Assembly (NCBI GenBank): GCA_964036665.1
Contig: OZ038528.1
Span: forward strand, 24,229,245-24,293,244
DNA: 64,000 nt
Direction: 5' to 3'
Source: Gordius sp. MW1
Taxonomy: Eukaryota > Nematomorpha > Gordioida > Gordea > Gordiidae
The translations under genes and the position numbers were made by a program. Below are positions 1-64,000 of this stretch, piece after piece; position 1 is the first letter of the stretch; the number at the start of each line of letters is the position of its first letter. The notes under the pieces were generated by a model that was given only the letters and a program-made list of their open reading frames with translations, was not told the DNA's origin and made no database searches.

Positions 1-500
1 ATTACAAAATATAGAGTTATTTGTATATCGCGTCCATTCTTGTTTTGTTCCTTTGAGCGTCTATAACCTAAAAAGTATTGGACCATAATGGCGAAAAGTT
101 TCAGAAATTACTACCATATCTGATGCCTACTTTAGAGCCAAAAATCATCCAAATTTGAGTCCGGTCGAAAACGTTTTGATTTGTCATGTAATCGCCTTAT
201 AGTTAGCTTATAAAAACATCAAATGTGAGACTTTGAATTATTACGGCGATATCATTGAAAAAGGGGGTTGCGCAAACTAGAGAGAGTAACTAAAATATAA
301 AAAGTTTTGCATGTGTTGTGCATTGCATCAATAAGTGCAAATTATTTTGAGTTCGATTCCGTTTAAATGCACTAATTTAGTGCTAAACAGAAGTTTGGAT
401 GGACCGGAGCTTAAAACAAACCGAGAAAAGTTGGAAAGTTTTATATAAAAATTTGTTTAAATGCAATTGTGACGAGGTTAAATATTGGCAAAATTTTACA
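1..500. repeat. Dispersed repeat, inverted partner of 11,040-11,560
   Basis: The stretch around 70-220 resembles the reverse complement of about 11,095-11,240: both carry a run reading close to AAAACGTTTTGATTTGTCAT, a TTTCAGAAATTACT block and a TAAC/TAACTC-AAAAAGTAT block. No protein is recognised. The ends of the repeat were not defined. It may be a degraded DNA transposon. Confidence 0.5.
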
Positions 501-646
501 GGGGCAACGGGACCCTTAAATTTTTGACGAAAGGCGACAACAATCAAGTAGACGATCGCGGCCTATATGCTCCGGGACAGCTATGGCTCATGCAAAAAGA
601 CGTTATCGGGCGAGCTAAAGGGTAGGCTATCATTACCTCTTTTTCT

Positions 647-996
647 AAAGGCTTGTCTTAATATCGGATTTTGCAGCGCATCAAGAATCGCCACACGGGT
701 TATAACACAGCTGTGTCTTAACTTCGAATTTATAGCAGATTTACATTTCAGACGCATAACAAAAAAGCGATTTTGTAAGATGAATGTTGAATGTTTTAAA
801 ATTTTTAGGTATCAGCAAAGTTTAGATTTAATATCAAGAGTTGAGATAAACAAAAAAAAACGTTTTTAACTATCAAAAACCTAAATTTTAATAATTACAA
901 TACAACCGAGTTTGGCCCATGAAATTGAAACGGATATTTAGACAAAGATAAATTCGCGCGATTTGAATTTGAATCCGATATTACGACAAGCGCTAA
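647..996. mobile_element. PIF/Harbinger-like MITE
   Basis: The left end reads AGGCTTGTCTTAATATCGG and the right end is its inverse (CCGATATTACGACAAGC). A TAA lies at both edges. Three better preserved relatives occur at 28,917, 36,476 and 46,798. Non-coding; an open frame at 567-869 running through it is not conserved and is treated as chance. Confidence 0.6.
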
Positions 997-1315
997 CTCA
1001 TTTCTAGAGTTTTTATTTACCGACAGTTGCTGTAAATAGCTAAAAAAAAACATCACTTTTTACGATATAAAGGTATTTTTAAGGCTCGAATGCTGCCTCA
1101 AAATAGCTTTAAATCGAAAGGGTTGAGCCGTACTGTGGAAATACGGAGATTTTTTGCTCTTTATCGACCTTAGCTTGGCATTTTTCTAAGAGATACGATT
1201 TCTATAATAACTTATTTTGATCTATCTTCTTTTCGCGGTAAAACTTTTGGTTTAGATATTGCAAAATTATTTAGGTCATTTTACCAAATTTTCTCCGCAC
1301 AACTTTTATCGTGGT

Positions 1316-1500
1316 CTTTGTGTTATAAAAAGACGTTTGACCGACGTTTGATATTAGTCGACTAAACGTAAACAAACCCAACGTTTTTTGGTCTCTGTTT
1401 TTCACAGTCGACCTCCAGGCTTAGTCTAAATTTGAAAAACAGACCTGAGTCGACCGTCAGTCTTAGTTGAACCAAACAAAACCCAGGTCTTTTTGCATCA
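1316..1500. mobile_element. TAGTGTTGTAAAA-family MITE, degraded
   Basis: The arms carry the family signature ACCAAACAAAACCCA on the right and its weak inverse on the left, with the central AAACAGACC / TTTTTTGGTCT segments found in the other copies. Terminal bases have drifted. Confidence 0.5.
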
Positions 1501-2095
1501 TTAGTGATTTTTAATAATCCTTATGATATTTTTCATATTTTTTATACAGATTCGCTCCTTATATAGGAATGGTTACCATATGGATGAACGACTACCCCCA
1601 ACTTAAGGCAAGCTAATTAAGAGCCAACGAATAATATTTTTTGTTTATAATTTTAGTATGTTCTGCTGGGAACATTGGGACTTTTCGTACTCATACACCG
1701 AGAATAGCGGATATTTCGCTACCCGTTACAATTAAACTTCAAACTCGAAGAAATCCTAATATCTATCTCCAAGATTTCAAAAATCGCTCAAGCACAGAAT
1801 AAGCCATCCCAACAACGTTGTTTCAGATCTCTTTGTTTTATAAAACAAGCTCTAATTTTACGTTGATTCCTAACACAGCGCCTATTTATGAACGTTTTAT
1901 TATTTGCTCGTTCGTTCGTTTATAATAAAAGTGGTAAACAGCATTTTTTGGTAGGCCGGTTTTTAAATCACATTTAGCTTTGTCTAAAAATGTCTACAAT
2001 TATTGAATTCATATAATTATAGCTTATTGAGACCTCCATAACTGCGTTTATCAAAACTTGCTTAATTATGGCTGGGCATAAGATCATAGTAATAA

Positions 2096-2281
2096 GGGTT
2101 GTGTTTTTAAAACGGCTGCGTTCTGTTTGGTCAATTTTTTGGCTTAACTAAGACTATCGGTGACTCTGGTCTGTTTTTTAAATTTTGACTAAGCCTAGAG
2201 GTTGACTAAGAAAAACTTTTTGGTTTTTATGTACTAAAACCAAAGGTCGACCAAACAAAGCTCAGTCGTTTTTACAACACT
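2096..2281. mobile_element. TAGTGTTGTAAAA-family MITE
   Basis: The left arm is GTTGTGTTTTTAAAACGGCTG and the right arm CAGTCGTTTTTACAACACTA, with internal GGTCGACCAAACAAA. It is a palindromic, non-coding element of about 185 bp. Confidence 0.65.
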
Positions 2282-2524
2282 AAATTAAGGCATAGAAATA
2301 ATTAAGAAACCAGATTAAGATTTAATAAAATACACCCTCATCGACAAAAAAATTGTTCCACAACTATAAACTTTAAACGCTAGCACCTAAACAGCATAAA
2401 CATCTATAGTTGCATTTAAGTTCGATTGTAAAGCTAAAAAAAGAGTATGAACATTGTATGAAGTTTCCTCCTATCGGGGCGAAAGGTATTCCAATTTTAA
2501 TATAAGCTTGTTTTGTTATAATTG

Positions 2525-2685
2525 CATGGGCGTAGCCGGGGGGGGGGGGCAGGAGGCCTTTAAATGACAAAAAATACTTCAATACAAAAACCCTTTAAAA
2601 CAAATTAATGTTTTGCTCTTCCACCTTGATTGAACTTAAACAACTTTCGCCCCCCCACCTAATCCAAAACCTTGCTACGCCCATG
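2525..2685. mobile_element. CATGGGCGTAGCC hAT-like MITE
   Basis: Ends are CATGGGCGTAGCC and GCTACGCCCATG. The flanks TATAATTG and GATAATTG match in 7 of 8 positions as a target duplication. The interior has a long G run at the left and a C run at the right, as in most copies here. Confidence 0.8.
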
Positions 2686-3053
2686 GATAATTGTCAAGGT
2701 AATAATATTATAATGCTGCAAAAGAAAGTGAGCCTTTATGACATAGTCACAACGTCCCATTTTTCTTGAAATAATTTCTATATTGGTTGTCACTTGCAAT
2801 ATAAATTCCTGCAATAGTGCAGATATTAGTTGGTTAAAATAACTTATGTATAATGTAGGACAAAATTCTTCAACATACTGAATAATAAGAGTATATCCAG
2901 TAGCCAGGATTCTCACGAGGGGGGGGGGGAAATCTGGCAAAAAAAATTTTATAACGCATTTTGTCAAATTAAATTAGATGTCTACATTTTTTTTTAAACG
3001 ATAGTAGTTTATTTCCAAATAATTAAGTATGTTGTATGCTAAAATATAATAAA

Positions 3054-4290
3054 TTAATGAGCATGCATCGAGCCATGGATTGAGATTGTATTAGATTTTA
3101 CAATTTCCATGGTGATTTTCTGCTTGATGTAGAAAAATTCTTTGGGGTCGTGTGGGATGGAGGTTATAAATTTTGCTATTTGCTTAAGGAATTGGCTGCC
3201 CTCGGGACCTAAACCGAGGGTCGTGGCTACTACTGGTACAAAAATAATATTGCTCAGGTATTTGTATTTTTCCACTTACTCTCAGTAGAAGAGAGGAGGT
3301 CGGGAGAGGCGTTAAATTTGCAAATATATCCACTGTAGTGAAGTACCAGCAGGCGTTTAGGCCACGAGCCCACGGGATGATTGTTACACCGTCGGGTCTT
3401 TTACCGTCAATGGAACTTAGGCCAGTGGGTTCCATTGAATTGGGAAAGCCGGCTTTCTTCAAAGATTGTCCGATTATTTTATTTATTGTGGTATGGCGGG
3501 GATGCCGCCCCTTGCTGTATTGGCAGTGAAGAGGATGATGGCCGTTTGCTAGAACGGGTTGGCGACAGAGATCGCAGTTAAATGGGGACACAATGTCGCA
3601 GCCGAGGCGAAGGCCTAGCTATTCGAAGTTCCTCGCCCGACAAGTGTATCCCTAGGTTTTGGCTTGGTAGGGCCTTGAGCCATTCGTAACCCCCGGAGGA
3701 TGCCTAATTGAGGTGGAGATTTCCCAAAGATAGGTTGTTCGAAGAGAGGTAAGCTACGGAACGTGCTATCAGTGGTAAATCCCATTCCTTTTGGGTGGTT
3801 CCAGTTGGGTAAGTTGCGGAATCAAGTTTGAGGTCTTCCCACGCCTGAAGGGCGCTGTCGAGGTGCGGGTCTTGGGTTTGAGTAATTTGCTTGATTAACT
3901 CATCCGTTGATAAACGGGATGAGATGAACCCTGCTAGTGAAAGTAAATGGGGGGGGGGGGGGGGGTCTGATGCCTATACCACCACTCTTGGAGGTAAGGG
4001 TGGCTTGGAGCCATTGGAGAGGGCTAAATTTAAGGTTTAGGCACCTTTCAATTAACAATTGTATTTTTTTTCCATCGCGTGGAGTAGGTTAACGGTTAGG
4101 AAGACGGGCGAAGCGCGTAATGCATAGTTAATATTGGGTATAAGGAGGAAGTTTTTAAGAAGAAAGAAAGCATGGTGGGGAGTGAGACGCTTTAGGGTGT
4201 GGGATATGGAGTCAATAAAGTCGGAGAAATGCTCTAAGAATGTTTCAGTTGTTTTGACGCCTCCAATGGGAGCGCCTAAGTAATGAAAAT
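3054..4290 (-). pseudogene. Retroelement 3' fragment (RT C-terminus and downstream domain), disabled
   Basis: Read on the minus strand, about 4,280-4,030 encodes a LGAPIGG...FLLKN stretch like the region after the palm of many animal reverse transcriptases. About 3,591-3,184 then gives a cysteine/histidine segment with GHHPLHC, DGKRPDG and IIPWARG, and 3,275-3,054 gives FVPVVATT...KITMEIVKSNTIS. This order matches the C-terminal half of unnamed retroelement polyproteins known widely from invertebrates. The parts lie in different frames with stops between them, so the copy is dead. The sequence is more GC-rich than its surroundings. The 5' part, including the catalytic YxDD box, is missing. 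Related tails occur at 15,588, 26,604 and 55,745. Confidence 0.75.
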
Positions 4291-4410
4291 CATGTTTTTA
4301 GGTTTTTATAAGTGTCTTAACTTTGATGTAACTAAACTATAATATTTTAACCCATTTAATTTTATTATTAATCAAAAAACAGGGGAAGGCCTCATTTACG
4401 CCACTGATTA
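4280..4410. repeat. Repeat shared with 6,660-6,790
   Basis: The block TTTTTATAAGTGTCTTAA ... TGATGTAACTAAACTATAA ... CTCATTTACG(C/A)CACTGA recurs at 6,660-6,790. It appears to be the right part of an element whose left end reads GCGTAGCCAGGATT(C/T)TCAC followed by a G run (seen at 2,897 and 6,050). Confidence 0.6.
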
Positions 4411-4534
4411 TATCTTTTGAAAAGAAACTGTGAAAAATATTAAACATATGTTTTTTTGTTGTATGACTTAGTTTCATAATTTTATATCTTAAAATAATTA
4501 TTTTAATTACAATCGCAATGTTTATGAATAAAAT

Positions 4535-7500
4535 GTGTCTATGAAAACATCACTGAAAAGACTTGCCTTTATTGCGGCCGCTACCTCCTCCTTTACATAT
4601 TTAAGGGGATATTCAGATTTTTCATATATAAATAGACCAAATTTAAAGATATGGGTTCAAGGTCAAATCAATAATTCCCATTTTTATACCAAAGTTCACG
4701 CAGATTCATCAAGCTATGCCCCACCTAAAGCCGATAATATTTCTTATAATCCCTCTAAAATTAAACCTGACCCAAAAGCACTGAGCATTCCGAATTTGGA
4801 AAACTTAGAGCTCATAAATGTACAAGTTTTTTATCGTCATGGTGCTAGGACACCACTAAAGAGACTTCCAGGAGTCTTGGGTGAAGTAATGTAAAGTTTG
4901 CTTAACATTTTACATTTCTATCTGTATGTCTAAATTTTATTTTTCATAAAAATATTTTTATATGATCTTTAAGCTTTAATATATAAAATGCTTTGTAGCA
5001 GTATAGAATTTTATAATTTTTTGTATAGACAGAATGGAATCCAAAGGATTTAATGAAAGATAACCAACAATATGAAGCTGTACCATGTAAATGGGTGAAC
5101 TTTTTGGGTAAAGAGATGCCCACATCAGAAGAGGATGAAATTAATAAAAAAATTGTTTTCAACGTGAGTAATTCATTTTAGCTTTTAAGAATAAATTTTA
5201 AAAATTGTAATTCTACATATTTTTTTATATAGGGAGGAGCTACAGCTGGTCTATTAACAAATTTGGGACATCAACAGATCCACGACTTGGGGCAAAGGCT
5301 TAAAACTTTATACATTGATCAAAAGAAGTTTGTGGACCCACATTATAATCATCATCAAGTTTAGTAAGTTTACTTCCACTAATCACATTCACTCATTTCA
5401 CATACTAGTCTTAATTTTGAAATATGAATGCTATCACTTCTTGCCCCTTCATTTGTTTGCCAATTAGTTAATCTTTTGTTATGGTTTGGAGATGTAAACT
5501 TTATTTAGGGATATAGAATTAAATAAATCAGAACTTCAATCAAAGACAATCTTTAAAATATTTACCCAAAATGTTTATTTTGAGTTGGCTGATTTTGAAA
5601 CATGAAAATACATAGAGATATGCTAAGATATATACCCTCACATGCCCATTACTTTATAAATTTTATTTTTGCAATATTCAATTTTACAAAATATTGATTA
5701 TAAATTTGTAGAAATATCATGTTTGAGATTGAAAGCGTTTTTGGTCAAGAGTAGGTAGGGCGTAAAAGGTAAATAACTGTTGGAATCATCCAAATAATTT
5801 TAATATCATCATACTCTTATATCAAACCTTATATTGATTAACAAAGGATGTTTTAATTGTCATTGCCAAATTTTCAAGTTTTTTTCATTTTTTAAATATA
5901 AATTATGCCTTTTTAAACAATTTTTTTTATTAATTTTAAAGAAATAATATAAATTTTGAGGCTTACACCTATTATATTTATGTGACCTTCTAGTGTTGTA
6001 AAAACGGTTGGGTTTTGTTTGGTCCACCTTTGGTTTAACTAAGACCAGGCGCGTAGCCAGGATTTTCACAAGGGGGGGGGGGAAATCTGGCAAAAAAATT
6101 TCCCCCATTTTTATTTGTAATTAAAAGTAAAAATTAAACAACCAAAAAGTCGGGCTCGCCGCTGGGCCCACTCGGCTAAGGAGTCGGGCTGGCTACCGTT
6201 CAAAATTGAGATTTTTAAGTAGGCCTGGGCGGCGGCGGGCACCATAATGAGATTTTTTATCACCTTTCTATTTATATAATAGAATTCTAGAATTAGACCA
6301 AACGTTTTTGAAAATAAGACAAAACTAATTCTTGAAATTTAAAATCGTCATTTTGGGCCCGGCTGTTCGGTCAGCATTAGTGAATTGGGCAATTAAAGGG
6401 TTTTGGCTGGCCTTGGCAGGCAATTTAGTTATCAAACCGTGATGGGTTCTAGCAAAGAATTTAAGACAAATATGATAAATGGTAAAAGTATTGATATTAT
6501 TAGAATGAGGAACATAATAATAATCGCTTAGTTATCTACTTCCTGGGGCGGTCTAGTGTTTTCACGGGAAATAAATGTTCAAACAAGTTTTTTTTTCATA
6601 GCAATTTTCACAATCATATTCGGAAATTTAACAACGCATTAAAAATAATTAGATGTATATATTATGTTTCTAGGTTTTTATAAGTGTCTTAAAGTCTTTG
6701 ATGTAACTAAACTATAATATTTTAACGCATTTAATTTAGTTGTTAAAAAAACGGGGGGGGGGGGAACCCCCTCATTTACGACACTGACCAAGACTGATCG
6801 TTGACCAAACAAAACTCGTGTATTGATTAAACTATATTTTTACTATATTACTTTAAAATCTGATATTGATCTATTTTACCTATCAAGTTGCCATCGATTT
6901 TGGCTATCTTACACTAGGTATATTTTGTTTGATTTGGCCGAGACTCTTTGTCGACAAGTATATATTGGGATGCTTGTTCAATATCCATATTTGGCTGAGT
7001 TGATCTTACTATCGAGTTTTGAGGTCAAATTACACATTTTCATTACTTTAACTTTCATCGATTTTCCTCCTAGTTCCGATTCCAGATAAATATAAAGTTT
7101 TTCCCCTCATTTGTATGTTGTTTTTGGGAAAAAAAGCCTTAATATTGGAGTCACACAAAATGATGTTCCTTAATTTAAAATTAATTACTTTATTAGATTG
7201 GCTAAATACAATCGATTTTATTGTACCAGGCAGCATATTACCAATATTATAGGAGTAGAAATGATAAATACACTTTATTTTACGGAAACCTTTAGGGCGG
7301 GTCTAATTATTTCTTCATAGCTTTTTTGTCTTCAATTAGAAACTGTTTAATTTTTTTTGTGTATATATTGTTTATTTGAACGTAAGAACACTAGAAAAAC
7401 GAAGTGTTAAACTTGGAAAAATATGAGAGCGTGTATAAAACAAAATAAAAAAAAATTATAATTCAAAAGCGTCGCATGTGTTATCTATTAAAAGTGGCCA

Positions 7501-10500
7501 ACTGTCGGCATATTATGTTGAATTTTTGGGGGCCCTAATAAAATTTGTAATTTTTGCTAATAAGTTGTTTTTGTTGCAGTGAAATGAGATATTTTTCCCT
7601 CCCATCCTATAAAAGCCTCCAGCAATTGAAGCCAATGACACGTGATAAAACCTATGACTTTTTGCTACTTAATTAATATACATCTCAAAAATGCGTGTCG
7701 TGCTTCCCGTTTTTCGACATAAAAAACAACACTTTTTTAATGAGCTCAATTCAAGTTTTTAATGAATCATGAAGTTATATGAGAAAAATATGTTTTTGCT
7801 ATTATTTTTTGTTTTGACGACGCAAAACGTCTCCTCTCGTTCTTCGTTGAATAATTTTGGTATTATACTAGCCAAAATATATACCTTCGAAGCAGCTTTA
7901 CTAAAGAGGTGTGTTACTCAGAGACCATAAAGGCGCGGCCCACTGCCCGGCGTGTCGTAAGATTAGACTTTCAAGCGGGCCCCTAGAAGAGTTTGGCCAT
8001 GCTTGGGCGGGCAATTTAGTTAGTAAATTGGGCCGGGCCGGGTTCGGGCAGAAAGATTTAAACAAATCTTACCTCTGGTTTAAGTAATTAGTTTGCAATT
8101 AAACATTATTCTAAAGCCATAGTGTTTGGCCGTAAACGACCGATTTCGGAAATAAATTTCTGTATTTTGTGTAATTTTTATGTTATACGATGCTGACTTT
8201 GAGCTTAAAATATAAAAAAAATATGGAATTTTGGATAAAATCTATAAATCGAAGACCAAGAAAGCTCGGGCCGGGCCACTGTCTTAAGTTTAGATTTTCC
8301 AACCGATCCGGGCGGGCATAACAAGATTAGCCTATCTGGCCTAATGAGAGTTTGTATATAGTGTATTATTTTGTCACTTTTTCATGTGATTGCGTAATGA
8401 TTGCAATTAATCCTAGTCCTCATTTTAAAAAATAATCAAGAATTAAATCAAAAATATTTCGAAAATGGGATAAAATTACTGCTAAGCTAAGACCTTAAAA
8501 AGTTCGGTAGGCTTTAATGAATTGGGCATCTGACCAAACAAAACCCAGCCCTTTTTTACAACACTATTAGAGCGGATTTAACAAAATTATTTAGTATTGC
8601 CACTATAATTTTAAATCAAATCTTTAACTAAAGTCTAATATTTTATTTTTTATGTTAGATCGGAGCGGCATAAATATTAACTAAGCAGGCAGATGCAGAA
8701 ACTTGGCCATAATGATGTTTCATCCTAAGCCGTGCTCAAATAATTTTAAGCATAATTTACGAGTCGATAATAGGGTCAAAACATAAACAGACCAACGTTT
8801 TTTGGTCTTTTTCTCTTAATCGACCTCAAAGCTTAGTCGAAATTTGAAAAATAGACCAGAATCGACCGACACTAGTTAGTATATTATCTCTCGCCGCCTG
8901 AATTTCCTTATCTTTTTCCAACCTTAAACCTTTTCATAACCCCTGCATTTTGCTAAATTCTAATTGCGTCTTCCACTTCGCCTCAAATTAAAAGTTTATC
9001 CAATGATTATTATGATCAAAAATCTTCAAGGACTTAGTTAAGAGGGGGCGAGGAGGGGCAAATGCCCCAGTCGATGAAATCAAATTTAACTTTCGAATTA
9101 ATTAAAGTTTTACTGAACTCCCTTTTCGCGATGCATTACTTTAAAATTCAGCAGGCATAGTCGCGCGTCACGATGCAAACAAACACCACAATTCTCCGAA
9201 CTCATTACGACAAAATCAATTATAATTGTCCATGACAAACGAAACCGAGCCAAAAACTTTGCATTAAATATAGAAGCAGCACGAAGGTCATCTCATTATG
9301 AGACAGTCAGTAAAGAGGATCCTCTTCCTAGAATTACTACTTAGCGGACGGATAAAGGAAACTTAGATTAGGCACACCACACGTTTTAACTGGGAAGAAA
9401 GACAACTTAAAAGTAGGAAAGGCTTTACTTAGCTTAAAAAAAAATAAAATGCTGCCAAAAAATCTTCTAAGTTGTATAGCCTTTTTCCTCGAACGATGTC
9501 ATGCTGCTTAGTGTTCAATCGGACTTATATTATTAAAAAATCAATTATTATTAATTGCTATATTTTAACATATTGGGGGAATAAATAATAATCGCACATG
9601 GGAAAATGACCAGAACCTATATAAGAGGTCAGATTTGTTAAAAAATTTTCTGTCTAAACCTAAGCCAGCCGGTTCGATTTTAAAACACTAATTTGTCGGC
9701 CCGCACCCGCCCAACCCCTTCCAAGAGTCCGCCCGGTCATGCCCAATTCATTAAAGCCTACCGATTTAAGGTCTCTTAGCTTAGCATTAATTTTATCCTA
9801 TTTTCAAAATATTTTTAATTTAATTCTTGATTTTCTTTAATGAGGACTACGATTAATTACAATCATTACGCAATCGCATGAAAAAGTGACACAATAATAC
9901 ACTAAATACAAACTCTCATTAGGCCAGAATTGGGCTATTCTTGTCATTGTGCCAACCGGGACCGGGCCAAAAATCTAAACTTAAGACAGTTGACCGGCCC
10001 AAGCCCCTGGTTTCTGATCTATAGGTTTGGTAGCCAGAATTCTTTTTTTATTTTTTTCAGTATTTTAAGCTCTGAACCAGCATCGTATAACATAAAACCT
10101 ACATAAAATGCAGAAATTTATTTCCGAAATCGGTACCAAAGATTTTTTGGTCCGTATTTTTTAGTCGGCCACTAGACTTAGTCGAAATTTGAAAAACAGA
10201 CCAGTGGCCACCGTTAGTCTTAGTTAAGCCAAGGGTGGACCAAACAAAACCCAGCCGTTTTCACAATACTAAGGGGGGGGGGGGCAGGGAGGGGCGGCTG
10301 CTCCCTTTTAAATCAAAAAATTATTTGAAATTTATTGAAATTGTGGTTAAAATTTCGAAAAGTTATCATTTTGCCCTTCCCTAAATCATTATTTTCCCCT
10401 CCCCTCTAATTCCAATGCCTGCTACGCCTATTTAATTTTCATAAATACGATTAGAGTTTTTACATTATTAATTATGATTTTGACTTTTATTATTTAAGGT

Positions 10501-13500
10501 CCCTATTTTTAACCATCAACACAAATTTATTACTATAAAAAGCAATAATATTTTTGTGGTTATCTCTTTGTATATACTATTTATTAGCTCGTAAATCTTA
10601 CAAGGAGATGTTATTAATTTTAAGACTATTAAAATTAAAGTAATCTATGAAAAAGGTGTATGAAATAAATAATAATGAAAATAAAATATCAGGCTTTCAG
10701 CTTTAACATTTTTATTTCATTTAATTTTAAAGCGATTTTTAATTGTTATTTGATATCTTTTTATGAATAATTCATTATGAAATTTTAATTTTTGTACATT
10801 ACTTTCTGGCATTTTAATATTTAATTAAAGTCTACCAAGTTCCATTTTTTATTCTTTCATTTATATAACCTTAATAAAGAGGCTATAGCAGCCAATGCAA
10901 TTATTTCTATTACAATTTTCCTAAGCAATGAATAAATTTATTTTTTTTTGAATGTTTATCAAGCCCCCCGCCGCGTGCGCAAATGATATGCTTTTTTCCA
11001 AGTATTTTTATAGCCCAAAGCAAATGTCCCATTTTGTCACCTATGCGACAAAGGTGTTATAAAATTTGCATATCCTAAATTGTGTCTGAACTTTATATAA
11101 GTGGGATTTCATGACAAATCAAAACGTTTTCGACCGACCATTTCAGATCAAGTTAATTTTTGGTGAGGGTGTAGGCCTCATTTATTACAGTAATTTCTGA
11201 AAATTTTAGCCATTTTGGGCCGATACTTTTTGAGTTATGGAGGTTTTAAGGGCCAAAATCACGTCGGGAGCGTTTTATGGATTTTACTATTTTTGTCATA
11301 TTTTTGATAATAATTGCGTTATTCACTCAAATTTTGGTGCATTTTGTTCCCAAAAAATTCTCTATCGAAATAATTTAACTAAAATCCTCAAACATTTGCG
11401 GTTAATTTTTTGTGGTCGAATTAGTGGAAAATTTTAAAAACATATTTACACTTTAAATGAAATCACCAATTTCACAATGTGCACTTTTTTATGACCCATT
11501 ATCATATTCCTAAAAAGTTTGGGAGCGGCTACGAGATGGTCAAAAATTTGAAAATGCATTTCTCCTAAAAAATTTTATAGATGGCGGTATAATCAATTAT
11601 CACAATGACATATTATGATGTTTGTTTTTTTATAAAGAATATATGTTAAATAAATAATATTGGAATAAAAATAAACTTAAATTTTGATCTTTTTTTCTGC
11701 GCAATGGGCAATTATCCGAGTTAAAATTAGATCTTGAATTTTAACATAAATGATATAGCGGTAGTCTTAAATTAATGTGAGGTAGGAAAAAAATAAATAC
11801 CTATATGATGGCAATATTGCTCATTTTTATTTTTTTTACTCATAATCCATGCTAAATAGAAAAAATTTATGCAGAATAAGAGTTGTCTTAAAAAATTTGC
11901 TTGCTAGTCGTGACCATTTTTAATTTTAATTAAATTTATTTTCAAATTAAAAATTAACCGACAGAATTGGTTATTCGTCTGTTTTTCAAATTTCGTGTAA
12001 GTCTCGAGGTCGACCCAGAAAAACAGACCAAAACTTCGGTCTTTTAGTCGACTAAAACCAAAGATCGACTAAATAAAACTCTTTACAACCCTAATACAAA
12101 CTGGTTACTAGACTGCTTATAATCGCCATAATGAAATATGCAGATTTAAATAATTATAACACTATAAATGGCTTTTAAAATAATGTATCTTTAAGTAAAA
12201 ACCCCTATAGGCATTTTCGCCTCTTCCCACCTTTCTCGCCCATAAATTGCATATATTTTAGCGTATTTATAATGTATTTTCTCGAAATTCATTCAGCTTT
12301 CACATAACTTAAAGGTAAAAAATGTTTTTTATCCAACATTAAATAGGTAGATCTTACATCCTTTATAGTATTTATATACCTCGTATAGTTTGTGAGAATA
12401 TACATATAAATGCTAATTTCAAAATGGCGGATATATTTGGTCCTTACCATCTAAAACATATGGCATGAACAGTCTCTAAGCTTAATTTGTTCCCTTATTA
12501 TTGATTAGCGTTGTAAAAACGGTTGGGTTCATGGGCGTAGCCAAGGGGGGCAGGGGGGTCGTCCTTCCCCCCTAAATTACGAAAATAAAAATTTTTTTCA
12601 ATGCAAAAACGTTGAAAAATTAAAAAAATTGATGTTTTGCCCCCCTCTAACTGAATTTTAAAACGTTTTGCCCCCCCCCTCCCTAATCCGAAACCTGGCT
12701 ACGCCCATGGTTGGGTTTTGTTTAATCCATCTCTGGTTCAAACTAAAACTAACGGTCGACTCTGGACTTTCCATATTTCGACTAAGCCTTCACGTCGATT
12801 AAGAAAAAAAGACCAAAAAACGTTGGTCTGTTTACGTTATTTACAACCCTATTTTTTGGTCTTTAATTCTTAGATACATTTTTCAGTTTTTTAAGGGCAA
12901 GGTTGTGTGGGAAACTTTATAAGATTTGGAGTTTTCAAGTTTTAATTTAATTATTAATACGCCTTTTTATCGTGAAAAACTAATCGATTTTCACTTGTAG
13001 CGCCCGTTCTACCAATATAAATCGGATGTATCGTTCTTCGCAAGGTCTGATCAGTTCCATGTTTGAAGTTCCCATCAAAGCACACGGCGACGGTAAATGC
13101 TTAGTTTTTAATTATTGACTTTTTAAACCAATATCTATTGATTGGATTGATTGAATTTTGCTTGATGACAAGTTTTGGGTTGATTTTGGCCCCCTCTTGC
13201 TCCCCCTTTTGGTCGTTTTAAAATACACGCACCCGAGCCATTTTAAACTTTTACGAAGTCTAAGGTCTGATTACCACTTTTTGTTGCCTTATTTTGAATA
13301 CAAAACTTGATAGATTTTTGTGTACGGACATTTATAAATAACTATAGTAATGTACGTATTGGATGTACCATTGTTTAAATTTTTTTTCTAAATTTTAAGT
13401 CCTTTATATGCAGCTTAGTTTTCTAGGTAAGTTATTACGTATTTTATGTGACGATCCAGGTGATAATTATTATTGATCATTTCTAACCCCAACATTATCA

Positions 13501-16500
13501 ACCATAGCAACTCCTCTATGTAACTACAGTTTAATTAACGTATTTCATAAAATAAATTTTTTGTTCAAGAAGTAAATTTTATTATGTAGTAAGTAAATTT
13601 CAAATAAAGAGTTAACATAATCATTCACCTATATTATTAAAAATCCACAGAGTTTAAGAAAAAAAATTTTTATAAAATATGTGGCAATGTTAAGTATTTC
13701 ATCGAGGTCTTTAAACATTTTTGCGCATTAGAATCTGGAGAAGTGACGATAGCTGTTGAAGATTTGGACAGGGAATTCATGTTTCCTAACCCTAGGATTT
13801 GTCCTCCTCTATTAGACGTTATTCACGCTTATCTTAAAGCCATAGATAACGTGCCTAATTATAAGGCCGACCTGGAGACCTTAAAACAGTTAACTGGTAA
13901 CTTAAAATTTAAAATTAACAAATGGTGTCCGACCGGGCTCTAGACGGGCCCAAAAGGAAATTTAAGGATCTTGCCTTGGGCCGGGCTCGGACATATTGAA
14001 TTCAATAACGGTCATTATTTGATTGCAGGCAAAAATATCCAGCCAGATTCGTAGTTTTCCGTTACGATAATTTTTGTAGAAAGTTATCCCATAATTTGTA
14101 TAGCAATTCATAACGAGTTATTGATTTTACCTTATGAAAGGTTATCATATTTAGTGATATTATGAATATTGGAAATTTTCTTGCTTTTTGGAGTGTAATG
14201 TTGATGTATTACTAACGATAGGAACTGGGGGAACTATGTTTTGTAATTTATCCTAAATAAACCGTTCCTTTTTCATATCTGTCTTTGGTATTATATGCAA
14301 TAAAAAACCTACTTTTTTAAAAACAGTAATGGAATTCTCTCTTATATTTTGCCCTAAATCCGTTTTAGACAATTCCATCAATTAAGTTTCTTTTTTCGTA
14401 GTGTTTTATATTTTATATGTTATTTTCCTGTGTGTTTTTAATACAGGGATCCCGAAAGACACGAAGCTGACAGTAACCGAGATGTATGACACCTTGAAAG
14501 CCATAGACGTAATAAGGCGTTCGGAATTTATCAATTTGGGGAATGCTTCCATTTGTCAGGCCCCTTGCTTACGACATTCTTAATATTCCATTTTCTTTTA
14601 CTGTGTAGTAGTGTTGTAAAAACGGCTGGGTTATGTTTGGTCCACCTTTGGTTCAAGACAACCCTAATCTGTTTTTCAAATTTCGACTAAGCCTAGTGGT
14701 CGACTAAGACAAATAGACCAAAAATATTTGGTCTGTTTATAATTATTTACTCGATTAAAACCAAAGGCCGACCAAACAAAACCCAGCCGTTTCTACAACA
14801 CTATTATGTAGACGACTTGTCCTAAAGAAAGTTGCTTTTTTGTGGCCTGGTAATGAGTTTCTTTTGCTTAAGCATAGCGCTTGTTTGCAAAAAACTAAAT
14901 TTAACATTGGAATATGAAACACTTCAAAGTTGTCCAATTCGCTTAAAAGTTATTTGGGGCTCTTACTTGATTTCTGAAGTGTTTTTTGCGGAAAAACTTT
15001 TAGGCTATTTCTGGGTTCTACACGGATCATCCGAATCCAAAAAGAGTAATTACATAAGGTCGGGTTTGGGATTAATTTATGAATAAAATTTTTAAATTGG
15101 GTTGGGTTTGCAGGACTCTATTATGAATTATTGATAATTGATAATAACGAGTTTTAACTAAACTGCTACGTTCTCATTTTCTCGGTCATATTTTAGGTAC
15201 TACATTATATCGGGAGGTAAATTTGGGTTAAAACTTATATATTGGGGTCTGGGTAGAAATTTTAAAATAATTTTAGGGACGGGTTGCGGAACTCTGTGTA
15301 TTTTTTATCAACATCCTTAAATCCTGTTTAATTTTTACTAGAATTAGCTCTGCCGATGGAATAATCCTTTCCTTACACCTGTTAGAAAAACTTGCCATGG
15401 TATCCTTTTAGGTTTAACGTTGTAAATTTGGCGCGATACGAGAGGTTGAATAATAACTTTTCACTCATCCAACTCCCCTCTCGACCTTTTAGTCAGTGCA
15501 GAGAAGGGAAAGACAATCAAATATTCCTTTTGGAAACTTAAGCATTAAAGCTTTTTAAAAAAATTGGAAAAGTGATCTCTAACGTCTCGTTAGATTTGAA
15601 AGAGTATTTTTTTATCAGGGAAAAGATCACAATGGAAATCGTTAAATCCAACACGATTTCCAAACACGGATCAATGCCATCCGTTTAGTTTTAGCGAGTT
15701 TTTATAGTTTTTTTGGTCGTGAACCTAATTTATTTGTATCGTTTTAATAAATTTATTTTTTTGATCAGTTATCAAAATACTCGGGCCTTCGGCCCTCGTG
15801 GGAAGGGGGAGAAGGGAAGGGGAGTAGGGGAAGGGAAGAGGGGAAGGGAAGAGGGGAAGGGGGAACTCTTCTATACTCCGTATAAACGTAGCATATTTGC
15901 TATGCAATTTATGGGCGAGAAAGGTGGGAAGGGGCGAGAATGCCTATAGGGGGTATTAGATGCAAAATAATTAGTTAATTAGTTATAGGCCCTTGTAGGG
16001 GAGGACATAGGGTAATTATCAATGTTAACCAATTCAAAAACGAAAAAAAATTTCGATTTATTTGGCCAATGGTCATTTTTTTATTGGTCAGTAGCCAGCG
16101 GACGGTCAAAACTTCATATTATCATTGGTATTAACATGAACAAATATTAATTTAATTTAAAAAAATTAAAAAAAAAATTTGTCCACTCCCTGACTTGAAC
16201 CCCACACCTCCAGTTCACAAGCCGGCGCTATAACCACTATACCATGCTGGCTTTAAAATAGTAGAAGTTATTATGTTATTTATATAGATGATGAAATAAT
16301 AAAGTTGTGTTTTATGTTTAGAAAATCAATATATTTCGTCGGTCAGTAGCCAGCGGACGGTCAAAAAGTCATATTATCAATGGTATTAACAAAAACAAAA
16401 TATTAATTTAATGTAAAAAAAAATTAAAAAAAAAGTTTTTTTTTAGTTTTAAAAAAGGGCTAAATTCTTAAACTACCAGCCCGATTCGCTCGAAACTTTA

Positions 16501-19500
16501 CCCGTAGGTGCCCAGGGCGGCCGGGGGTAAAATAACCTTTTCAGATTCCTAAAATACCTTTTCATTTTAAAAATATCGGACATTTCCCTGCCACACGTGC
16601 GGTGTAATATCTATGACACGTAGAAAAATTTTACTAATTATATAAACTTACGCGCGCCATCTAATAAAGTTCAATTCGTGTCTGAGTTTAATAGTAGATT
16701 CAATTTAATTAGAAATAACGGGCTATGCTTATACCTTTGAAGGAGGTTTCGAATTTTGTGTTAGTTTCTATCGATATATTTTATCGTAAATTAGAATCTA
16801 ATACCTATATTATTTTTTTAAATATTACTTTTTAGGTTTTCTATGAAATCACAATCTAATTAAATGAAATATATTAACCCAATAAAAAAATATATATGCA
16901 TTTATAAGGTTAAAAATATATATTACATAGTTGGCTGTCTGTTAGACCATCTATAATAAATTTTTAGGTTATATATAAAATTTGGCCAATGGTCATTTTT
17001 TTCATTGGTAAGCAGCCAGGACACGGTAAAAGTGGATATAAATTCATAAGTCAAAAAAAACGAAAATAAAAAATTTCGAATCACATTTTGGCCAATGGTC
17101 ATTTTTTCCATCGGTCAGGAGCCAGCGGACGGCCAAAAAGTCATAATAGCAATGGTAGTAACAGGAACAATCATAATAGTCAAAAAAAACGAAAAAATAA
17201 ACTCGGATTCACATTTTGGCCAATGGTCATTTTTTTCCATTGGTCAGCAGCCAGCACACGGTAAAAGTGGATATAAATTCACAAGAGTAAAAAAAACGAA
17301 AAAAAAATTTTCGAATCACATTTTGGCCAATGGTCATTTTTTTCCATTGGTCAGCAGCCAGGACACAATAAAAGTGGATATAAATTCATAATAGTCAAAA
17401 AAACGAAATAAAAGTTTTCGAATCACATTTTGGCCAATGGTCATTTTATTCCATTGGTCAGCAGCCAGCGGACGGCCAAAAAGTCATAATAGCAATGGTA
17501 GGAACAGGAACAATCATAATAGTCAAAAAAAAAACGAAAAAAATAATTTCGATTCACATTTTGGCCAATGGTCATTTTTTCCATCGGTCAGGAGCCAGCG
17601 GACGGCCAAAAAGTCATAATAGAAATGGTAGTAACAGGAACAATCATAATAGTCAAAAAAAACGAAAAAATAAACTCGGATTCACATTTTGGCCAATGGT
17701 CATTTTTTTCATTGGTCAGCAGCCAACGGACGGCCAAAAAGTCTTATTATCAATGATAGTAACAAGAACAATCATAAAAGTCAAAAAAAACTCCGGGATT
17801 CTAACCCAAAAACTAGTTAAATTGCATAGCAATTAAAAGTAAACAACTTTTATTTATGTTTATTATATAACATTGGTCAGCAGCCAGCGGACGGCCAAAA
17901 AGTCATAATAGCAATGGTAGAAACAGGAACAATTATAGTAGTCAAAAAAAACGAAAAAAATAATTTCGATTCACATTTTGGCCAATGGTCATTTTTTTCA
18001 TTGGTCAGCAGCCAGCGGACGGCCAAAAATTCTTATTATCAATGATAGTAACAAGAACAATCATAAGAGTAAAAAAAAACTCCGGGATTCCAACCCCAAA
18101 ACTAGTTAAATTGCATAGCAATTAAAAAGTAAACAACTTTTATTTATGTTTATTTATAACTAGTTAAATTGCATAGCATTAAAAGTAAACAACTTTTATC
18201 TATATTTATTATATAACCAAAACTAGTTAAATTGCATAGCAATTAAAAGTAAACAACTTTTATTTATGTTTATTATATAACTAGTTAAATTGCATAGCAC
18301 AACTTTTATCTATGTTTATTATATAATAGATAATTTAACAAATCTTATATATAACACACCGAGGGAGATAGAGATGAGGGGTGGGGCACCTCTTATGCAT
18401 TAATTTAAAAAATAACACAGCGAGGGAGATAGAGATGAGGGGTGGGGCACCTCTTTCTCATCCATTAATTTAAAAAAGCGATAACCTAATATACCCAATG
18501 CAAATAGATAGGGTAACGGACGACGGACACCAAAAAACGATCCCATAAATTGCATAGCAATTAAAATTATATTTTAGGAGAAAAAAGGTTAAAAATTCTT
18601 TTGTCTCTTTAGGCCCACGACCTGCCAAAGCCCTTGTCGATCGCGTTGGATTGGGATTACTGGATGGAAAAGTTCGAAAGATACGTGCATCAAAGTTACA
18701 CGATGCTAGTCACACTGGACAAGAACACGTATAAAAAACACATAACACTTATGCATTTGCCCTTCTACAATGCAATGGGTGGAGGCAGGGGCGTAGCTGG
18801 GGGGAGGCAGGGAGGGGCGGCTGCCCTCTCTAAATCTAATAATATTTAAAATTTAATATAATTATGATACTTTGAATAAATATCATTTTGCCCTTCCCTA
18901 AATCATAATTGCCCTCCCCTCTAAATCCAATCCTGGCTACGCCCAAGGATGGAGGCACAGTTTATTAATAGTGTAATTATTTTCGAGAACAAATTCTCCT
19001 ATGTTTTTAAACTTTTAGGTCCGCTCTTGGGCCTAGGAAGGTTTTGAAATAATGTGGAAAGAACGATATTGAATTAAATTTTACGAATTGTTTTATGATA
19101 TCGACTGGCAGATAGCTAATACTTTTTGAGTATTAGCGTAGACCGCCATGGTTTAGGAATATAAATTGCAAACTAAACGTTGTTTATATTGTTGAATTTA
19201 TCACTTATTTTCAAATATTTATACTATGCAAATATTGATAACCTAACAAAAGCCCTTTAGAAAGGTGAATAATTATTAAATAAATATAATTGACGTGGGA
19301 ATATGCCCTCTAACGTTAAAAAGGTCATTTTTTGAACCTTTACCCTCTTTTATCACAATCTCTGGACGACTTGGGAAGAACTGAAAACATATTATTGTTC
19401 AGCATTTACTTCTCTGGGATAAAATCGCAAAGTCAATATATTTTCAATACGGTGCTGTTTGTTAAATTTTTCATTAACTCACTGATTTTTGCGACTGAAA

Positions 19501-20987
19501 ATCGATTGCTTAGATTTCACCACAGCCTTCGCTGGTCGATCGGGCCCGTGCTTGAGACGATATTGGCTAACATGCGGACAACCATCAAGTGTAACGGGTA
19601 TGAAAGCGAAACGCCACCCTTTCAAACACAGTTACTTCAACTTTTTCCCTTTCTCTCTCTCTCTCTCTTTGTTTTTCCGCACTTTAAAAGTAATGTTGTA
19701 AAAACGGCTGAGTTTTGTTTGGTCGACCATTCAAATTCCAGCCGTTTTTACAACACTACTTTTAAAGTATTTAGCTTTCAAACTAACCTCTTTCTCACGC
19801 ATCGCTTACCGCTTTTGTTCCATCGCCAAGTAGGGAAATCGTCCGAACTGTTTTGATGCCAAATCCATAACGCTTTATGAAATCTCGTATTATTAATCAT
19901 GCATGTATTTCAATATTTTAGATATAAAATTTAATTTAATACTTGATATATACGATTAAAACCGGTTTTCTTTAAGATCTTAGTCCCACTTCTGGGTTAC
20001 ATCAATTTTGGATATTAGATCGGGCATGTCACTTCTCAAAAATCTTTACCTTCAACCTAGGATATATTATTAGAACTTTGCAGGGGTCAGGTTTGGGGTG
20101 GGGGACTCTGCAGAATTTTTGCATGCATTTTTTATAATGAATTATTTAAAACAAAATCTCACTAAAATATTTTGTAATACAACTCTAGGTTCTTTTTTCT
20201 CCGTCTATGGGGGAAAATTTAATACTTATCGATTTATATTTATAGTGGGGTTCAAATTTAATAGTTATTAATTTCCGTAGGACCCTTTTAAAAACACTTG
20301 TAGCAAAATTCCTTTAAGTTCTAACACAAAGCATACCGCATAAGTCATGTTGTAAAAACGGCTAAAGGTTTTTTGTCAGACCTTTTATGTGTTAATGATT
20401 AGTGGACTAAAACCAAAGGCCGACCAAACAAAACCCAGCCGTTTTTACAACACCACGCAGCATCAGCTATTTTAACGCCACTACTAACTAACACCGTTAA
20501 ATAATAACTTTAAAGTGTTTTTTATATCTTTTTATACTCTCGCGATTGATTTAGTCATTACAAGATGTACCTGTACGCCGTCCACGATTCGACCCTCAAT
20601 CCTCTCCTCTTAATTTTGGGCAATTTAATGTCCTGGGTTCCCTACGCCTCCGATCTCATATTCGAACTCTATCAAGATGACAAAAAACACCCATGGGTCC
20701 GTGTGCTCTTTAACGGAGAGGTCGATTCCATTGCTTTTACTAGCGTTGTAAAGCGGGGGCTCGGTTTTGTTTGGTCCGCCTTTGGGTTTGGTCGATTAAA
20801 CATAAGCAGACCCCAAGGCTTAGTCGAAATTTGAAAAACAGACCAGAAGCGACCGTTAATTTTAGTAAACCCATGGGTCGACCAAACAAAACCCAGCCGT
20901 TTCTACAACACTAGTTTTTTACCAATAGACTACTTTTATAATACGAATATTTGCATTGTAGTAGTAAAATTGTGATTTTAAACCTTT
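4535..20987 (+). CDS. ACP6: Lysophosphatidic acid phosphatase type 6-like histidine acid phosphatase
   Basis: Exons with agreeing phases: 4535-4885, 5029-5163, 5233-5363, 13001-13092, 13732-13896, 14447-14508, 18613-about 18785, 19526-19597, 20555-about 20740. Exon 1 holds a basic, hydrophobic N-terminus that could target mitochondria, then FYRHGARTPLK, the catalytic RHGxR box of histidine acid phosphatases. Exon 2 gives WNPKDL, exon 3 GGATAGLLTNLGHQQ, exon 4 ARSTNINR, exon 8 GPVLETILANM, exon 9 LYAVHDSTLNPL with the catalytic HD pair. Order and spacing follow vertebrate ACP6, which hydrolyses lysophosphatidic acid in mitochondria. Two oddities: a MITE abuts the end of exon 7, and the phases of exons 7 and 8 do not join cleanly, so that junction is unresolved; a second MITE (20,741-20,913) sits in the last coding stretch, after which a ...LPIDYFYN... 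frame resumes to a stop near 20,985. It may be functional with an altered C-terminus, or decaying. Confidence 0.85.
5993..6820. mobile_element. TAGTGTTGTAAAA-family MITE split by another element
   Basis: The left arm TAGTGTTGTAAAAACGGTTG runs to about 6,050 and the matching right arm GACCAAACAAAACTC resumes at about 6,786. The interruption (about 6,050-6,788) starts GGCGCGTAGCCAGGATTTTCAC plus a G run and ends with the CTCATTTACGACACTGA block, so it is a younger nested insertion. GACCA occurs at both joins. Confidence 0.6.
6150..6470. repeat. GC-rich dispersed repeat (GGGCCGGGC family)
   Basis: A CG-rich block with GGGCCCACTCGG, GGGCGGCGGCGGGC and GGGCCCGGCTG, ending near AATTTAGTTATCAAACCGTG. 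Similar blocks occur at 7,935-8,075, 8,255-8,530, 9,625-9,995 (inverted), 27,225-27,596 and 52,245-52,330. No reading frame was found. Probably a decayed non-autonomous transposon. Confidence 0.45.
7935..8530. repeat. Two GC-rich dispersed repeat blocks and a MITE end
   Basis: Blocks at 7,935-8,075 and 8,255-8,530 carry GGGCCGGGCC, GGGCGGGCAATTTAGTTAG and GGGTTCGGGCAGAAA. From about 8,528 a right end of the TAGTGTTGTAAAA family (ACCAAACAAAACCCAGCC...ACAACACTA, to 8,575) follows. The arrangement suggests nested insertion. Confidence 0.45.
9625..9995. repeat. GC-rich dispersed repeat, inverted
   Basis: It starts GGTCAGATTTGTTAA, the reverse complement of the right end of the block finishing near 27,590, and contains GGCCCGCACCCGCCC and ACCGGGACCGGGCC. 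Confidence 0.5.
10128..10432. mobile_element. TAGTGTTGTAAAA MITE adjoining a partial CATGGGCGTAGCC MITE
   Basis: About 10,140-10,271 carries the first family's internal TTTTTTGGTC...GAAAAACAGACC and the right end ACCAAACAAAACCCAGCCG...ACTA. From 10,272 a G run and GGGCAGGGAGGGGCGGCTG lead to GCCTGCTACGCCTAT at 10,432, a hAT-like MITE that has lost its left terminus. Confidence 0.55.
11040..11560. repeat. Inverted partner of the 1-500 repeat
   Basis: TTTCATGACAAATCAAAACG at about 11,107 and the downstream TTTTAGCCATTTTGGGCC and AAAAGTTTGGGAGC blocks mirror the window's first half kilobase. An open frame at 11,237-11,437 lies inside and shows no protein similarity that I recognise. Confidence 0.5.
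12200..12252 (+). repeat. Fragment of the Helitron-like 3' region
   Basis: CCTATAGGCATTTTCGCC ... CCCACCTTTCTCGCCCATAA matches about 55,240-55,290 in the full-length element, in the same orientation. No element ends are adjacent, so it is a relic. Confidence 0.6.
12508..12851. mobile_element. TAGTGTTGTAAAA-family MITE, host of a nested MITE
   Basis: Left arm TAGCGTTGTAAAAACGGTTGG, right arm ending TTTACAACCCTA. The interior is interrupted at 12,530-12,709. Confidence 0.7.
12530..12709. mobile_element. CATGGGCGTAGCC hAT-like MITE, nested
   Basis: The element runs from CATGGGCGTAGCC to GGCTACGCCCATG and is flanked by a perfect GTTGGGTT duplication (12,522-12,529 and 12,710-12,717). Because it splits an arm of the older MITE, the duplication can be verified against uninterrupted copies. 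Confidence 0.9.
13925..14446 (+). other. Intron 5 of the ACP6-like gene
   Basis: The donor is ACTG|GTAACT at 13,897 and the acceptor TTTTTAATACAG at 14,446. A short GC-rich repeat scrap (GACCGGGCTCTAGACGGGCCC) lies at about 13,928-13,995. The rest is plain AT-rich sequence. Confidence 0.7.
14609..14803. mobile_element. TAGTGTTGTAAAA-family MITE, well preserved
   Basis: Both ends are clear: TAGTGTTGTAAAAACGGCTG and CAGCCGTTTCTACAACACTA. Flanks CTGTGTAG and TTATGTAG agree in 6 of 8 bases, compatible with an 8-bp hAT-type duplication. It lies in intron 6 of the ACP6-like gene. Confidence 0.8.
15588..15688 (+). pseudogene. Retroelement 3' tail fragment
   Basis: The plus strand encodes KEYFF...KITMEIVKSNTIS ending in a stop at 15,688. 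Fourteen residues (KITMEIVKSNTIS plus the following HGSM) match the tail at 3,054-3,150. Everything upstream is lost. Confidence 0.7.
16180..16255 (-). pseudogene. tRNA-like segment inside copy A
   Basis: The reverse complement has an A-box-like TGGTATAGTGGTTATAGC and a B-box-like GGTTCAAGTC at tRNA spacing, with GTG in the anticodon-loop position (TTGTGAA), as in tRNA-His. The acceptor ends do not pair, so it is not a working tRNA. The same segment is in copy B, and B-box relics are in copies C and D. Confidence 0.6.
16980..18060 (-). repeat. Tandem array, units of about 120 bp, in copy A
   Basis: About nine units each hold TTGGCCAATGGTCATTTTTT followed by CCATTGGTCAGCAGCCAG, a GGACGGCCAAAAAGTCATAA or GACACGGTAAAAGTGGATAT variant block and an AAAAACGAAAAA stretch. 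Two unit types alternate. Every unit contains a CCAATGG...CCATTGG inverted pair. Confidence 0.85.
18090..18310 (-). repeat. Subrepeat block, units of about 60 bp
   Basis: Four to five copies of AACTAGTTAAATTGCATAGC followed by AATTAAAAGTAAACAACTTT and TATTTATGTTTATTATATAA. It includes the element's own 5' motif in inverse, suggesting the terminal sequence was itself amplified. Confidence 0.8.
18786..18947. mobile_element. CATGGGCGTAGCC hAT-like MITE at the end of ACP6 exon 7
   Basis: Ends CAGGGGCGTAGC and GCTACGCCCAAG, flanked by GGTGGAGG (18,778-18,785) and GATGGAGG (18,948-18,955), an 8-bp duplication with one mismatch. It inserted immediately after the AATGCAATG of exon 7, in or beside the splice donor. 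Confidence 0.85.
19689..19765. mobile_element. Short TAGTGTTGTAAAA-family MITE
   Basis: ATGTTGTAAAAACGGCTGAG and CAGCCGTTTTTACAACACTA are nearly joined, leaving about 77 bp. The flanks are CTTTAAAAGTA and ACTTTTAAAG. It lies in intron 8 of the ACP6-like gene; the open frame at 19,332-19,856 spans it by chance, and only 19,526-19,597 of that frame is exonic. Confidence 0.7.
20347..20453. mobile_element. Short TAGTGTTGTAAAA-family MITE
   Basis: Left end ATGTTGTAAAAACGGCTAAA, right end CAGCCGTTTTTACAACACCA. It lies about 100 bp before exon 9 of the ACP6-like gene. Confidence 0.75.
20741..20913. mobile_element. TAGTGTTGTAAAA-family MITE in the last ACP6 exon
   Basis: TAGCGTTGTAAAGCGGGGGC opens and CAGCCGTTTCTACAACACTA closes the element. 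ACTAG occurs at both joins. The reading frame from exon 9 runs into the element and stops inside it near 20,834. Confidence 0.8.
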
Positions 20988-21500
20988 TCTTGGAAGTTTT
21001 GGAGTGGTCTATATTGATTATTAATTTATAAATTTTATTTTGAAATGATAGCAATGTTTTGATGCTGGTTTAGTTTACTACATTTTATAGGCGACTGAGT
21101 GAAATAATTTATAAAATTTATTAGTTGCTATGTACCATTATCAATTTGTAACAAAGCATATTGAAGAAAAGATAATAAAAAAAATTCCATCACCAGAATT
21201 TAAATTTATTACTATCGAGTGAAGTTTATTGTTTTGAAGGCTTAAATTCACACTTGTATATTATTGGGAATTAATATGAAATTGTAGGGAAGTTGACAAC
21301 TATTTTAAAGTTTTGTCGGTAAATTTTTTTGTTTGATCTGATATAGCCTATAACAATACCAGGAGCCACTCAGTCAATATGTTCATTGGAACATTTCATC
21401 AATGTAACTGCTAAAATGGCTTCTCCCTTCGAAAGCTTTTGCTCTGAAAAACTTGGTAAATTCTAATATTAATTTTTGTCGGAATTTTTTGTTACTTGAC
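20988..21500. other. Region downstream of the ACP6-like gene
   Basis: AT-rich sequence without a recognisable gene. An AATAAA-type signal occurs only much further on (about 21,986). Confidence 0.4.
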
Positions 21501-21935
21501 ACCTTAGACTACATAGATTGCTCATGCCATATGTTTCGTATGGTAAAATGCGTACCATTAAATCCACCATTTTGAATTTAACTATCTCCCATTTCTTTCT
21601 GCAGTGTACCCGAATTGTTAAAATTTAGTAAAAGCCAATTTACCTTCCTCCTCAGTTTTTATATATAAAACATTGTTAATATATTTAAAAAATTGCAGAT
21701 GCTACTAAATTGCTTTAACATTACATCATTACAATATTTTTATGAATTTTGTAAATGATATATATTTTAAAATGCTGGTTTTAATGTCTAACTAGTTCTA
21801 TATTTTTTTATTACCTTCTAAAAACACTTTAAATTACTAAAATTGCTCTAATTTATATGTCCCTCCCTTATTTGTGCACATTTAAAAATGGCGGAAAAAC
21901 GGTACACCTTTTACGTTGATCACCAGACTATGCTT
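21500..21935. repeat. Dispersed repeat shared with 26,190 and 57,745
   Basis: It starts near GATTGCTCATGCCATATGTT, continues CCACCATTTTGAATTTAACT and ends with AAAAATGGCGGAAAAACGGT then ACACCTTTTACGTTGATCA. The same order of blocks occurs at 26,190-26,595 and 57,745-58,175, and a reversed scrap at about 12,420. Ends carry weak inverted TAGTCTG(C/G) motifs. Confidence 0.6.
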
Positions 21936-21999
21936 GTAACTTGTCGTTTAGTTATTTTATAAATATAAATTATTGTAAATTTCCAATAAAGGATAAATT

Positions 22000-22690
22000 T
22001 TAAGCTATCAACCAAGTGTTTGTTTTAGTCTATATATATATTGAAAACCTTTTATCCTAATTTAAAGTATTAAAAATGAAAATTAAATGCATTGCACATG
22101 AACTTTTGTTTTAAACTATGCTTTTAAACATTTAATAGGTGAGAGGCCTGATATAAAGATAACACAAGGTTCTTTTATCGGAATTTGAAAAGAGGAAAAC
22201 TTTACAGGAATTTTGCTATTGAACTCCCTACCTACCATATATGGGCCAGCCATCTAACGAAAATGTTTTTATTTGTTATGTTTTTAAACCGCGTTTTCTC
22301 GTCTTATTGCTGAAATACTCGCATTAAAATTTTGAATTGTAACCCCCACTTTAAAACAGTTTTTACAATCCAATTGTATCGCCAAAAACACAATCATTTC
22401 CTACAGATACCTCGTTCTTATTTATAATTTAGGCTTTATTTCCCTTAAATTGGTCAAAATTCGCATATTTTTAGCATATAATTACCACGGAAACTTTTAA
22501 AACGGTTGTCTACACCTTTAAATATTGCGAAAATTTTATAATCAAAGTATCAACAAATACGAGTTTTGGAATGTAACATATTTTTGAAAAATAAAGAACA
22601 TTGAGTTGTGTGCGCTCAATTTTTTTTTAATAAATAGGGTGGTTCTTATAAATAAATAAATAACAAATTTTTTACATCACATAAATCTAA
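22000..22690. other. Intergenic, ACP6-like to GPCR
   Basis: Convergent gene ends. AT-rich, nothing recognised. Confidence 0.4.
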
Positions 22691-22698
22691 AATTTGTA

Positions 22699-24191
22699 TT
22701 AGTTTGTGTACACGCGGAACCAAAGGTTTCTGCAAGATAACAACAATTGTTTGAATGGGTTTTTTAGAGTGAGTAATCTATTAAGCTGCATTTTCATCTT
22801 GATTTCTGGGAATATGAAGATCACTGATATGGAATATAGCAAGATATCAATTAATTCCATATAATTTATGAAGGGATTTATGTAGTGAGCTGTAATAAAA
22901 TCATAATTTATATTGGAAAATTTGTTATTATTTTTATTCAATTTGAAAATTAGTGGGTATATCAGGCTGAATGTTATATTGGGGAAAAGGGATATTGCAT
23001 GACAGAATGTTATAGAAATTTGAGCTCTTAGTAGTATAATTTCTGGGACGGCTAGGGAATTTGTTAAGGACTTACACCGGTGTTTTTGAATAAGTTTATT
23101 TTTGTGTCCACTTTCACAGATTTGCTGTTTAAATTTTCTCTGTCAATATTTAATTGACTCGATATTGGGGTTGAAATATCGTTATTCCTACCACTTACCT
23201 TTTGAAATTCATTGGCCATGATAATTTTTATTCTCTTGTAACGCTCATAATTTAGACCCGTCAAAACCAGTGTAATTAGAAAAATGATGAAACTACTGGC
23301 GAAATCAAACATATAAGCGGCGTAATAGTGGGTCCTAAAAATATCCCTTTTACTAGTATACCTTTTAACGAGTTTGAATTTCGGTCTCCTGTATCTTGTT
23401 ATCTTCCCATTCCATCCATTTTTTTTCATCAGCCAGTTCAAATTTTCCACGCATCCGGCACCTAGGGCATTAGCGTGGAAATTGTGAACCTCCGTCCTAC
23501 CAAGGCCGCTCATATCATCTCTACTGTGGGTTGGCATTACTTCTACGTAATAAGTTTCCTTCTGAATTTTGTACCAGTAAATTCGAGAAAGAGAGAATGC
23601 GATACCAAAACTTACGCTTATTAAGGTTAAAAATTTTAAGAAATTGCCATTTGATAGGTATGTCGATAAAAATGCTAACTCATGTGGAGGCGATATGCTA
23701 CTGGATTCTACAGTCGATCCAGAAATCGTTTGGTTTTTTCTCTTACTCCAAGGCAATAAAGATTTGCAAGTTTTGGTCCAGTTGAAGCTTTCTCTATCAT
23801 TATTTTCCAAATCTTGAATCCTGTAAGATAGGGGTGACACGTAGCGTTCCAACGCAAAAATTAGCAATAAAAATGCCCGACTTTTGAACAAGAGGCCACG
23901 TATTATGGGATTGAAATAATTTATATAAATGAGCCAATATAGCGATTGTGACATGGATAATGATAGCCATTCGGCTAGGCGATAAGTGAATGGCCATAAA
24001 AAAGTTGTTCCACAATCAATTACTTCGATCAAACTAATGTAATGAATCAAAATTATGCTGGGAGAATAGACTTGGGTTAGGATTCCGTTGAAGTATAGGA
24101 ATATGCTGTTTGCACTGATGTTTAATATCGCTGTTAATGGGGTCAAAAAGACCCCAAAAATAATTCTAAAAAGTGCATGTGCGGCCGCCAT
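22699..24191 (-). CDS. Divergent rhodopsin-like G protein-coupled receptor
   Basis: Two exons: 24191-23199 (331 codons) and 23124-22699 (142 codons with stop). The donor AAG|GTAAGT and acceptor AAACAG|CAA bound a 74-base phase-0 intron; without it exon 1 runs to a stop at 23,064 before the last two membrane segments. Seven hydrophobic segments are readable: about residues 8-32, 42-66, 80-115, 180-205, 290-315 in exon 1, then SITFCHAISLFPNITFSLIY (TM6) and a segment around INYMELIDILLYSISVIFIF (TM7). TM3 ends in ALERYVSPLSYR, an ERY version of the class A DRY motif. TM7 lacks a clear NPxxY. The second extracellular loop is long. Topology resembles invertebrate peptide receptors, but the ligand cannot be inferred. 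The start ATG at 24,191 is the first in frame. Confidence 0.8.
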
Positions 24192-24199
24192 ATTACAAA

Positions 24200-25060
24200 T
24201 GGTATTTTTTTAATTTTGATTTATATGTTTTTTCATAATTATAAAAAAAAATAGGTTTTTTTCTAAATTTCAATTTATAAATTTTAATATGAGGTTTTAC
24301 GAGAGGTTTATTATTTTTTAAATCGATTAAAAACCGAAAAAATAATTAAAATATAGATTGCTTCTTTCATTTTTCAATGGAAAAAGGCACGTCTTGACAA
24401 TTAAAATTTATAATAATAGATATATAGTTGCCAATCATTTAATATTTTTTAATCATAATATTAATTATTATCCAACTGGCTTAGATTAAGATATTTAACT
24501 TATAAAGTTATTTGATTTTTTAAATTAACCGTCACTACACTTATTAGTCCATATTTTTAAGATTTTAAATATAAGTTTATTTTTTAATTTTCCATTTTTA
24601 TTATCGAAATTGATATGAGTAAATACACAATATATAGTTTAAAAAATTTAATTTACCTTTATCTAATACCTTTGTGCATTAGCGACGCCTTGGGACTAAG
24701 TGGTCTTCCATTAGAGCCTCTGAGTTTCACTTAGCGCATTTATTGTCAAGTCCGAAAATTGACACTCAAAAACTTTTAATAATTTATCATGATTCATAAA
24801 TTTTAAGTGGCGTTTTTAAACTAAAAGAAAATATGTGGCAAGATCTGAAATGAGTTAAGGAATCAAAAACTTATTAAAAATTTAAAAAAACAAACAAAAT
24901 ATTTTACATTTCAGACTTATATTTTTATAGTAGAAAAATCCACAAAAATAATATTTAGGTTAATTTTCAAGCGAAAAAATTTTTGACGTCGTATTCGAAG
25001 TTTTGACTATTTCCAGTATATAATAAGGGTAATTTTCTCGTTGAGTGGTTAACAAAAAAA
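24200..25060. other. Intergenic upstream of the GPCR
   Basis: Very AT-rich. No gene or repeat recognised apart from the T run serving the tRNA terminator at 25,054-25,060. Confidence 0.4.
25054..25060 (-). terminator. Pol III terminator of tRNA-Cys
   Basis: Seven T residues on the minus strand begin three bases after the tRNA 3' end. Confidence 0.85.
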
Positions 25061-25062
25061 TG

Positions 25063-25134
25063 AGGGGGCACCCGGGTTTGAACCGGGGACCTCTCGATCT
25101 GCAGTCGAATGCTCTACCGCTGAGCTATACCCCC
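25063..25134 (-). tRNA. tRNA-Cys (GCA)
   Basis: The 72-base minus-strand sequence folds as a cloverleaf: acceptor GGGGGTA pairs with TGCCCCC, followed by discriminator T. The D arm is GCTC...GAGC, the anticodon loop CTGCAGA with anticodon GCA, and the T arm CCGGGTTCAAACCCGG with a canonical B box. There is no intron. It brings cysteine to the ribosome, decoding TGC and TGT. Confidence 0.97.
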
Positions 25135-25291
25135 TTCAGCATATCTTGGCAATTCCATGTTATAATAATTAATAATCAAAGCCGTAAAAATAAATGGCGC
25201 GTTATTTTTAAAATAAGTTTTTTATTCGAATATTAAGGGTGTTTCCATTATAATTTAAAAGTTTACCTAACATTTTGATAGATTCATATAA

Positions 25292-25340
25292 ATGCTATGC
25301 AATTTATGGGCTCAATTTTGGCTGTTTGGCCTTTAAATAC
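25292..25340 (+). repeat. Helitron-like 5' end fragment
   Basis: AATGCTATGCAATTTATGGG followed by CTC matches the 5' end of the family at 32,559 (TATGGGCTCAC). The body is missing. Confidence 0.5.
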
Positions 25341-25609
25341 TCGTTATTGAAATTTTTACGGGGTTTTAATGGCTGTGGTCTTATGCTTCTGTAAAAGATT
25401 ATAATTTTGCTTTCGCAAATTGACTAGCTAACCGCTGGTTGGCTTTAATTTTTTTTGACCTCGCCCGGGATCAAACTCCATTTTTTGTTTTTTGCCCCAC
25501 TGAATACCTTTATATATAAATTTCGTTTTTGTTCTAGCAACGTATCTAAGCTTTTCCAACGGATAATTGCAAAAGTGGCTAAATAATTCTTTTCAAATTT
25601 ATGATGACC

Positions 25610-25775
25610 CATGGGCGTAGCCAGGTTTTGGATTGGGGGGGGGGGGCGAAACGTTCAAAAATTCAATTAGGGGGGGGGGGGCAAAACTAGATTTTTGCAT
25701 TGAAAATTTTTTTTTTACCATTTAGGGGGGGGGGGGGCGGCCGTCCTCCCCCCTCCCCCCCTGGCTACGCCCATG
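25610..25775. mobile_element. CATGGGCGTAGCC hAT-like MITE
   Basis: Perfect 8-bp target duplication TGATGACC at 25,602-25,609 and 25,776-25,783. Ends CATGGGCGTAGCCAGG and CCTGGCTACGCCCATG. It contains three G runs of 9 to 12. Confidence 0.95.
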
Positions 25776-26189
25776 TGATGACCGCTGTTTACTTCTACTT
25801 TGTCTGACCCTAACCCGAGGCTAAAATCCTTGTTAATAGATGTTCATTTTCGCTACTTGTTTTCGCTAGTCTAACATTTAAGCTCGTCCCACATTTAATT
25901 TTTATGACCCAGGCTAAACCACTATTTTGCCTTATTTGCCACAGATATATTAACTACTTTTTTTATACATCAGATTTTTGCTGCGAATTTGTAATTTTTT
26001 TATTTCTTGTGGTTTGAAACATATTTTTTCATACAATTTAATATTATTTTACTTAATAAATCCTATTAATGTATATCTCATCTATTAAATATGTTTAAAA
26101 GTCATTTTCTTGTATAAGAATCGCTATTTTTTAATTTAAATTGCGAAAATGCATTTGATTTTTGCAGCTTCATATTATATTTATATTAT

Positions 26190-26595
26190 AACCCTAAACT
26201 AGATAGACTGCCTACAAAAATCACCATCCTGAATTTGACAATCTACTCTGTATTTATGCAGCGTACCCCATTATTTAAATAGGAAAAGTGAAATTACCTT
26301 CCTCATTAGTTCATAAATTAAAAAGATTGTTTATAAATGATTATTTAATAAACTTCTCACATCATCACATGTTATATATTTTTATCTTAATGAATTGTGT
26401 AAAGGATATATATTTGACAGTGATGTTTTATATAGCATTTATCAATAATTTTTAATTACGTTTTAAAAACATCAAGTATAACCAAAATAACTATAAACTA
26501 CAATATATTCAGTTTCCTTATTAGCGCACATTTAAAAATGGTGGAAAAACAACACACTTTTTAACGGGTGAGCACTCTATTTAGTCTATGATTGA
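26190..26595. repeat. Dispersed repeat, second copy
   Basis: Blocks AATCACCATCCTGAATTTGA, GCAGCGTACCCCATT and CACATTTAAAAATGGTGGAA follow the order at 21,500-21,935. Confidence 0.55.
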
Positions 26596-26603
26596 AATAA
26601 CGT

Positions 26604-26766
26604 ACCTCTTAAATTAGTAGGAAGACGTTCTCCCCCGTCTAAACATTCGGCATCCTTTTTACTTAAACAAAAACTTGGTATTCTTATAGCCAAGTACAAT
26701 TTTAAATCGTTCGCGGATTCTTGGCCAATTTTGGAAGATCCCCTCGATGATGATATATCAGAATAG
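26604..26766 (+). pseudogene. Retroelement 3' tail fragment
   Basis: The plus strand is open through ASFLLKQKLGILIAKYNFKS and FADSWPILED to a stop at 26,766. The same block, with few changes, ends the fragment at 55,745-56,116. The longer open frame on the other strand is its shadow. Confidence 0.7.
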
Positions 26767-27224
26767 TGTATTATTTTATTTGACGCATTTTGCCTTTTAT
26801 ATTTCATGTATTTATATTATATTACTGTCAACGGATTTTTAACAAATAAACTTTTTAAAAATAAATAAAGCGTAATATTTTCCGCATAAGTTAGGTGGCG
26901 CTCTACGTTTTGAAAGGTAGCCTAAATAACTCAATAAATACGATCAACAACTCTAAAATTGTAGTATACACTTATTCTTATTTCTAATTGTAATGTGCTG
27001 AATGAGACATTTTATATAGTAAATGTAAACATATGAATTAAATGAATTAAATTTAATTCTATTTAAACTTTTCACATATCTAAATTGCTTCAAATTTTCT
27101 TTTATAAAAATTGTCGTCTCGAGGTAACAAAATGGCAAATAATTTTTTGCTAAATATTTTTTATAATACTGCTAACAAATTTATATCAAAACATTTGCTA
27201 TCACCTTCATAGACCAGAATAGTT

Positions 27225-27596
27225 CGGCCCTCCCGCTGCCCGAACCAGCTCACCCGGCCCATGGGCCGAGCTGGGCAGGCTATCGTAAATTTAGATTTTA
27301 AGGCGGGCATATTTTTAAATAATGCATTATTTTGTATTCGTGTATTATTTTGCTACTTCTTTATTTGATTGCAAAAGATTTGTTAATCTTAGTTTTTATA
27401 TATTAAAACTGAAATTAAAATACACTTTCTTACGTAATATAACCATATCACTGCTAAAAAATTTTGAAAACATTATTTGATGCCCGCAGTTTGGGCAGCT
27501 TTAATAATTCAACCATGGCCGGGCGGACACTTAGAAGAGTTCGACCGGGCAATGAATTAAGTCGGGTTCGGGCAGAAAATTGTTAACAAATCTGAC
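27225..27596. repeat. GC-rich dispersed repeat
   Basis: Contains GGCCCATGGGCCGAGCTGGG, GGCCGGGCGG and GGGTTCGGGCAGAAAATTG, ending ACAAATCTGAC. The inverted relative is at 9,625. Confidence 0.5.
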
Positions 27597-27849
27597 GATT
27601 GATTACTTTGATCATTTTTAGATTAAATTAAAGAAAATTCTGAAATTTAAATACGTCTTAGTTTTTGTTTTAATTAACCGCTTCTATGAGGTCATATTAA
27701 TATTTCAGCTGCATAAGTGTGCGAAAACGAAACTCATTGAACATTTTCCTGAATTATTAAAATGCCCAAACATTATAATAAGACATAATTTTGTACAATG
27801 AAACATAACTTTTGATATTATTGACAAGATAAGATAGAGGTTCAACAAC

Positions 27850-27995
27850 CATGGGCGTAGCCAAGGGAATCCAAAAAATTGTCGAAATTCATTAAAATTA
27901 TGGTTAGAATTTTAAAAAATATTCCTTTTGCCCCTCCCTAAACATTTATAAATCATTATTGCCCCCCTCTAATTCCAAAGTTGGCTACGCCCATA
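27850..27995. mobile_element. CATGGGCGTAGCC hAT-like MITE
   Basis: TCAACAAC flanks both sides (27,842-27,849; 27,996-28,003). Ends CATGGGCGTAGCCAAGG and GGCTACGCCCATA. It lacks the long G run of other copies. Confidence 0.9.
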
Positions 27996-28009
27996 TCAAC
28001 AACTTGTTT

Positions 28010-28910
28010 GGACGTCCTTATGAAATTCGCGAATTTACATTGAATATTTTATTTAATCTCAATGAATTCTGAAATAACAAATATAGTTTAGGTTTTAAAG
28101 CATAACAAAGTTGCAACTTTTGTAAATAATCGATAATTTTGCATGGTAAATTATTTATGACAGCCTTTAGTACAATTATTTTGCTTTTGTTAAGTAATCC
28201 ACTTAATATAGCAGCTAAAAGCTAACTTTCTAACACCCAATTAATTCATGCCTATGCCACACTCACAGACTGAAAAGCAGTGCTTTAAAGTAAAAGTCCA
28301 TCACGACCTATGAAGTTAATATGAATTTATTTGTCATTCGTCTTATCAGAGGGGGCAAAGAGGCACAAAAGCCATTACTAATGCTAAAAATTTATAACTT
28401 AAATAATTAAAACTGCCGAAAACCATCTTTTCCTTCCTTCCTAAATCTATCGGCTTTTCAACCCCCTTCCTGTCTAATTTTTATCATGAATGTGACAAAA
28501 ATCAGGTACAGGGCAATATTTTAAAATCTTTTTTCGAGACTAGACGTGGTCGATAAAAATTAAAAAATAACTGGAGTCCGATAATATCTATTTTCTTCAA
28601 CTAAACACGACCCGACTTTGACTTTATTTTCTTTCTAATTTCATATCAAAAACGGCTTGATCCTTGTATTATAATAAAACCTAAACCCAAACCCACCACA
28701 AAATGAGTATAAGTTTTAACCCCAAACTCCCCCCCCCCCCCATTGAAATAAATAGTTAACATTTAAAGCAACAATTTTTATAATCCACATAGCATTTATA
28801 AATAATTTAGTCTTTGTATTTTAGTCAAAAACGTAAAAAATTCATGAGGACCTCTAGAAACCAATATAATTAGAGCGTACATGCGCATATCACAAAGGAC
28901 CTGTTAGGGT
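28010..28910. other. Intergenic
   Basis: AT-rich, no gene recognised. A C run lies at about 28,730-28,741. Confidence 0.4.
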
Positions 28911-28916
28911 GCGCCT

Positions 28917-29176
28917 TAATACGCGATTTTGAATCTAGATTCAAAAAGCGAATGCATGTTAAAACATAGCCGCGTCTTAATACGAGCGTCACTTCCTTTT
29001 TCTTCTGTTTTTGTGTTTTGGCTCGTAAAACAAATATTTATCCTTTAATTACGCTTATTAATGCATATTCATATGTTAACTAAACTAAAATTGTTGATTC
29101 CACGACAAGTATATCGCATATTTAGACAAACAAAAATATGGCGCCATGAAGTTGAATCGTATATTAAGACGGGCCC
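28917..29176. mobile_element. PIF/Harbinger-like MITE
   Basis: TTA at 28,914-28,916 and 29,177-29,179 flanks GGGTGCGCCTTAATACGCGA ... TATTAAGACGGGCCC. Same family as the elements in the methyltransferase introns. Confidence 0.7.
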
Positions 29177-29179
29177 TTA

Positions 29180-29930
29180 CATTTAGTTTAATCTATTTCC
29201 GCCTAAACAAAAATCATTTTAATTAATAAAATTATAAATACAAGATTACCAATACCATAATTATTAAAATTTGACAGTTGTATAGTCGAAATCCTATTTA
29301 TTTTCCTCATTTTTAAGTTGTTTTATGTTAATACATATATTATCTTACTAATTGTATATTTGCTTGATTAGGTATTGGTGTTCATTTAAAATATTAAGCA
29401 GTTCAAAATAGGGGAAACGAAACATTTAATTTATAAATACAATTTTAAATGCTTTATAGTAATTTATAGTAATAAATAAATATTGAGTAAAAAATTATTT
29501 GAAATTGTGAAATGCCCTGCCATTTAGATAAAAAAAACTGGTTACATATTTGGGCTACAACGGAAAAATAAATCTATAATATAAAATAAAAATTGTCCGA
29601 AAAATGCTTTAATTTTGTTGAACTTAAATATGTAATCATATGAAATTAAAACCCAATCTAGGACACCACTTTTTGTTAACAAATGATGTATTAATTGTAT
29701 ATATAAACCTTATAAAATTAGTGTATATGAACAAAAATATTTCTTTAAGTTACAAAAGATAAATTAGCTAAAAATAAAATTACAAAAATGTTTATGTTAA
29801 AAAGATTTATGAAAACTTTTTTCAATAATTTATTTATTTGTTTAAACAATATTTTTATTAATACTTTAGTGATTTTAATGAAAAGTGTACACACATTTTT
29901 ATTTGGAAATAAATCTATTTCTATATGGTA
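29180..29930. other. Intergenic
   Basis: Very AT-rich, nothing recognised. Confidence 0.4.
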
Positions 29931-30204
29931 ACTAACATGCTTTTTTATGTTGTATGTAGAGCAGATGTTTTTATCTTTAAGATGAAGGGAGAGTTACGAG
30001 TAAGATTAAAAGGGGTATGTGGTACATTGGCCGCTAGTGCTTAGGTAAAAAAACAATGAAAGCTACGCGATATTAAAATTAATGTATAAAGGGAGAGGGG
30101 GGATCGGAGAAGAATATATGAGATACGCGGTGTTACAATTTTTGTGTATATGGAGTAGTGATGGTGAAACGCTTAGCACCAGCGAGTGTAGCGCCTGCCA
30201 TCTA

Positions 30205-30345
30205 CATAGCATAGTTACTTGGAGGCGCTAAAGTTATAGCACATAGTCACTTGGAGGCGCTAAAGCTATAGCACATAGTCACATATGGCGCTAGAGCTAT
30301 AGCACATAGTCACTTGAAGGCGCTAGAGCTATAGCGTGGGGCTAA
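30205..30345 (+). repeat. Tandem repeat, about four units of 36-39 bp
   Basis: The unit is GTCACTTGGAGGCGCTAAAG plus CTATAGCACATA, with variants GGCGCTAGAGCTATAGC. Each unit contains AGCTATAG/CTATAGC-like symmetry. Confidence 0.85.
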
Positions 30346-30353
30346 CAATGTTA

Positions 30354-30446
30354 TAAAAATTTATAGGTTAAATTGCATTATTAATTGCATTAATATACGT
30401 ACATGTGGTGCCACATGTGCGCATAATAATGAAATTTAACCTATAA
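30354..30446. repeat. Large imperfect inverted repeat
   Basis: The arms TTTATAGGTTAAATTGCATTA and TAATGAAATTTAACCTATAAA flank a centre with CATGTGGTGCCACATG, itself palindromic. Two short GATCCGTATATACG repeats follow at 30,468 and 30,511. Confidence 0.75.
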
Positions 30447-30879
30447 AAGTTATGGAGGAGGGGGGGGATCCGTATATACGCCAACAATTTCTGTTTTGAG
30501 GGAGAGGGGGAGATCCGTATATACGACAAATACCTTCTTTTTTTGAATTGACATGCTTTATTAAAAAAAAGTATTAAATATAGAGTGGAATTAATAAAAA
30601 GTTACAAGAACGAAAACATTTATTAAAAAAACGGGAATGTTAGGCTCTAACATTTCCGATAATAAATCTATGAAGAATTACTTACGATGGTTCCAAGTCC
30701 ATGTGCAAAATGTGAAGGTTTGGCGTCAGGTCGGAAACCGGCTAAAAATCAATTTCAAAATCATGATAGTTTCAAACATCACAACAAAAAGACAGTGAGT
30801 CCTCCACAAACGACGCGCACTGCATACCCCGACCCTACAATGTATAAAATACACTAAGGTTACTGCCCGACTTACAAAA

Positions 30880-32558
30880 GGCGTTTAAGGAAATTAGTTG
30901 AGAAAAGAATGCGAATAACATGCTGAAATGTGGGAACGTTGACGGCAAAGAGCATCGAGGTCGCACAAATGCTAAAAAGAAGAAATGTACACATCACCTG
31001 CCTACAAGAGACGAGGTGAAACGGAACCAAACCCGAGAGTTAGAAGAAGGATACAAGCTATTCTACACTGGGTCACCAAATCTTAGAAACGGGGTCGGTA
31101 TCGTTCTCAGCGAATCGTTCAATGACAAGGTTTTGGAAGAACGTTGACAGGGGATTATGGATGAAGATTGAAGATCAAGGGGCCTCCTAACCGTTATGTG
31201 CGGGTATTCTCCCCAAATTGGGTGTAAGGTTTCAGAGAAACACATATTCTTCGATTCATTGGAAAAGGAAATACAAGAAATAGGCTAATAGGCGGATTTC
31301 AACGCCCAGGTAGAGAAAGATCGGGTATGAACAAAATTATGGAGGATATGGGCATAGTCTGAAGAACAAAGAAAGAGAAAAACCTTCTCCAATTATCCCA
31401 GCATACGACATGGCGATCATTAACACCTATTTTCAAAAACGCGAAGATCATATTGTGACTTATAGATGTGGGAAGCATTTTAATCAAAGTGACTATCTGA
31501 GTATCAAGGATTGCAAAGTAATACAGGGAGTAGAAAACGTTAGGTAACATCGTCCACTTGTGATGGATATTGAAATAACAATATCCGAAAGAAGAAAGGT
31601 TCATAAACCTCGAATTCAATACGAAACGCTAAACGTCGACGAATGATAAATATCATCAATCTTGGGTGCAAGGAAGTTGAAAAGGGACGTTACGACGATT
31701 GGGAGACGCTAACTAAGAACATAAAGGAAACTGTATTTTGGGTTCTAGGAAAGACTAAAGGAGGCAAAGCTATGAATAGGTAACTAAGTTGGCGGGATCA
31801 ATAGGTTAGAGATTTCATCGAAAAAAATCTATATAGCCGGTGGCATAAAGCAAAAAAGTCAGAGGATTATCAAGAATATGGGGACGCAAAGAGGGCCACA
31901 AAAAAGGCCGTTGCAAAAGCGAAAATTGCCGCCTACATCGAGATGGCAACCAAACTGGATCAAAAAGGGGGAGACAAGCTTATGTAAAAATTGGCTAATA
32001 TAAGGAAGAAGAAAAGTCGCGATGTCGAAATAGTCAAAAACGAGAAGGGTCAAACCTTATTCAAGCCGAAAGAGGTGATGAAAAGGTGGAAAAGATATTT
32101 CAAGGAACTTATGAATATTGCAAATGACAAAGATTACCTTCACGTTATTGAGACAAACAAGTATAACTCTTTCACGACAATGAAGTTAGGACACAGGAAA
32201 AGCTAATGGCCTAAATGGAATTCCTATGGAAGCAATGCTTGGATGCCGTGAAGATGGCGTCACGACCATGACGAACATCTTTAATAAGACATTGTTAAAA
32301 GAACAAATTCCTTATCAATGGAGAGCAAGCACTATTATACTCGTATTTAAAGGCAAAGGAGACCATGAGGTGTGTGCTAACTACAGAGATATTTAAGACG
32401 TGCCATTCCTTGAAGCTTATGGAAAGGATCTTAGTAACAAGGCTTTATGGGAAATATTTAAAAAGCCTGAAATTCTTGCGTTGGAACGACAGTTATATTT
32501 ATATACCTTTCTGTATTGAAATTAAATTACTTCAAGGATCTGCTCTAAGTCCCTTTAT
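30880..32558 (+). pseudogene. RTE-type LINE: endonuclease and 5' half of reverse transcriptase, disabled
   Basis: Reading the plus strand with frame changes, 30,920-31,150 gives an APE-type endonuclease stretch with RELEEGYKLFYTGSP and NGVGIVLSESFNDKV, typical of RTE/BovB-like elements. Further endonuclease pieces follow (CGYSPQIG, ADFNAQV near 31,200-31,310). About 31,990-32,180 matches the linker before the reverse transcriptase (KRWKRYFKELMN), then a GIPMEAMLG/KGKGDHEVCANYRDI palm region, ending at QGSALSPF where an element interrupts it. Many stops and frameshifts show it is long dead. The RTE life cycle is target-primed reverse transcription. Confidence 0.85.
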
Positions 32559-34440
32559 TAATTGCTATGCAACTTATGGGCTCACTTTATATTTGTTTAC
32601 TGTTACGCACCGACGTAACGCAACGAACGCGCTTTTCGTTTTTTTCCGTCGTGTTTACTACTGCGACCTCTTGGAATTCGATTAAGCCATCCTGAGTACA
32701 ATATCCTGTGCCCCCTATGAGATTGAATCTCGGCGAGGGCAAATTTATTTTTTAATTACTATGCAATTTTTAATAGCTATGCAACTTATGGGCTCACTTT
32801 CCATCTGTTTACTGTCACGCACCGAATGTCACGTAACGCTTTTTGTTTTCTTCCGTCGTGTTTATCACTGCGACCGCTTGGAATTCAATTAAGCCATCCT
32901 GATAATGATATGGGTTCGAATTTTGGGGAGGGCAAATTTCTTTTTATTAACCTAACATTGATAATTGTTGTTAATAACATTGATAATATAGGCCTTTTGA
33001 CCGTCCGCTGGCTACTGACCAAAGGCGAATTTTTTTTTCCTTTTTTTATTTCAATATTTGACTCTTATGTATTTATATCCTTTTTGACATCTCCTGTCTG
33101 CTGACCAAAGAATAAATGACCATTGGCTAAAGTGTGAATCGAATTCCGTTTTTTTGACGCCTATTTTAACATCTGTTGCATTTGCCTCATTTAAACCTAC
33201 AGTAACATTTCTCCACCTTCCTTGGGGCAACACGTCCCTCCCCCTACAAGGGACTATGCCTCTACTGATGTGAATTCGAATCTCGGGGAGGGCAATTTTT
33301 TTAATAACCTAAAATGGATAATATATTTATGATAACATTGATAATATAGACTTTTTGATCGTCCGCTGGCGACCAAAGGAAAAAATAACCATTGGTCAAA
33401 GTGTGAATCAATTTTTTTTTTATTTTTTATATTTGCTACTTATAAATTTATATCCCTTTTGACCGTGTCCTGGCTGCTGACCAATAGAAAAAAATGACCA
33501 TTGGAGAAAGTGTGAATTAAATTTTTTATCATTTTTTATATTTGTCTCTTATGTATTTATATCCTCTTTTACCGTGTCCGAGCTGCTGACCAATGGAAAA
33601 AGATGACCATTGGCCAAAGTGTGAATCAAATTTTTTTATTATTTATATTTGTCCCTTATGTATTTATATCCTCTTTTATCGTGTCCTGCCTGCTGACCAA
33701 TAGAAAAAAATGACCATTGGCTAAAGTGTAATTCAAAAATTGTTTTATCTTTTATACTTCTCTCTTATGTATTTATATTCTCTTTTACCGTGTCCTGGCT
33801 GCTGACCAATGGAAAAAATAAAAAATAACTATTGGCCAAAGTGTAAGTCACAATTTTTTTCGTTTTTTTGACGCCTATTTTAACACCTGTTGCATTTGCC
33901 TCATTTACACCTATCATTTCATACCGCCACATGTAGTTTTTATTTTGTCCCAATAAATAACGGGCTTCTCTTTTGAATAGACTATAGCAGTTTAATGGCG
34001 CTTTTCCTCGAATTAATGTAAATCAAATATTAATTGTTATGCAATCCAAAAGCATATCACAATTGTCAGTCTATCGCTGTCACATAAATGACATTTTGAG
34101 CTTCGCAGTAGGCGTTTACTGTCCAGTGTTTTTTTAGTTAGTACAGGGTTAAACTAGGTTAAACTTTGCTTTTTTTTTTAAATAGATCGAGGCAAGTCGG
34201 GCTTGAATATACTTTCGCTTCTTCCAATTATATTAATTGCTAAATTATGGATTAAATACACGTTGTTCATATGATTCAAAAATAAATTGCATAGCACATT
34301 TGCTTTGTTTATACGTAGTATAAAAGAGTAATAGCGTATGAGGATTTAAAGCAGAGATATGGGAAGCAGGCACTGTTCTTGGCTAAGCGAGGGTCTAGGG
34401 GATGAGCCCCCAAACCTCCAGCTACGCCCGAAGGGCGTAT
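32559..34440 (+). mobile_element. Helentron/HINE-like element copy C, inserted in the RTE
   Basis: It starts TAATTGCTATGCAACTTATG at 32,559 and ends in hairpin CGCCCGAAGGGCG plus TAT at 34,440. The 5' start is repeated at about 32,752; inside are tRNA B-box-like scraps (GGTTCGAAT near 32,912; TTCGAATCTCGG near 33,270) and an array of CTGCTGACCAATGGAAAAA units (about 33,000-33,860). Near the end, AAATTGCATAGC (34,286) is the inverse of the start. Joining the bases on either side restores the RTE frame across SPF|IFN without loss or duplication, so the ends are exact to within the ambiguity of the shared AT and there is no target duplication. Confidence 0.8.
33000..33860 (+). repeat. Tandem array in copy C
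   Basis: About six units with GACCGTGTCCTGGCTGCTGA, CCAATGGAAAAAATGACCATTGG (in part) and TTATGTATTTATATCC. It is more diverged than the arrays of copies A and B, indicating an older insertion. Confidence 0.8.
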
Positions 34441-34605
34441 ATTTAATATAATTATGAACACGATAACGAGAGACATTCAATAGCCCGCCATGGTATATGC
34501 TATATGCCGATGATATAGTACTATGCGATGAAACCAAGGAGTCAAAGCGCTTAGCTAGATATGGTAAAAATGTAATCAATTAAAGGTTCAAAGAACGTAA
34601 AATAA
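34441..34605 (+). pseudogene. RTE LINE, continuation with the YADD catalytic box
   Basis: The frame resumes as FNIIMNTITRD, then YADDIVLCDE, with the catalytic YADD at 34,503-34,514. The element ends or is truncated near 34,605, close to the left edge of the duplicated segment. Confidence 0.85.
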
Positions 34606-34695
34606 TATTATAGGAAACTTATAACCAAAAGTTTGTTAAATATCTAATAGACATTAAATCTATGCATATATGCAAGGATATAGCTTGACCGCGTT

Positions 34696-34863
34696 CATGG
34701 GCGTGGTCAGGGGGTGGCAGGGAGAGGCGGATGCCCCCCTCTAAATTCAAAAAATCTTTAAAATATAATTTAATTATGGCTAAAATGTTCAAAAAATTAT
34801 TATTTTGCCCCTTTCTAAATCATTTTTGCCCCCCTTTAATTTCAATCCTGGCTAACGCCCATG
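34696..34863. mobile_element. CATGGGCGTAGCC hAT-like MITE, unit 1
   Basis: Flanked by ACCGCGTT and ACCACGTT. The orthologous copy in unit 2 (43,603) has a perfect ACCACGTT pair, so the insertion predates the duplication. Confidence 0.9.
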
Positions 34864-35040
34864 ACCACGTTAGTACATGGTTTATATTCTAAATTAAAGC
34901 TTATCTTTCTTACATCGTTTAACACATAAAAATGCAATAATATATTAAACATTTCACAACTGATTTCTAATACACTTAATGTTATATTAACAATGTGATA
35001 TGCTAGATCTTCGCGAATGACCACATATTTAACAACTGTG

Positions 35041-38000
35041 TCAGATTGAAATGGTAGGTTTGCTGCTTGAAAAATGATTCTGCCCATACAAACTCTGTAG
35101 TTTTTCGATTTCTTTGTTGTTTACATAGACGTAGTCATTGGCTAAATTTTTAGCATGAGTCACTGTAGTTACGCGAGTAAACCCGTTGGCCAAGGCAAAT
35201 GCATCTAAAGAAGCGGCCCCTTGGTGAACGTGGACGAATTCCACTGTCATCACCTTTAAAATTATTATTCGATAATTATAGTTATTTGATAAAATCAGTA
35301 TTTAATGATAATATAGTCCAATATCGATTGTGTGATTGATTACATCCCCTAATCTGGCAAATAATTACGATAGAAACAACTTAAGTTGATCCATAATATT
35401 TTTAATTTTCTTCCAAACCCTCAGATTTTTAGATGAGAGGGTGGGAATAAAAATGTGAAACAATAAATAATTTTATAGGTCTGTAGACATTATCTATAGG
35501 ATTATATAACTATTTTTATAAATAAATTTAAAATAGGATGGAATTGGAAATTTAGTTTCGAAAAACGTTAAAAAGGCCACTTTTTATATTGCTCAGTCAG
35601 TGTAAATTTTTTTATCATAATTAATTACCAGACTACGGAATACTTTTCTGTAAACCTGCGTTATTATTATTCACAATTACAATAATTTAAATAGTTGATG
35701 ACAATTTAAATAAAGAGAGTAAAAGATGAGAGGATTAACAAAATTAAATTAAATTTGTTTAAAAATTTTGGCTCAAGCCTTATGAAACTGAAAAAAAGGC
35801 CGGTCCATTTAACTAATATCCTTTGAAAATTTAATTTCTAGCTATTATAAAATATTAAGATGGTTTTGTATTTATGCATGGGGGTTTCCAGCAGTGGAAT
35901 AAAGGGCAACAATGATTTAGGGAGGGGCAAAATAATCATTTTTTGAAATTTAGCCATAATTTTAATAAATTTTAACAAATTTTTGGATTTAGAGTAGGGC
36001 GCCACCTTCCTTTGGCTACGCCCATGGCGATGTATTTACTTTAATATATAATTTATCGAAGGGTATAGTCATCAGGATGTCCAATTCGAAGCCTTCCACG
36101 TCCAACGAAAAGAAATCGACGACCGTTTGATTTAAGGATAGCATAATTGAGTAGAGGGAAAAACAGGGCAAGGCTTGTCCTATTTTTTCCGATTTTAAGG
36201 TAACCGTTGGTATTTGGATGCGACCCAGATTGAAATGTTGATAAAAAGGTAACTAAATTAAAAATAATAATATTAATAAATCAAGGTTGTTTTTAACGTT
36301 TTTCAGCTGAGTTTAGATGTACAAACAACAATTATTATATAGCTACTAATGGCTAAAAAAACGTAAATACGATATCAGAGTGTTTCGCGAGCACTAGTAA
36401 ATTTTGAGCAAGCTTTTATTTCAAAAAAGTGTATCTTTTGGAAATAACATTCGCATGCAATGTTTATACTCTTTAGGGCTTGTCTTAATATCGAATTCAG
36501 TTTCAGATTCAAGTCGCGCCAATTAGTCATTTTGGTTTTGATAGTTAAAAACGTTTTTTGTTTATTCCAACTTTTGAGAATAAATCTAAACTTTGCCGCT
36601 ACCAAAAATTATAAAAACATTTAACCTTTAGGCTTGGGAAAATTTTTGCATCTTACAAAATCGCTGTTATGTTATGCGTCTGAAATGTAAATCTGCTGTG
36701 AATTCTAACTTATTACGCGGCTATGTCATAACCCATACGAATCCGATATTAGGACAAGCCCTAACTCGTTACTTAATGATTCGTCAAAGTAGTTACCTCG
36801 CATTAAAATGGGATTAGCCGTGACTGAATATAATAACACAAATTAACGAAGTACCATAGATGGGTTGGGTGAAGGGCTCAGACAAACGTTTGCTAAATAC
36901 GATTTTCGATGTTTCGTCAAGGCCAATTTAAAATTAGAAGGATCAGCTTCGACCAACAACCCCGTCCAGTTGTATTCCCGTTCCAGGTAAAGGGAGTTAG
37001 ACCGTGTTTCCCCGTCCAGCGCACCACATTCTAAGAAAAATCCACCTCCCTGAAAATTAACGACATACCATAGACCATTAGGAATATCCTCTTTTAAAAT
37101 GCCAAAAAATATTAGTAAAATTTGCGAAATCTTTAAAGGGGGGGGGGGCAAGGATTGGATTTAAAGAGGGCAATAATGATTTAAGGAGGGGCAATAGTAA
37201 TTTTAACCAAAACTATTTTACGATTTTGAAAATTTTTTGGATTTAGAGGGGGGTAGCCCTACTCTTAAGCGGGGGTATTAGCTATTGGAAACGGAGAAAA
37301 TTAAGAGCAAATACCCCACTAGTGAATTCAATTGTCGGTGGTGTAAGGGAATACATAAAAATCGTCATGCTTAATTCGTTTATTCGGCAAACACTAAAAG
37401 TACTTAGAATGACGACTCCCCATTTTCTTCAATTTTTGCCCAACAATTTTAACAAAATCGCGATGAAATTATATTCTTAAGAAAATTGGTGTTTGGAATA
37501 GAATTTTATACTTTATCCGCAAACAAACTTTTAAAATTTTATTGCTTATATAAAAGCCATTGTTAAATATTAATTAATTAAACGGCATTTTGCCATGATA
37601 GTTTACCTTATAAGGAATCTTAAAATTAATAAAACCCAATTCTTTCTAGACATGGCAAAAATAAAATTTGAATCAAAATCGAAAAACTTTTCTGCGTTAC
37701 CTACCCCTATCTAAGCAAAGCAGAATCTCATGGAAAGGATTGCAATTATAATTGAATCAAGTTATGTAGAATATTAAAAATATTTGGTCCAAGAATACAA
37801 AAAAATATATGGAAAAATTAGGAAAGAGCCTTACCAAAAACTTTATCTTTAGAAAATTTCACTTACATTAAGATTAAATTGTGTTGCGTTGCGTGCGCTA
37901 CGTGAGGGGGGGGGGGGGGGTTTGGTTTAATTCCTATTCTATTCACATTTTAAGTCTTTGTAAAATCCAATTTTATTAGAGATTAACAAAACTAATTTTG

Positions 38001-39341
38001 CTACATTTCGATAAAAAACAAATTTTTACTAACAACCTTACATTTTACACATGGCAAATATTTATAAATTTAAAATTCTTCTTTTCACAGTAGCTACTCG
38101 ACTAGCGCAGTTATGATAGGGACTAGAGAGGACCATTATGATTTAGGGAGAGGCAAAATGACAAATTTTTGAAATTTTAACCGTAATTACATGAAATCTT
38201 ATGGAATTTATGTATTCTTAATTTAATTCCCATTTGAGTTCAATGGTATGCGCCATAAAATGGAATAATTTATCGCCTTTTATACGATATTTGTAATTTA
38301 GTACATTATTAAGATGTTCATTGAGATAGTCTGAAAACCTTGGGAAAACGCGAATTTATGCGAAAAAAAACTTTTTGAAGGTGTGCAAAGAAATTACAAA
38401 GCATATAAGCCTTAAAATATACCTAATATAGTTTTACCGTTAAATTGAGATATGGTTTGACCGCTTCTATTTGACCCATGGAAAAATCTTTTTTCATTGG
38501 CTCATTAAGCGCGTATTCTTCAGATGATGGCTAAATTTGCAATTTTTTCGAAACGCGAAAGTTATTATTTTACTTGGTGTATAAAATTTTTCCTCAGAGC
38601 CTTTATGACTATAACATCATCTGCCAATAACTTGGGCCCAACAAATAATATATTTATCATGGAGGGATCCAACGGTGAGGTAGTAATAGATTTTATTTCA
38701 AACTGAGTCTGCTGTGTACTGTGTAATTTAAACAAAAATAACCAATAACCATAGCTTTATATTTTAATTTGAAGATGAAATAAATTTAATTATAAATCAT
38801 CAGATTATCTAATTATTATAGTTTAATCATTTGTCTTATAAAATTTTTCAATTTTTTACAGTTACTTATATGGTAACGTGCTTTGTCCTTTTAATTGTTT
38901 ATGTTATATTTATGGTGATAAAGTGCCTATGATAATTTGAAAATGTTAAGTCAACAATTATTGCTCTAGTGATTAAGCATCTTGATCTTAAACGATAATT
39001 TTATATGTAATAATAAAAAATTGGACAAAAAACTAGAATAATATTGAATCATGGTTTTTTTAGCTATTTTTTTACCTTTTATTTCGATCTATATCCAAGG
39101 AATTATCTATTTGGCTATATGCTTTGCTTCCGTATGCATTACTTGATTCTGATCTTTGAATTGCTGAATTATTTAATTTTGCGAATACCTCTGGACCCAT
39201 ATCGCCGGTATAAAATGCAAATAACGGATATTTAACTGTCTTCAATTTACTGAAAATCATCGCAGATAATACTATAGCCGATATGCCTAGGAATAATACG
39301 AACAACGCTTTAGGTAGATTCATTCGAGATTTGGAATTCAT
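35041..39341 (-). CDS. FkbM/Star-METTL24-like methyltransferase, paralogue 1
   Basis: Exons on the minus strand: 39341-39076, 38718-38574, 37049-36855, 36252-36040 and 35253-35041 with the stop; phases agree. Exon 1 encodes a short cytoplasmic tail and one membrane segment (LFVLFLGISAIVLSAMIF), so a type II membrane protein is likely. Exon 2 gives LFVGPKLLADDVIVI. Exon 3 opens the FkbM domain: GGFFLECGALDGETRSNSLY, then GLLVEADPSNF and NVCLSPSPNPSM. Exon 4 carries FFSLDVEGFELDIL, the conserved acidic motif of Methyltransf_21. Exon 5 gives VEFVHVHQGAASLDAF. Relative to family members about 25-30 residues before GGFF are missing, so one small exon between 38,573 and 37,050 is unassigned. The family includes SAM-dependent O-methyltransferases, but Star-type animal members have no proven substrate. 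Confidence 0.85.
35877..36025. mobile_element. CATGGGCGTAGCC hAT-like MITE, unit 1
   Basis: Left end CATGGGGGTTTCC is damaged, right end GGCTACGCCCATG intact. It lies 15 bp downstream of the fourth exon of paralogue 1 and is shared with unit 2 at 46,209. Confidence 0.8.
36476..36761. mobile_element. PIF/Harbinger-like MITE, unit 1
   Basis: TTA|GGGCTTGTCTTAATATCG ... CGATATTAGGACAAGCCC|TAA. Shared with unit 2, so it predates the duplication. Confidence 0.75.
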
Positions 39342-39349
39342 TGTTTGGA

Positions 39350-40715
39350 AGCTAATATTGGAAGTTAGTAGTATTTTAACTGTGAAAACGGCTGCTGATT
39401 GCCGTTGCCGATTTTAATATTTGTAATAGGCCCGAGGACATTTAGTTCAAATAATCAATTGCCCAGCTCTCACCTTAGATGTGTTTTGCGTACTTTTGGC
39501 TATTTTGTTTTTAGCTTGCGCCATTTTAAGGCGGCCGCGAAGTAAGAATGTAAAAATTTTATGTATTTAACCGATCAGGCGCTTGCGGTAATAGAAAGTG
39601 CTGTATGCTGTGTGTGTCTTCTAGAAATGTAATAAAAATTTTAGTTACTAAGCCAATATCATTTATTTACATTGGCTCAATGCAATCGGGTTATTGATAA
39701 CTATCGTTCTAACCCACAAATACAAAATTTAATATGAGGCCAAGTATAACATATTTACCGCTGCTCCCTTAGCTTATGTAAGGTCAAAGACGGCTATATC
39801 AAATTTTGAATCACTTTTTTGTCGAATTGAGAAGGGAATATAACGTGAAACATGGGTTTATAACGCGATGTAAAACCTTGAATTAACGGTAATGAGCGTT
39901 GGAGGGATTATGAGAGATATTCATATTGAGACATGATTGAACACGATATTGAAAATATAATAATTTTTAATAATTTTATAATATTATAAAATGTTTAATT
40001 GAATTAATTAGAATTTAGGTCCTAAAGGAGAATTGATTATATTGATTTAAACCGCATTTAACTGGTCGATATAAATAGGTGCTATAGCGGAAACGAAAAA
40101 TAACACCTGCTATCAGTGTGGTAAACTGTCCAAAAAGTATTATTTAATAACCGATTTAGAGGTATAAATTCATTAAACATTTATAATTTTTCAAAAAAAA
40201 ATTAAGCCTTAGGCAAACTAGGCAGAGGAAAACAACAAAACTAGATTGAATAACGGTGCACGATGCTTAATCTTTTAAACGCCCAATTATTCATATAAAA
40301 CCATTTTATATCATTAATTATTAATAGATTGTGAAGGATCTATTCTGCAATATGGCATGATAAACATTAAACCTAATCTTTTAAATAGCCTAGCCGTAAT
40401 TTAATAAAATTATTTTAGATCAAATTATGATAAGCTATCCCAACATTTTTGACCTTAAGTTAATTAAAAATGCATTTGTCTATCTAAATTATCAAATCTA
40501 AAATCAAAAGGCGTAATGTGTCCCCAATCTAACTAATAAATAAATTATTCCCTTTTCCTATTTTATTTCCTTGTTAAATCTTGTCTATTATAAGTTTTTT
40601 TTATCTATTTAGGCACACAATAAGATCCATTATATTAAAAATACAATGTTTGATTATGAATCTAATAAATAATAACTTCGAAGTTGTCTAATCAAATATG
40701 TAAACTGTCAATAAT
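39350..40715. other. Upstream region of paralogue 1, shared with unit 2
   Basis: No gene recognised. Sequence similarity with 50,100-51,985 continues throughout, so the copied unit included at least 1.3 kb upstream of the start codon. The promoter is presumably here, but no core motif is convincing. Confidence 0.5.
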
Positions 40716-40784
40716 AATGAAGTGATGTTAAATTGCTAGTAGCTTTAACTACAAACGCGAGCACGCACACTGAGCTGTAATATG

Positions 40785-41516
40785 AGTGGGGGTCAAAGGA
40801 GCTCATCAGGAAAAAAGGAGCACACTTTGTTTATTGAAAATAAATCAAGGCAAAACTATCAAACCTATTTCTAAGAAAAATTTGCACAAAGAAGGGTGTA
40901 TTAATTTTAAAATAACCCTAACCCAAATCAAGAAATCAGTCCCTCATTTTTTTTAAAAAACATATCATCTCATAAAATGTCAATATACATTATGCAATTA
41001 TATCACATGTATATAAACAAAATGATACAATAAAATCTTTTCATACATGATTGACTTTTATTATAAGTATGAAAAAACATCAGGATAAATAAAATATGTA
41101 ATTTTATAAATATCCATAGTTGGTATTTAAAAAATATAAGTGCTAAATTATACAATAAAATCTTTCCATACATAAATGACTTTTATTTTAAGTCTAACAT
41201 CAGGATAAGGTATTTGCTAAAACAATATGTTAAATTCTGATATACATGATGAGAAATGTTCCAATACAATCTTTATATATTCATATATTTACTTGTTATG
41301 ATTTCACTAGGACATGTTAATATATAATATTTTGTGCTAAGACAATATGTTAAATTCTGATGAATAATATGAGATAAGTTCCAATAAATTCTCTAAAAAT
41401 TTATGTATATATTACTTGTTACAAATTCAAATTCACCATATCAAAAACCCTGAGCAAATCTGAGCAATCATGACGAGTTTTGCTCCTATTTCTGTGCTCC
41501 TTTGACCGGTTCCCCT
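40785..41516. mobile_element. 732-bp hAT-like non-autonomous element
   Basis: A perfect 8-bp duplication GTAATATG (40,777-40,784; 41,517-41,524) bounds the element. Inner terminal inverted repeats are GGTCAAAGGAGC (left) and its inverse GCTCCTTTGACC (right). The interior has imperfect repeats of TGACTTTTATT(A/T)TAAGT and ACAATATGTTAAATTCTGAT. No transposase. Confidence 0.85.
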
Positions 41517-41998
41517 GTAATATGCTAGTTTATCAAAATAAGTGCTCGCTGTTCGACTCAATAGTTTTAACAGTAGCATGTAAAATTGCTCGAGAGGTTA
41601 GTCGAAGCAGCAAAATTTGTTAAAGCATTGAGCACATAGCTCGAGCAGATAGCAAATTTAATTGAATTCACTTGTAGTGTGTAATTTTAATTGTTCAAGT
41701 ATTAATCTAAATGCAAAATTAGAATTTTTTGATAGTGAGCCTCTTAGTTTTCAGATTTTAATATAAAAACAAGCAATAATATTATGACCATGATTATTTA
41801 TAATCATAAATAAGAATAAAGGGAAATGATAGGACTTTAATTTATAAGTAGCATCATTGAATAATACTTCAGGTTATTTAGAATATTTTTGATGCTGTTT
41901 TCGTGTTTGGGAGAACAAGCCACAAAACACATTCACAATATGTACGTCTGCATAATTCCTATTAACATCTAAGACATTGATGAGGGAAAGCAACTCAC

Positions 41999-42150
41999 TT
42001 GATTCTTCTTAATCTTTATATTATAGAGATCTCTTAAAAAATTTTGAAGCTTAAGGACATTGGCATCAATGTCATTTATATATACCAGAATCCCTGTTTC
42101 CTCAATATCTAATTCTCTTTGCTTAGGAAGATGATGAAAATAGTCTTCAT
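41999..42150 (-). CDS. Candidate internal exon of an unknown gene
   Basis: The minus strand is open over 152 bases between TATATTTTAG and a strong donor CAA|GTGAGT. It encodes an acidic, helix-like stretch with HHLPKQRELDIEETGILVYI and DANVLKLQNFLRDLYNIK. A further open stretch (SALEQIYAGREATPMH) lies upstream at about 42,310-42,180, but I could not join the two in phase. I do not recognise the protein. Confidence 0.35.
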
Positions 42151-42406
42151 CTAAAATATACAATGATTATATACAAACTAATGCATTGGTGTTGCTTCCC
42201 TCCCAGCATATATTTGCTCTAAGGCAGATGCAAGGGATACGTTAAGAAGGATCATTATGTGAGACAAGGTGGCACAAACATGAAGTTTAAAAAACTTTCA
42301 GTTTAAATTACACTTGTTCCATTACAACAGAGAATATCAAAAGAAATGCCTTAGACTCAAATGTAAAATTAAATAAAATTAAGAATTTGGGAGGCAGCTA
42401 GCAACT

Positions 42407-42812
42407 ATGTCAGCCAACATCAATAATAGAATATTATGCACTTTTAAAGATCATCTTCTGTCTTTGATTGATCTTGTGGGAATGCAAAACTTGCCAGATA
42501 TGGCAACTACAATATCACAAATAAAGGGTAATTATCTGACCTACGTTTGTAAAACTTGTTAGGAATTTTAAGGTCAAACGTAAAAATTGAAATACAACAA
42601 AATCCTATTTCACATAATGAAACATTAGATCAAGTATTTTAATTTTATTTTAACTTAATTTGTTTTAAACAAGTAATAATCATATGTCAATTAGTGTATT
42701 TACAAGTGAGGTATTGTCTTATTGTCATAATACAACATTGTCTTTTAGACCTTAACAATGTACTAATGTCACCAAAACTTTGCCATGAATATGGCCAGGC
42801 TCATCACCTAAA
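42407..42812 (+). CDS. Candidate small gene, unknown function
   Basis: Two phase-compatible exons: 42407-42527, starting MSANINNRILCTFKDHLLSL and ending at G|GTAATT, and 42749-42812 (CTTTTAG|AC ... AA|GTAAGT), giving LNNVLMSPKLCHEYGQAHHL. A third exon from about 42,871 (KYLMWKTVFRML, stop) would fit in phase. The total would be near 74 residues, leucine-rich and probably helical. I do not recognise it. It could be chance splicing of AT-rich sequence. Confidence 0.3.
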
Positions 42813-43602
42813 GTAAGTTTTAATTAGGCTAATTATAATGAATTTAGATATCAAAAGTCCTAAAGGCACGTAGAAAATATCTTATGTGGAAAACAGTGTT
42901 TAGAATGCTATGAACACAATTGTGAATGGTATATTATAATTTATTTTGGCATAATTATGTTTTAGATAAAGAAAATATTCCATAAACGTTCATAATAATT
43001 CTTTATTAGCAATAATATTTGAATTTGTTTCTAGCTTCATTTAGTTGATACCATGATGTTGTTTTCAAAAAATATCTTTATGAATTATTAAACATACAAA
43101 AATTACCTACATATATCCAATATATAAAAAATTAAACAAATACCATAGTCAGTTCCTATTTCCTTACCTTCAATTAATTGATTCCATGTAAAAGTTCCTC
43201 TCAAAAAATTACTAAAATATAATTTCTTGAAAGAATCAAAAAATGGATTGGATACACGAGACCGAAATCACAAACGTGAGTAAGAAATTTTGTTTTTTTC
43301 TTACGATTCGTGTTTCTCCGATCGCGATAAACACGAATCGGCGCTTCGTTATTTTTTGGATCGAATAAGAAAATGGAATGTCAGATCGCTTATACAGTAC
43401 AAGAATTTGGATCGTGTAACATAACAATGGCTCTGAAATAACGTCCATTAGTCGTGATTTAAGAATATTAAAAAAAATTATTTATTTAAAAATTCAAGAA
43501 CTGTGAAATAATACTTTATTAAAGACCAAGAATTTGTTTGATATTTTCCACCTAATAGACATTAAATCTATGACATATGCAAAGATATAGCTAGACCACG
43601 TT

Positions 43603-43767
43603 CATTGGCGCGGCCGGGGGGTGGCAGGGAGGAGCGGATGCCCTCCTTTGTATTCAAAAAATCTTTAAAAAATAATTTAATTGTGGCTAAAATTTCCAAA
43701 AATTACCATTTTGCCTATTAAATATTTATTTTGGCCCCCTCTCATTTCAATCCTGGATACGCCCATT
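43603..43767. mobile_element. CATGGGCGTAGCC hAT-like MITE, unit 2
   Basis: Perfect ACCACGTT duplication (43,595-43,602; 43,768-43,775). Ends CATTGGCGCGGCC and GATACGCCCATT. Confidence 0.9.
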
Positions 43768-43778
43768 ACCACGTTAGT

Positions 43779-45138
43779 ATATTTAAACCCTCGCTCGGGG
43801 CTCCGCCCCCAAACCCCCTGCTGGGGCTCCGCACCCAGTTTCCAGTCGGGAGCTACGCCCCCAAACTCCAGTTTCTTGGGGGCTCCGCTCCCAGACCTCC
43901 CTAAGCCAAGCACAGTGCCGCTTCACATATCTCTGCTTTAAATCCTCATACACATCGATTATTACTCTTTGATACTATGTATAAACAAAGCATATTTGCT
44001 ATGCATTTTATGTTCAAATCGATATGAGCATTGTGTAAAATTTAACCCATAATTGCATCATTCAATATTATTGGAAAAAGCTTAAGTATATTCATGCCCG
44101 ACTTGACTCGATCTATATCAAAGCAAAGTTTTACCTAGTTTAACCCAGTACACATTAAAAAACAATAGGCAGTAAACGCCTACTGCGAAGCTCAAAATGT
44201 CATTTATGTGACAGCGACAGACTAATAATCGTGATATGCTTTTGGCTTACGTAGCAATTAATATGTGATTTACGTTAATTCGAGGAAAAGCGTCATTAAA
44301 CTGCTAAAGTCTATTCAAACGAGATGCACGTTATTATTGGGGCAAATAAAAAAACTACATGTGACGGTATGAATTGATAGGTTTAAATGAGGCAAATGCA
44401 ATAGGTGTTAATTTAGGCGTCAAAAAACAAAAAAAAATTTGATCCACACTAAAGGCCAATGGTCATTTTTTTCCATTGGGCAGCAACCAGGAGACGGTTA
44501 AAAAGGATATGAATAAATAAAAAAAAAATTTGATTCACACTTTGGCCAATGGTCATTTTTTTCCATAGGTAAGCAGCCAGGAGACGGTCAAAAAAGATAT
44601 AAACAAATAAAAAAAAAAAATTCGATTCACACTTTGGCCAATGGTCATTTTTTTCATTGGTCAGCAGCCAGGGGACAGTCAAAAAGCCAATATTGTAAAT
44701 GATATTAACAAGAACAATCAATGTTAGGTTAATAAAAAAAATTTGCCCTAGCCGATATTTGAACCCATATTAATAGTGGCATAGGCATTTGTAGGAGGGG
44801 GGGGGGCACAGCACAGGGACCCATATCAGTAAAGGTATAGGCCCTTGTAGGGGGGGGGCACATGGTATCATTATCAATGTTAGGTTAATAAATTAACAAC
44901 ACACAAACAAATTTGCCCTCGCCGAGATACGAACCCATATCAGTAGAAGCATAGTAGGGGGCACAGGGTATCGTACTCAGGATGGCTTATTCGAATTAGA
45001 AGCGGTCTCCGTGGTAAACAAGATTAAAAGCGTGACAAGACATTCGGTGCGTGACTAGACATTCGGTGCAAGACATGACATTCCGAGCGTGACAGTAAAC
45101 AAATGGAAAGTGAGCCCATAAATTGCATAGCAATTCAT
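43779..45138 (-). mobile_element. Helentron/HINE-like element copy D
   Basis: On the minus strand it begins near 45,138 with GAATTGCTATGCAATTTATG, carries tRNA B-box relics (44,750; 44,935), a short array of GGCCAATGGTCATTTTTTTC units (44,450-44,700), the inverted start motif (near 44,005) and ends in repeated GGGGGCGGAGCCCC-type hairpins with CCCCGAGCGAGGGTTTA. Unit 1 has GTTAGTACATGGTTTATATT at this place with no insert, a paralogous empty site that approximates the ends. Confidence 0.75.
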
Positions 45139-45300
45139 AATTGGTTAATATATTCTAAATTAAAACTATCTCTCTTACACCGTTTGACCCGTAAATACAA
45201 TATATTATACATTTCACAACTGATTTCTTATACACTTAATGTTATATGAATAATGTGGTAAGCTAGATCTTCGCGATTGACCACATATTTAACAACTGTG

Positions 45301-48300
45301 TCAGATTGTAATGGTAGGTTTGCTGCTTGAAAAATGACTCTGCCTATACGCACTCTGTAGTTTTTCGATTTCTTTGTTGTTTACATAAACGTAGTCATTG
45401 GCTAACGAGTTAGCATGAGTCACTGTAGTTACGCGAGTAAACCCGTTGGCCAAGGCAAATGCATCTAAAGAAGCGGCCCCTTGGTGAACGTGGACAAATT
45501 CCACTGTCATCACCTTTAAAATCATAGAGTATTCGTTAGTCATAATTATTTGATATAATCAATGATGCGGATTTTATTATGGATACAGTTCTACAAATAT
45601 CCATTGTGCGATCTAGTGCTGTAAAAAAGGCTGGGTTTTGTTTGGTCGACTAAAACCAACGGTCGACCAAACAAATCCAAACCGTTCTTACAACACTACT
45701 GTGATCCTATCCCGTAATCTGAAAAATAATTACGATAGAAAGATTTAGGCTGAGCAATAATGTTGTTAGTTTTCCTTCCAAACCCTCAGTTTTTTAAATG
45801 AGAGGATGTTAAAATAAATTTAAAATAGGATGGAAAGTTAGTTTCAAAAACCGTTAAAAGGCCATATTTTACAACTTTAATCCCACATAAAATCTACAAA
45901 CTTTGGAGAAAAAAAACTATAAAGTTTATTGCTAAGTGTAAATTTCTCTATCAGAATTGATTGTCAGACTACGGAATGTTTTTCTGTAAATGTCCAAACT
46001 ATTTACAATTTGAGATACTTTGAATAATTGATGAGAATTAAAATAATGAGTTAGTGAAGGTGGGGGGCTTAACAAAATTAAATTAAATCAATTTAAAAAT
46101 TTTGACTCAAGCCTGTTGAAACTGAAATAATAAGGCTGCCCATTTAACTAATTTCCCTTCGAAAATTCAATTTCTAGCTATTATAAAATATTAAGACGTA
46201 TTTATGCATGGGCGTAGCCAGCATTGGATCTAAAGGGGGGCAATAATGATTTAGGAAGGGGCAATGTGATCATTTTTTGCTTAGCCATAATTTTAATAAA
46301 TAACAATTTTTGAATTTAGAGGGGGGAGCCGCCCCTCCTTGCACCCTTCTTGGCTACGTCCATGGCGATGTATCTACTTTAATATATAATTTATCGAAGG
46401 GTATAGTCATTAGGATGTCCAATTCGAAGCCTTCCACATCCAACGAAAAGAAATCGACGACCGTTTGATTTAAGGCTAGCAGAATTGAAAAGAGCGGGAA
46501 ACAGGGCAAGGCTTGTCCTGTTTTTTCCGATTTCAAGGTAACCGATGGTATTTGGATGCGACCCAGATTAAAATGTTGATAAAAGGGTAACTATAAAAAA
46601 TAATAATAATAAAATCAAGGTTGTTTTTAACGCTTTTAGGCTGAGTTTGGATGTACAAATATAACAATTATTATATAGCTAATGATGACTATAAAAAAAC
46701 GTAAATACGTTATCAGAGTGTTTCGCGAGCTCTAGCTATTTTGTTTTAATAGCGAGCTTTTATTTTAATATTCGCATGCAATGTTTTATACTCTTTAGGG
46801 CTTGTCTTAATATCGGATTCCGATTTAAAACGCGACAATTTATCTGTCTAAATCTCCGAATGGGTCTAACTCGGTTGTAATTATTAATATTTTTTTGATA
46901 GTTAAAAACTCTTTTATATTTCAACTTTTGAGATCAAATCTAAACTTTGCTGGTACCTAAAATTATAAAAACAATTAACCTTTAAGCTTAGGAAAATTTT
47001 TGCATCTTATAAATCGTTGTTATGTTATGCATCTGAAACGTAAATCTGCTGTGAATCCTAAGTTAAGACACGGCTAGGTTTTAGCCCGCATCCGATATTA
47101 AGGCTAGCCCTTACTCGTTACTTAACGATTGTCATCAAAGTAGTTACCTCGCATTAAAATGGGATTAGTCGTGACTTAATAATAACACAAATTCACGAAA
47201 TACCATAGATGGGTTGGGTGAAGGGCTCAGACAAACGTTTGCTAAATGCGATTTTCGATGTTTCGTCAAGGCCATTTTAAAATTCGAAGGATCAGCTTCG
47301 ACCAACAACCCCGTCCAGTTGTATTCCCGTTCCAGGTAAAGGGAGTTAGACCGTGTTTCCCCGTCCAGCGCACCACATTCTACGAAAAATCCACCTCCCT
47401 AGTTATAAAAATTAATGACGTACTCATAGGCCATTAGGAATATCCTTGCCCAAAATGCTGCTCTTAAACGTTAAAAAAATATTTGTAAGATTTGCGAAAT
47501 CTTTCAAGCGGCGATTAGAATTATACTATTGGAATTTGGAAACGAAGAAAATTTGGAGTAAAACCCAATTTACGACTGAATTCAAAGGTCAGGGCTACAT
47601 AAAGGCCTTTAGGAATTCTCTTTATAAAAGTCTTGCTCTTAAACTTTAAAAAAATATTAGTAAGATTTGCGAAATCTTTCAAGTGGGGGGATATTAGAAA
47701 TAGGCTATTGGAGACTGAAGGAAATCTATACCCCACAATTTACGATTGAATAAAGGGTGTCTTGGTTAATTCGTTAATTAGGCAAACACCAAAAGAAGTA
47801 CTTAAAATGACTGTTTCCCAATTTCTTTAATTTTTGCCGAAAAATTTGAAAAAAATCGTAATGAAATTAGTAATAAAATTGATGTTTGGCATAGAATTCT
47901 TAGTATATCCTAGTGTATAAAAACGGCTGGGTTTTGTTCGGTCGACCTTTTGTTTTAGTCCACTAAACATCATCAAAAAAGTTTTTTGGTCTCTTAATGT
48001 ACAGTAGGCCTCTACGAAGAAAAACATACCAAAAAATCTTTGGTCAATTTATGTTTAGTCGACTAATTTAGGTTCAAATAATAAAATAAAATTAAACGGC
48101 ATTTTACCATGATAGTTTACCTTATAAAGTATCTTAAAAATAATAAAACCCAATTCTCTCTCGACATGGCAAAAATTAATTTGAATCAAAATCATTAGCT
48201 AAACAAAGCAGAATCTCGTGAAAAGGGTCGGATTTCCAATACATTAGTTTTGAATTTATTTAAGTCAGGTAGTATAGTATAATAAAAATACAAAACTCAA

Positions 48301-49928
48301 TTTTATTCCAATAATATAAAAAAAAATAGAAAAAAATGGAGAAGAGCTTGTCCAAAAACAGTATCTTTAGAAAATTTCACTGAACATCAAATTCGGCTGC
48401 GTGCGTTTCGTGAGAGGAATTTCAGGTTAATTTCTATTATTAAATTTTGAATCAAATCTATCTATTCACATGGTAAGTATGTCCATTTTATAGAAATTAT
48501 CAAAATTAATTTTTATACATTGAGGTAAAAGTCCTGTTTAAAATTTCTTTATAAAACAAATTTTACCAAGAAACTATAACAACCTTACACCTTGCATATG
48601 GCAAATATTTACAAATCCGAAATTCGTTTTTAAAGGGCACCCAAGGGCGTAGCCATAATCGGAACGAGAACGGCAATTATGATAGGGGCAAAATAATAAT
48701 TATTTGAATTTTTGGATCTTAAATAATTTATGTATTGAGGGGAGGGGGGGGCTATAGCCCCTCCCTGCCTCCCCTTGGCTACGCCGGTGGAAGTCACTTT
48801 ATGTATTCCCTTTTGTGTTTAATGGGATGCGCCATAAAATAGTAAATTTATCGCCTTTTATAAGATATTTGTTATTGATATTAAGATGTCATCTTAATAA
48901 CTAAATTCCTCGGGGAAATGCGAATTTATACGAAACAAACTATTTGAAGGTGTGTAAAGAAATTCCAAAAATTAGCAGGCAAGCCTTAAAAATATACGTA
49001 ATATAGTTTTACCGTTAAATTGAGATATGGTTTGACCGCTTCTATTTGACCCATGGAAAAATCTTTTTTCATTGGCTCTTTAAGCGCATATTTTTCAGAT
49101 GATGGCTAAATTTGCAATTTTTTCAAACGTAAGTTTTATTATTTTACTTGGTGTATAAAATTTTTTCTTAGAGTATTTATGACTATAACATCATCTGCCA
49201 TTAGTTTGGGCCCGACAAATAATGTATTTATTAAGGCGGGATCCAACGGACAGGTAGTTATGGATTTTATATCGAACTGCGTCTGCTGAGAACTGTTAAA
49301 TTTATAAAAGAAAAATAATAAGTAACCATAGCTTCATATTTTAATTTGATGATGAAATGAATTAATTATACATCATCAGATTATCTAATTATTTTAATTA
49401 TTTGTTCTAAAATTTCTCATTCAAACGTGATTTGTTAACTGTTTATGTTATTTATGTTGCTAAAGTGCATAGGATAATTTGATGCTAAGTCAACAAATAT
49501 TGTTTAAGCATCTTCATCTTGAACGGTAATTTCATACATTTCCAAAATAACGTTGTATAAATCAAAAACTCGCACTCATTATAATTTAGTAAATAGAATA
49601 AAAATAAAAAATTGGCCATAAAATTAAATATTATTAATTTTGGTGTTACTAGCTATTATTACTTTTTATTTCGATTTATGTTCAAGGAATTATCTATTTG
49701 GCTATATAATTTGCTTCCGTATGCATTACTAGATTCTGATTTTCGAATTGTTGAATTAGCTAATTTCGCAAATTCCTCTGGACCCCCATCGCTAGTATAA
49801 AATGCCAATAATGGATACTTAATTGTCCTTAATTTGCTGAAAATCATCGCCGATAATACTATAGCTGATATGCCTAAGAATAACACGAACAACGCTTTAG
49901 GTAGATTCATTCGAGATTTGGAATTCAT
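45301..49928 (-). CDS. FkbM/Star-METTL24-like methyltransferase, paralogue 2
   Basis: Exons: 49928-49663, 49292-49148, 47398-47204, 46590-46378, 45513-45301 (stop). Each is exactly as long as in paralogue 1 (266, 145, 195, 213, 213) and all are open. An in-frame ATG at 49,931 would add one residue. Motifs: membrane anchor LFVLFLGISAIVLSAMIF, GGFFVECGALDGETRSNS, SLDVEGFELDIL, VEFVHVHQGAASLDAF. Changes from paralogue 1 are conservative (for example FCPLDPALINTL against SPLDPSMINIL in exon 2). As in paralogue 1 a short exon before GGFF is unassigned. Intact splice sites and frames in both copies suggest both are, or recently were, functional. Confidence 0.85.
45614..45698. mobile_element. TAGTGTTGTAAAA-family MITE, private to unit 2
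   Basis: TAGTGCTGTAAAAAAGGCTG ... CCGTTCTTACAACACTA, 85 bp. Unit 1 has no counterpart near 35,340, so it is younger than the duplication. It lies upstream of exon 5. Confidence 0.8.
46209..46364. mobile_element. CATGGGCGTAGCC hAT-like MITE, unit 2
   Basis: Ends CATGGGCGTAGCC and GGCTACGTCCATG. Counterpart of 35,877. Confidence 0.85.
46798..47110. mobile_element. PIF/Harbinger-like MITE, unit 2
   Basis: TTA|GGGCTTGTCTTAATATCGG ... CCGATATTAAGGCTAGCCC|TTA: a clean TTA direct duplication, supporting the PIF/Harbinger assignment. Confidence 0.8.
47913..48066. mobile_element. TAGTGTTGTAAAA-family MITE, private to unit 2
   Basis: The left arm TAGTGTATAAAAACGGCTGG and GGTTTTGTTCGGTCGACC are clear. 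The right arm is partly lost (GTTTAGTCGACTAA). Absent from unit 1. Confidence 0.65.
48641..48788. mobile_element. CATGGGCGTAGCC hAT-like MITE in unit 2
   Basis: CCAAGGGCGTAGCCATAATC ... CCTTGGCTACGCCGG. Unit 1 shows a remnant at about 38,120-38,190 (GATTTAGGGAGAGGCAAAAT), so this insertion may be shared but decayed there. Confidence 0.65.
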
Positions 49929-51394
49929 CATTTAGTAGCTGTTTCAAAAAATGATGGAAAATTATAGTATTGCAAATATATCTTGTGAAATAAATTAACG
50001 TATTGTAGTATGATGTATTTATGTATTTATTGTTTAAAACGATCTAAAACGTGTCCTAATGTATTCGAGAATCGTATATGCGTATGATTTGATATATCTT
50101 TTTGTTGTATATGTTATGAACACTTAACAGCAGCTAATATGGGAAGTTAGTAGCATTGAAGCTGTGAAAAATGTTGCTGATTGCCCAATGCCGAATGTTT
50201 TATTTATAATAGGTCCGATGACATTTAGTTCAAACAATCAATCGCCCAGATCCCACCTTAGATGCGTTTTGAGTATTTTTGGATATTCCATTTTTGCCTT
50301 GCGCCATAATAAGGCGATTGCGAAGGAGTAATGTTAAAATTTTAGGACTTTTAACCGAAAAAGAGCAGTGTGTGTGTCTTCTAGAATGCCTTAAAAATTT
50401 GTCATTTATTTACATTGGCTCATTGTGACGTTTAATTACTATGCAATCGGTTACTTTTTGTACGTTCTAACCCACAAATAAAAAATTTAATCTGAGGTCA
50501 AGTATGATATATTTGTTGCTGCTCCCTTAGCTCTTAAAGACTGCTATATCTATATCCAATTTTGATTCACCTTTTTTGCCGAATTGAGAAGGAGAATATA
50601 ATGTGAATCATGGGTTTATAACGCGATGTAAAACCTTGAATTATGAGCCTTGGAGGGATTATGAGAGATAAACATATTGAGACATGAAACACGATATTTA
50701 AAATATAATAATTTTTATTAATTTTGTAATATTAAAATTTAGGTCAAAAAAAGGAGAATTGTTAATATTGATTTAAACCGCATTTGACTGGTCGATATAA
50801 AAGGTGTTATAGCGGAAACGAAAAATAACACCTGCTATCAGTGTGGTAAACTGTCCAATAATTTTTATTTAATAATCCACTTAGAGGTATAAATTTAATA
50901 AAAATTTATATTTTTCAAAAAACTTTAAGCCTTAGGCAGACTAGGCAGAGGAAGGCGTTTGGGTTAAATATAGTTTTCAATGCCATCTATACATATCTTG
51001 ATGCTCAAATTTATCATAAAAATAATTAAAAATAATGAAGAATTAACTTTTTATGAACTATTACTTTATAAAATAATATCAATATCTCTAACAAAACTCG
51101 ATTGATTGACGGTGTAGGGTGTTTAACCTTTTAAACATGACCCAATTTATTACATGAAAACATTGTTGCTAAATCAAAAAAGAAATCTAATTCCTTAAAC
51201 GTTTTTTAAGCAATTTAATAAATTTTATATCTACCCCTCATTTTCAATTTCAGAAAGTTGTTTTCATTCAAAAACTCTAAAAAAGGGAATTACGGAGGAA
51301 AATGATTATATTTGATATATTATTTTGTATTTTTGAAAGGGTATTAATTATTAATAAATTGTACAAAATTATTCTGCAATATGGCATGATAAAC

Positions 51395-51571
51395 CATGGG
51401 CGTAGACAAGGGGGGGGGGGGGCAGGGAGGGGGGGGGGGCTGCCCCCCTCTAAATCCAAAAATTAGTTGAAATTTATTCAAATTATCGCTAAAATTTCAA
51501 AAACATGATAAATTTTCCCCTTCCTAAATCATTGATGCCCCCCTCTAATTCCAATGCTGGCTACGCCCATG
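51395..51571. mobile_element. CATGGGCGTAGCC hAT-like MITE, private to unit 2
   Basis: Perfect TGATAAAC duplication (51,387-51,394; 51,572-51,579). Unit 1 at about 40,357 reads GGCATGATAAACATTAAACC without an insert. Confidence 0.95.
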
Positions 51572-51989
51572 TGATAAACAACAAATATAATCTTATAAAT
51601 AGCTTAACCATAATTTAATAAAATTATTTTAGATCAAATTATGTTAATTTATCCCAAAATTTTTGACCTAAAAGCCATAAATTACAACCCAAATTTCTGC
51701 TTTTATTCCTTTATATTTCTTAAATAACTAAATTAATTAGAAATGCATTTGTCTATTTAAATTCTCAAATCTAAAATTAAAAGGCGTAATATGTCCCCAA
51801 TCTAACTAATTAAATTATTCCCTTTTCTTCTCCTTATTTCCTTGTTATATCTTGTCTATTATAATCTTTTTCATCTATTTAGTTTTAGGCACACAAAAAG
51901 GTCCATTATATTTAAAATACAATGTTTAATTATAAATCTAATATTAATTTCAATGAGTTGACTAATATGTAAACTGGCATAGCTAATAA

Positions 51990-52520
51990 TATACAATATT
52001 TACGTTTATTTAGCAAGATGGAATTGGCTTACCACGGGATTCTTTAAACAAATATTTTATATTTAATCATGTTTATAATAGATTTATTTGCTCATATGTG
52101 ATATTATTAAACAGCGGATCTATTGAAATTAAACGTTTTGCGATTAACCAGACAAATAGAAAACTCCAAATTAAATCAATCTTACATGACCATTGGGTTT
52201 AAATAAAGAGGGTTAGGCATGTGTGCTCTGTCTTCACCTAAATACTACAGCCAGCGGCCCGCAGCCCCAAGTCAGGCCCGCGATAAGGCTAAGTAGAATG
52301 TGCGGGCCGGGCTTGGGCCTAGATAAGTAAAACAGCTACGAGTTTATTTTACTAAGACGTTGAATATAAGATCGAAGGATTGCGCATAGTTTTTTTAGGA
52401 AATAAAATTTTTCTAGGATTTTAAAATAAATAAAAACAGTAAAGTTAGATATATTTTGTCTTGAACAAAATTAAACTTGAGGTTTGTGAGTCAGATGTTC
52501 TTCTATGTTTGATATCAAAT
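51990..52520. other. Intergenic
   Basis: AT-rich with one GC-rich repeat scrap at 52,245-52,330 (GCGGCCCGCAGCCCC, TGCGGGCCGGGCTTGGGCC). No gene recognised. Confidence 0.45.
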
Positions 52521-53099
52521 TTATTAATTGCTATGCAATTTATGGGATCGTTTTTTGGTGTCCGTCCGTCGTCCGTCGTCCGTCGTCCATTACCCTCCCT
52601 ATCTATTTGCATTGGGTATATTAGGTTATCGCTTTTTTTAAATTAATGGATGAGAAAGAGGTGCCCCACCCCTCATCTCTATCTCCCTCGCTGTGTTATT
52701 TTTTGAATTAATGCATAAGAGGTGCCCCACCCCTCATCTCTATCTCTCTCGGTGTGTTATATATAAGATTTGTTAAATTATCTATTATATAATAAACATA
52801 AATAAAAGTTGTTTACTTTTAATTGCTATGCAATTTAACTAGTTTTTGTTTTATATAATAAACATAGATAAAAGTTGTTTACTTTTAATGCTATGCAATT
52901 TAACTAGTTATATAATAAACATAAATAAAAGTTGTTTACTTTTAATTGCTATGCAATTTAACTAGTTTTGGTTATATAATAAATATAGATAAAAGTTGTT
53001 TACTTTTAATGCTATGCAATTTAACTAGTTATATAATAAACATAAATAAAAGTTGTTTACTTTTAATTGCTATGCAATTTAACTAGTTTTGGGGTTGGA

Positions 53100-54210
53100 A
53101 TCCCGGAGTTTTTTTTGACTCTTATGATTGTTCTTGTTACTATCATTGATAATAAGAATTTTTGGCCGTCCGCTGGCTGCTGACCAATGAAAAAAATGAC
53201 CATTGGCCAAAATGTGAATCGAAATTATTTTTTTCGTTTTTTTTGACTATTATGATTGTTCCTGTTTCTACCATTGCTATTATGACTTTTTGGCCGTCCG
53301 CTGGCTGCTGACCAATGTTATATAATAAACATAAATAAAAGTTGTTTACTTTTAATTGCTATGCAATTTAACTAGTTTTTGGGTTAGAATCCCGGAGTTT
53401 TTTTTGACTTTTATGATTGTTCTTGTTACTATCATTGATAATAAGACTTTTTGGCCGTCCGTTGGCTGCTGACCAATGAAAAAAATGACCATTGGCCAAA
53501 ATGTGAATCCGAGTTTATTTTTTCGTTTTTTTTGACTATTATGATTGTTCCTGTTACTACCATTGCTATTATGACTTTTTGGCCGTCCGCTGGCTCCTGA
53601 CCGATGGAAAAAAATGACCATTGGCCAAAATGTGAATCGAAATTATTTTTTTCGTTTTTTTTGACTATTATGATTGTTCCTGTTCCTACCATTGCTATTA
53701 TGACTTTTTGGCCGTCCGCTGGCTGCTGACCAATGAAATAAAATGACCATTGGCCAAAATGTGATTCGAAAACTTTTATTTCGTTTTTTTTTGACTATTA
53801 TGAATTTATATCCACTTTTATTGTGTCCTGGCTGCTGACCAATGGAAAAAAATGACCATTGGCCAAAATGTGATTCGAAAATTTTTTTTTCGTTTTTTTT
53901 ACTCTTGTGAATTTATATCCACTTTTACCGTGTGCTGGCTGCTGACCAATGGAAAAAAATGACCATTGGCCAAAATGTGAATCCGAGTTTATTTTTTCGT
54001 TTTTTTTGACTATTATGATTGTTCCTGTTACTACCATTGCTATTATGACTTTTTGGCCGTCCGCTGGCTCCTGACCGATGGAAAAAATGACCATTGGCCA
54101 AAATGTGATTCGAAAATTTTTTTTTCGTTTTTTTTTGACTTATGAATTTATATCCACTTTTACCGTGTCCTGGCTGCTTACCAATGAAAAAAAATGACCA
54201 TTGGCCAAAT
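53100..54210 (+). repeat. Tandem array in copy B
   Basis: About nine units with GGCCGTCCGCTGGCTGCTGA, CCAATGG...CCATTGGCC pairs and TTTCGTTTTTTTTGACTATT. One unit is interrupted by a 60-bp subrepeat at about 53,320, as in copy A at about 17,825. Confidence 0.85.
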
Positions 54211-54934
54211 TTTATATATAACCTAAAAATTTATTATAGATGGTCTAACAGACAGCCAACTATGTAATATATATTTTTAACCTTATAAATGCATATATAT
54301 TTTTTTATTGGGTTAATATATTTCATTTAATTAGATTGTGATTTCATAGAAAACCTAAAAAGTAATATTTAAAAAAATAATATAGGTATTAGATTCTAAT
54401 TTACGATAAAATATATCGATAGAAACTAACACAAAATTCGAAACCTCCTTCAAAGGTATAAGCATAGCCCGTTATTTCTAATTAAATTGAATCTACTATT
54501 AAACTCAAACACGAATTGTACTTTATTAGATGGCGCGCGTAAGTTTATATAATTAGTAAAATTTTTCTACGTGTCATAGATATTACACCGCACGTGTGGC
54601 AGGGAAATGTCCGATATTTTTAAAATGAAAAGGTATTTTAGGAATCTGAAAAGGTTATTTTACCCCCGGCCGCCCTGGGCACCTACGGGTAAAGTTTCGA
54701 GCGAATCGGGCTGGTAGTTTAAGAATTTAGCCCTTTTTAAAACTAAAAAAAACTTTTTTTTTAATTTTTTTTTACATTAAATTAATATTTTGTTTTTGTT
54801 AATACCATTGATAATATGACTTTTTGACCGTCCGCTGGCTACTGACCGACGAAATATATTGATTTTCTAAACATAAAACACAACTTTATTATTTCATCAT
54901 CTATATAAATAACATAATAACTTCTACTATTTTA

Positions 54935-55010
54935 AAGCCAGCATGGTATAGTGGTTATAGCGCAGGCTTGTGAACTGGATGTGTAGGGTTCAAGTCAGGG
55001 AGGGGACAAA
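54935..55010 (+). pseudogene. tRNA-like segment inside copy B
   Basis: TGGTATAGTGGTTATAGC and GGTTCAAGTC at tRNA spacing, with loop TTGTGAA. A few substitutions relative to copy A lie in the stems (GCAGGC against GCCGGC). Confidence 0.6.
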
Positions 55011-55744
55011 TTTTTTTTTTAATTTTTTTAAATTAAATTAATATTTGTTCATGTTAATACCAATGATAATATGAATTTTTGACCGTCCGCTGGCTACTGA
55101 CCAATAAAAAAATGACCATTAGCCAAATAAATCGAAATTTTTTTTCGTTTTTGAATTGGTTAACATTGATAATTACCCTATGTCCTCCCCTACAAGGGCC
55201 TATAACTAATTAACTAATTATTTTGCATCTAATACCCCCTATAGGCATTCTCGCCCCTTCCCACCTTTCTCGCCCATAAATTGCATAGCAAATATGCTAC
55301 GTTTATACGGAGTATAGAAGAGTTCCCCCTTCCCCTCTTCCCTTCCCCTCTTCCCTTCCCCTACTCCCCTTCCCTTCTCCCCCTTCCCACGAGGGCCGAA
55401 GGCCCGAGTATATTTTAATTAGATATAGAGTTTCTGTCAATTCCAGCTGTGAGCTCCATTAGTGGGGGCACTTTCAGTAAGGCAAGCCGTATTATAAGGA
55501 CCAAATTGTAGCCCAATAAAATAAATAGCGTTTTACTCTTAAAGACAAAATTAAAGTGTAATTACAACATTTTTATAAGCCAAAAAACTTGAAACAATGT
55601 GGGCGTGTTTTAAATTGGTGCGGACCTGGGACGGAATTTCATGGTTAAATCTACGGGTCAGGTAAGGGCCAAAAAAATTTTATTTGTGGAAGTATGACTT
55701 GACTCGGGCCTCAAATTAATCAGACCAGGTCCGATATGAGCATG

Positions 55745-56116
55745 GATGCGCCCTGACGGCTCTTCTCTAGTCCCCTGGCAAAATGGCCTATCCCTCAAAT
55801 GGGATTTTACTTGACCTATTTGCCCCTTCCCATTTTAATTACGACCCTATCGCTACCGCAGAAGGGCGTAAAACTACAAAGTACTCTGCCTTTTTGGAAT
55901 CCAATATTTTTATCCCTGCCTCCTGCTCCCGTTCCTTTGATAAACAGGCAATGGAATTTTTTCAAAGAAATCGGAAAACGCTCACCGAAATCTAAAATTT
56001 CTGCATCCTTTTTACTCAGGCAACAACTAGGGATTCTTGTTGTTCGATACAACTTTAAATCCTTTGCCGACTCATGGCCTATTTTAGAAGATAATGATGT
56101 GGATCTTTGTATTTAA
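55745..56116 (+). pseudogene. Retroelement 3' fragment, frameshifted
   Basis: Three frames in succession give SLVPWQNGLSLKWDFTC, then DLFAPSHFNYDP with KYSAFLESNIFIP, then ASFLLRQQLGILVVRYNFKS FADSWPILED and a stop at 56,116. The first piece corresponds to IIPWARG in the fragment at 3,184-3,591, and the last to 26,604-26,766. Two frameshifts show it is disabled. Confidence 0.8.
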
Positions 56117-56213
56117 CCAATATGTTTTTATTTTTGTATTAAGCTTATGTATGTAACTTTGTTTCGTAAAAATAAACTTTTTAACCATTAAAAAAAATTA
56201 TTAGTCACTTATG

Positions 56214-56360
56214 CATGGGCGTAGCCAGGATTGGAATTAAAGGGGGGCAATCATGATGTAGGAAATTTTTTAAAATTTTAGCTATAGTTATTTGAATTTA
56301 GAAGAAATTTTTGGATTATGGGCAGCCTCCCCTCCCTGCCACCCGCTGGCTAGGCCCGGT
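56214..56360. mobile_element. CATGGGCGTAGCC hAT-like MITE
   Basis: CATGGGCGTAGCCAGGATTG ... GCTGGCTAGGCCCGG, flanked by ACTTATG on both sides. Confidence 0.8.
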
Positions 56361-57220
56361 ACTTATGTCCGAACTAGAGGCGATCATGCCAAGTCAGGCT
56401 TCAGACGTTTTGAGCAGAGCTGTAAGCAAACGCAAAGTTTTTAATTAATTAAATTCCGTCAAAAATCTAAATATCGCCAAGCTTTTTTTGAAAAGCTGAG
56501 TGGTAGGATTATTATTTGTCTTTGTATTTATGAAGATTGTGCGGATTTGCAAATATATGAAATGTCAAAATAAATTTTTGAAATATACTTGAAATTAGTA
56601 TATATATAAAGAATCTTAAAGATTATTTAATTGATTTCAACGAATATCAATACGGCTTGGCTATAATCTTTAGCCAAGTTCCTCGCCTCCGCTGGCTTAT
56701 ATAACCTAAATATTATAAATTGTGTACCGTATTTAATATTTTAAAAGATCAAGTTTATTTAACTTAAATAAAATGTGCATAAGTTATAATTTTATATATA
56801 CTTTTATTTTATTTGATATTTAATAGCATAGATTAGACCTTTTGATTGGTTATAATGGAGAGCTAATAATTTTATCAAAATAGGCGTGTTTATGAATTGA
56901 AAAATTTTTACATTGATATTTAAAAGGTCGATTTGGTTCTTTAATAATAATTGTTTACCCAAGTTATATTAATGCAACTAAAAGGTATATATACTACATG
57001 CATTTTTACTTAATTACATAAAGCATTATAATATAGCTTGATAATCCTTATGTTTTAATGTACTTTATCTTAATTTTTTACAAAATCCAATTCTAGAATT
57101 TCAATATTTACCCGCTAGAACGTTTAACAAGACAATTAAAAACATATTTAGAATGATGATGGAAGAATAATGGAAATTGTATAATGTTTTATTAAAGGCT
57201 TTAAACATTTAAACTTTTTC
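56361..57220. other. Intergenic, upstream of the phosphatase gene
   Basis: AT-rich. No convincing promoter motif and no further exon recognised. Confidence 0.4.
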
Positions 57221-57227
57221 TTATTCA

Positions 57228-60200
57228 ATGAAAGATCAAGGCGTCCACACGTTACCAAGCCAACAAAATAATTCAAAAATCATTAAAAATCCATCACTCA
57301 TAGAATATCAATTCACAAAAAATGAACGGGAGAATAGTTGGAAAGAGCTTTTTGAGGTTATTTATTACAATTTCGCATTCTAATTTCTATTTTTTGGTAT
57401 TTTTTAAAATAAACATGGTATACTAATTTTTCGATACGCTACAAATGCAAACATAATATCTGTTTAGTAGTGCGATCTATTTAAAGTTAAATTAACATGA
57501 TTATTATACAGTTGATTGACAATAAAGGATTAATCCAAAAATTAAAATATTTCAGCTTTTTATGTTTTGTTGACTCCTTTGACACTAAGAATTTACAAAT
57601 TAAAGCTTTTTTTGCTTTAAATACTCGGTGAGATTTTGTTAAATGTGCGGGCATTCATGAACGTAGCCAAGATTGGAACGTTTTACAAATTTCTGGTTTT
57701 AAAAGGGGCAGTTGCCCCTCCGGCTTCCCCCTGGCTACGCCCATGTAAGCATAGACTTTACACTGCTCGTGCCATATGTTCCATATGGTAAGTTGTAAGT
57801 CAAATTTTTCTCCATTTTGAAGACATCAACTGGTGTATATCAACTAAGTCATTTAACGCTACAACAGTCAATTTACTCACTAGTTTACAAATTTGAGCGA
57901 ACGTCATTAAATTAATATTATACAAAATATAGATGACGTTATATTATTAAACAAACTTTCATCACAGTTTTTACATTTTTTATTTTTATGTGTTGTGTAA
58001 ATGATATTTATTTTAGATTAATGTGTTTGATATCTACCCAATTTAATATTTTTTATTTACTTTTAAGAATTTAATTTACAAAAAATACTAATAAATAATC
58101 TTTAAATTACCATGTTATGATTAAAATGGTGGAAAAGAGGTACACATTTTGTGCGTCGATGAGCAGACTATCGAGTCTATGCATGCAAGCATCATTAAAA
58201 CATAATTGTTAAGAAACTCATTTTATTTAGTTTCCTCGAAAAAAGAGAAATAACTATTTCCTTTTTTATGGGAAAAGGAGTTGCTTTTTATCTTACAACT
58301 TTACAAACTACCTTTAATCTATCAAAACTTTTATTCATATACGAGGTAATTTCTTTGCTGTCTTATTCTTAAGCGCTTCTGAAATTAGACGATGACGCTA
58401 CTTATACTTAAAAAAATATTATATATGCATGATGAACCGAATAAAAAAATTAATATAATTCATTCCTTTTTACCTCTTTAAGTTATTTGTAGCATAGGCT
58501 TGTAAAAAATAAGTTTCAATGTAATTATGCACCTTAATGATAATAATTAAATATCAAAGTAACAACCGTTTACGGGAATACGACTACCTTCTCTTAAAAA
58601 TAATAGTTTTCATGCCCCCCCCCTAAAGTAATTCAATATTTTGGCATATTTTTATCGCATGCCTAGACGTTGGAGGAAACGACGGACGATCTGTTTGGAG
58701 ATCTGAGTCGCGACAATGGGAAGGACATTGGAAATCGGGATCTTAATAGGTATCGAAGCATATTGCCCTACGACCATAACAGGGTCAAACTTACCACCAA
58801 GGCTAACGATTACATTAATGCCAGCTTAGTTAAGTGTACTCTAAGCACGGGAACGAGTAGTAGCTCTAAAAAGCCGATGCAAAAAAGTTATATTGTCACG
58901 CAAGGACCTCTGGCTAATACGATACCCGACTTCTGGTTGATGGTGGCACAACAAAAGGTCCGTGTCGTGGTTATGCTGTGCAACGTGGAAGAAGATGGAA
59001 AGGTTGTTAACTATACATAATTCCCTTAAACTGCTTTTATTTAAGCAGGTTAAGAGTGTGTATGGCTAAAATTACATCTTTTAGTTTAAAAAGAATCCAA
59101 AATCCAGTAGCGTTTTATTTTAATTACCCATGGGCGTAGCCAGATTTGGAATTAGAGAGAGGCAATAATGATTTAGGGAAGGGCAAAATAATAAATTACA
59201 AACTTTTAGCCATTATTTTAATACATTTCAAAGAATTTCAGGATTAAGAGGGGGCAGCAGCCCCTCCTAGCCTCCCCCTGGCTACGCCCATAATAACATC
59301 AAATATTATTTGTTACTTAGACATCTTCTCTTATTAGCATTCTTAAGTTAAATTATTCTTATTGCTACATAAGTCATGAACCTACGATTTTTACTTTTGC
59401 AGCAGTTAAATAATATCGAAACCATAGGCGTCTGCCTCCCTTTAAATCTAATAATTCTTTAAAAATTCAAATAATTATGACTAAAATTTCAAAAAATTAT
59501 CATTTTGCCCCTCCCTATATCATTATTGCCTCCCTCTGAATTGAATCCCAGGGCACGCCCATGATCAAAACTCAAAATAAAATTTAAGTGTTTTTGTGTT
59601 AGGGATATTATAAAATTATATGAGTAATATTAATACCCCTCTCTGTATTTTAAAGGGCTAAATCTAATTTACTTAATTTTATATATACTCCAGAGTAAAT
59701 GTTGGCAGTATTTTCCCAACGTTACGCCAAGCACTGGGAGTGGTTCTTCAACCTATCGCTCCATGGTAAACAAACTATCGAGTGAGTTACCGAAAGCAAC
59801 TCCTAAAGACATAGCTGCTGCCCCCTGTGAAAACGCAATTTATGGGACTGGCCTAAAGGATATGACCTATCTAAGCTTCCAGGAGATCGGAATGCGAGTT
59901 TCTTTTAAAACTTTTAGCCCAATCGATTTTGGGGTAAATTGTCATTAATTTGTCATGTATTCGGTTCTCAATGTCAACTTATTCAAGACATAGGGCCTAT
60001 TGAATTCTGTTTTTATTTAACCCTTATTTATCATAAATATTTAATAAGGGCACTTTCTTGGCTATTAACGATTTTTTTATTATTATTTTAACATTTTTTG
60101 ATACCTTACCTTCACTATCCCTTTACCCAAATCCTATGTTTTATACACTTGGTCTCTGCTTTTTTGATTAATCAGATTATTAATTTTTCCTATTACATTG

Positions 60201-63200
60201 TTGTTTTATGTCTTCCAGGGTTTCTTTCAGAAAAAATGCTCCGGGGGGGTATTTTCAACTTTCGGGGGGGGGGGGGGGGTAAAAAATTTTTTAATTGCTA
60301 AACTATTTGTATAATATTTACTGATTTTTATTGGTGATATAAGTGATAAAATAGATGATCTTTTTTGCAAGCAAATTATCATTAGTTAATATACATTTAA
60401 AATGACCAATATTTTGTTAGTAATATAAATATAAATACCATCCTTTTCATTATAACATTGAATGGAACAAACCAGAGTTTTTTCTACAGAACAGACATAA
60501 TTAAAATTATTCCAAATTAAATCATATTTACCATCTTTTTTATTAGGCTTTTCCTTTTTACTAAAGTAGTGTAAAAGAGTACTTTTAAATTTACCAGACA
60601 TCTGCAATTCAAAATAAGCATATTATATCAATAAAAAACAAACAATAGAATCTATTATTAATAATAATTCTTTTTAAGTTTATAAGTATGATAGTGATTT
60701 AATAATTCTAAAAGCATTTATTCATGTTTATTTACCTATTGATATTTTTTAATGAAAGATAATTTGTAACTTTCAAGATTGTAAAAAATGCCTATTTAAA
60801 ACTCGTTTAAATTAGGGTTCACAGATGTTAAAAAATGATGTCTATGAATGATTTCCACCTTATTTGAAAAAAAAATTTAATTTCGCCAATTTTATATTTT
60901 TTTATTGACAAATTAAAATAATTTATTGAATTTCAATTTTAGCCTATTAATATAATTTATGATTCATGATGGAACTTGAGTTCATTCTTCAATCAAAACT
61001 CTCCGGGGGGGGGGGTGAAATTTCTGGGGAGGGGGTAATACCCCCCCCCCTCCCCCGGCTCCCCCCTGAAAGAAACCCTGTGTCTTTCTGTCAGTGTGAT
61101 GCATAGAAATTTAAGCTAATAAATGCGTTACGAAGAAAATAGATTTTAACAAAAACATAACCTTTACTGTGCCTTTTAGAGTAAGGAGGGGAAAAATGAT
61201 TACGTAATTCGTGAGCTAGAGATGGCAGGGCCAAAAGCCACGAACCCGGACCCTTGCACGATCTATCATTGTCATTACTTGACGTGGCCTGATTTTGGAG
61301 TGCCGAATAGTACTGCGTTCATACGATTTTGGAAGAGCATAAGAGCTATTGAACGTGAGCATTCAGACCTAAATGAAATACCCTGGGTAGTTCATTGCAG
61401 TGCTGGGGTTGGGAGATCAGGAACTTTAGTCATTATCGACGCCTGTTTACGCATAGTAAAATTCCCATTTAAACGTGCATTATAAATTATTGATTGTAAT
61501 TTAAAAGCTATTTAGATACTACTAGACATGGGCATAGCCAGGGGGGGGGGGCAGGGAGGGGAGGTTGCCCCCCCTTTAAATCCATTAATTCTTTATAATT
61601 TTATCCAATTATGGCTAAAATTTCTAAAAATTGTCCTTTTGCTCCTCCCTAAATTTTAATTGCCCCCCTCTAGTTCCAATCCTGGCTACGCCCATGCTAA
61701 TAGATATTATAAATAGTGTATAAGAGATCGAATGATGTAATTTAAAAATAACATAGTACACAATGTTGGGCTGGATTTATGTATAGGGGATGCGATAAAT
61801 GTTTACCTTAATTTTTCTCCAAAATAATGGTTTTAACTTTATAACCTATTTTACGGTGTGACCGAATGGTAAAGCATTTGTTTAAACGATTAAGAAAACT
61901 TTAAAAGATCGTTTATTTTGTTTCGCATAAGGATCTAATGGTGTTAAATGTCAAAACATTAAATTCCCATTTTGTGTCAGAAATTTTATTTTGTTTATAA
62001 ACTTCATTTTATTGATTTATTAAAGGTTTTCTCATTTAATTAGATCCTTGTAGTTTCACCTTTTAAAATACTTTGCTTGTCCTGATTGTGATACCTTAAA
62101 AATAAAACGGTAGAAAAATAGCCTTTAAAGTTTGTCCTTTAAGCTAGAGATGGATGGCGGGCTCGATGGAATAAACATACAAAATTTAATGATCGAAACG
62201 CGCAAATACCGCCGTGGTATGATTCAAACTGCAGATCAATTGCGCTTCGTGTATGTCGTTGTACTAGAAGCTTTTAAAGAATTAACTAAACCCAAGGATG
62301 TGGTAATCTATGCTTAAAAACTTTTTCAAATTATAGTAATTTTATTCTTATCGTACTTCATACAAACCCTAATATACCTGAATATTATATTCAGCCAAAT
62401 TATTTGCCTATGTAGTACTATAAAACATATATTTAAAGACGATGACAAAATTTTAACTAATTTTATAAGCCATTTATAAATATTTCCACATTTGGGAAAG
62501 TTGCACATGCAGAGGCAGTTTATAACGTCAACTTGAATTTAAATTGTCAAATTTGGACATAATCTTAAAAAGAGATGAGTAAAATGGGGTTAAAACGAAA
62601 GATGTAAAAATGCAAATTTTAAAAATTAACAGGGATCTTGTTTGCCCAAATCTTAAATTAAAAGTTTTTATAGGCAAACTTCTAAAATATAAACTATCTA
62701 TATCGGATAGTGATCATAATTAAGGTTTTGTGAATAAATTCACCTTTCGTATCATCTAAATTTGATATGTATTGAATAATTAGTTTTGCCGTGGTATGTC
62801 TTAACCGAGTCCTACATTAAAGATTTCAGCATTTTTATTTCGGACACATTAGTGACAAATTTTTAAGAGCTACATTTTAGCATTAAAGTCTCTAATTTTT
62901 AACTGTCTAATAATAACGTGAGTTTTAATTCGAACAGAAGACACTAAGTACCTCGAAAGACCGAGTGGTGCCAGAGAAAGTCTCTAAGCCTACAGAAACT
63001 ATTGTCCATCCAATTCAAACTAAAACGACTAAAACAGAGGATCGTAGCAATGTTGATCAAAAAGGATCGAAATCAGTCAAGAAATTATCCGATACTAACG
63101 CGGTATTTCTGCAAAAAATAGGAACGATTGACGACCTCATTACAAAATACGACCAAAAAGGAGAGTGGACCCTCATAAACCAAGTTTTTAATTTTTTTTT

Positions 63201-63714
63201 TTAAATTTGAGTTTAAACTATTATTTTTAGAAATTAGACGAAGCCGAAGTAAAAAATATTAAAAAAGAGGGAGAATCAGAAGTATTAGTAGGGTTAAAGC
63301 CAGAAAACGTGGCAAAGAATAGGCCAACCGAAAGCATTCCTGGTAATTAAAGCTCTTCTTTTCAAGTCTATGATTTTCCATAAAATTAAATAACTCAAAA
63401 TAATAATTAAACATATAGAAAATGAAGATCGGATTAAACTGTTGAAGAAAGAAAGCGATTACGTCAATGCCAATAATCTTTTCATTAAGCCGTTAAGAAG
63501 AACATACATACTAGCCCAGGTATTCATTCCTAATGTTCTTCAAGGCAATAAACTCAAGCAAATACGTTATTAAATCTCGTGTTAATTTTTAATTATTTTT
63601 GTTTTTTGTTTGAAGTCACCTATGTCAAACACGTGGGAAGATTTTTTAATGATGGCTTGGGACCAGGAGTGCTCGGTGATAGTGATGCTTTGCCTTTTGC
63701 AAGAACAGAACAAT
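57228..63714 (+). CDS. PTP1B-class protein tyrosine phosphatase with two phosphatase domains, 3' end outside the window
   Basis: Nine exons join in phase: 57228-57356, 58667-59002, 59694-59933, 61180-61455, 62144-62302, 62938-63183, 63231-63342, 63419-63519, 63616-63714. Exon 1 (IEYQF...NERENSWKELFE) aligns with the PTP1B N-terminal helices. Exon 2 has NRYRSILPYDHNRV, NDYINAS and TQGPLANT. Exon 4 has TWPDFGVP (catalytic Asp) and the P-loop HCSAGVGRSGT (catalytic Cys). Exon 5 has RRGMIQTADQLRF, the Q-loop form of the PTP1B/TCPTP class. Exons 6-7 are a charged linker. Exons 8-9 restart a phosphatase domain: DRIKLLKKESDYVNANN, TYILAQ, SPMSNTWEDFLMMAWDQE, IVML. The first domain should dephosphorylate phosphotyrosine. 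Whether the second is active depends on sequence beyond 64,000. Three donors are weak (GTTATT, GTTGTT, GTTTTT). Confidence 0.85.
57655..57745. mobile_element. Short CATGGGCGTAGCC hAT-like MITE
   Basis: CATGAACGTAGCCAAGATTG ... CCTGGCTACGCCCATG, only 91 bp, in intron 1 of the phosphatase gene. An internal deletion derivative. Confidence 0.75.
57746..58175. repeat. Dispersed repeat, third copy
   Basis: GCTCGTGCCATATGTTCCAT ... CTCCATTTTGAAGACATCAA ... AAAATGGTGGAAAAGAGGTA ... GATGAGCAGACTATC matches 21,500-21,935. Confidence 0.55.
59129..59292. mobile_element. CATGGGCGTAGCC hAT-like MITE
   Basis: CATGGGCGTAGCCAGATTTG ... CCTGGCTACGCCCAT in intron 2 of the phosphatase gene. Target duplication not clear. 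Confidence 0.8.
59424..59562. mobile_element. CATGGGCGTAGCC hAT-like MITE, left end truncated
   Basis: It enters at CATAGGCGTCTGCC with most of the left end lost, and ends GGGCACGCCCATG. The internal ATCATTTTGCCCCTCCCTA block is typical of the family. Confidence 0.65.
60216..61080. mobile_element. 865-bp hAT-like element with CAGGGTTTCTTTCAG ends
   Basis: Perfect 15-bp terminal inverted repeats CAGGGTTTCTTTCAG / CTGAAAGAAACCCTG begin with CAGGG, as in many hAT elements. Flanks ATGTCTTC and TGTCTTTC share TGTCTT. It lies in intron 3 of the phosphatase gene (59,934-61,179). G runs of 7-17 lie just inside both ends. Confidence 0.85.
60386..60607 (-). pseudogene. N-terminal remnant of a hAT (ZMYM-type) transposase
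   Basis: The 73-codon frame begins MQMSGKFKSTLLHYFSKKEK, resembling the S-x-L-x-x-F-F/Y-x-K-K start of ZMYM1-like hAT transposases, and lies inside the 865-bp element. The catalytic region is absent. Call rests on this short motif plus the element type. Confidence 0.45.
61527..61696. mobile_element. CATGGGCGTAGCC hAT-like MITE
   Basis: CTACTAGA and CTAATAGA flank CATGGGCATAGCCAGG ... CCTGGCTACGCCCATG (7 of 8 match). In intron 4 of the phosphatase gene, 70 bp after exon 4. Confidence 0.9.
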
Positions 63715-64000
63715 GTAAGTACGTGGATGAGTTAGTTATATTTAATAAACACTCGATGGACTAGGATGACGATCTAAAAGGCACCTCAATTATAATAAAT
63801 AAAAAATTACGCAAATATATAATTTTTTTATACAGGCATCCTTTAATAATAAGTTAGTCAGCGGGCAAAAAATTTAAACTAGTTTGTATGGTTGTCAACT
63901 TAATGGTGCGTGATGTGCTTATAAAGATATTTTTCCCATCTTCTTGCGATATTGGATTTGGAATATTTTTCGACAATGTGTGATAATATTCTTATAATCT

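Follow-up and report, generated by a model that had tools for sequence, protein, structure and literature searches.

The PTP1B/TCPTP class, which includes fly PTP61F, has PTP1B as its archetype, a single-domain tyrosine phosphatase, and to our knowledge all of its known members have a single PTP domain. In the horsehair worm Gordius sp. MW1, a predicted gene of this class begins near the end of the window (by which we mean the whole 64,000-nucleotide stretch of DNA analyzed) and appears to carry a second, probably dead domain. The locus thus raises the questions of (i) whether a second PTP fold (D2) belongs to the same gene as the first (D1); (ii) whether D2 derives from the PTP1B class or from a receptor-type phosphatase; and (iii) what a D2 that had lost catalysis might do.

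Gene model

The window is part of contig C2 of an animal assembly of 12 contigs (211.8 Mb). The gene is truncated by the window end, and its remainder is present on the same contig, on the + strand; we followed it into the next 29 kb, of which the first 9 kb was read in its entirety. Positions beyond the window are given as extended coordinates, i.e., the contig C2 position minus 24229244. The splice model joins 13 coding exons into one frame of 984 amino acids that contains no internal stops and ends at extended position 70598. All 12 introns are GT-AG and their phases are consistent across the 13 exons, in agreement with the matching phases described in a first-pass annotation of the window; four of the 12 donors begin with GTT, and that of exon 6 (gttttt) is weak.

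All exons lie on the + strand. D1 begins in exon 1 (57228..57356), which encodes the start Met and the N-terminal helix (..ENSWKELFE) and ends in a phase 0 donor at W+5. It continues through exon 2 (58667..59002), with the NRY phosphotyrosine loop, NDYINAS, TQGP and the start of the E-loop; exon 3 (59694..59933), with KCWQYFP and a Ser/Thr-rich loop insertion; exon 4 (61180..61455), in which the WPD loop (TWPDFG) and the signature HCSAGVGRSGT are both intact; and exon 5 (62144..62302), placed by its splice sites, with the Q-loop QTADQLRF and the end of the domain. Exon 6 (62938..63183) encodes a charged linker and then the start of D2 (DDLITKYDQKGEWTLINQ), and exon 7 (63231..63342) the D2 stretch KNRPTESIP, both being placed by splice sites and alignment; exon 8 (63419..63519) reads DRIKLL..ESDYVNANN..TYILAQ and exon 9 (63616..63714) SPMSNTWEDFLMMAWDQECSVIVMLCLLQEQNN. 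Beyond the window, D2 continues in exon 10 (extended 65046-65297; CHQYWP), exon 11 (extended 66110-66340; CWPAYET, containing WPA, and HGNLTGDR) and exon 12 (extended 66991-67435; RKGMLIDPKALRF, IDPKALRF and part of the tail). Exon 13 (extended 70270-70598), which contains tail and the stop codon, was placed by its open frame and splice sites only, homology support being absent. The sequence blocks quoted in the first-pass annotation (TWPDFG, HCSAGVGRSGT, QTADQLRF, DYVNANN, TYILAQ and SPMSNTWEDFLMMAWDQE) were all found in open frames where it had placed them.

Eight open frames of the gene were submitted to Pfam, and four had Y_phosphatase matches: those of exons 2 (1.6e-29) and 4 (7.3e-18) in D1 and, in D2, the frames at 63586-63735 (exon 9; 1e-07) and 63394-63573 (exon 8; 0.011, not reaching the cut-off). 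The open frames of exons 3, 10, 11 and 12 gave no Y_phosphatase match. In the predicted protein, D1 spans approximately residues 38-374, while D2, whose first conserved Trp is residue 457, ends at about residue 775 and is followed by a Ser/Thr-rich, low-complexity C-terminal tail of 209 residues. The charged linker between the domains, initially estimated at about 120 residues, comprises 69 (15 Lys/Arg, 8 Asp/Glu); the rest of the estimated span already belongs to D2, as its N-terminal helix region (DDLITKYDQKGEW).

The GC content is 0.42-0.43 in coding parts and 0.30 in introns. Codon usage ranked the true frame first in only five of the eight exons from 6 to 13, the training set being D1 itself, perhaps with a short piece of a PTP1B-like gene on contig C8. 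In a whole-genome protein search in which the best candidates were scored, residues 389-984 had no other match at E<=0.001; the sole match from another locus at this threshold that touches residues 381-984 begins in D1 and reaches residue 388.

One gene or two

We consider it very probable that D1 and D2 belong to one fused, tandem PTP1B-class gene, presumably read as a single transcript. A pair of neighboring genes, perhaps operon-like, in which a PTP1B-like enzyme ends with exon 5 and a pseudophosphatase gene starts at exon 6 or earlier, would account for the finding that, on read-through past the exon 5 donor, the fifth codon is a stop (VIYA-stop). However, Met is absent from exons 6-8 and first appears after exon 5 at residue 536, in exon 9. 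A transcript beginning at exon 6 would thus miss the N-terminal part of the fold, and D2 as a gene of its own would require a first exon not seen here, for example in the 635-base intron 5. One candidate ATG mini-exon in this intron (62610) could join exon 6 in phase, but its donors are poor (gtttgc, gttttt), whereas exon 5 itself joins exon 6 in phase 0. Two separate genes are, in our judgment, unlikely.

The first phosphatase domain

Classical PTPs use a cysteine mechanism, in which the Cys is the nucleophile, the WPD Asp the acid, and a Gln262-type residue positions water. In PTP1B numbering of the catalytic residues, D1 retains Tyr46, Lys120, the WPD Asp, Cys215, Arg221, Gln262 and Gln266 (in NRYRS, KSKC, TWPDFG, HCSAGVGRS and QTADQ), together with the Glu and Lys of the E-loop; the equivalent of Asp48 is Ser. 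D1 and PTP1B are 50.0% identical over 194 columns and, in a five-domain BLAST panel, D1 scored 103 and 98 bits with PTP1B versus no more than 79 bits with four receptor domains, the class comparison here covering PTP1B, two receptor PTPs and PTPs of this genome only. A PDB search listed two-domain receptor PTPs first (best 8.9e-61), each aligned in four stretches, two per domain, and PTP1B came next (5.1e-56). Judged by these sequence features, D1 is a complete PTP1B-class domain with an intact active site, and we infer that it is the domain that does the catalysis.

The second phosphatase domain

The first-pass annotation had proposed a second tandem PTP domain from the exons at the window end, and with the sequence beyond it exons 6-12 complete a full-length D2: the aligned blocks extend from the N-terminal Trp helix through the last helix, with loop insertions present. 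A profile of 21 other domains scored D2 at 97.7 bits, while 200 shuffles of D2 reached at most 2.1 bits.

A second WPD and a second HCxxGxxRS had been suggested as motifs to look for past position 64,000. Both motif sites are there, but in altered form: WPD has become WPA (Asp to Ala), and HCSAGIGRS has become HGNLTGDRP, with Gly in place of the catalytic Cys. The suggestion of a pseudo-domain, originally based on the replacement of TQGP by AQSP, has thus gained stronger grounds. The D2 equivalents of Tyr46 and Lys120 are Pro and Leu, and in the Q-loop, where QTADQ has become IDPKA, Ile replaces Gln262 and Ala replaces Gln266. The signature Arg has been retained, as has the Glu of the E-loop. 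Because of these changes in the active site, D2 is not expected to catalyze by the known mechanism and is predicted to be a PTP fold with its catalytic residues lost, i.e., a pseudophosphatase. Provided that the gene is a tandem PTP1B-class gene, D2 is almost certainly dead.

A phosphotyrosine pocket in D2 is doubtful as well. The retained signature Arg, and the combination of WPA with a missing catalytic Cys, as in its best PDB match, a mutated PTP1B construct, would suit a natural substrate-trap that still binds phosphotyrosine. However, the phosphate-binding loop reads HGNLTGDR rather than HxSAGxGR, Pro replaces the Tyr46 wall, and the Q-loop is gone; we regard a trap as quite improbable.

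Ancestry of the second domain

A PTP1B-class profile (PTP1B, the C8 gene and D1, with D2 left out) scored D2 at 114.9 bits in one stretch (residues 22-311), and at 87.9 bits when D1 was left out as well; the top score among 200 D2 shuffles was 2.6 bits. The receptor-D1 and receptor-D2 profiles gave 66.8 and 50.0 bits, their listed stretches lying within the first half only, and a profile of 18 non-class rows combined gave 80.5 bits. Since these profiles are unequal in size and missing parts, small gaps between bit scores mean little.

Introns provide a second line of evidence. The C8 gene (~C8:17567400-17569450) is a PTP1B-like gene five of whose intron sites are found again in D2, at identical residues and in the same phase: A (at W+5, phase 0), B (phase 1), D, E and F (phase 0), with site A and the C8 gene phases determined by eye. 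Unlike the gene described here, it has a single domain in which the WPD, HC and QT motifs are intact, and no D2-like match was found beyond that domain on the + strand in the 30 kb examined. Site F, 10 residues past the signature GT, is shared by D1, D2 and the C8 gene and is missing from all 13 other assessable PTP domains of the genome, one of the 14 (L036) being not determinable. Site B is present in D2 and the C8 gene but missing from D1 and from all nine other assessable domains, while five of the 14 were not determinable (among them L031, which starts about there). The phase 0 donor at W+5 is common to exon 1 in D1 and exon 6 in D2, whereas sites B, C and E of D2 have no counterpart in D1. 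Sites C, D and E are also found in some receptor-like domains of the genome and so appear to be old introns of the PTP family.

A phylogeny covering both domains had been called for in the first-pass annotation. After masking of the mutated PDB residues, D1 and D2 group in one clade with PTP1B and the C8 gene (SH-aLRT 92.6, UFBoot 85), but D2 sits on a very long branch, of 2.7 substitutions per site, and an AU test rejected none of five constrained trees, including those that grouped D2 with the receptor D2s (p 0.256) or placed it outside the class (p 0.368). Three partly recovered second domains of the genome (L028, L031 and L033) were excluded from the trees and the intron table. In a first tree D2 stood beside PTP1B (87.9/86), but the PTP1B row held construct mutations, one of which matched the WPA of D2; as this grouping vanished once the mutated residues were masked, it is not used.

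The topology tests by themselves rule out no position for D2; the argument for its class is based on introns and profiles rather than on the tree. These two lines place D2 most probably in the PTP1B class rather than with the receptor D2s, and they lend support to the earlier proposal of a fusion or duplication, placing it within this class, although the tree does not force it. A recent internal duplication of D1 is not supported: D2 is no nearer to D1 (27.0% identity) than to PTP1B (30.8%, with a PTP1B row that then held three mutated residues), and intron sites B, C and E are absent from D1.

Receptor-type features and the C-terminal tail

An active domain followed by an inactive one is the layout of the tandem receptor PTPs (LAR, PTPRS, PTPRA, PTPRE). 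A rival reading is that the gene is of the receptor type, its ectodomain exons overlooked upstream and its D2 an ordinary receptor D2. The AU p value of 0.256 for the receptor-D2 placement is compatible with this, as is the PDB search with D2, in which the top match, PTP1B (1.3e-28), was nearly equaled by receptor PTP-sigma (3.5e-28), the best match other than PTP1B, through a stretch (chain residues 328-431) in the receptor's second domain. Against it, the PTP1B class scores best for both D1 and D2, and both have intron F. An in-frame stop lies immediately 5' of the exon 1 ATG, with no AG between the two as judged by eye, and no fn3 domain was found among the matches listed within 500 kb on the contig, whereas two fn3 matches lie just upstream of a tandem receptor-type locus at C2:14.80 Mb. 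Finally, the D1-D2 joint of receptor PTPs is short, unlike the charged 69-residue linker seen here. We consider a receptor-type origin highly improbable; given the lack of listed fn3 matches, the gene's own start codon, the long linker and the probable PTP1B ancestry of D2, the receptor-like layout is probably convergent.

Known members of the PTP1B/TCPTP class have a C-terminal ER anchor or a nuclear localization signal. None of the six most hydrophobic windows of the protein falls in the tail; the top 19-residue hydropathy, 1.64 and thus close to the usual transmembrane threshold, is located in the D2 core strand region FLMMAWDQECSVIVMLCLL. A basic stretch of the tail, KVRRKQFIPKKSQSKSR, could be a nuclear localization signal.

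Proposed origin and function

On balance, we favor the explanation that this is a 13-exon, two-fold PTP1B/TCPTP-class gene that arose by duplication and fusion and in which D2 has a regulatory or docking role. A PTP1B-class gene would have been duplicated beside another copy and the pair then fused, after which D2 would have lost catalysis and diverged fast. D1 would dephosphorylate phosphotyrosine by the ordinary cysteine mechanism, while the flexibly tethered D2 may bind D1 or a partner protein and thereby set the activity, substrate choice or location of D1. Since D2 is not expected to catalyze and most of its phosphotyrosine pocket is lost, it would most likely be a tethered module, and we lean toward a regulatory or docking function over neutrality.

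There are precedents for such a role. In fly receptor PTPs, a dead D2 is described as lowering (DLAR) or raising (PTP99A) D1 activity and as shifting substrate choice (PMC3172300). A preprint describes PTP1B as amenable to allosteric control through the binding of a protein, notes that pseudophosphatase domains contact catalytic domains at sites resembling those of allosteric ligands, and calls evidence for protein-mediated allosteric regulation of PTP1B still scarce (PMC11275736).

The degraded catalytic motifs and the very long branch of D2 would also be expected of a decaying relic, a duplicated PTP1B domain that is functionless though still spliced in. However, its fold is full-length with loop insertions present, splice sites are GT-AG throughout, and GC content is coding-like. 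Moreover, linker, D2 and tail together comprise 604 sense codons without a stop, for which the chance at intron base composition is about 1e-21, although the exons were chosen as open. A relic seems rather unlikely to us.

Comparison with known phosphatases

The gene resembles PTP1B and TCPTP (PTPN1, PTPN2) in the catalytic residues of D1, in QTADQLRF and in its non-receptor start; in the alignment, the spacing from signature to Q-loop is equal in D1, D2 and PTP1B. It differs from them by the dead second domain and by a Ser-rich, basic tail that apparently lacks a hydrophobic anchor. In PTPN14, PTPN21 and PTPN23, the sole PTP domain is the dead one, whereas here a live and a dead domain would share one chain. 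A list of pseudophosphatases among the classical PTPs includes these three (PMC7959691).

We know of no more than one PTP domain in any of the 16 human non-receptor classical PTPs. One account of the 37 human classical PTPs assigns tandem domains to 12 receptor PTPs (PMC7959691). Among the matches listed in searches of titles and abstract starts in the open-licence literature, there was neither a tandem non-receptor or PTP1B-class double-domain enzyme nor, for Nematomorpha and tyrosine phosphatase, any such enzyme. Relatives of the two-domain gene may exist in other animals.

More tentatively, and with somewhat less than even confidence, we suggest that the PTP1B class in horsehair worms has independently re-invented the receptor layout, with a dead twin acting through a long linker as an intramolecular allosteric partner. 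If so, the D1-D2 layout would have a separate origin that can be compared with that of the receptor PTPs, one could test directly whether fusion to a pseudophosphatase leads to regulation again and again, and the gene would be a natural example of a PTP1B under the control of a covalently linked protein.

Other contigs of the assembly

Contig C12 (14,798 bases) is the mitochondrial genome, in which code 5 reads COX1, COX2, COX3, CYTB and others (names assigned by eye). It contains 23 inverted-repeat pairs of at least 30 nt (largest distance 400), some of them overlapping, which are up to 108 nt long and of which 16 are perfect; in Nematomorpha, inverted repeats inside the coding genes of the mitochondrion are reported to be exceptional in scale (PMC6649704). 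These repeats point to a horsehair worm as the likely source of the DNA. TTAGGG telomere arrays were found at eight of the 12 contig ends inspected.

Other PTP genes and a possibly dead second domain

Besides the two-domain phosphatase gene, this genome carries a second PTP1B-class gene, a single-domain one at about G000:C8:17567400-17569450 (L032, L041-L042), in which the WPD and HCSAGIGRT motifs are both intact and which is likely the ordinary PTP1B/TCPTP relative. Whereas PTPs elsewhere in the genome are divided into many exons, the PTP domains at C5:4745463-4746155 (L001) and C8:34855335-34856048 (L002) are uninterrupted by introns, and the open frames that contain them are 417 and 635 aa long; these two domains are possible retrocopies. 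At a receptor-like PTP locus (C1:21653548-21653922, minus strand; L028, near plus-strand position 1758), the second domain likewise has a degenerate signature, VQDFDGFSKAG, so other PTPs of this genome may also have dead second domains.

Other frames of the window

Frames resembling a branch-2 histidine acid phosphatase gene lie within window positions 4532-20831 on the plus strand. The frame at 20550-20831 matches PF00328 at 3.6e-09, and that at 4532-4891 has no Pfam match; our guess is that they form a single gene. On the minus strand, an open frame of 381 codons (23067-24209), with several hydrophobic stretches and no Pfam match, looks by eye like a single-exon membrane receptor.

Repeats and probable mobile elements

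A tandem duplication links 35344-40230 to 45709-50953 in three pieces (77-79% identity), with a spacing of 10.4-10.8 kb between copies. Small minus-strand ORFs paired across it (35044-35301 with 45304-45558, and 39075-39413 with 49662-49931) have no Pfam match at 0.01. Two copies of a 2.7 kb element containing internal repeats (15774-18477 and 52699-55414) lie in opposite orientation and are 96.3% identical. A short motif with the core GGGCGTAGCCAG, or a near variant, recurs at 59120-59300, 61540-61700 and other positions; judged by eye, it often forms inverted pairs within introns and is probably a short mobile repeat. A short way downstream of the two-domain gene, a minus-strand open frame (9321-9998 of L009, the stretch past the window's end) resembles, on visual inspection, a Ty3/gypsy-type integrase.

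Mitochondrial contig

Contig C12 of G000 (L023, L027) is the mitochondrial genome. It contains 23 pairs of inverted repeats measuring 30-108 nt; 16 pairs are perfect and many lie within coding frames, resembling the coding palindromes reported for Nematomorpha.
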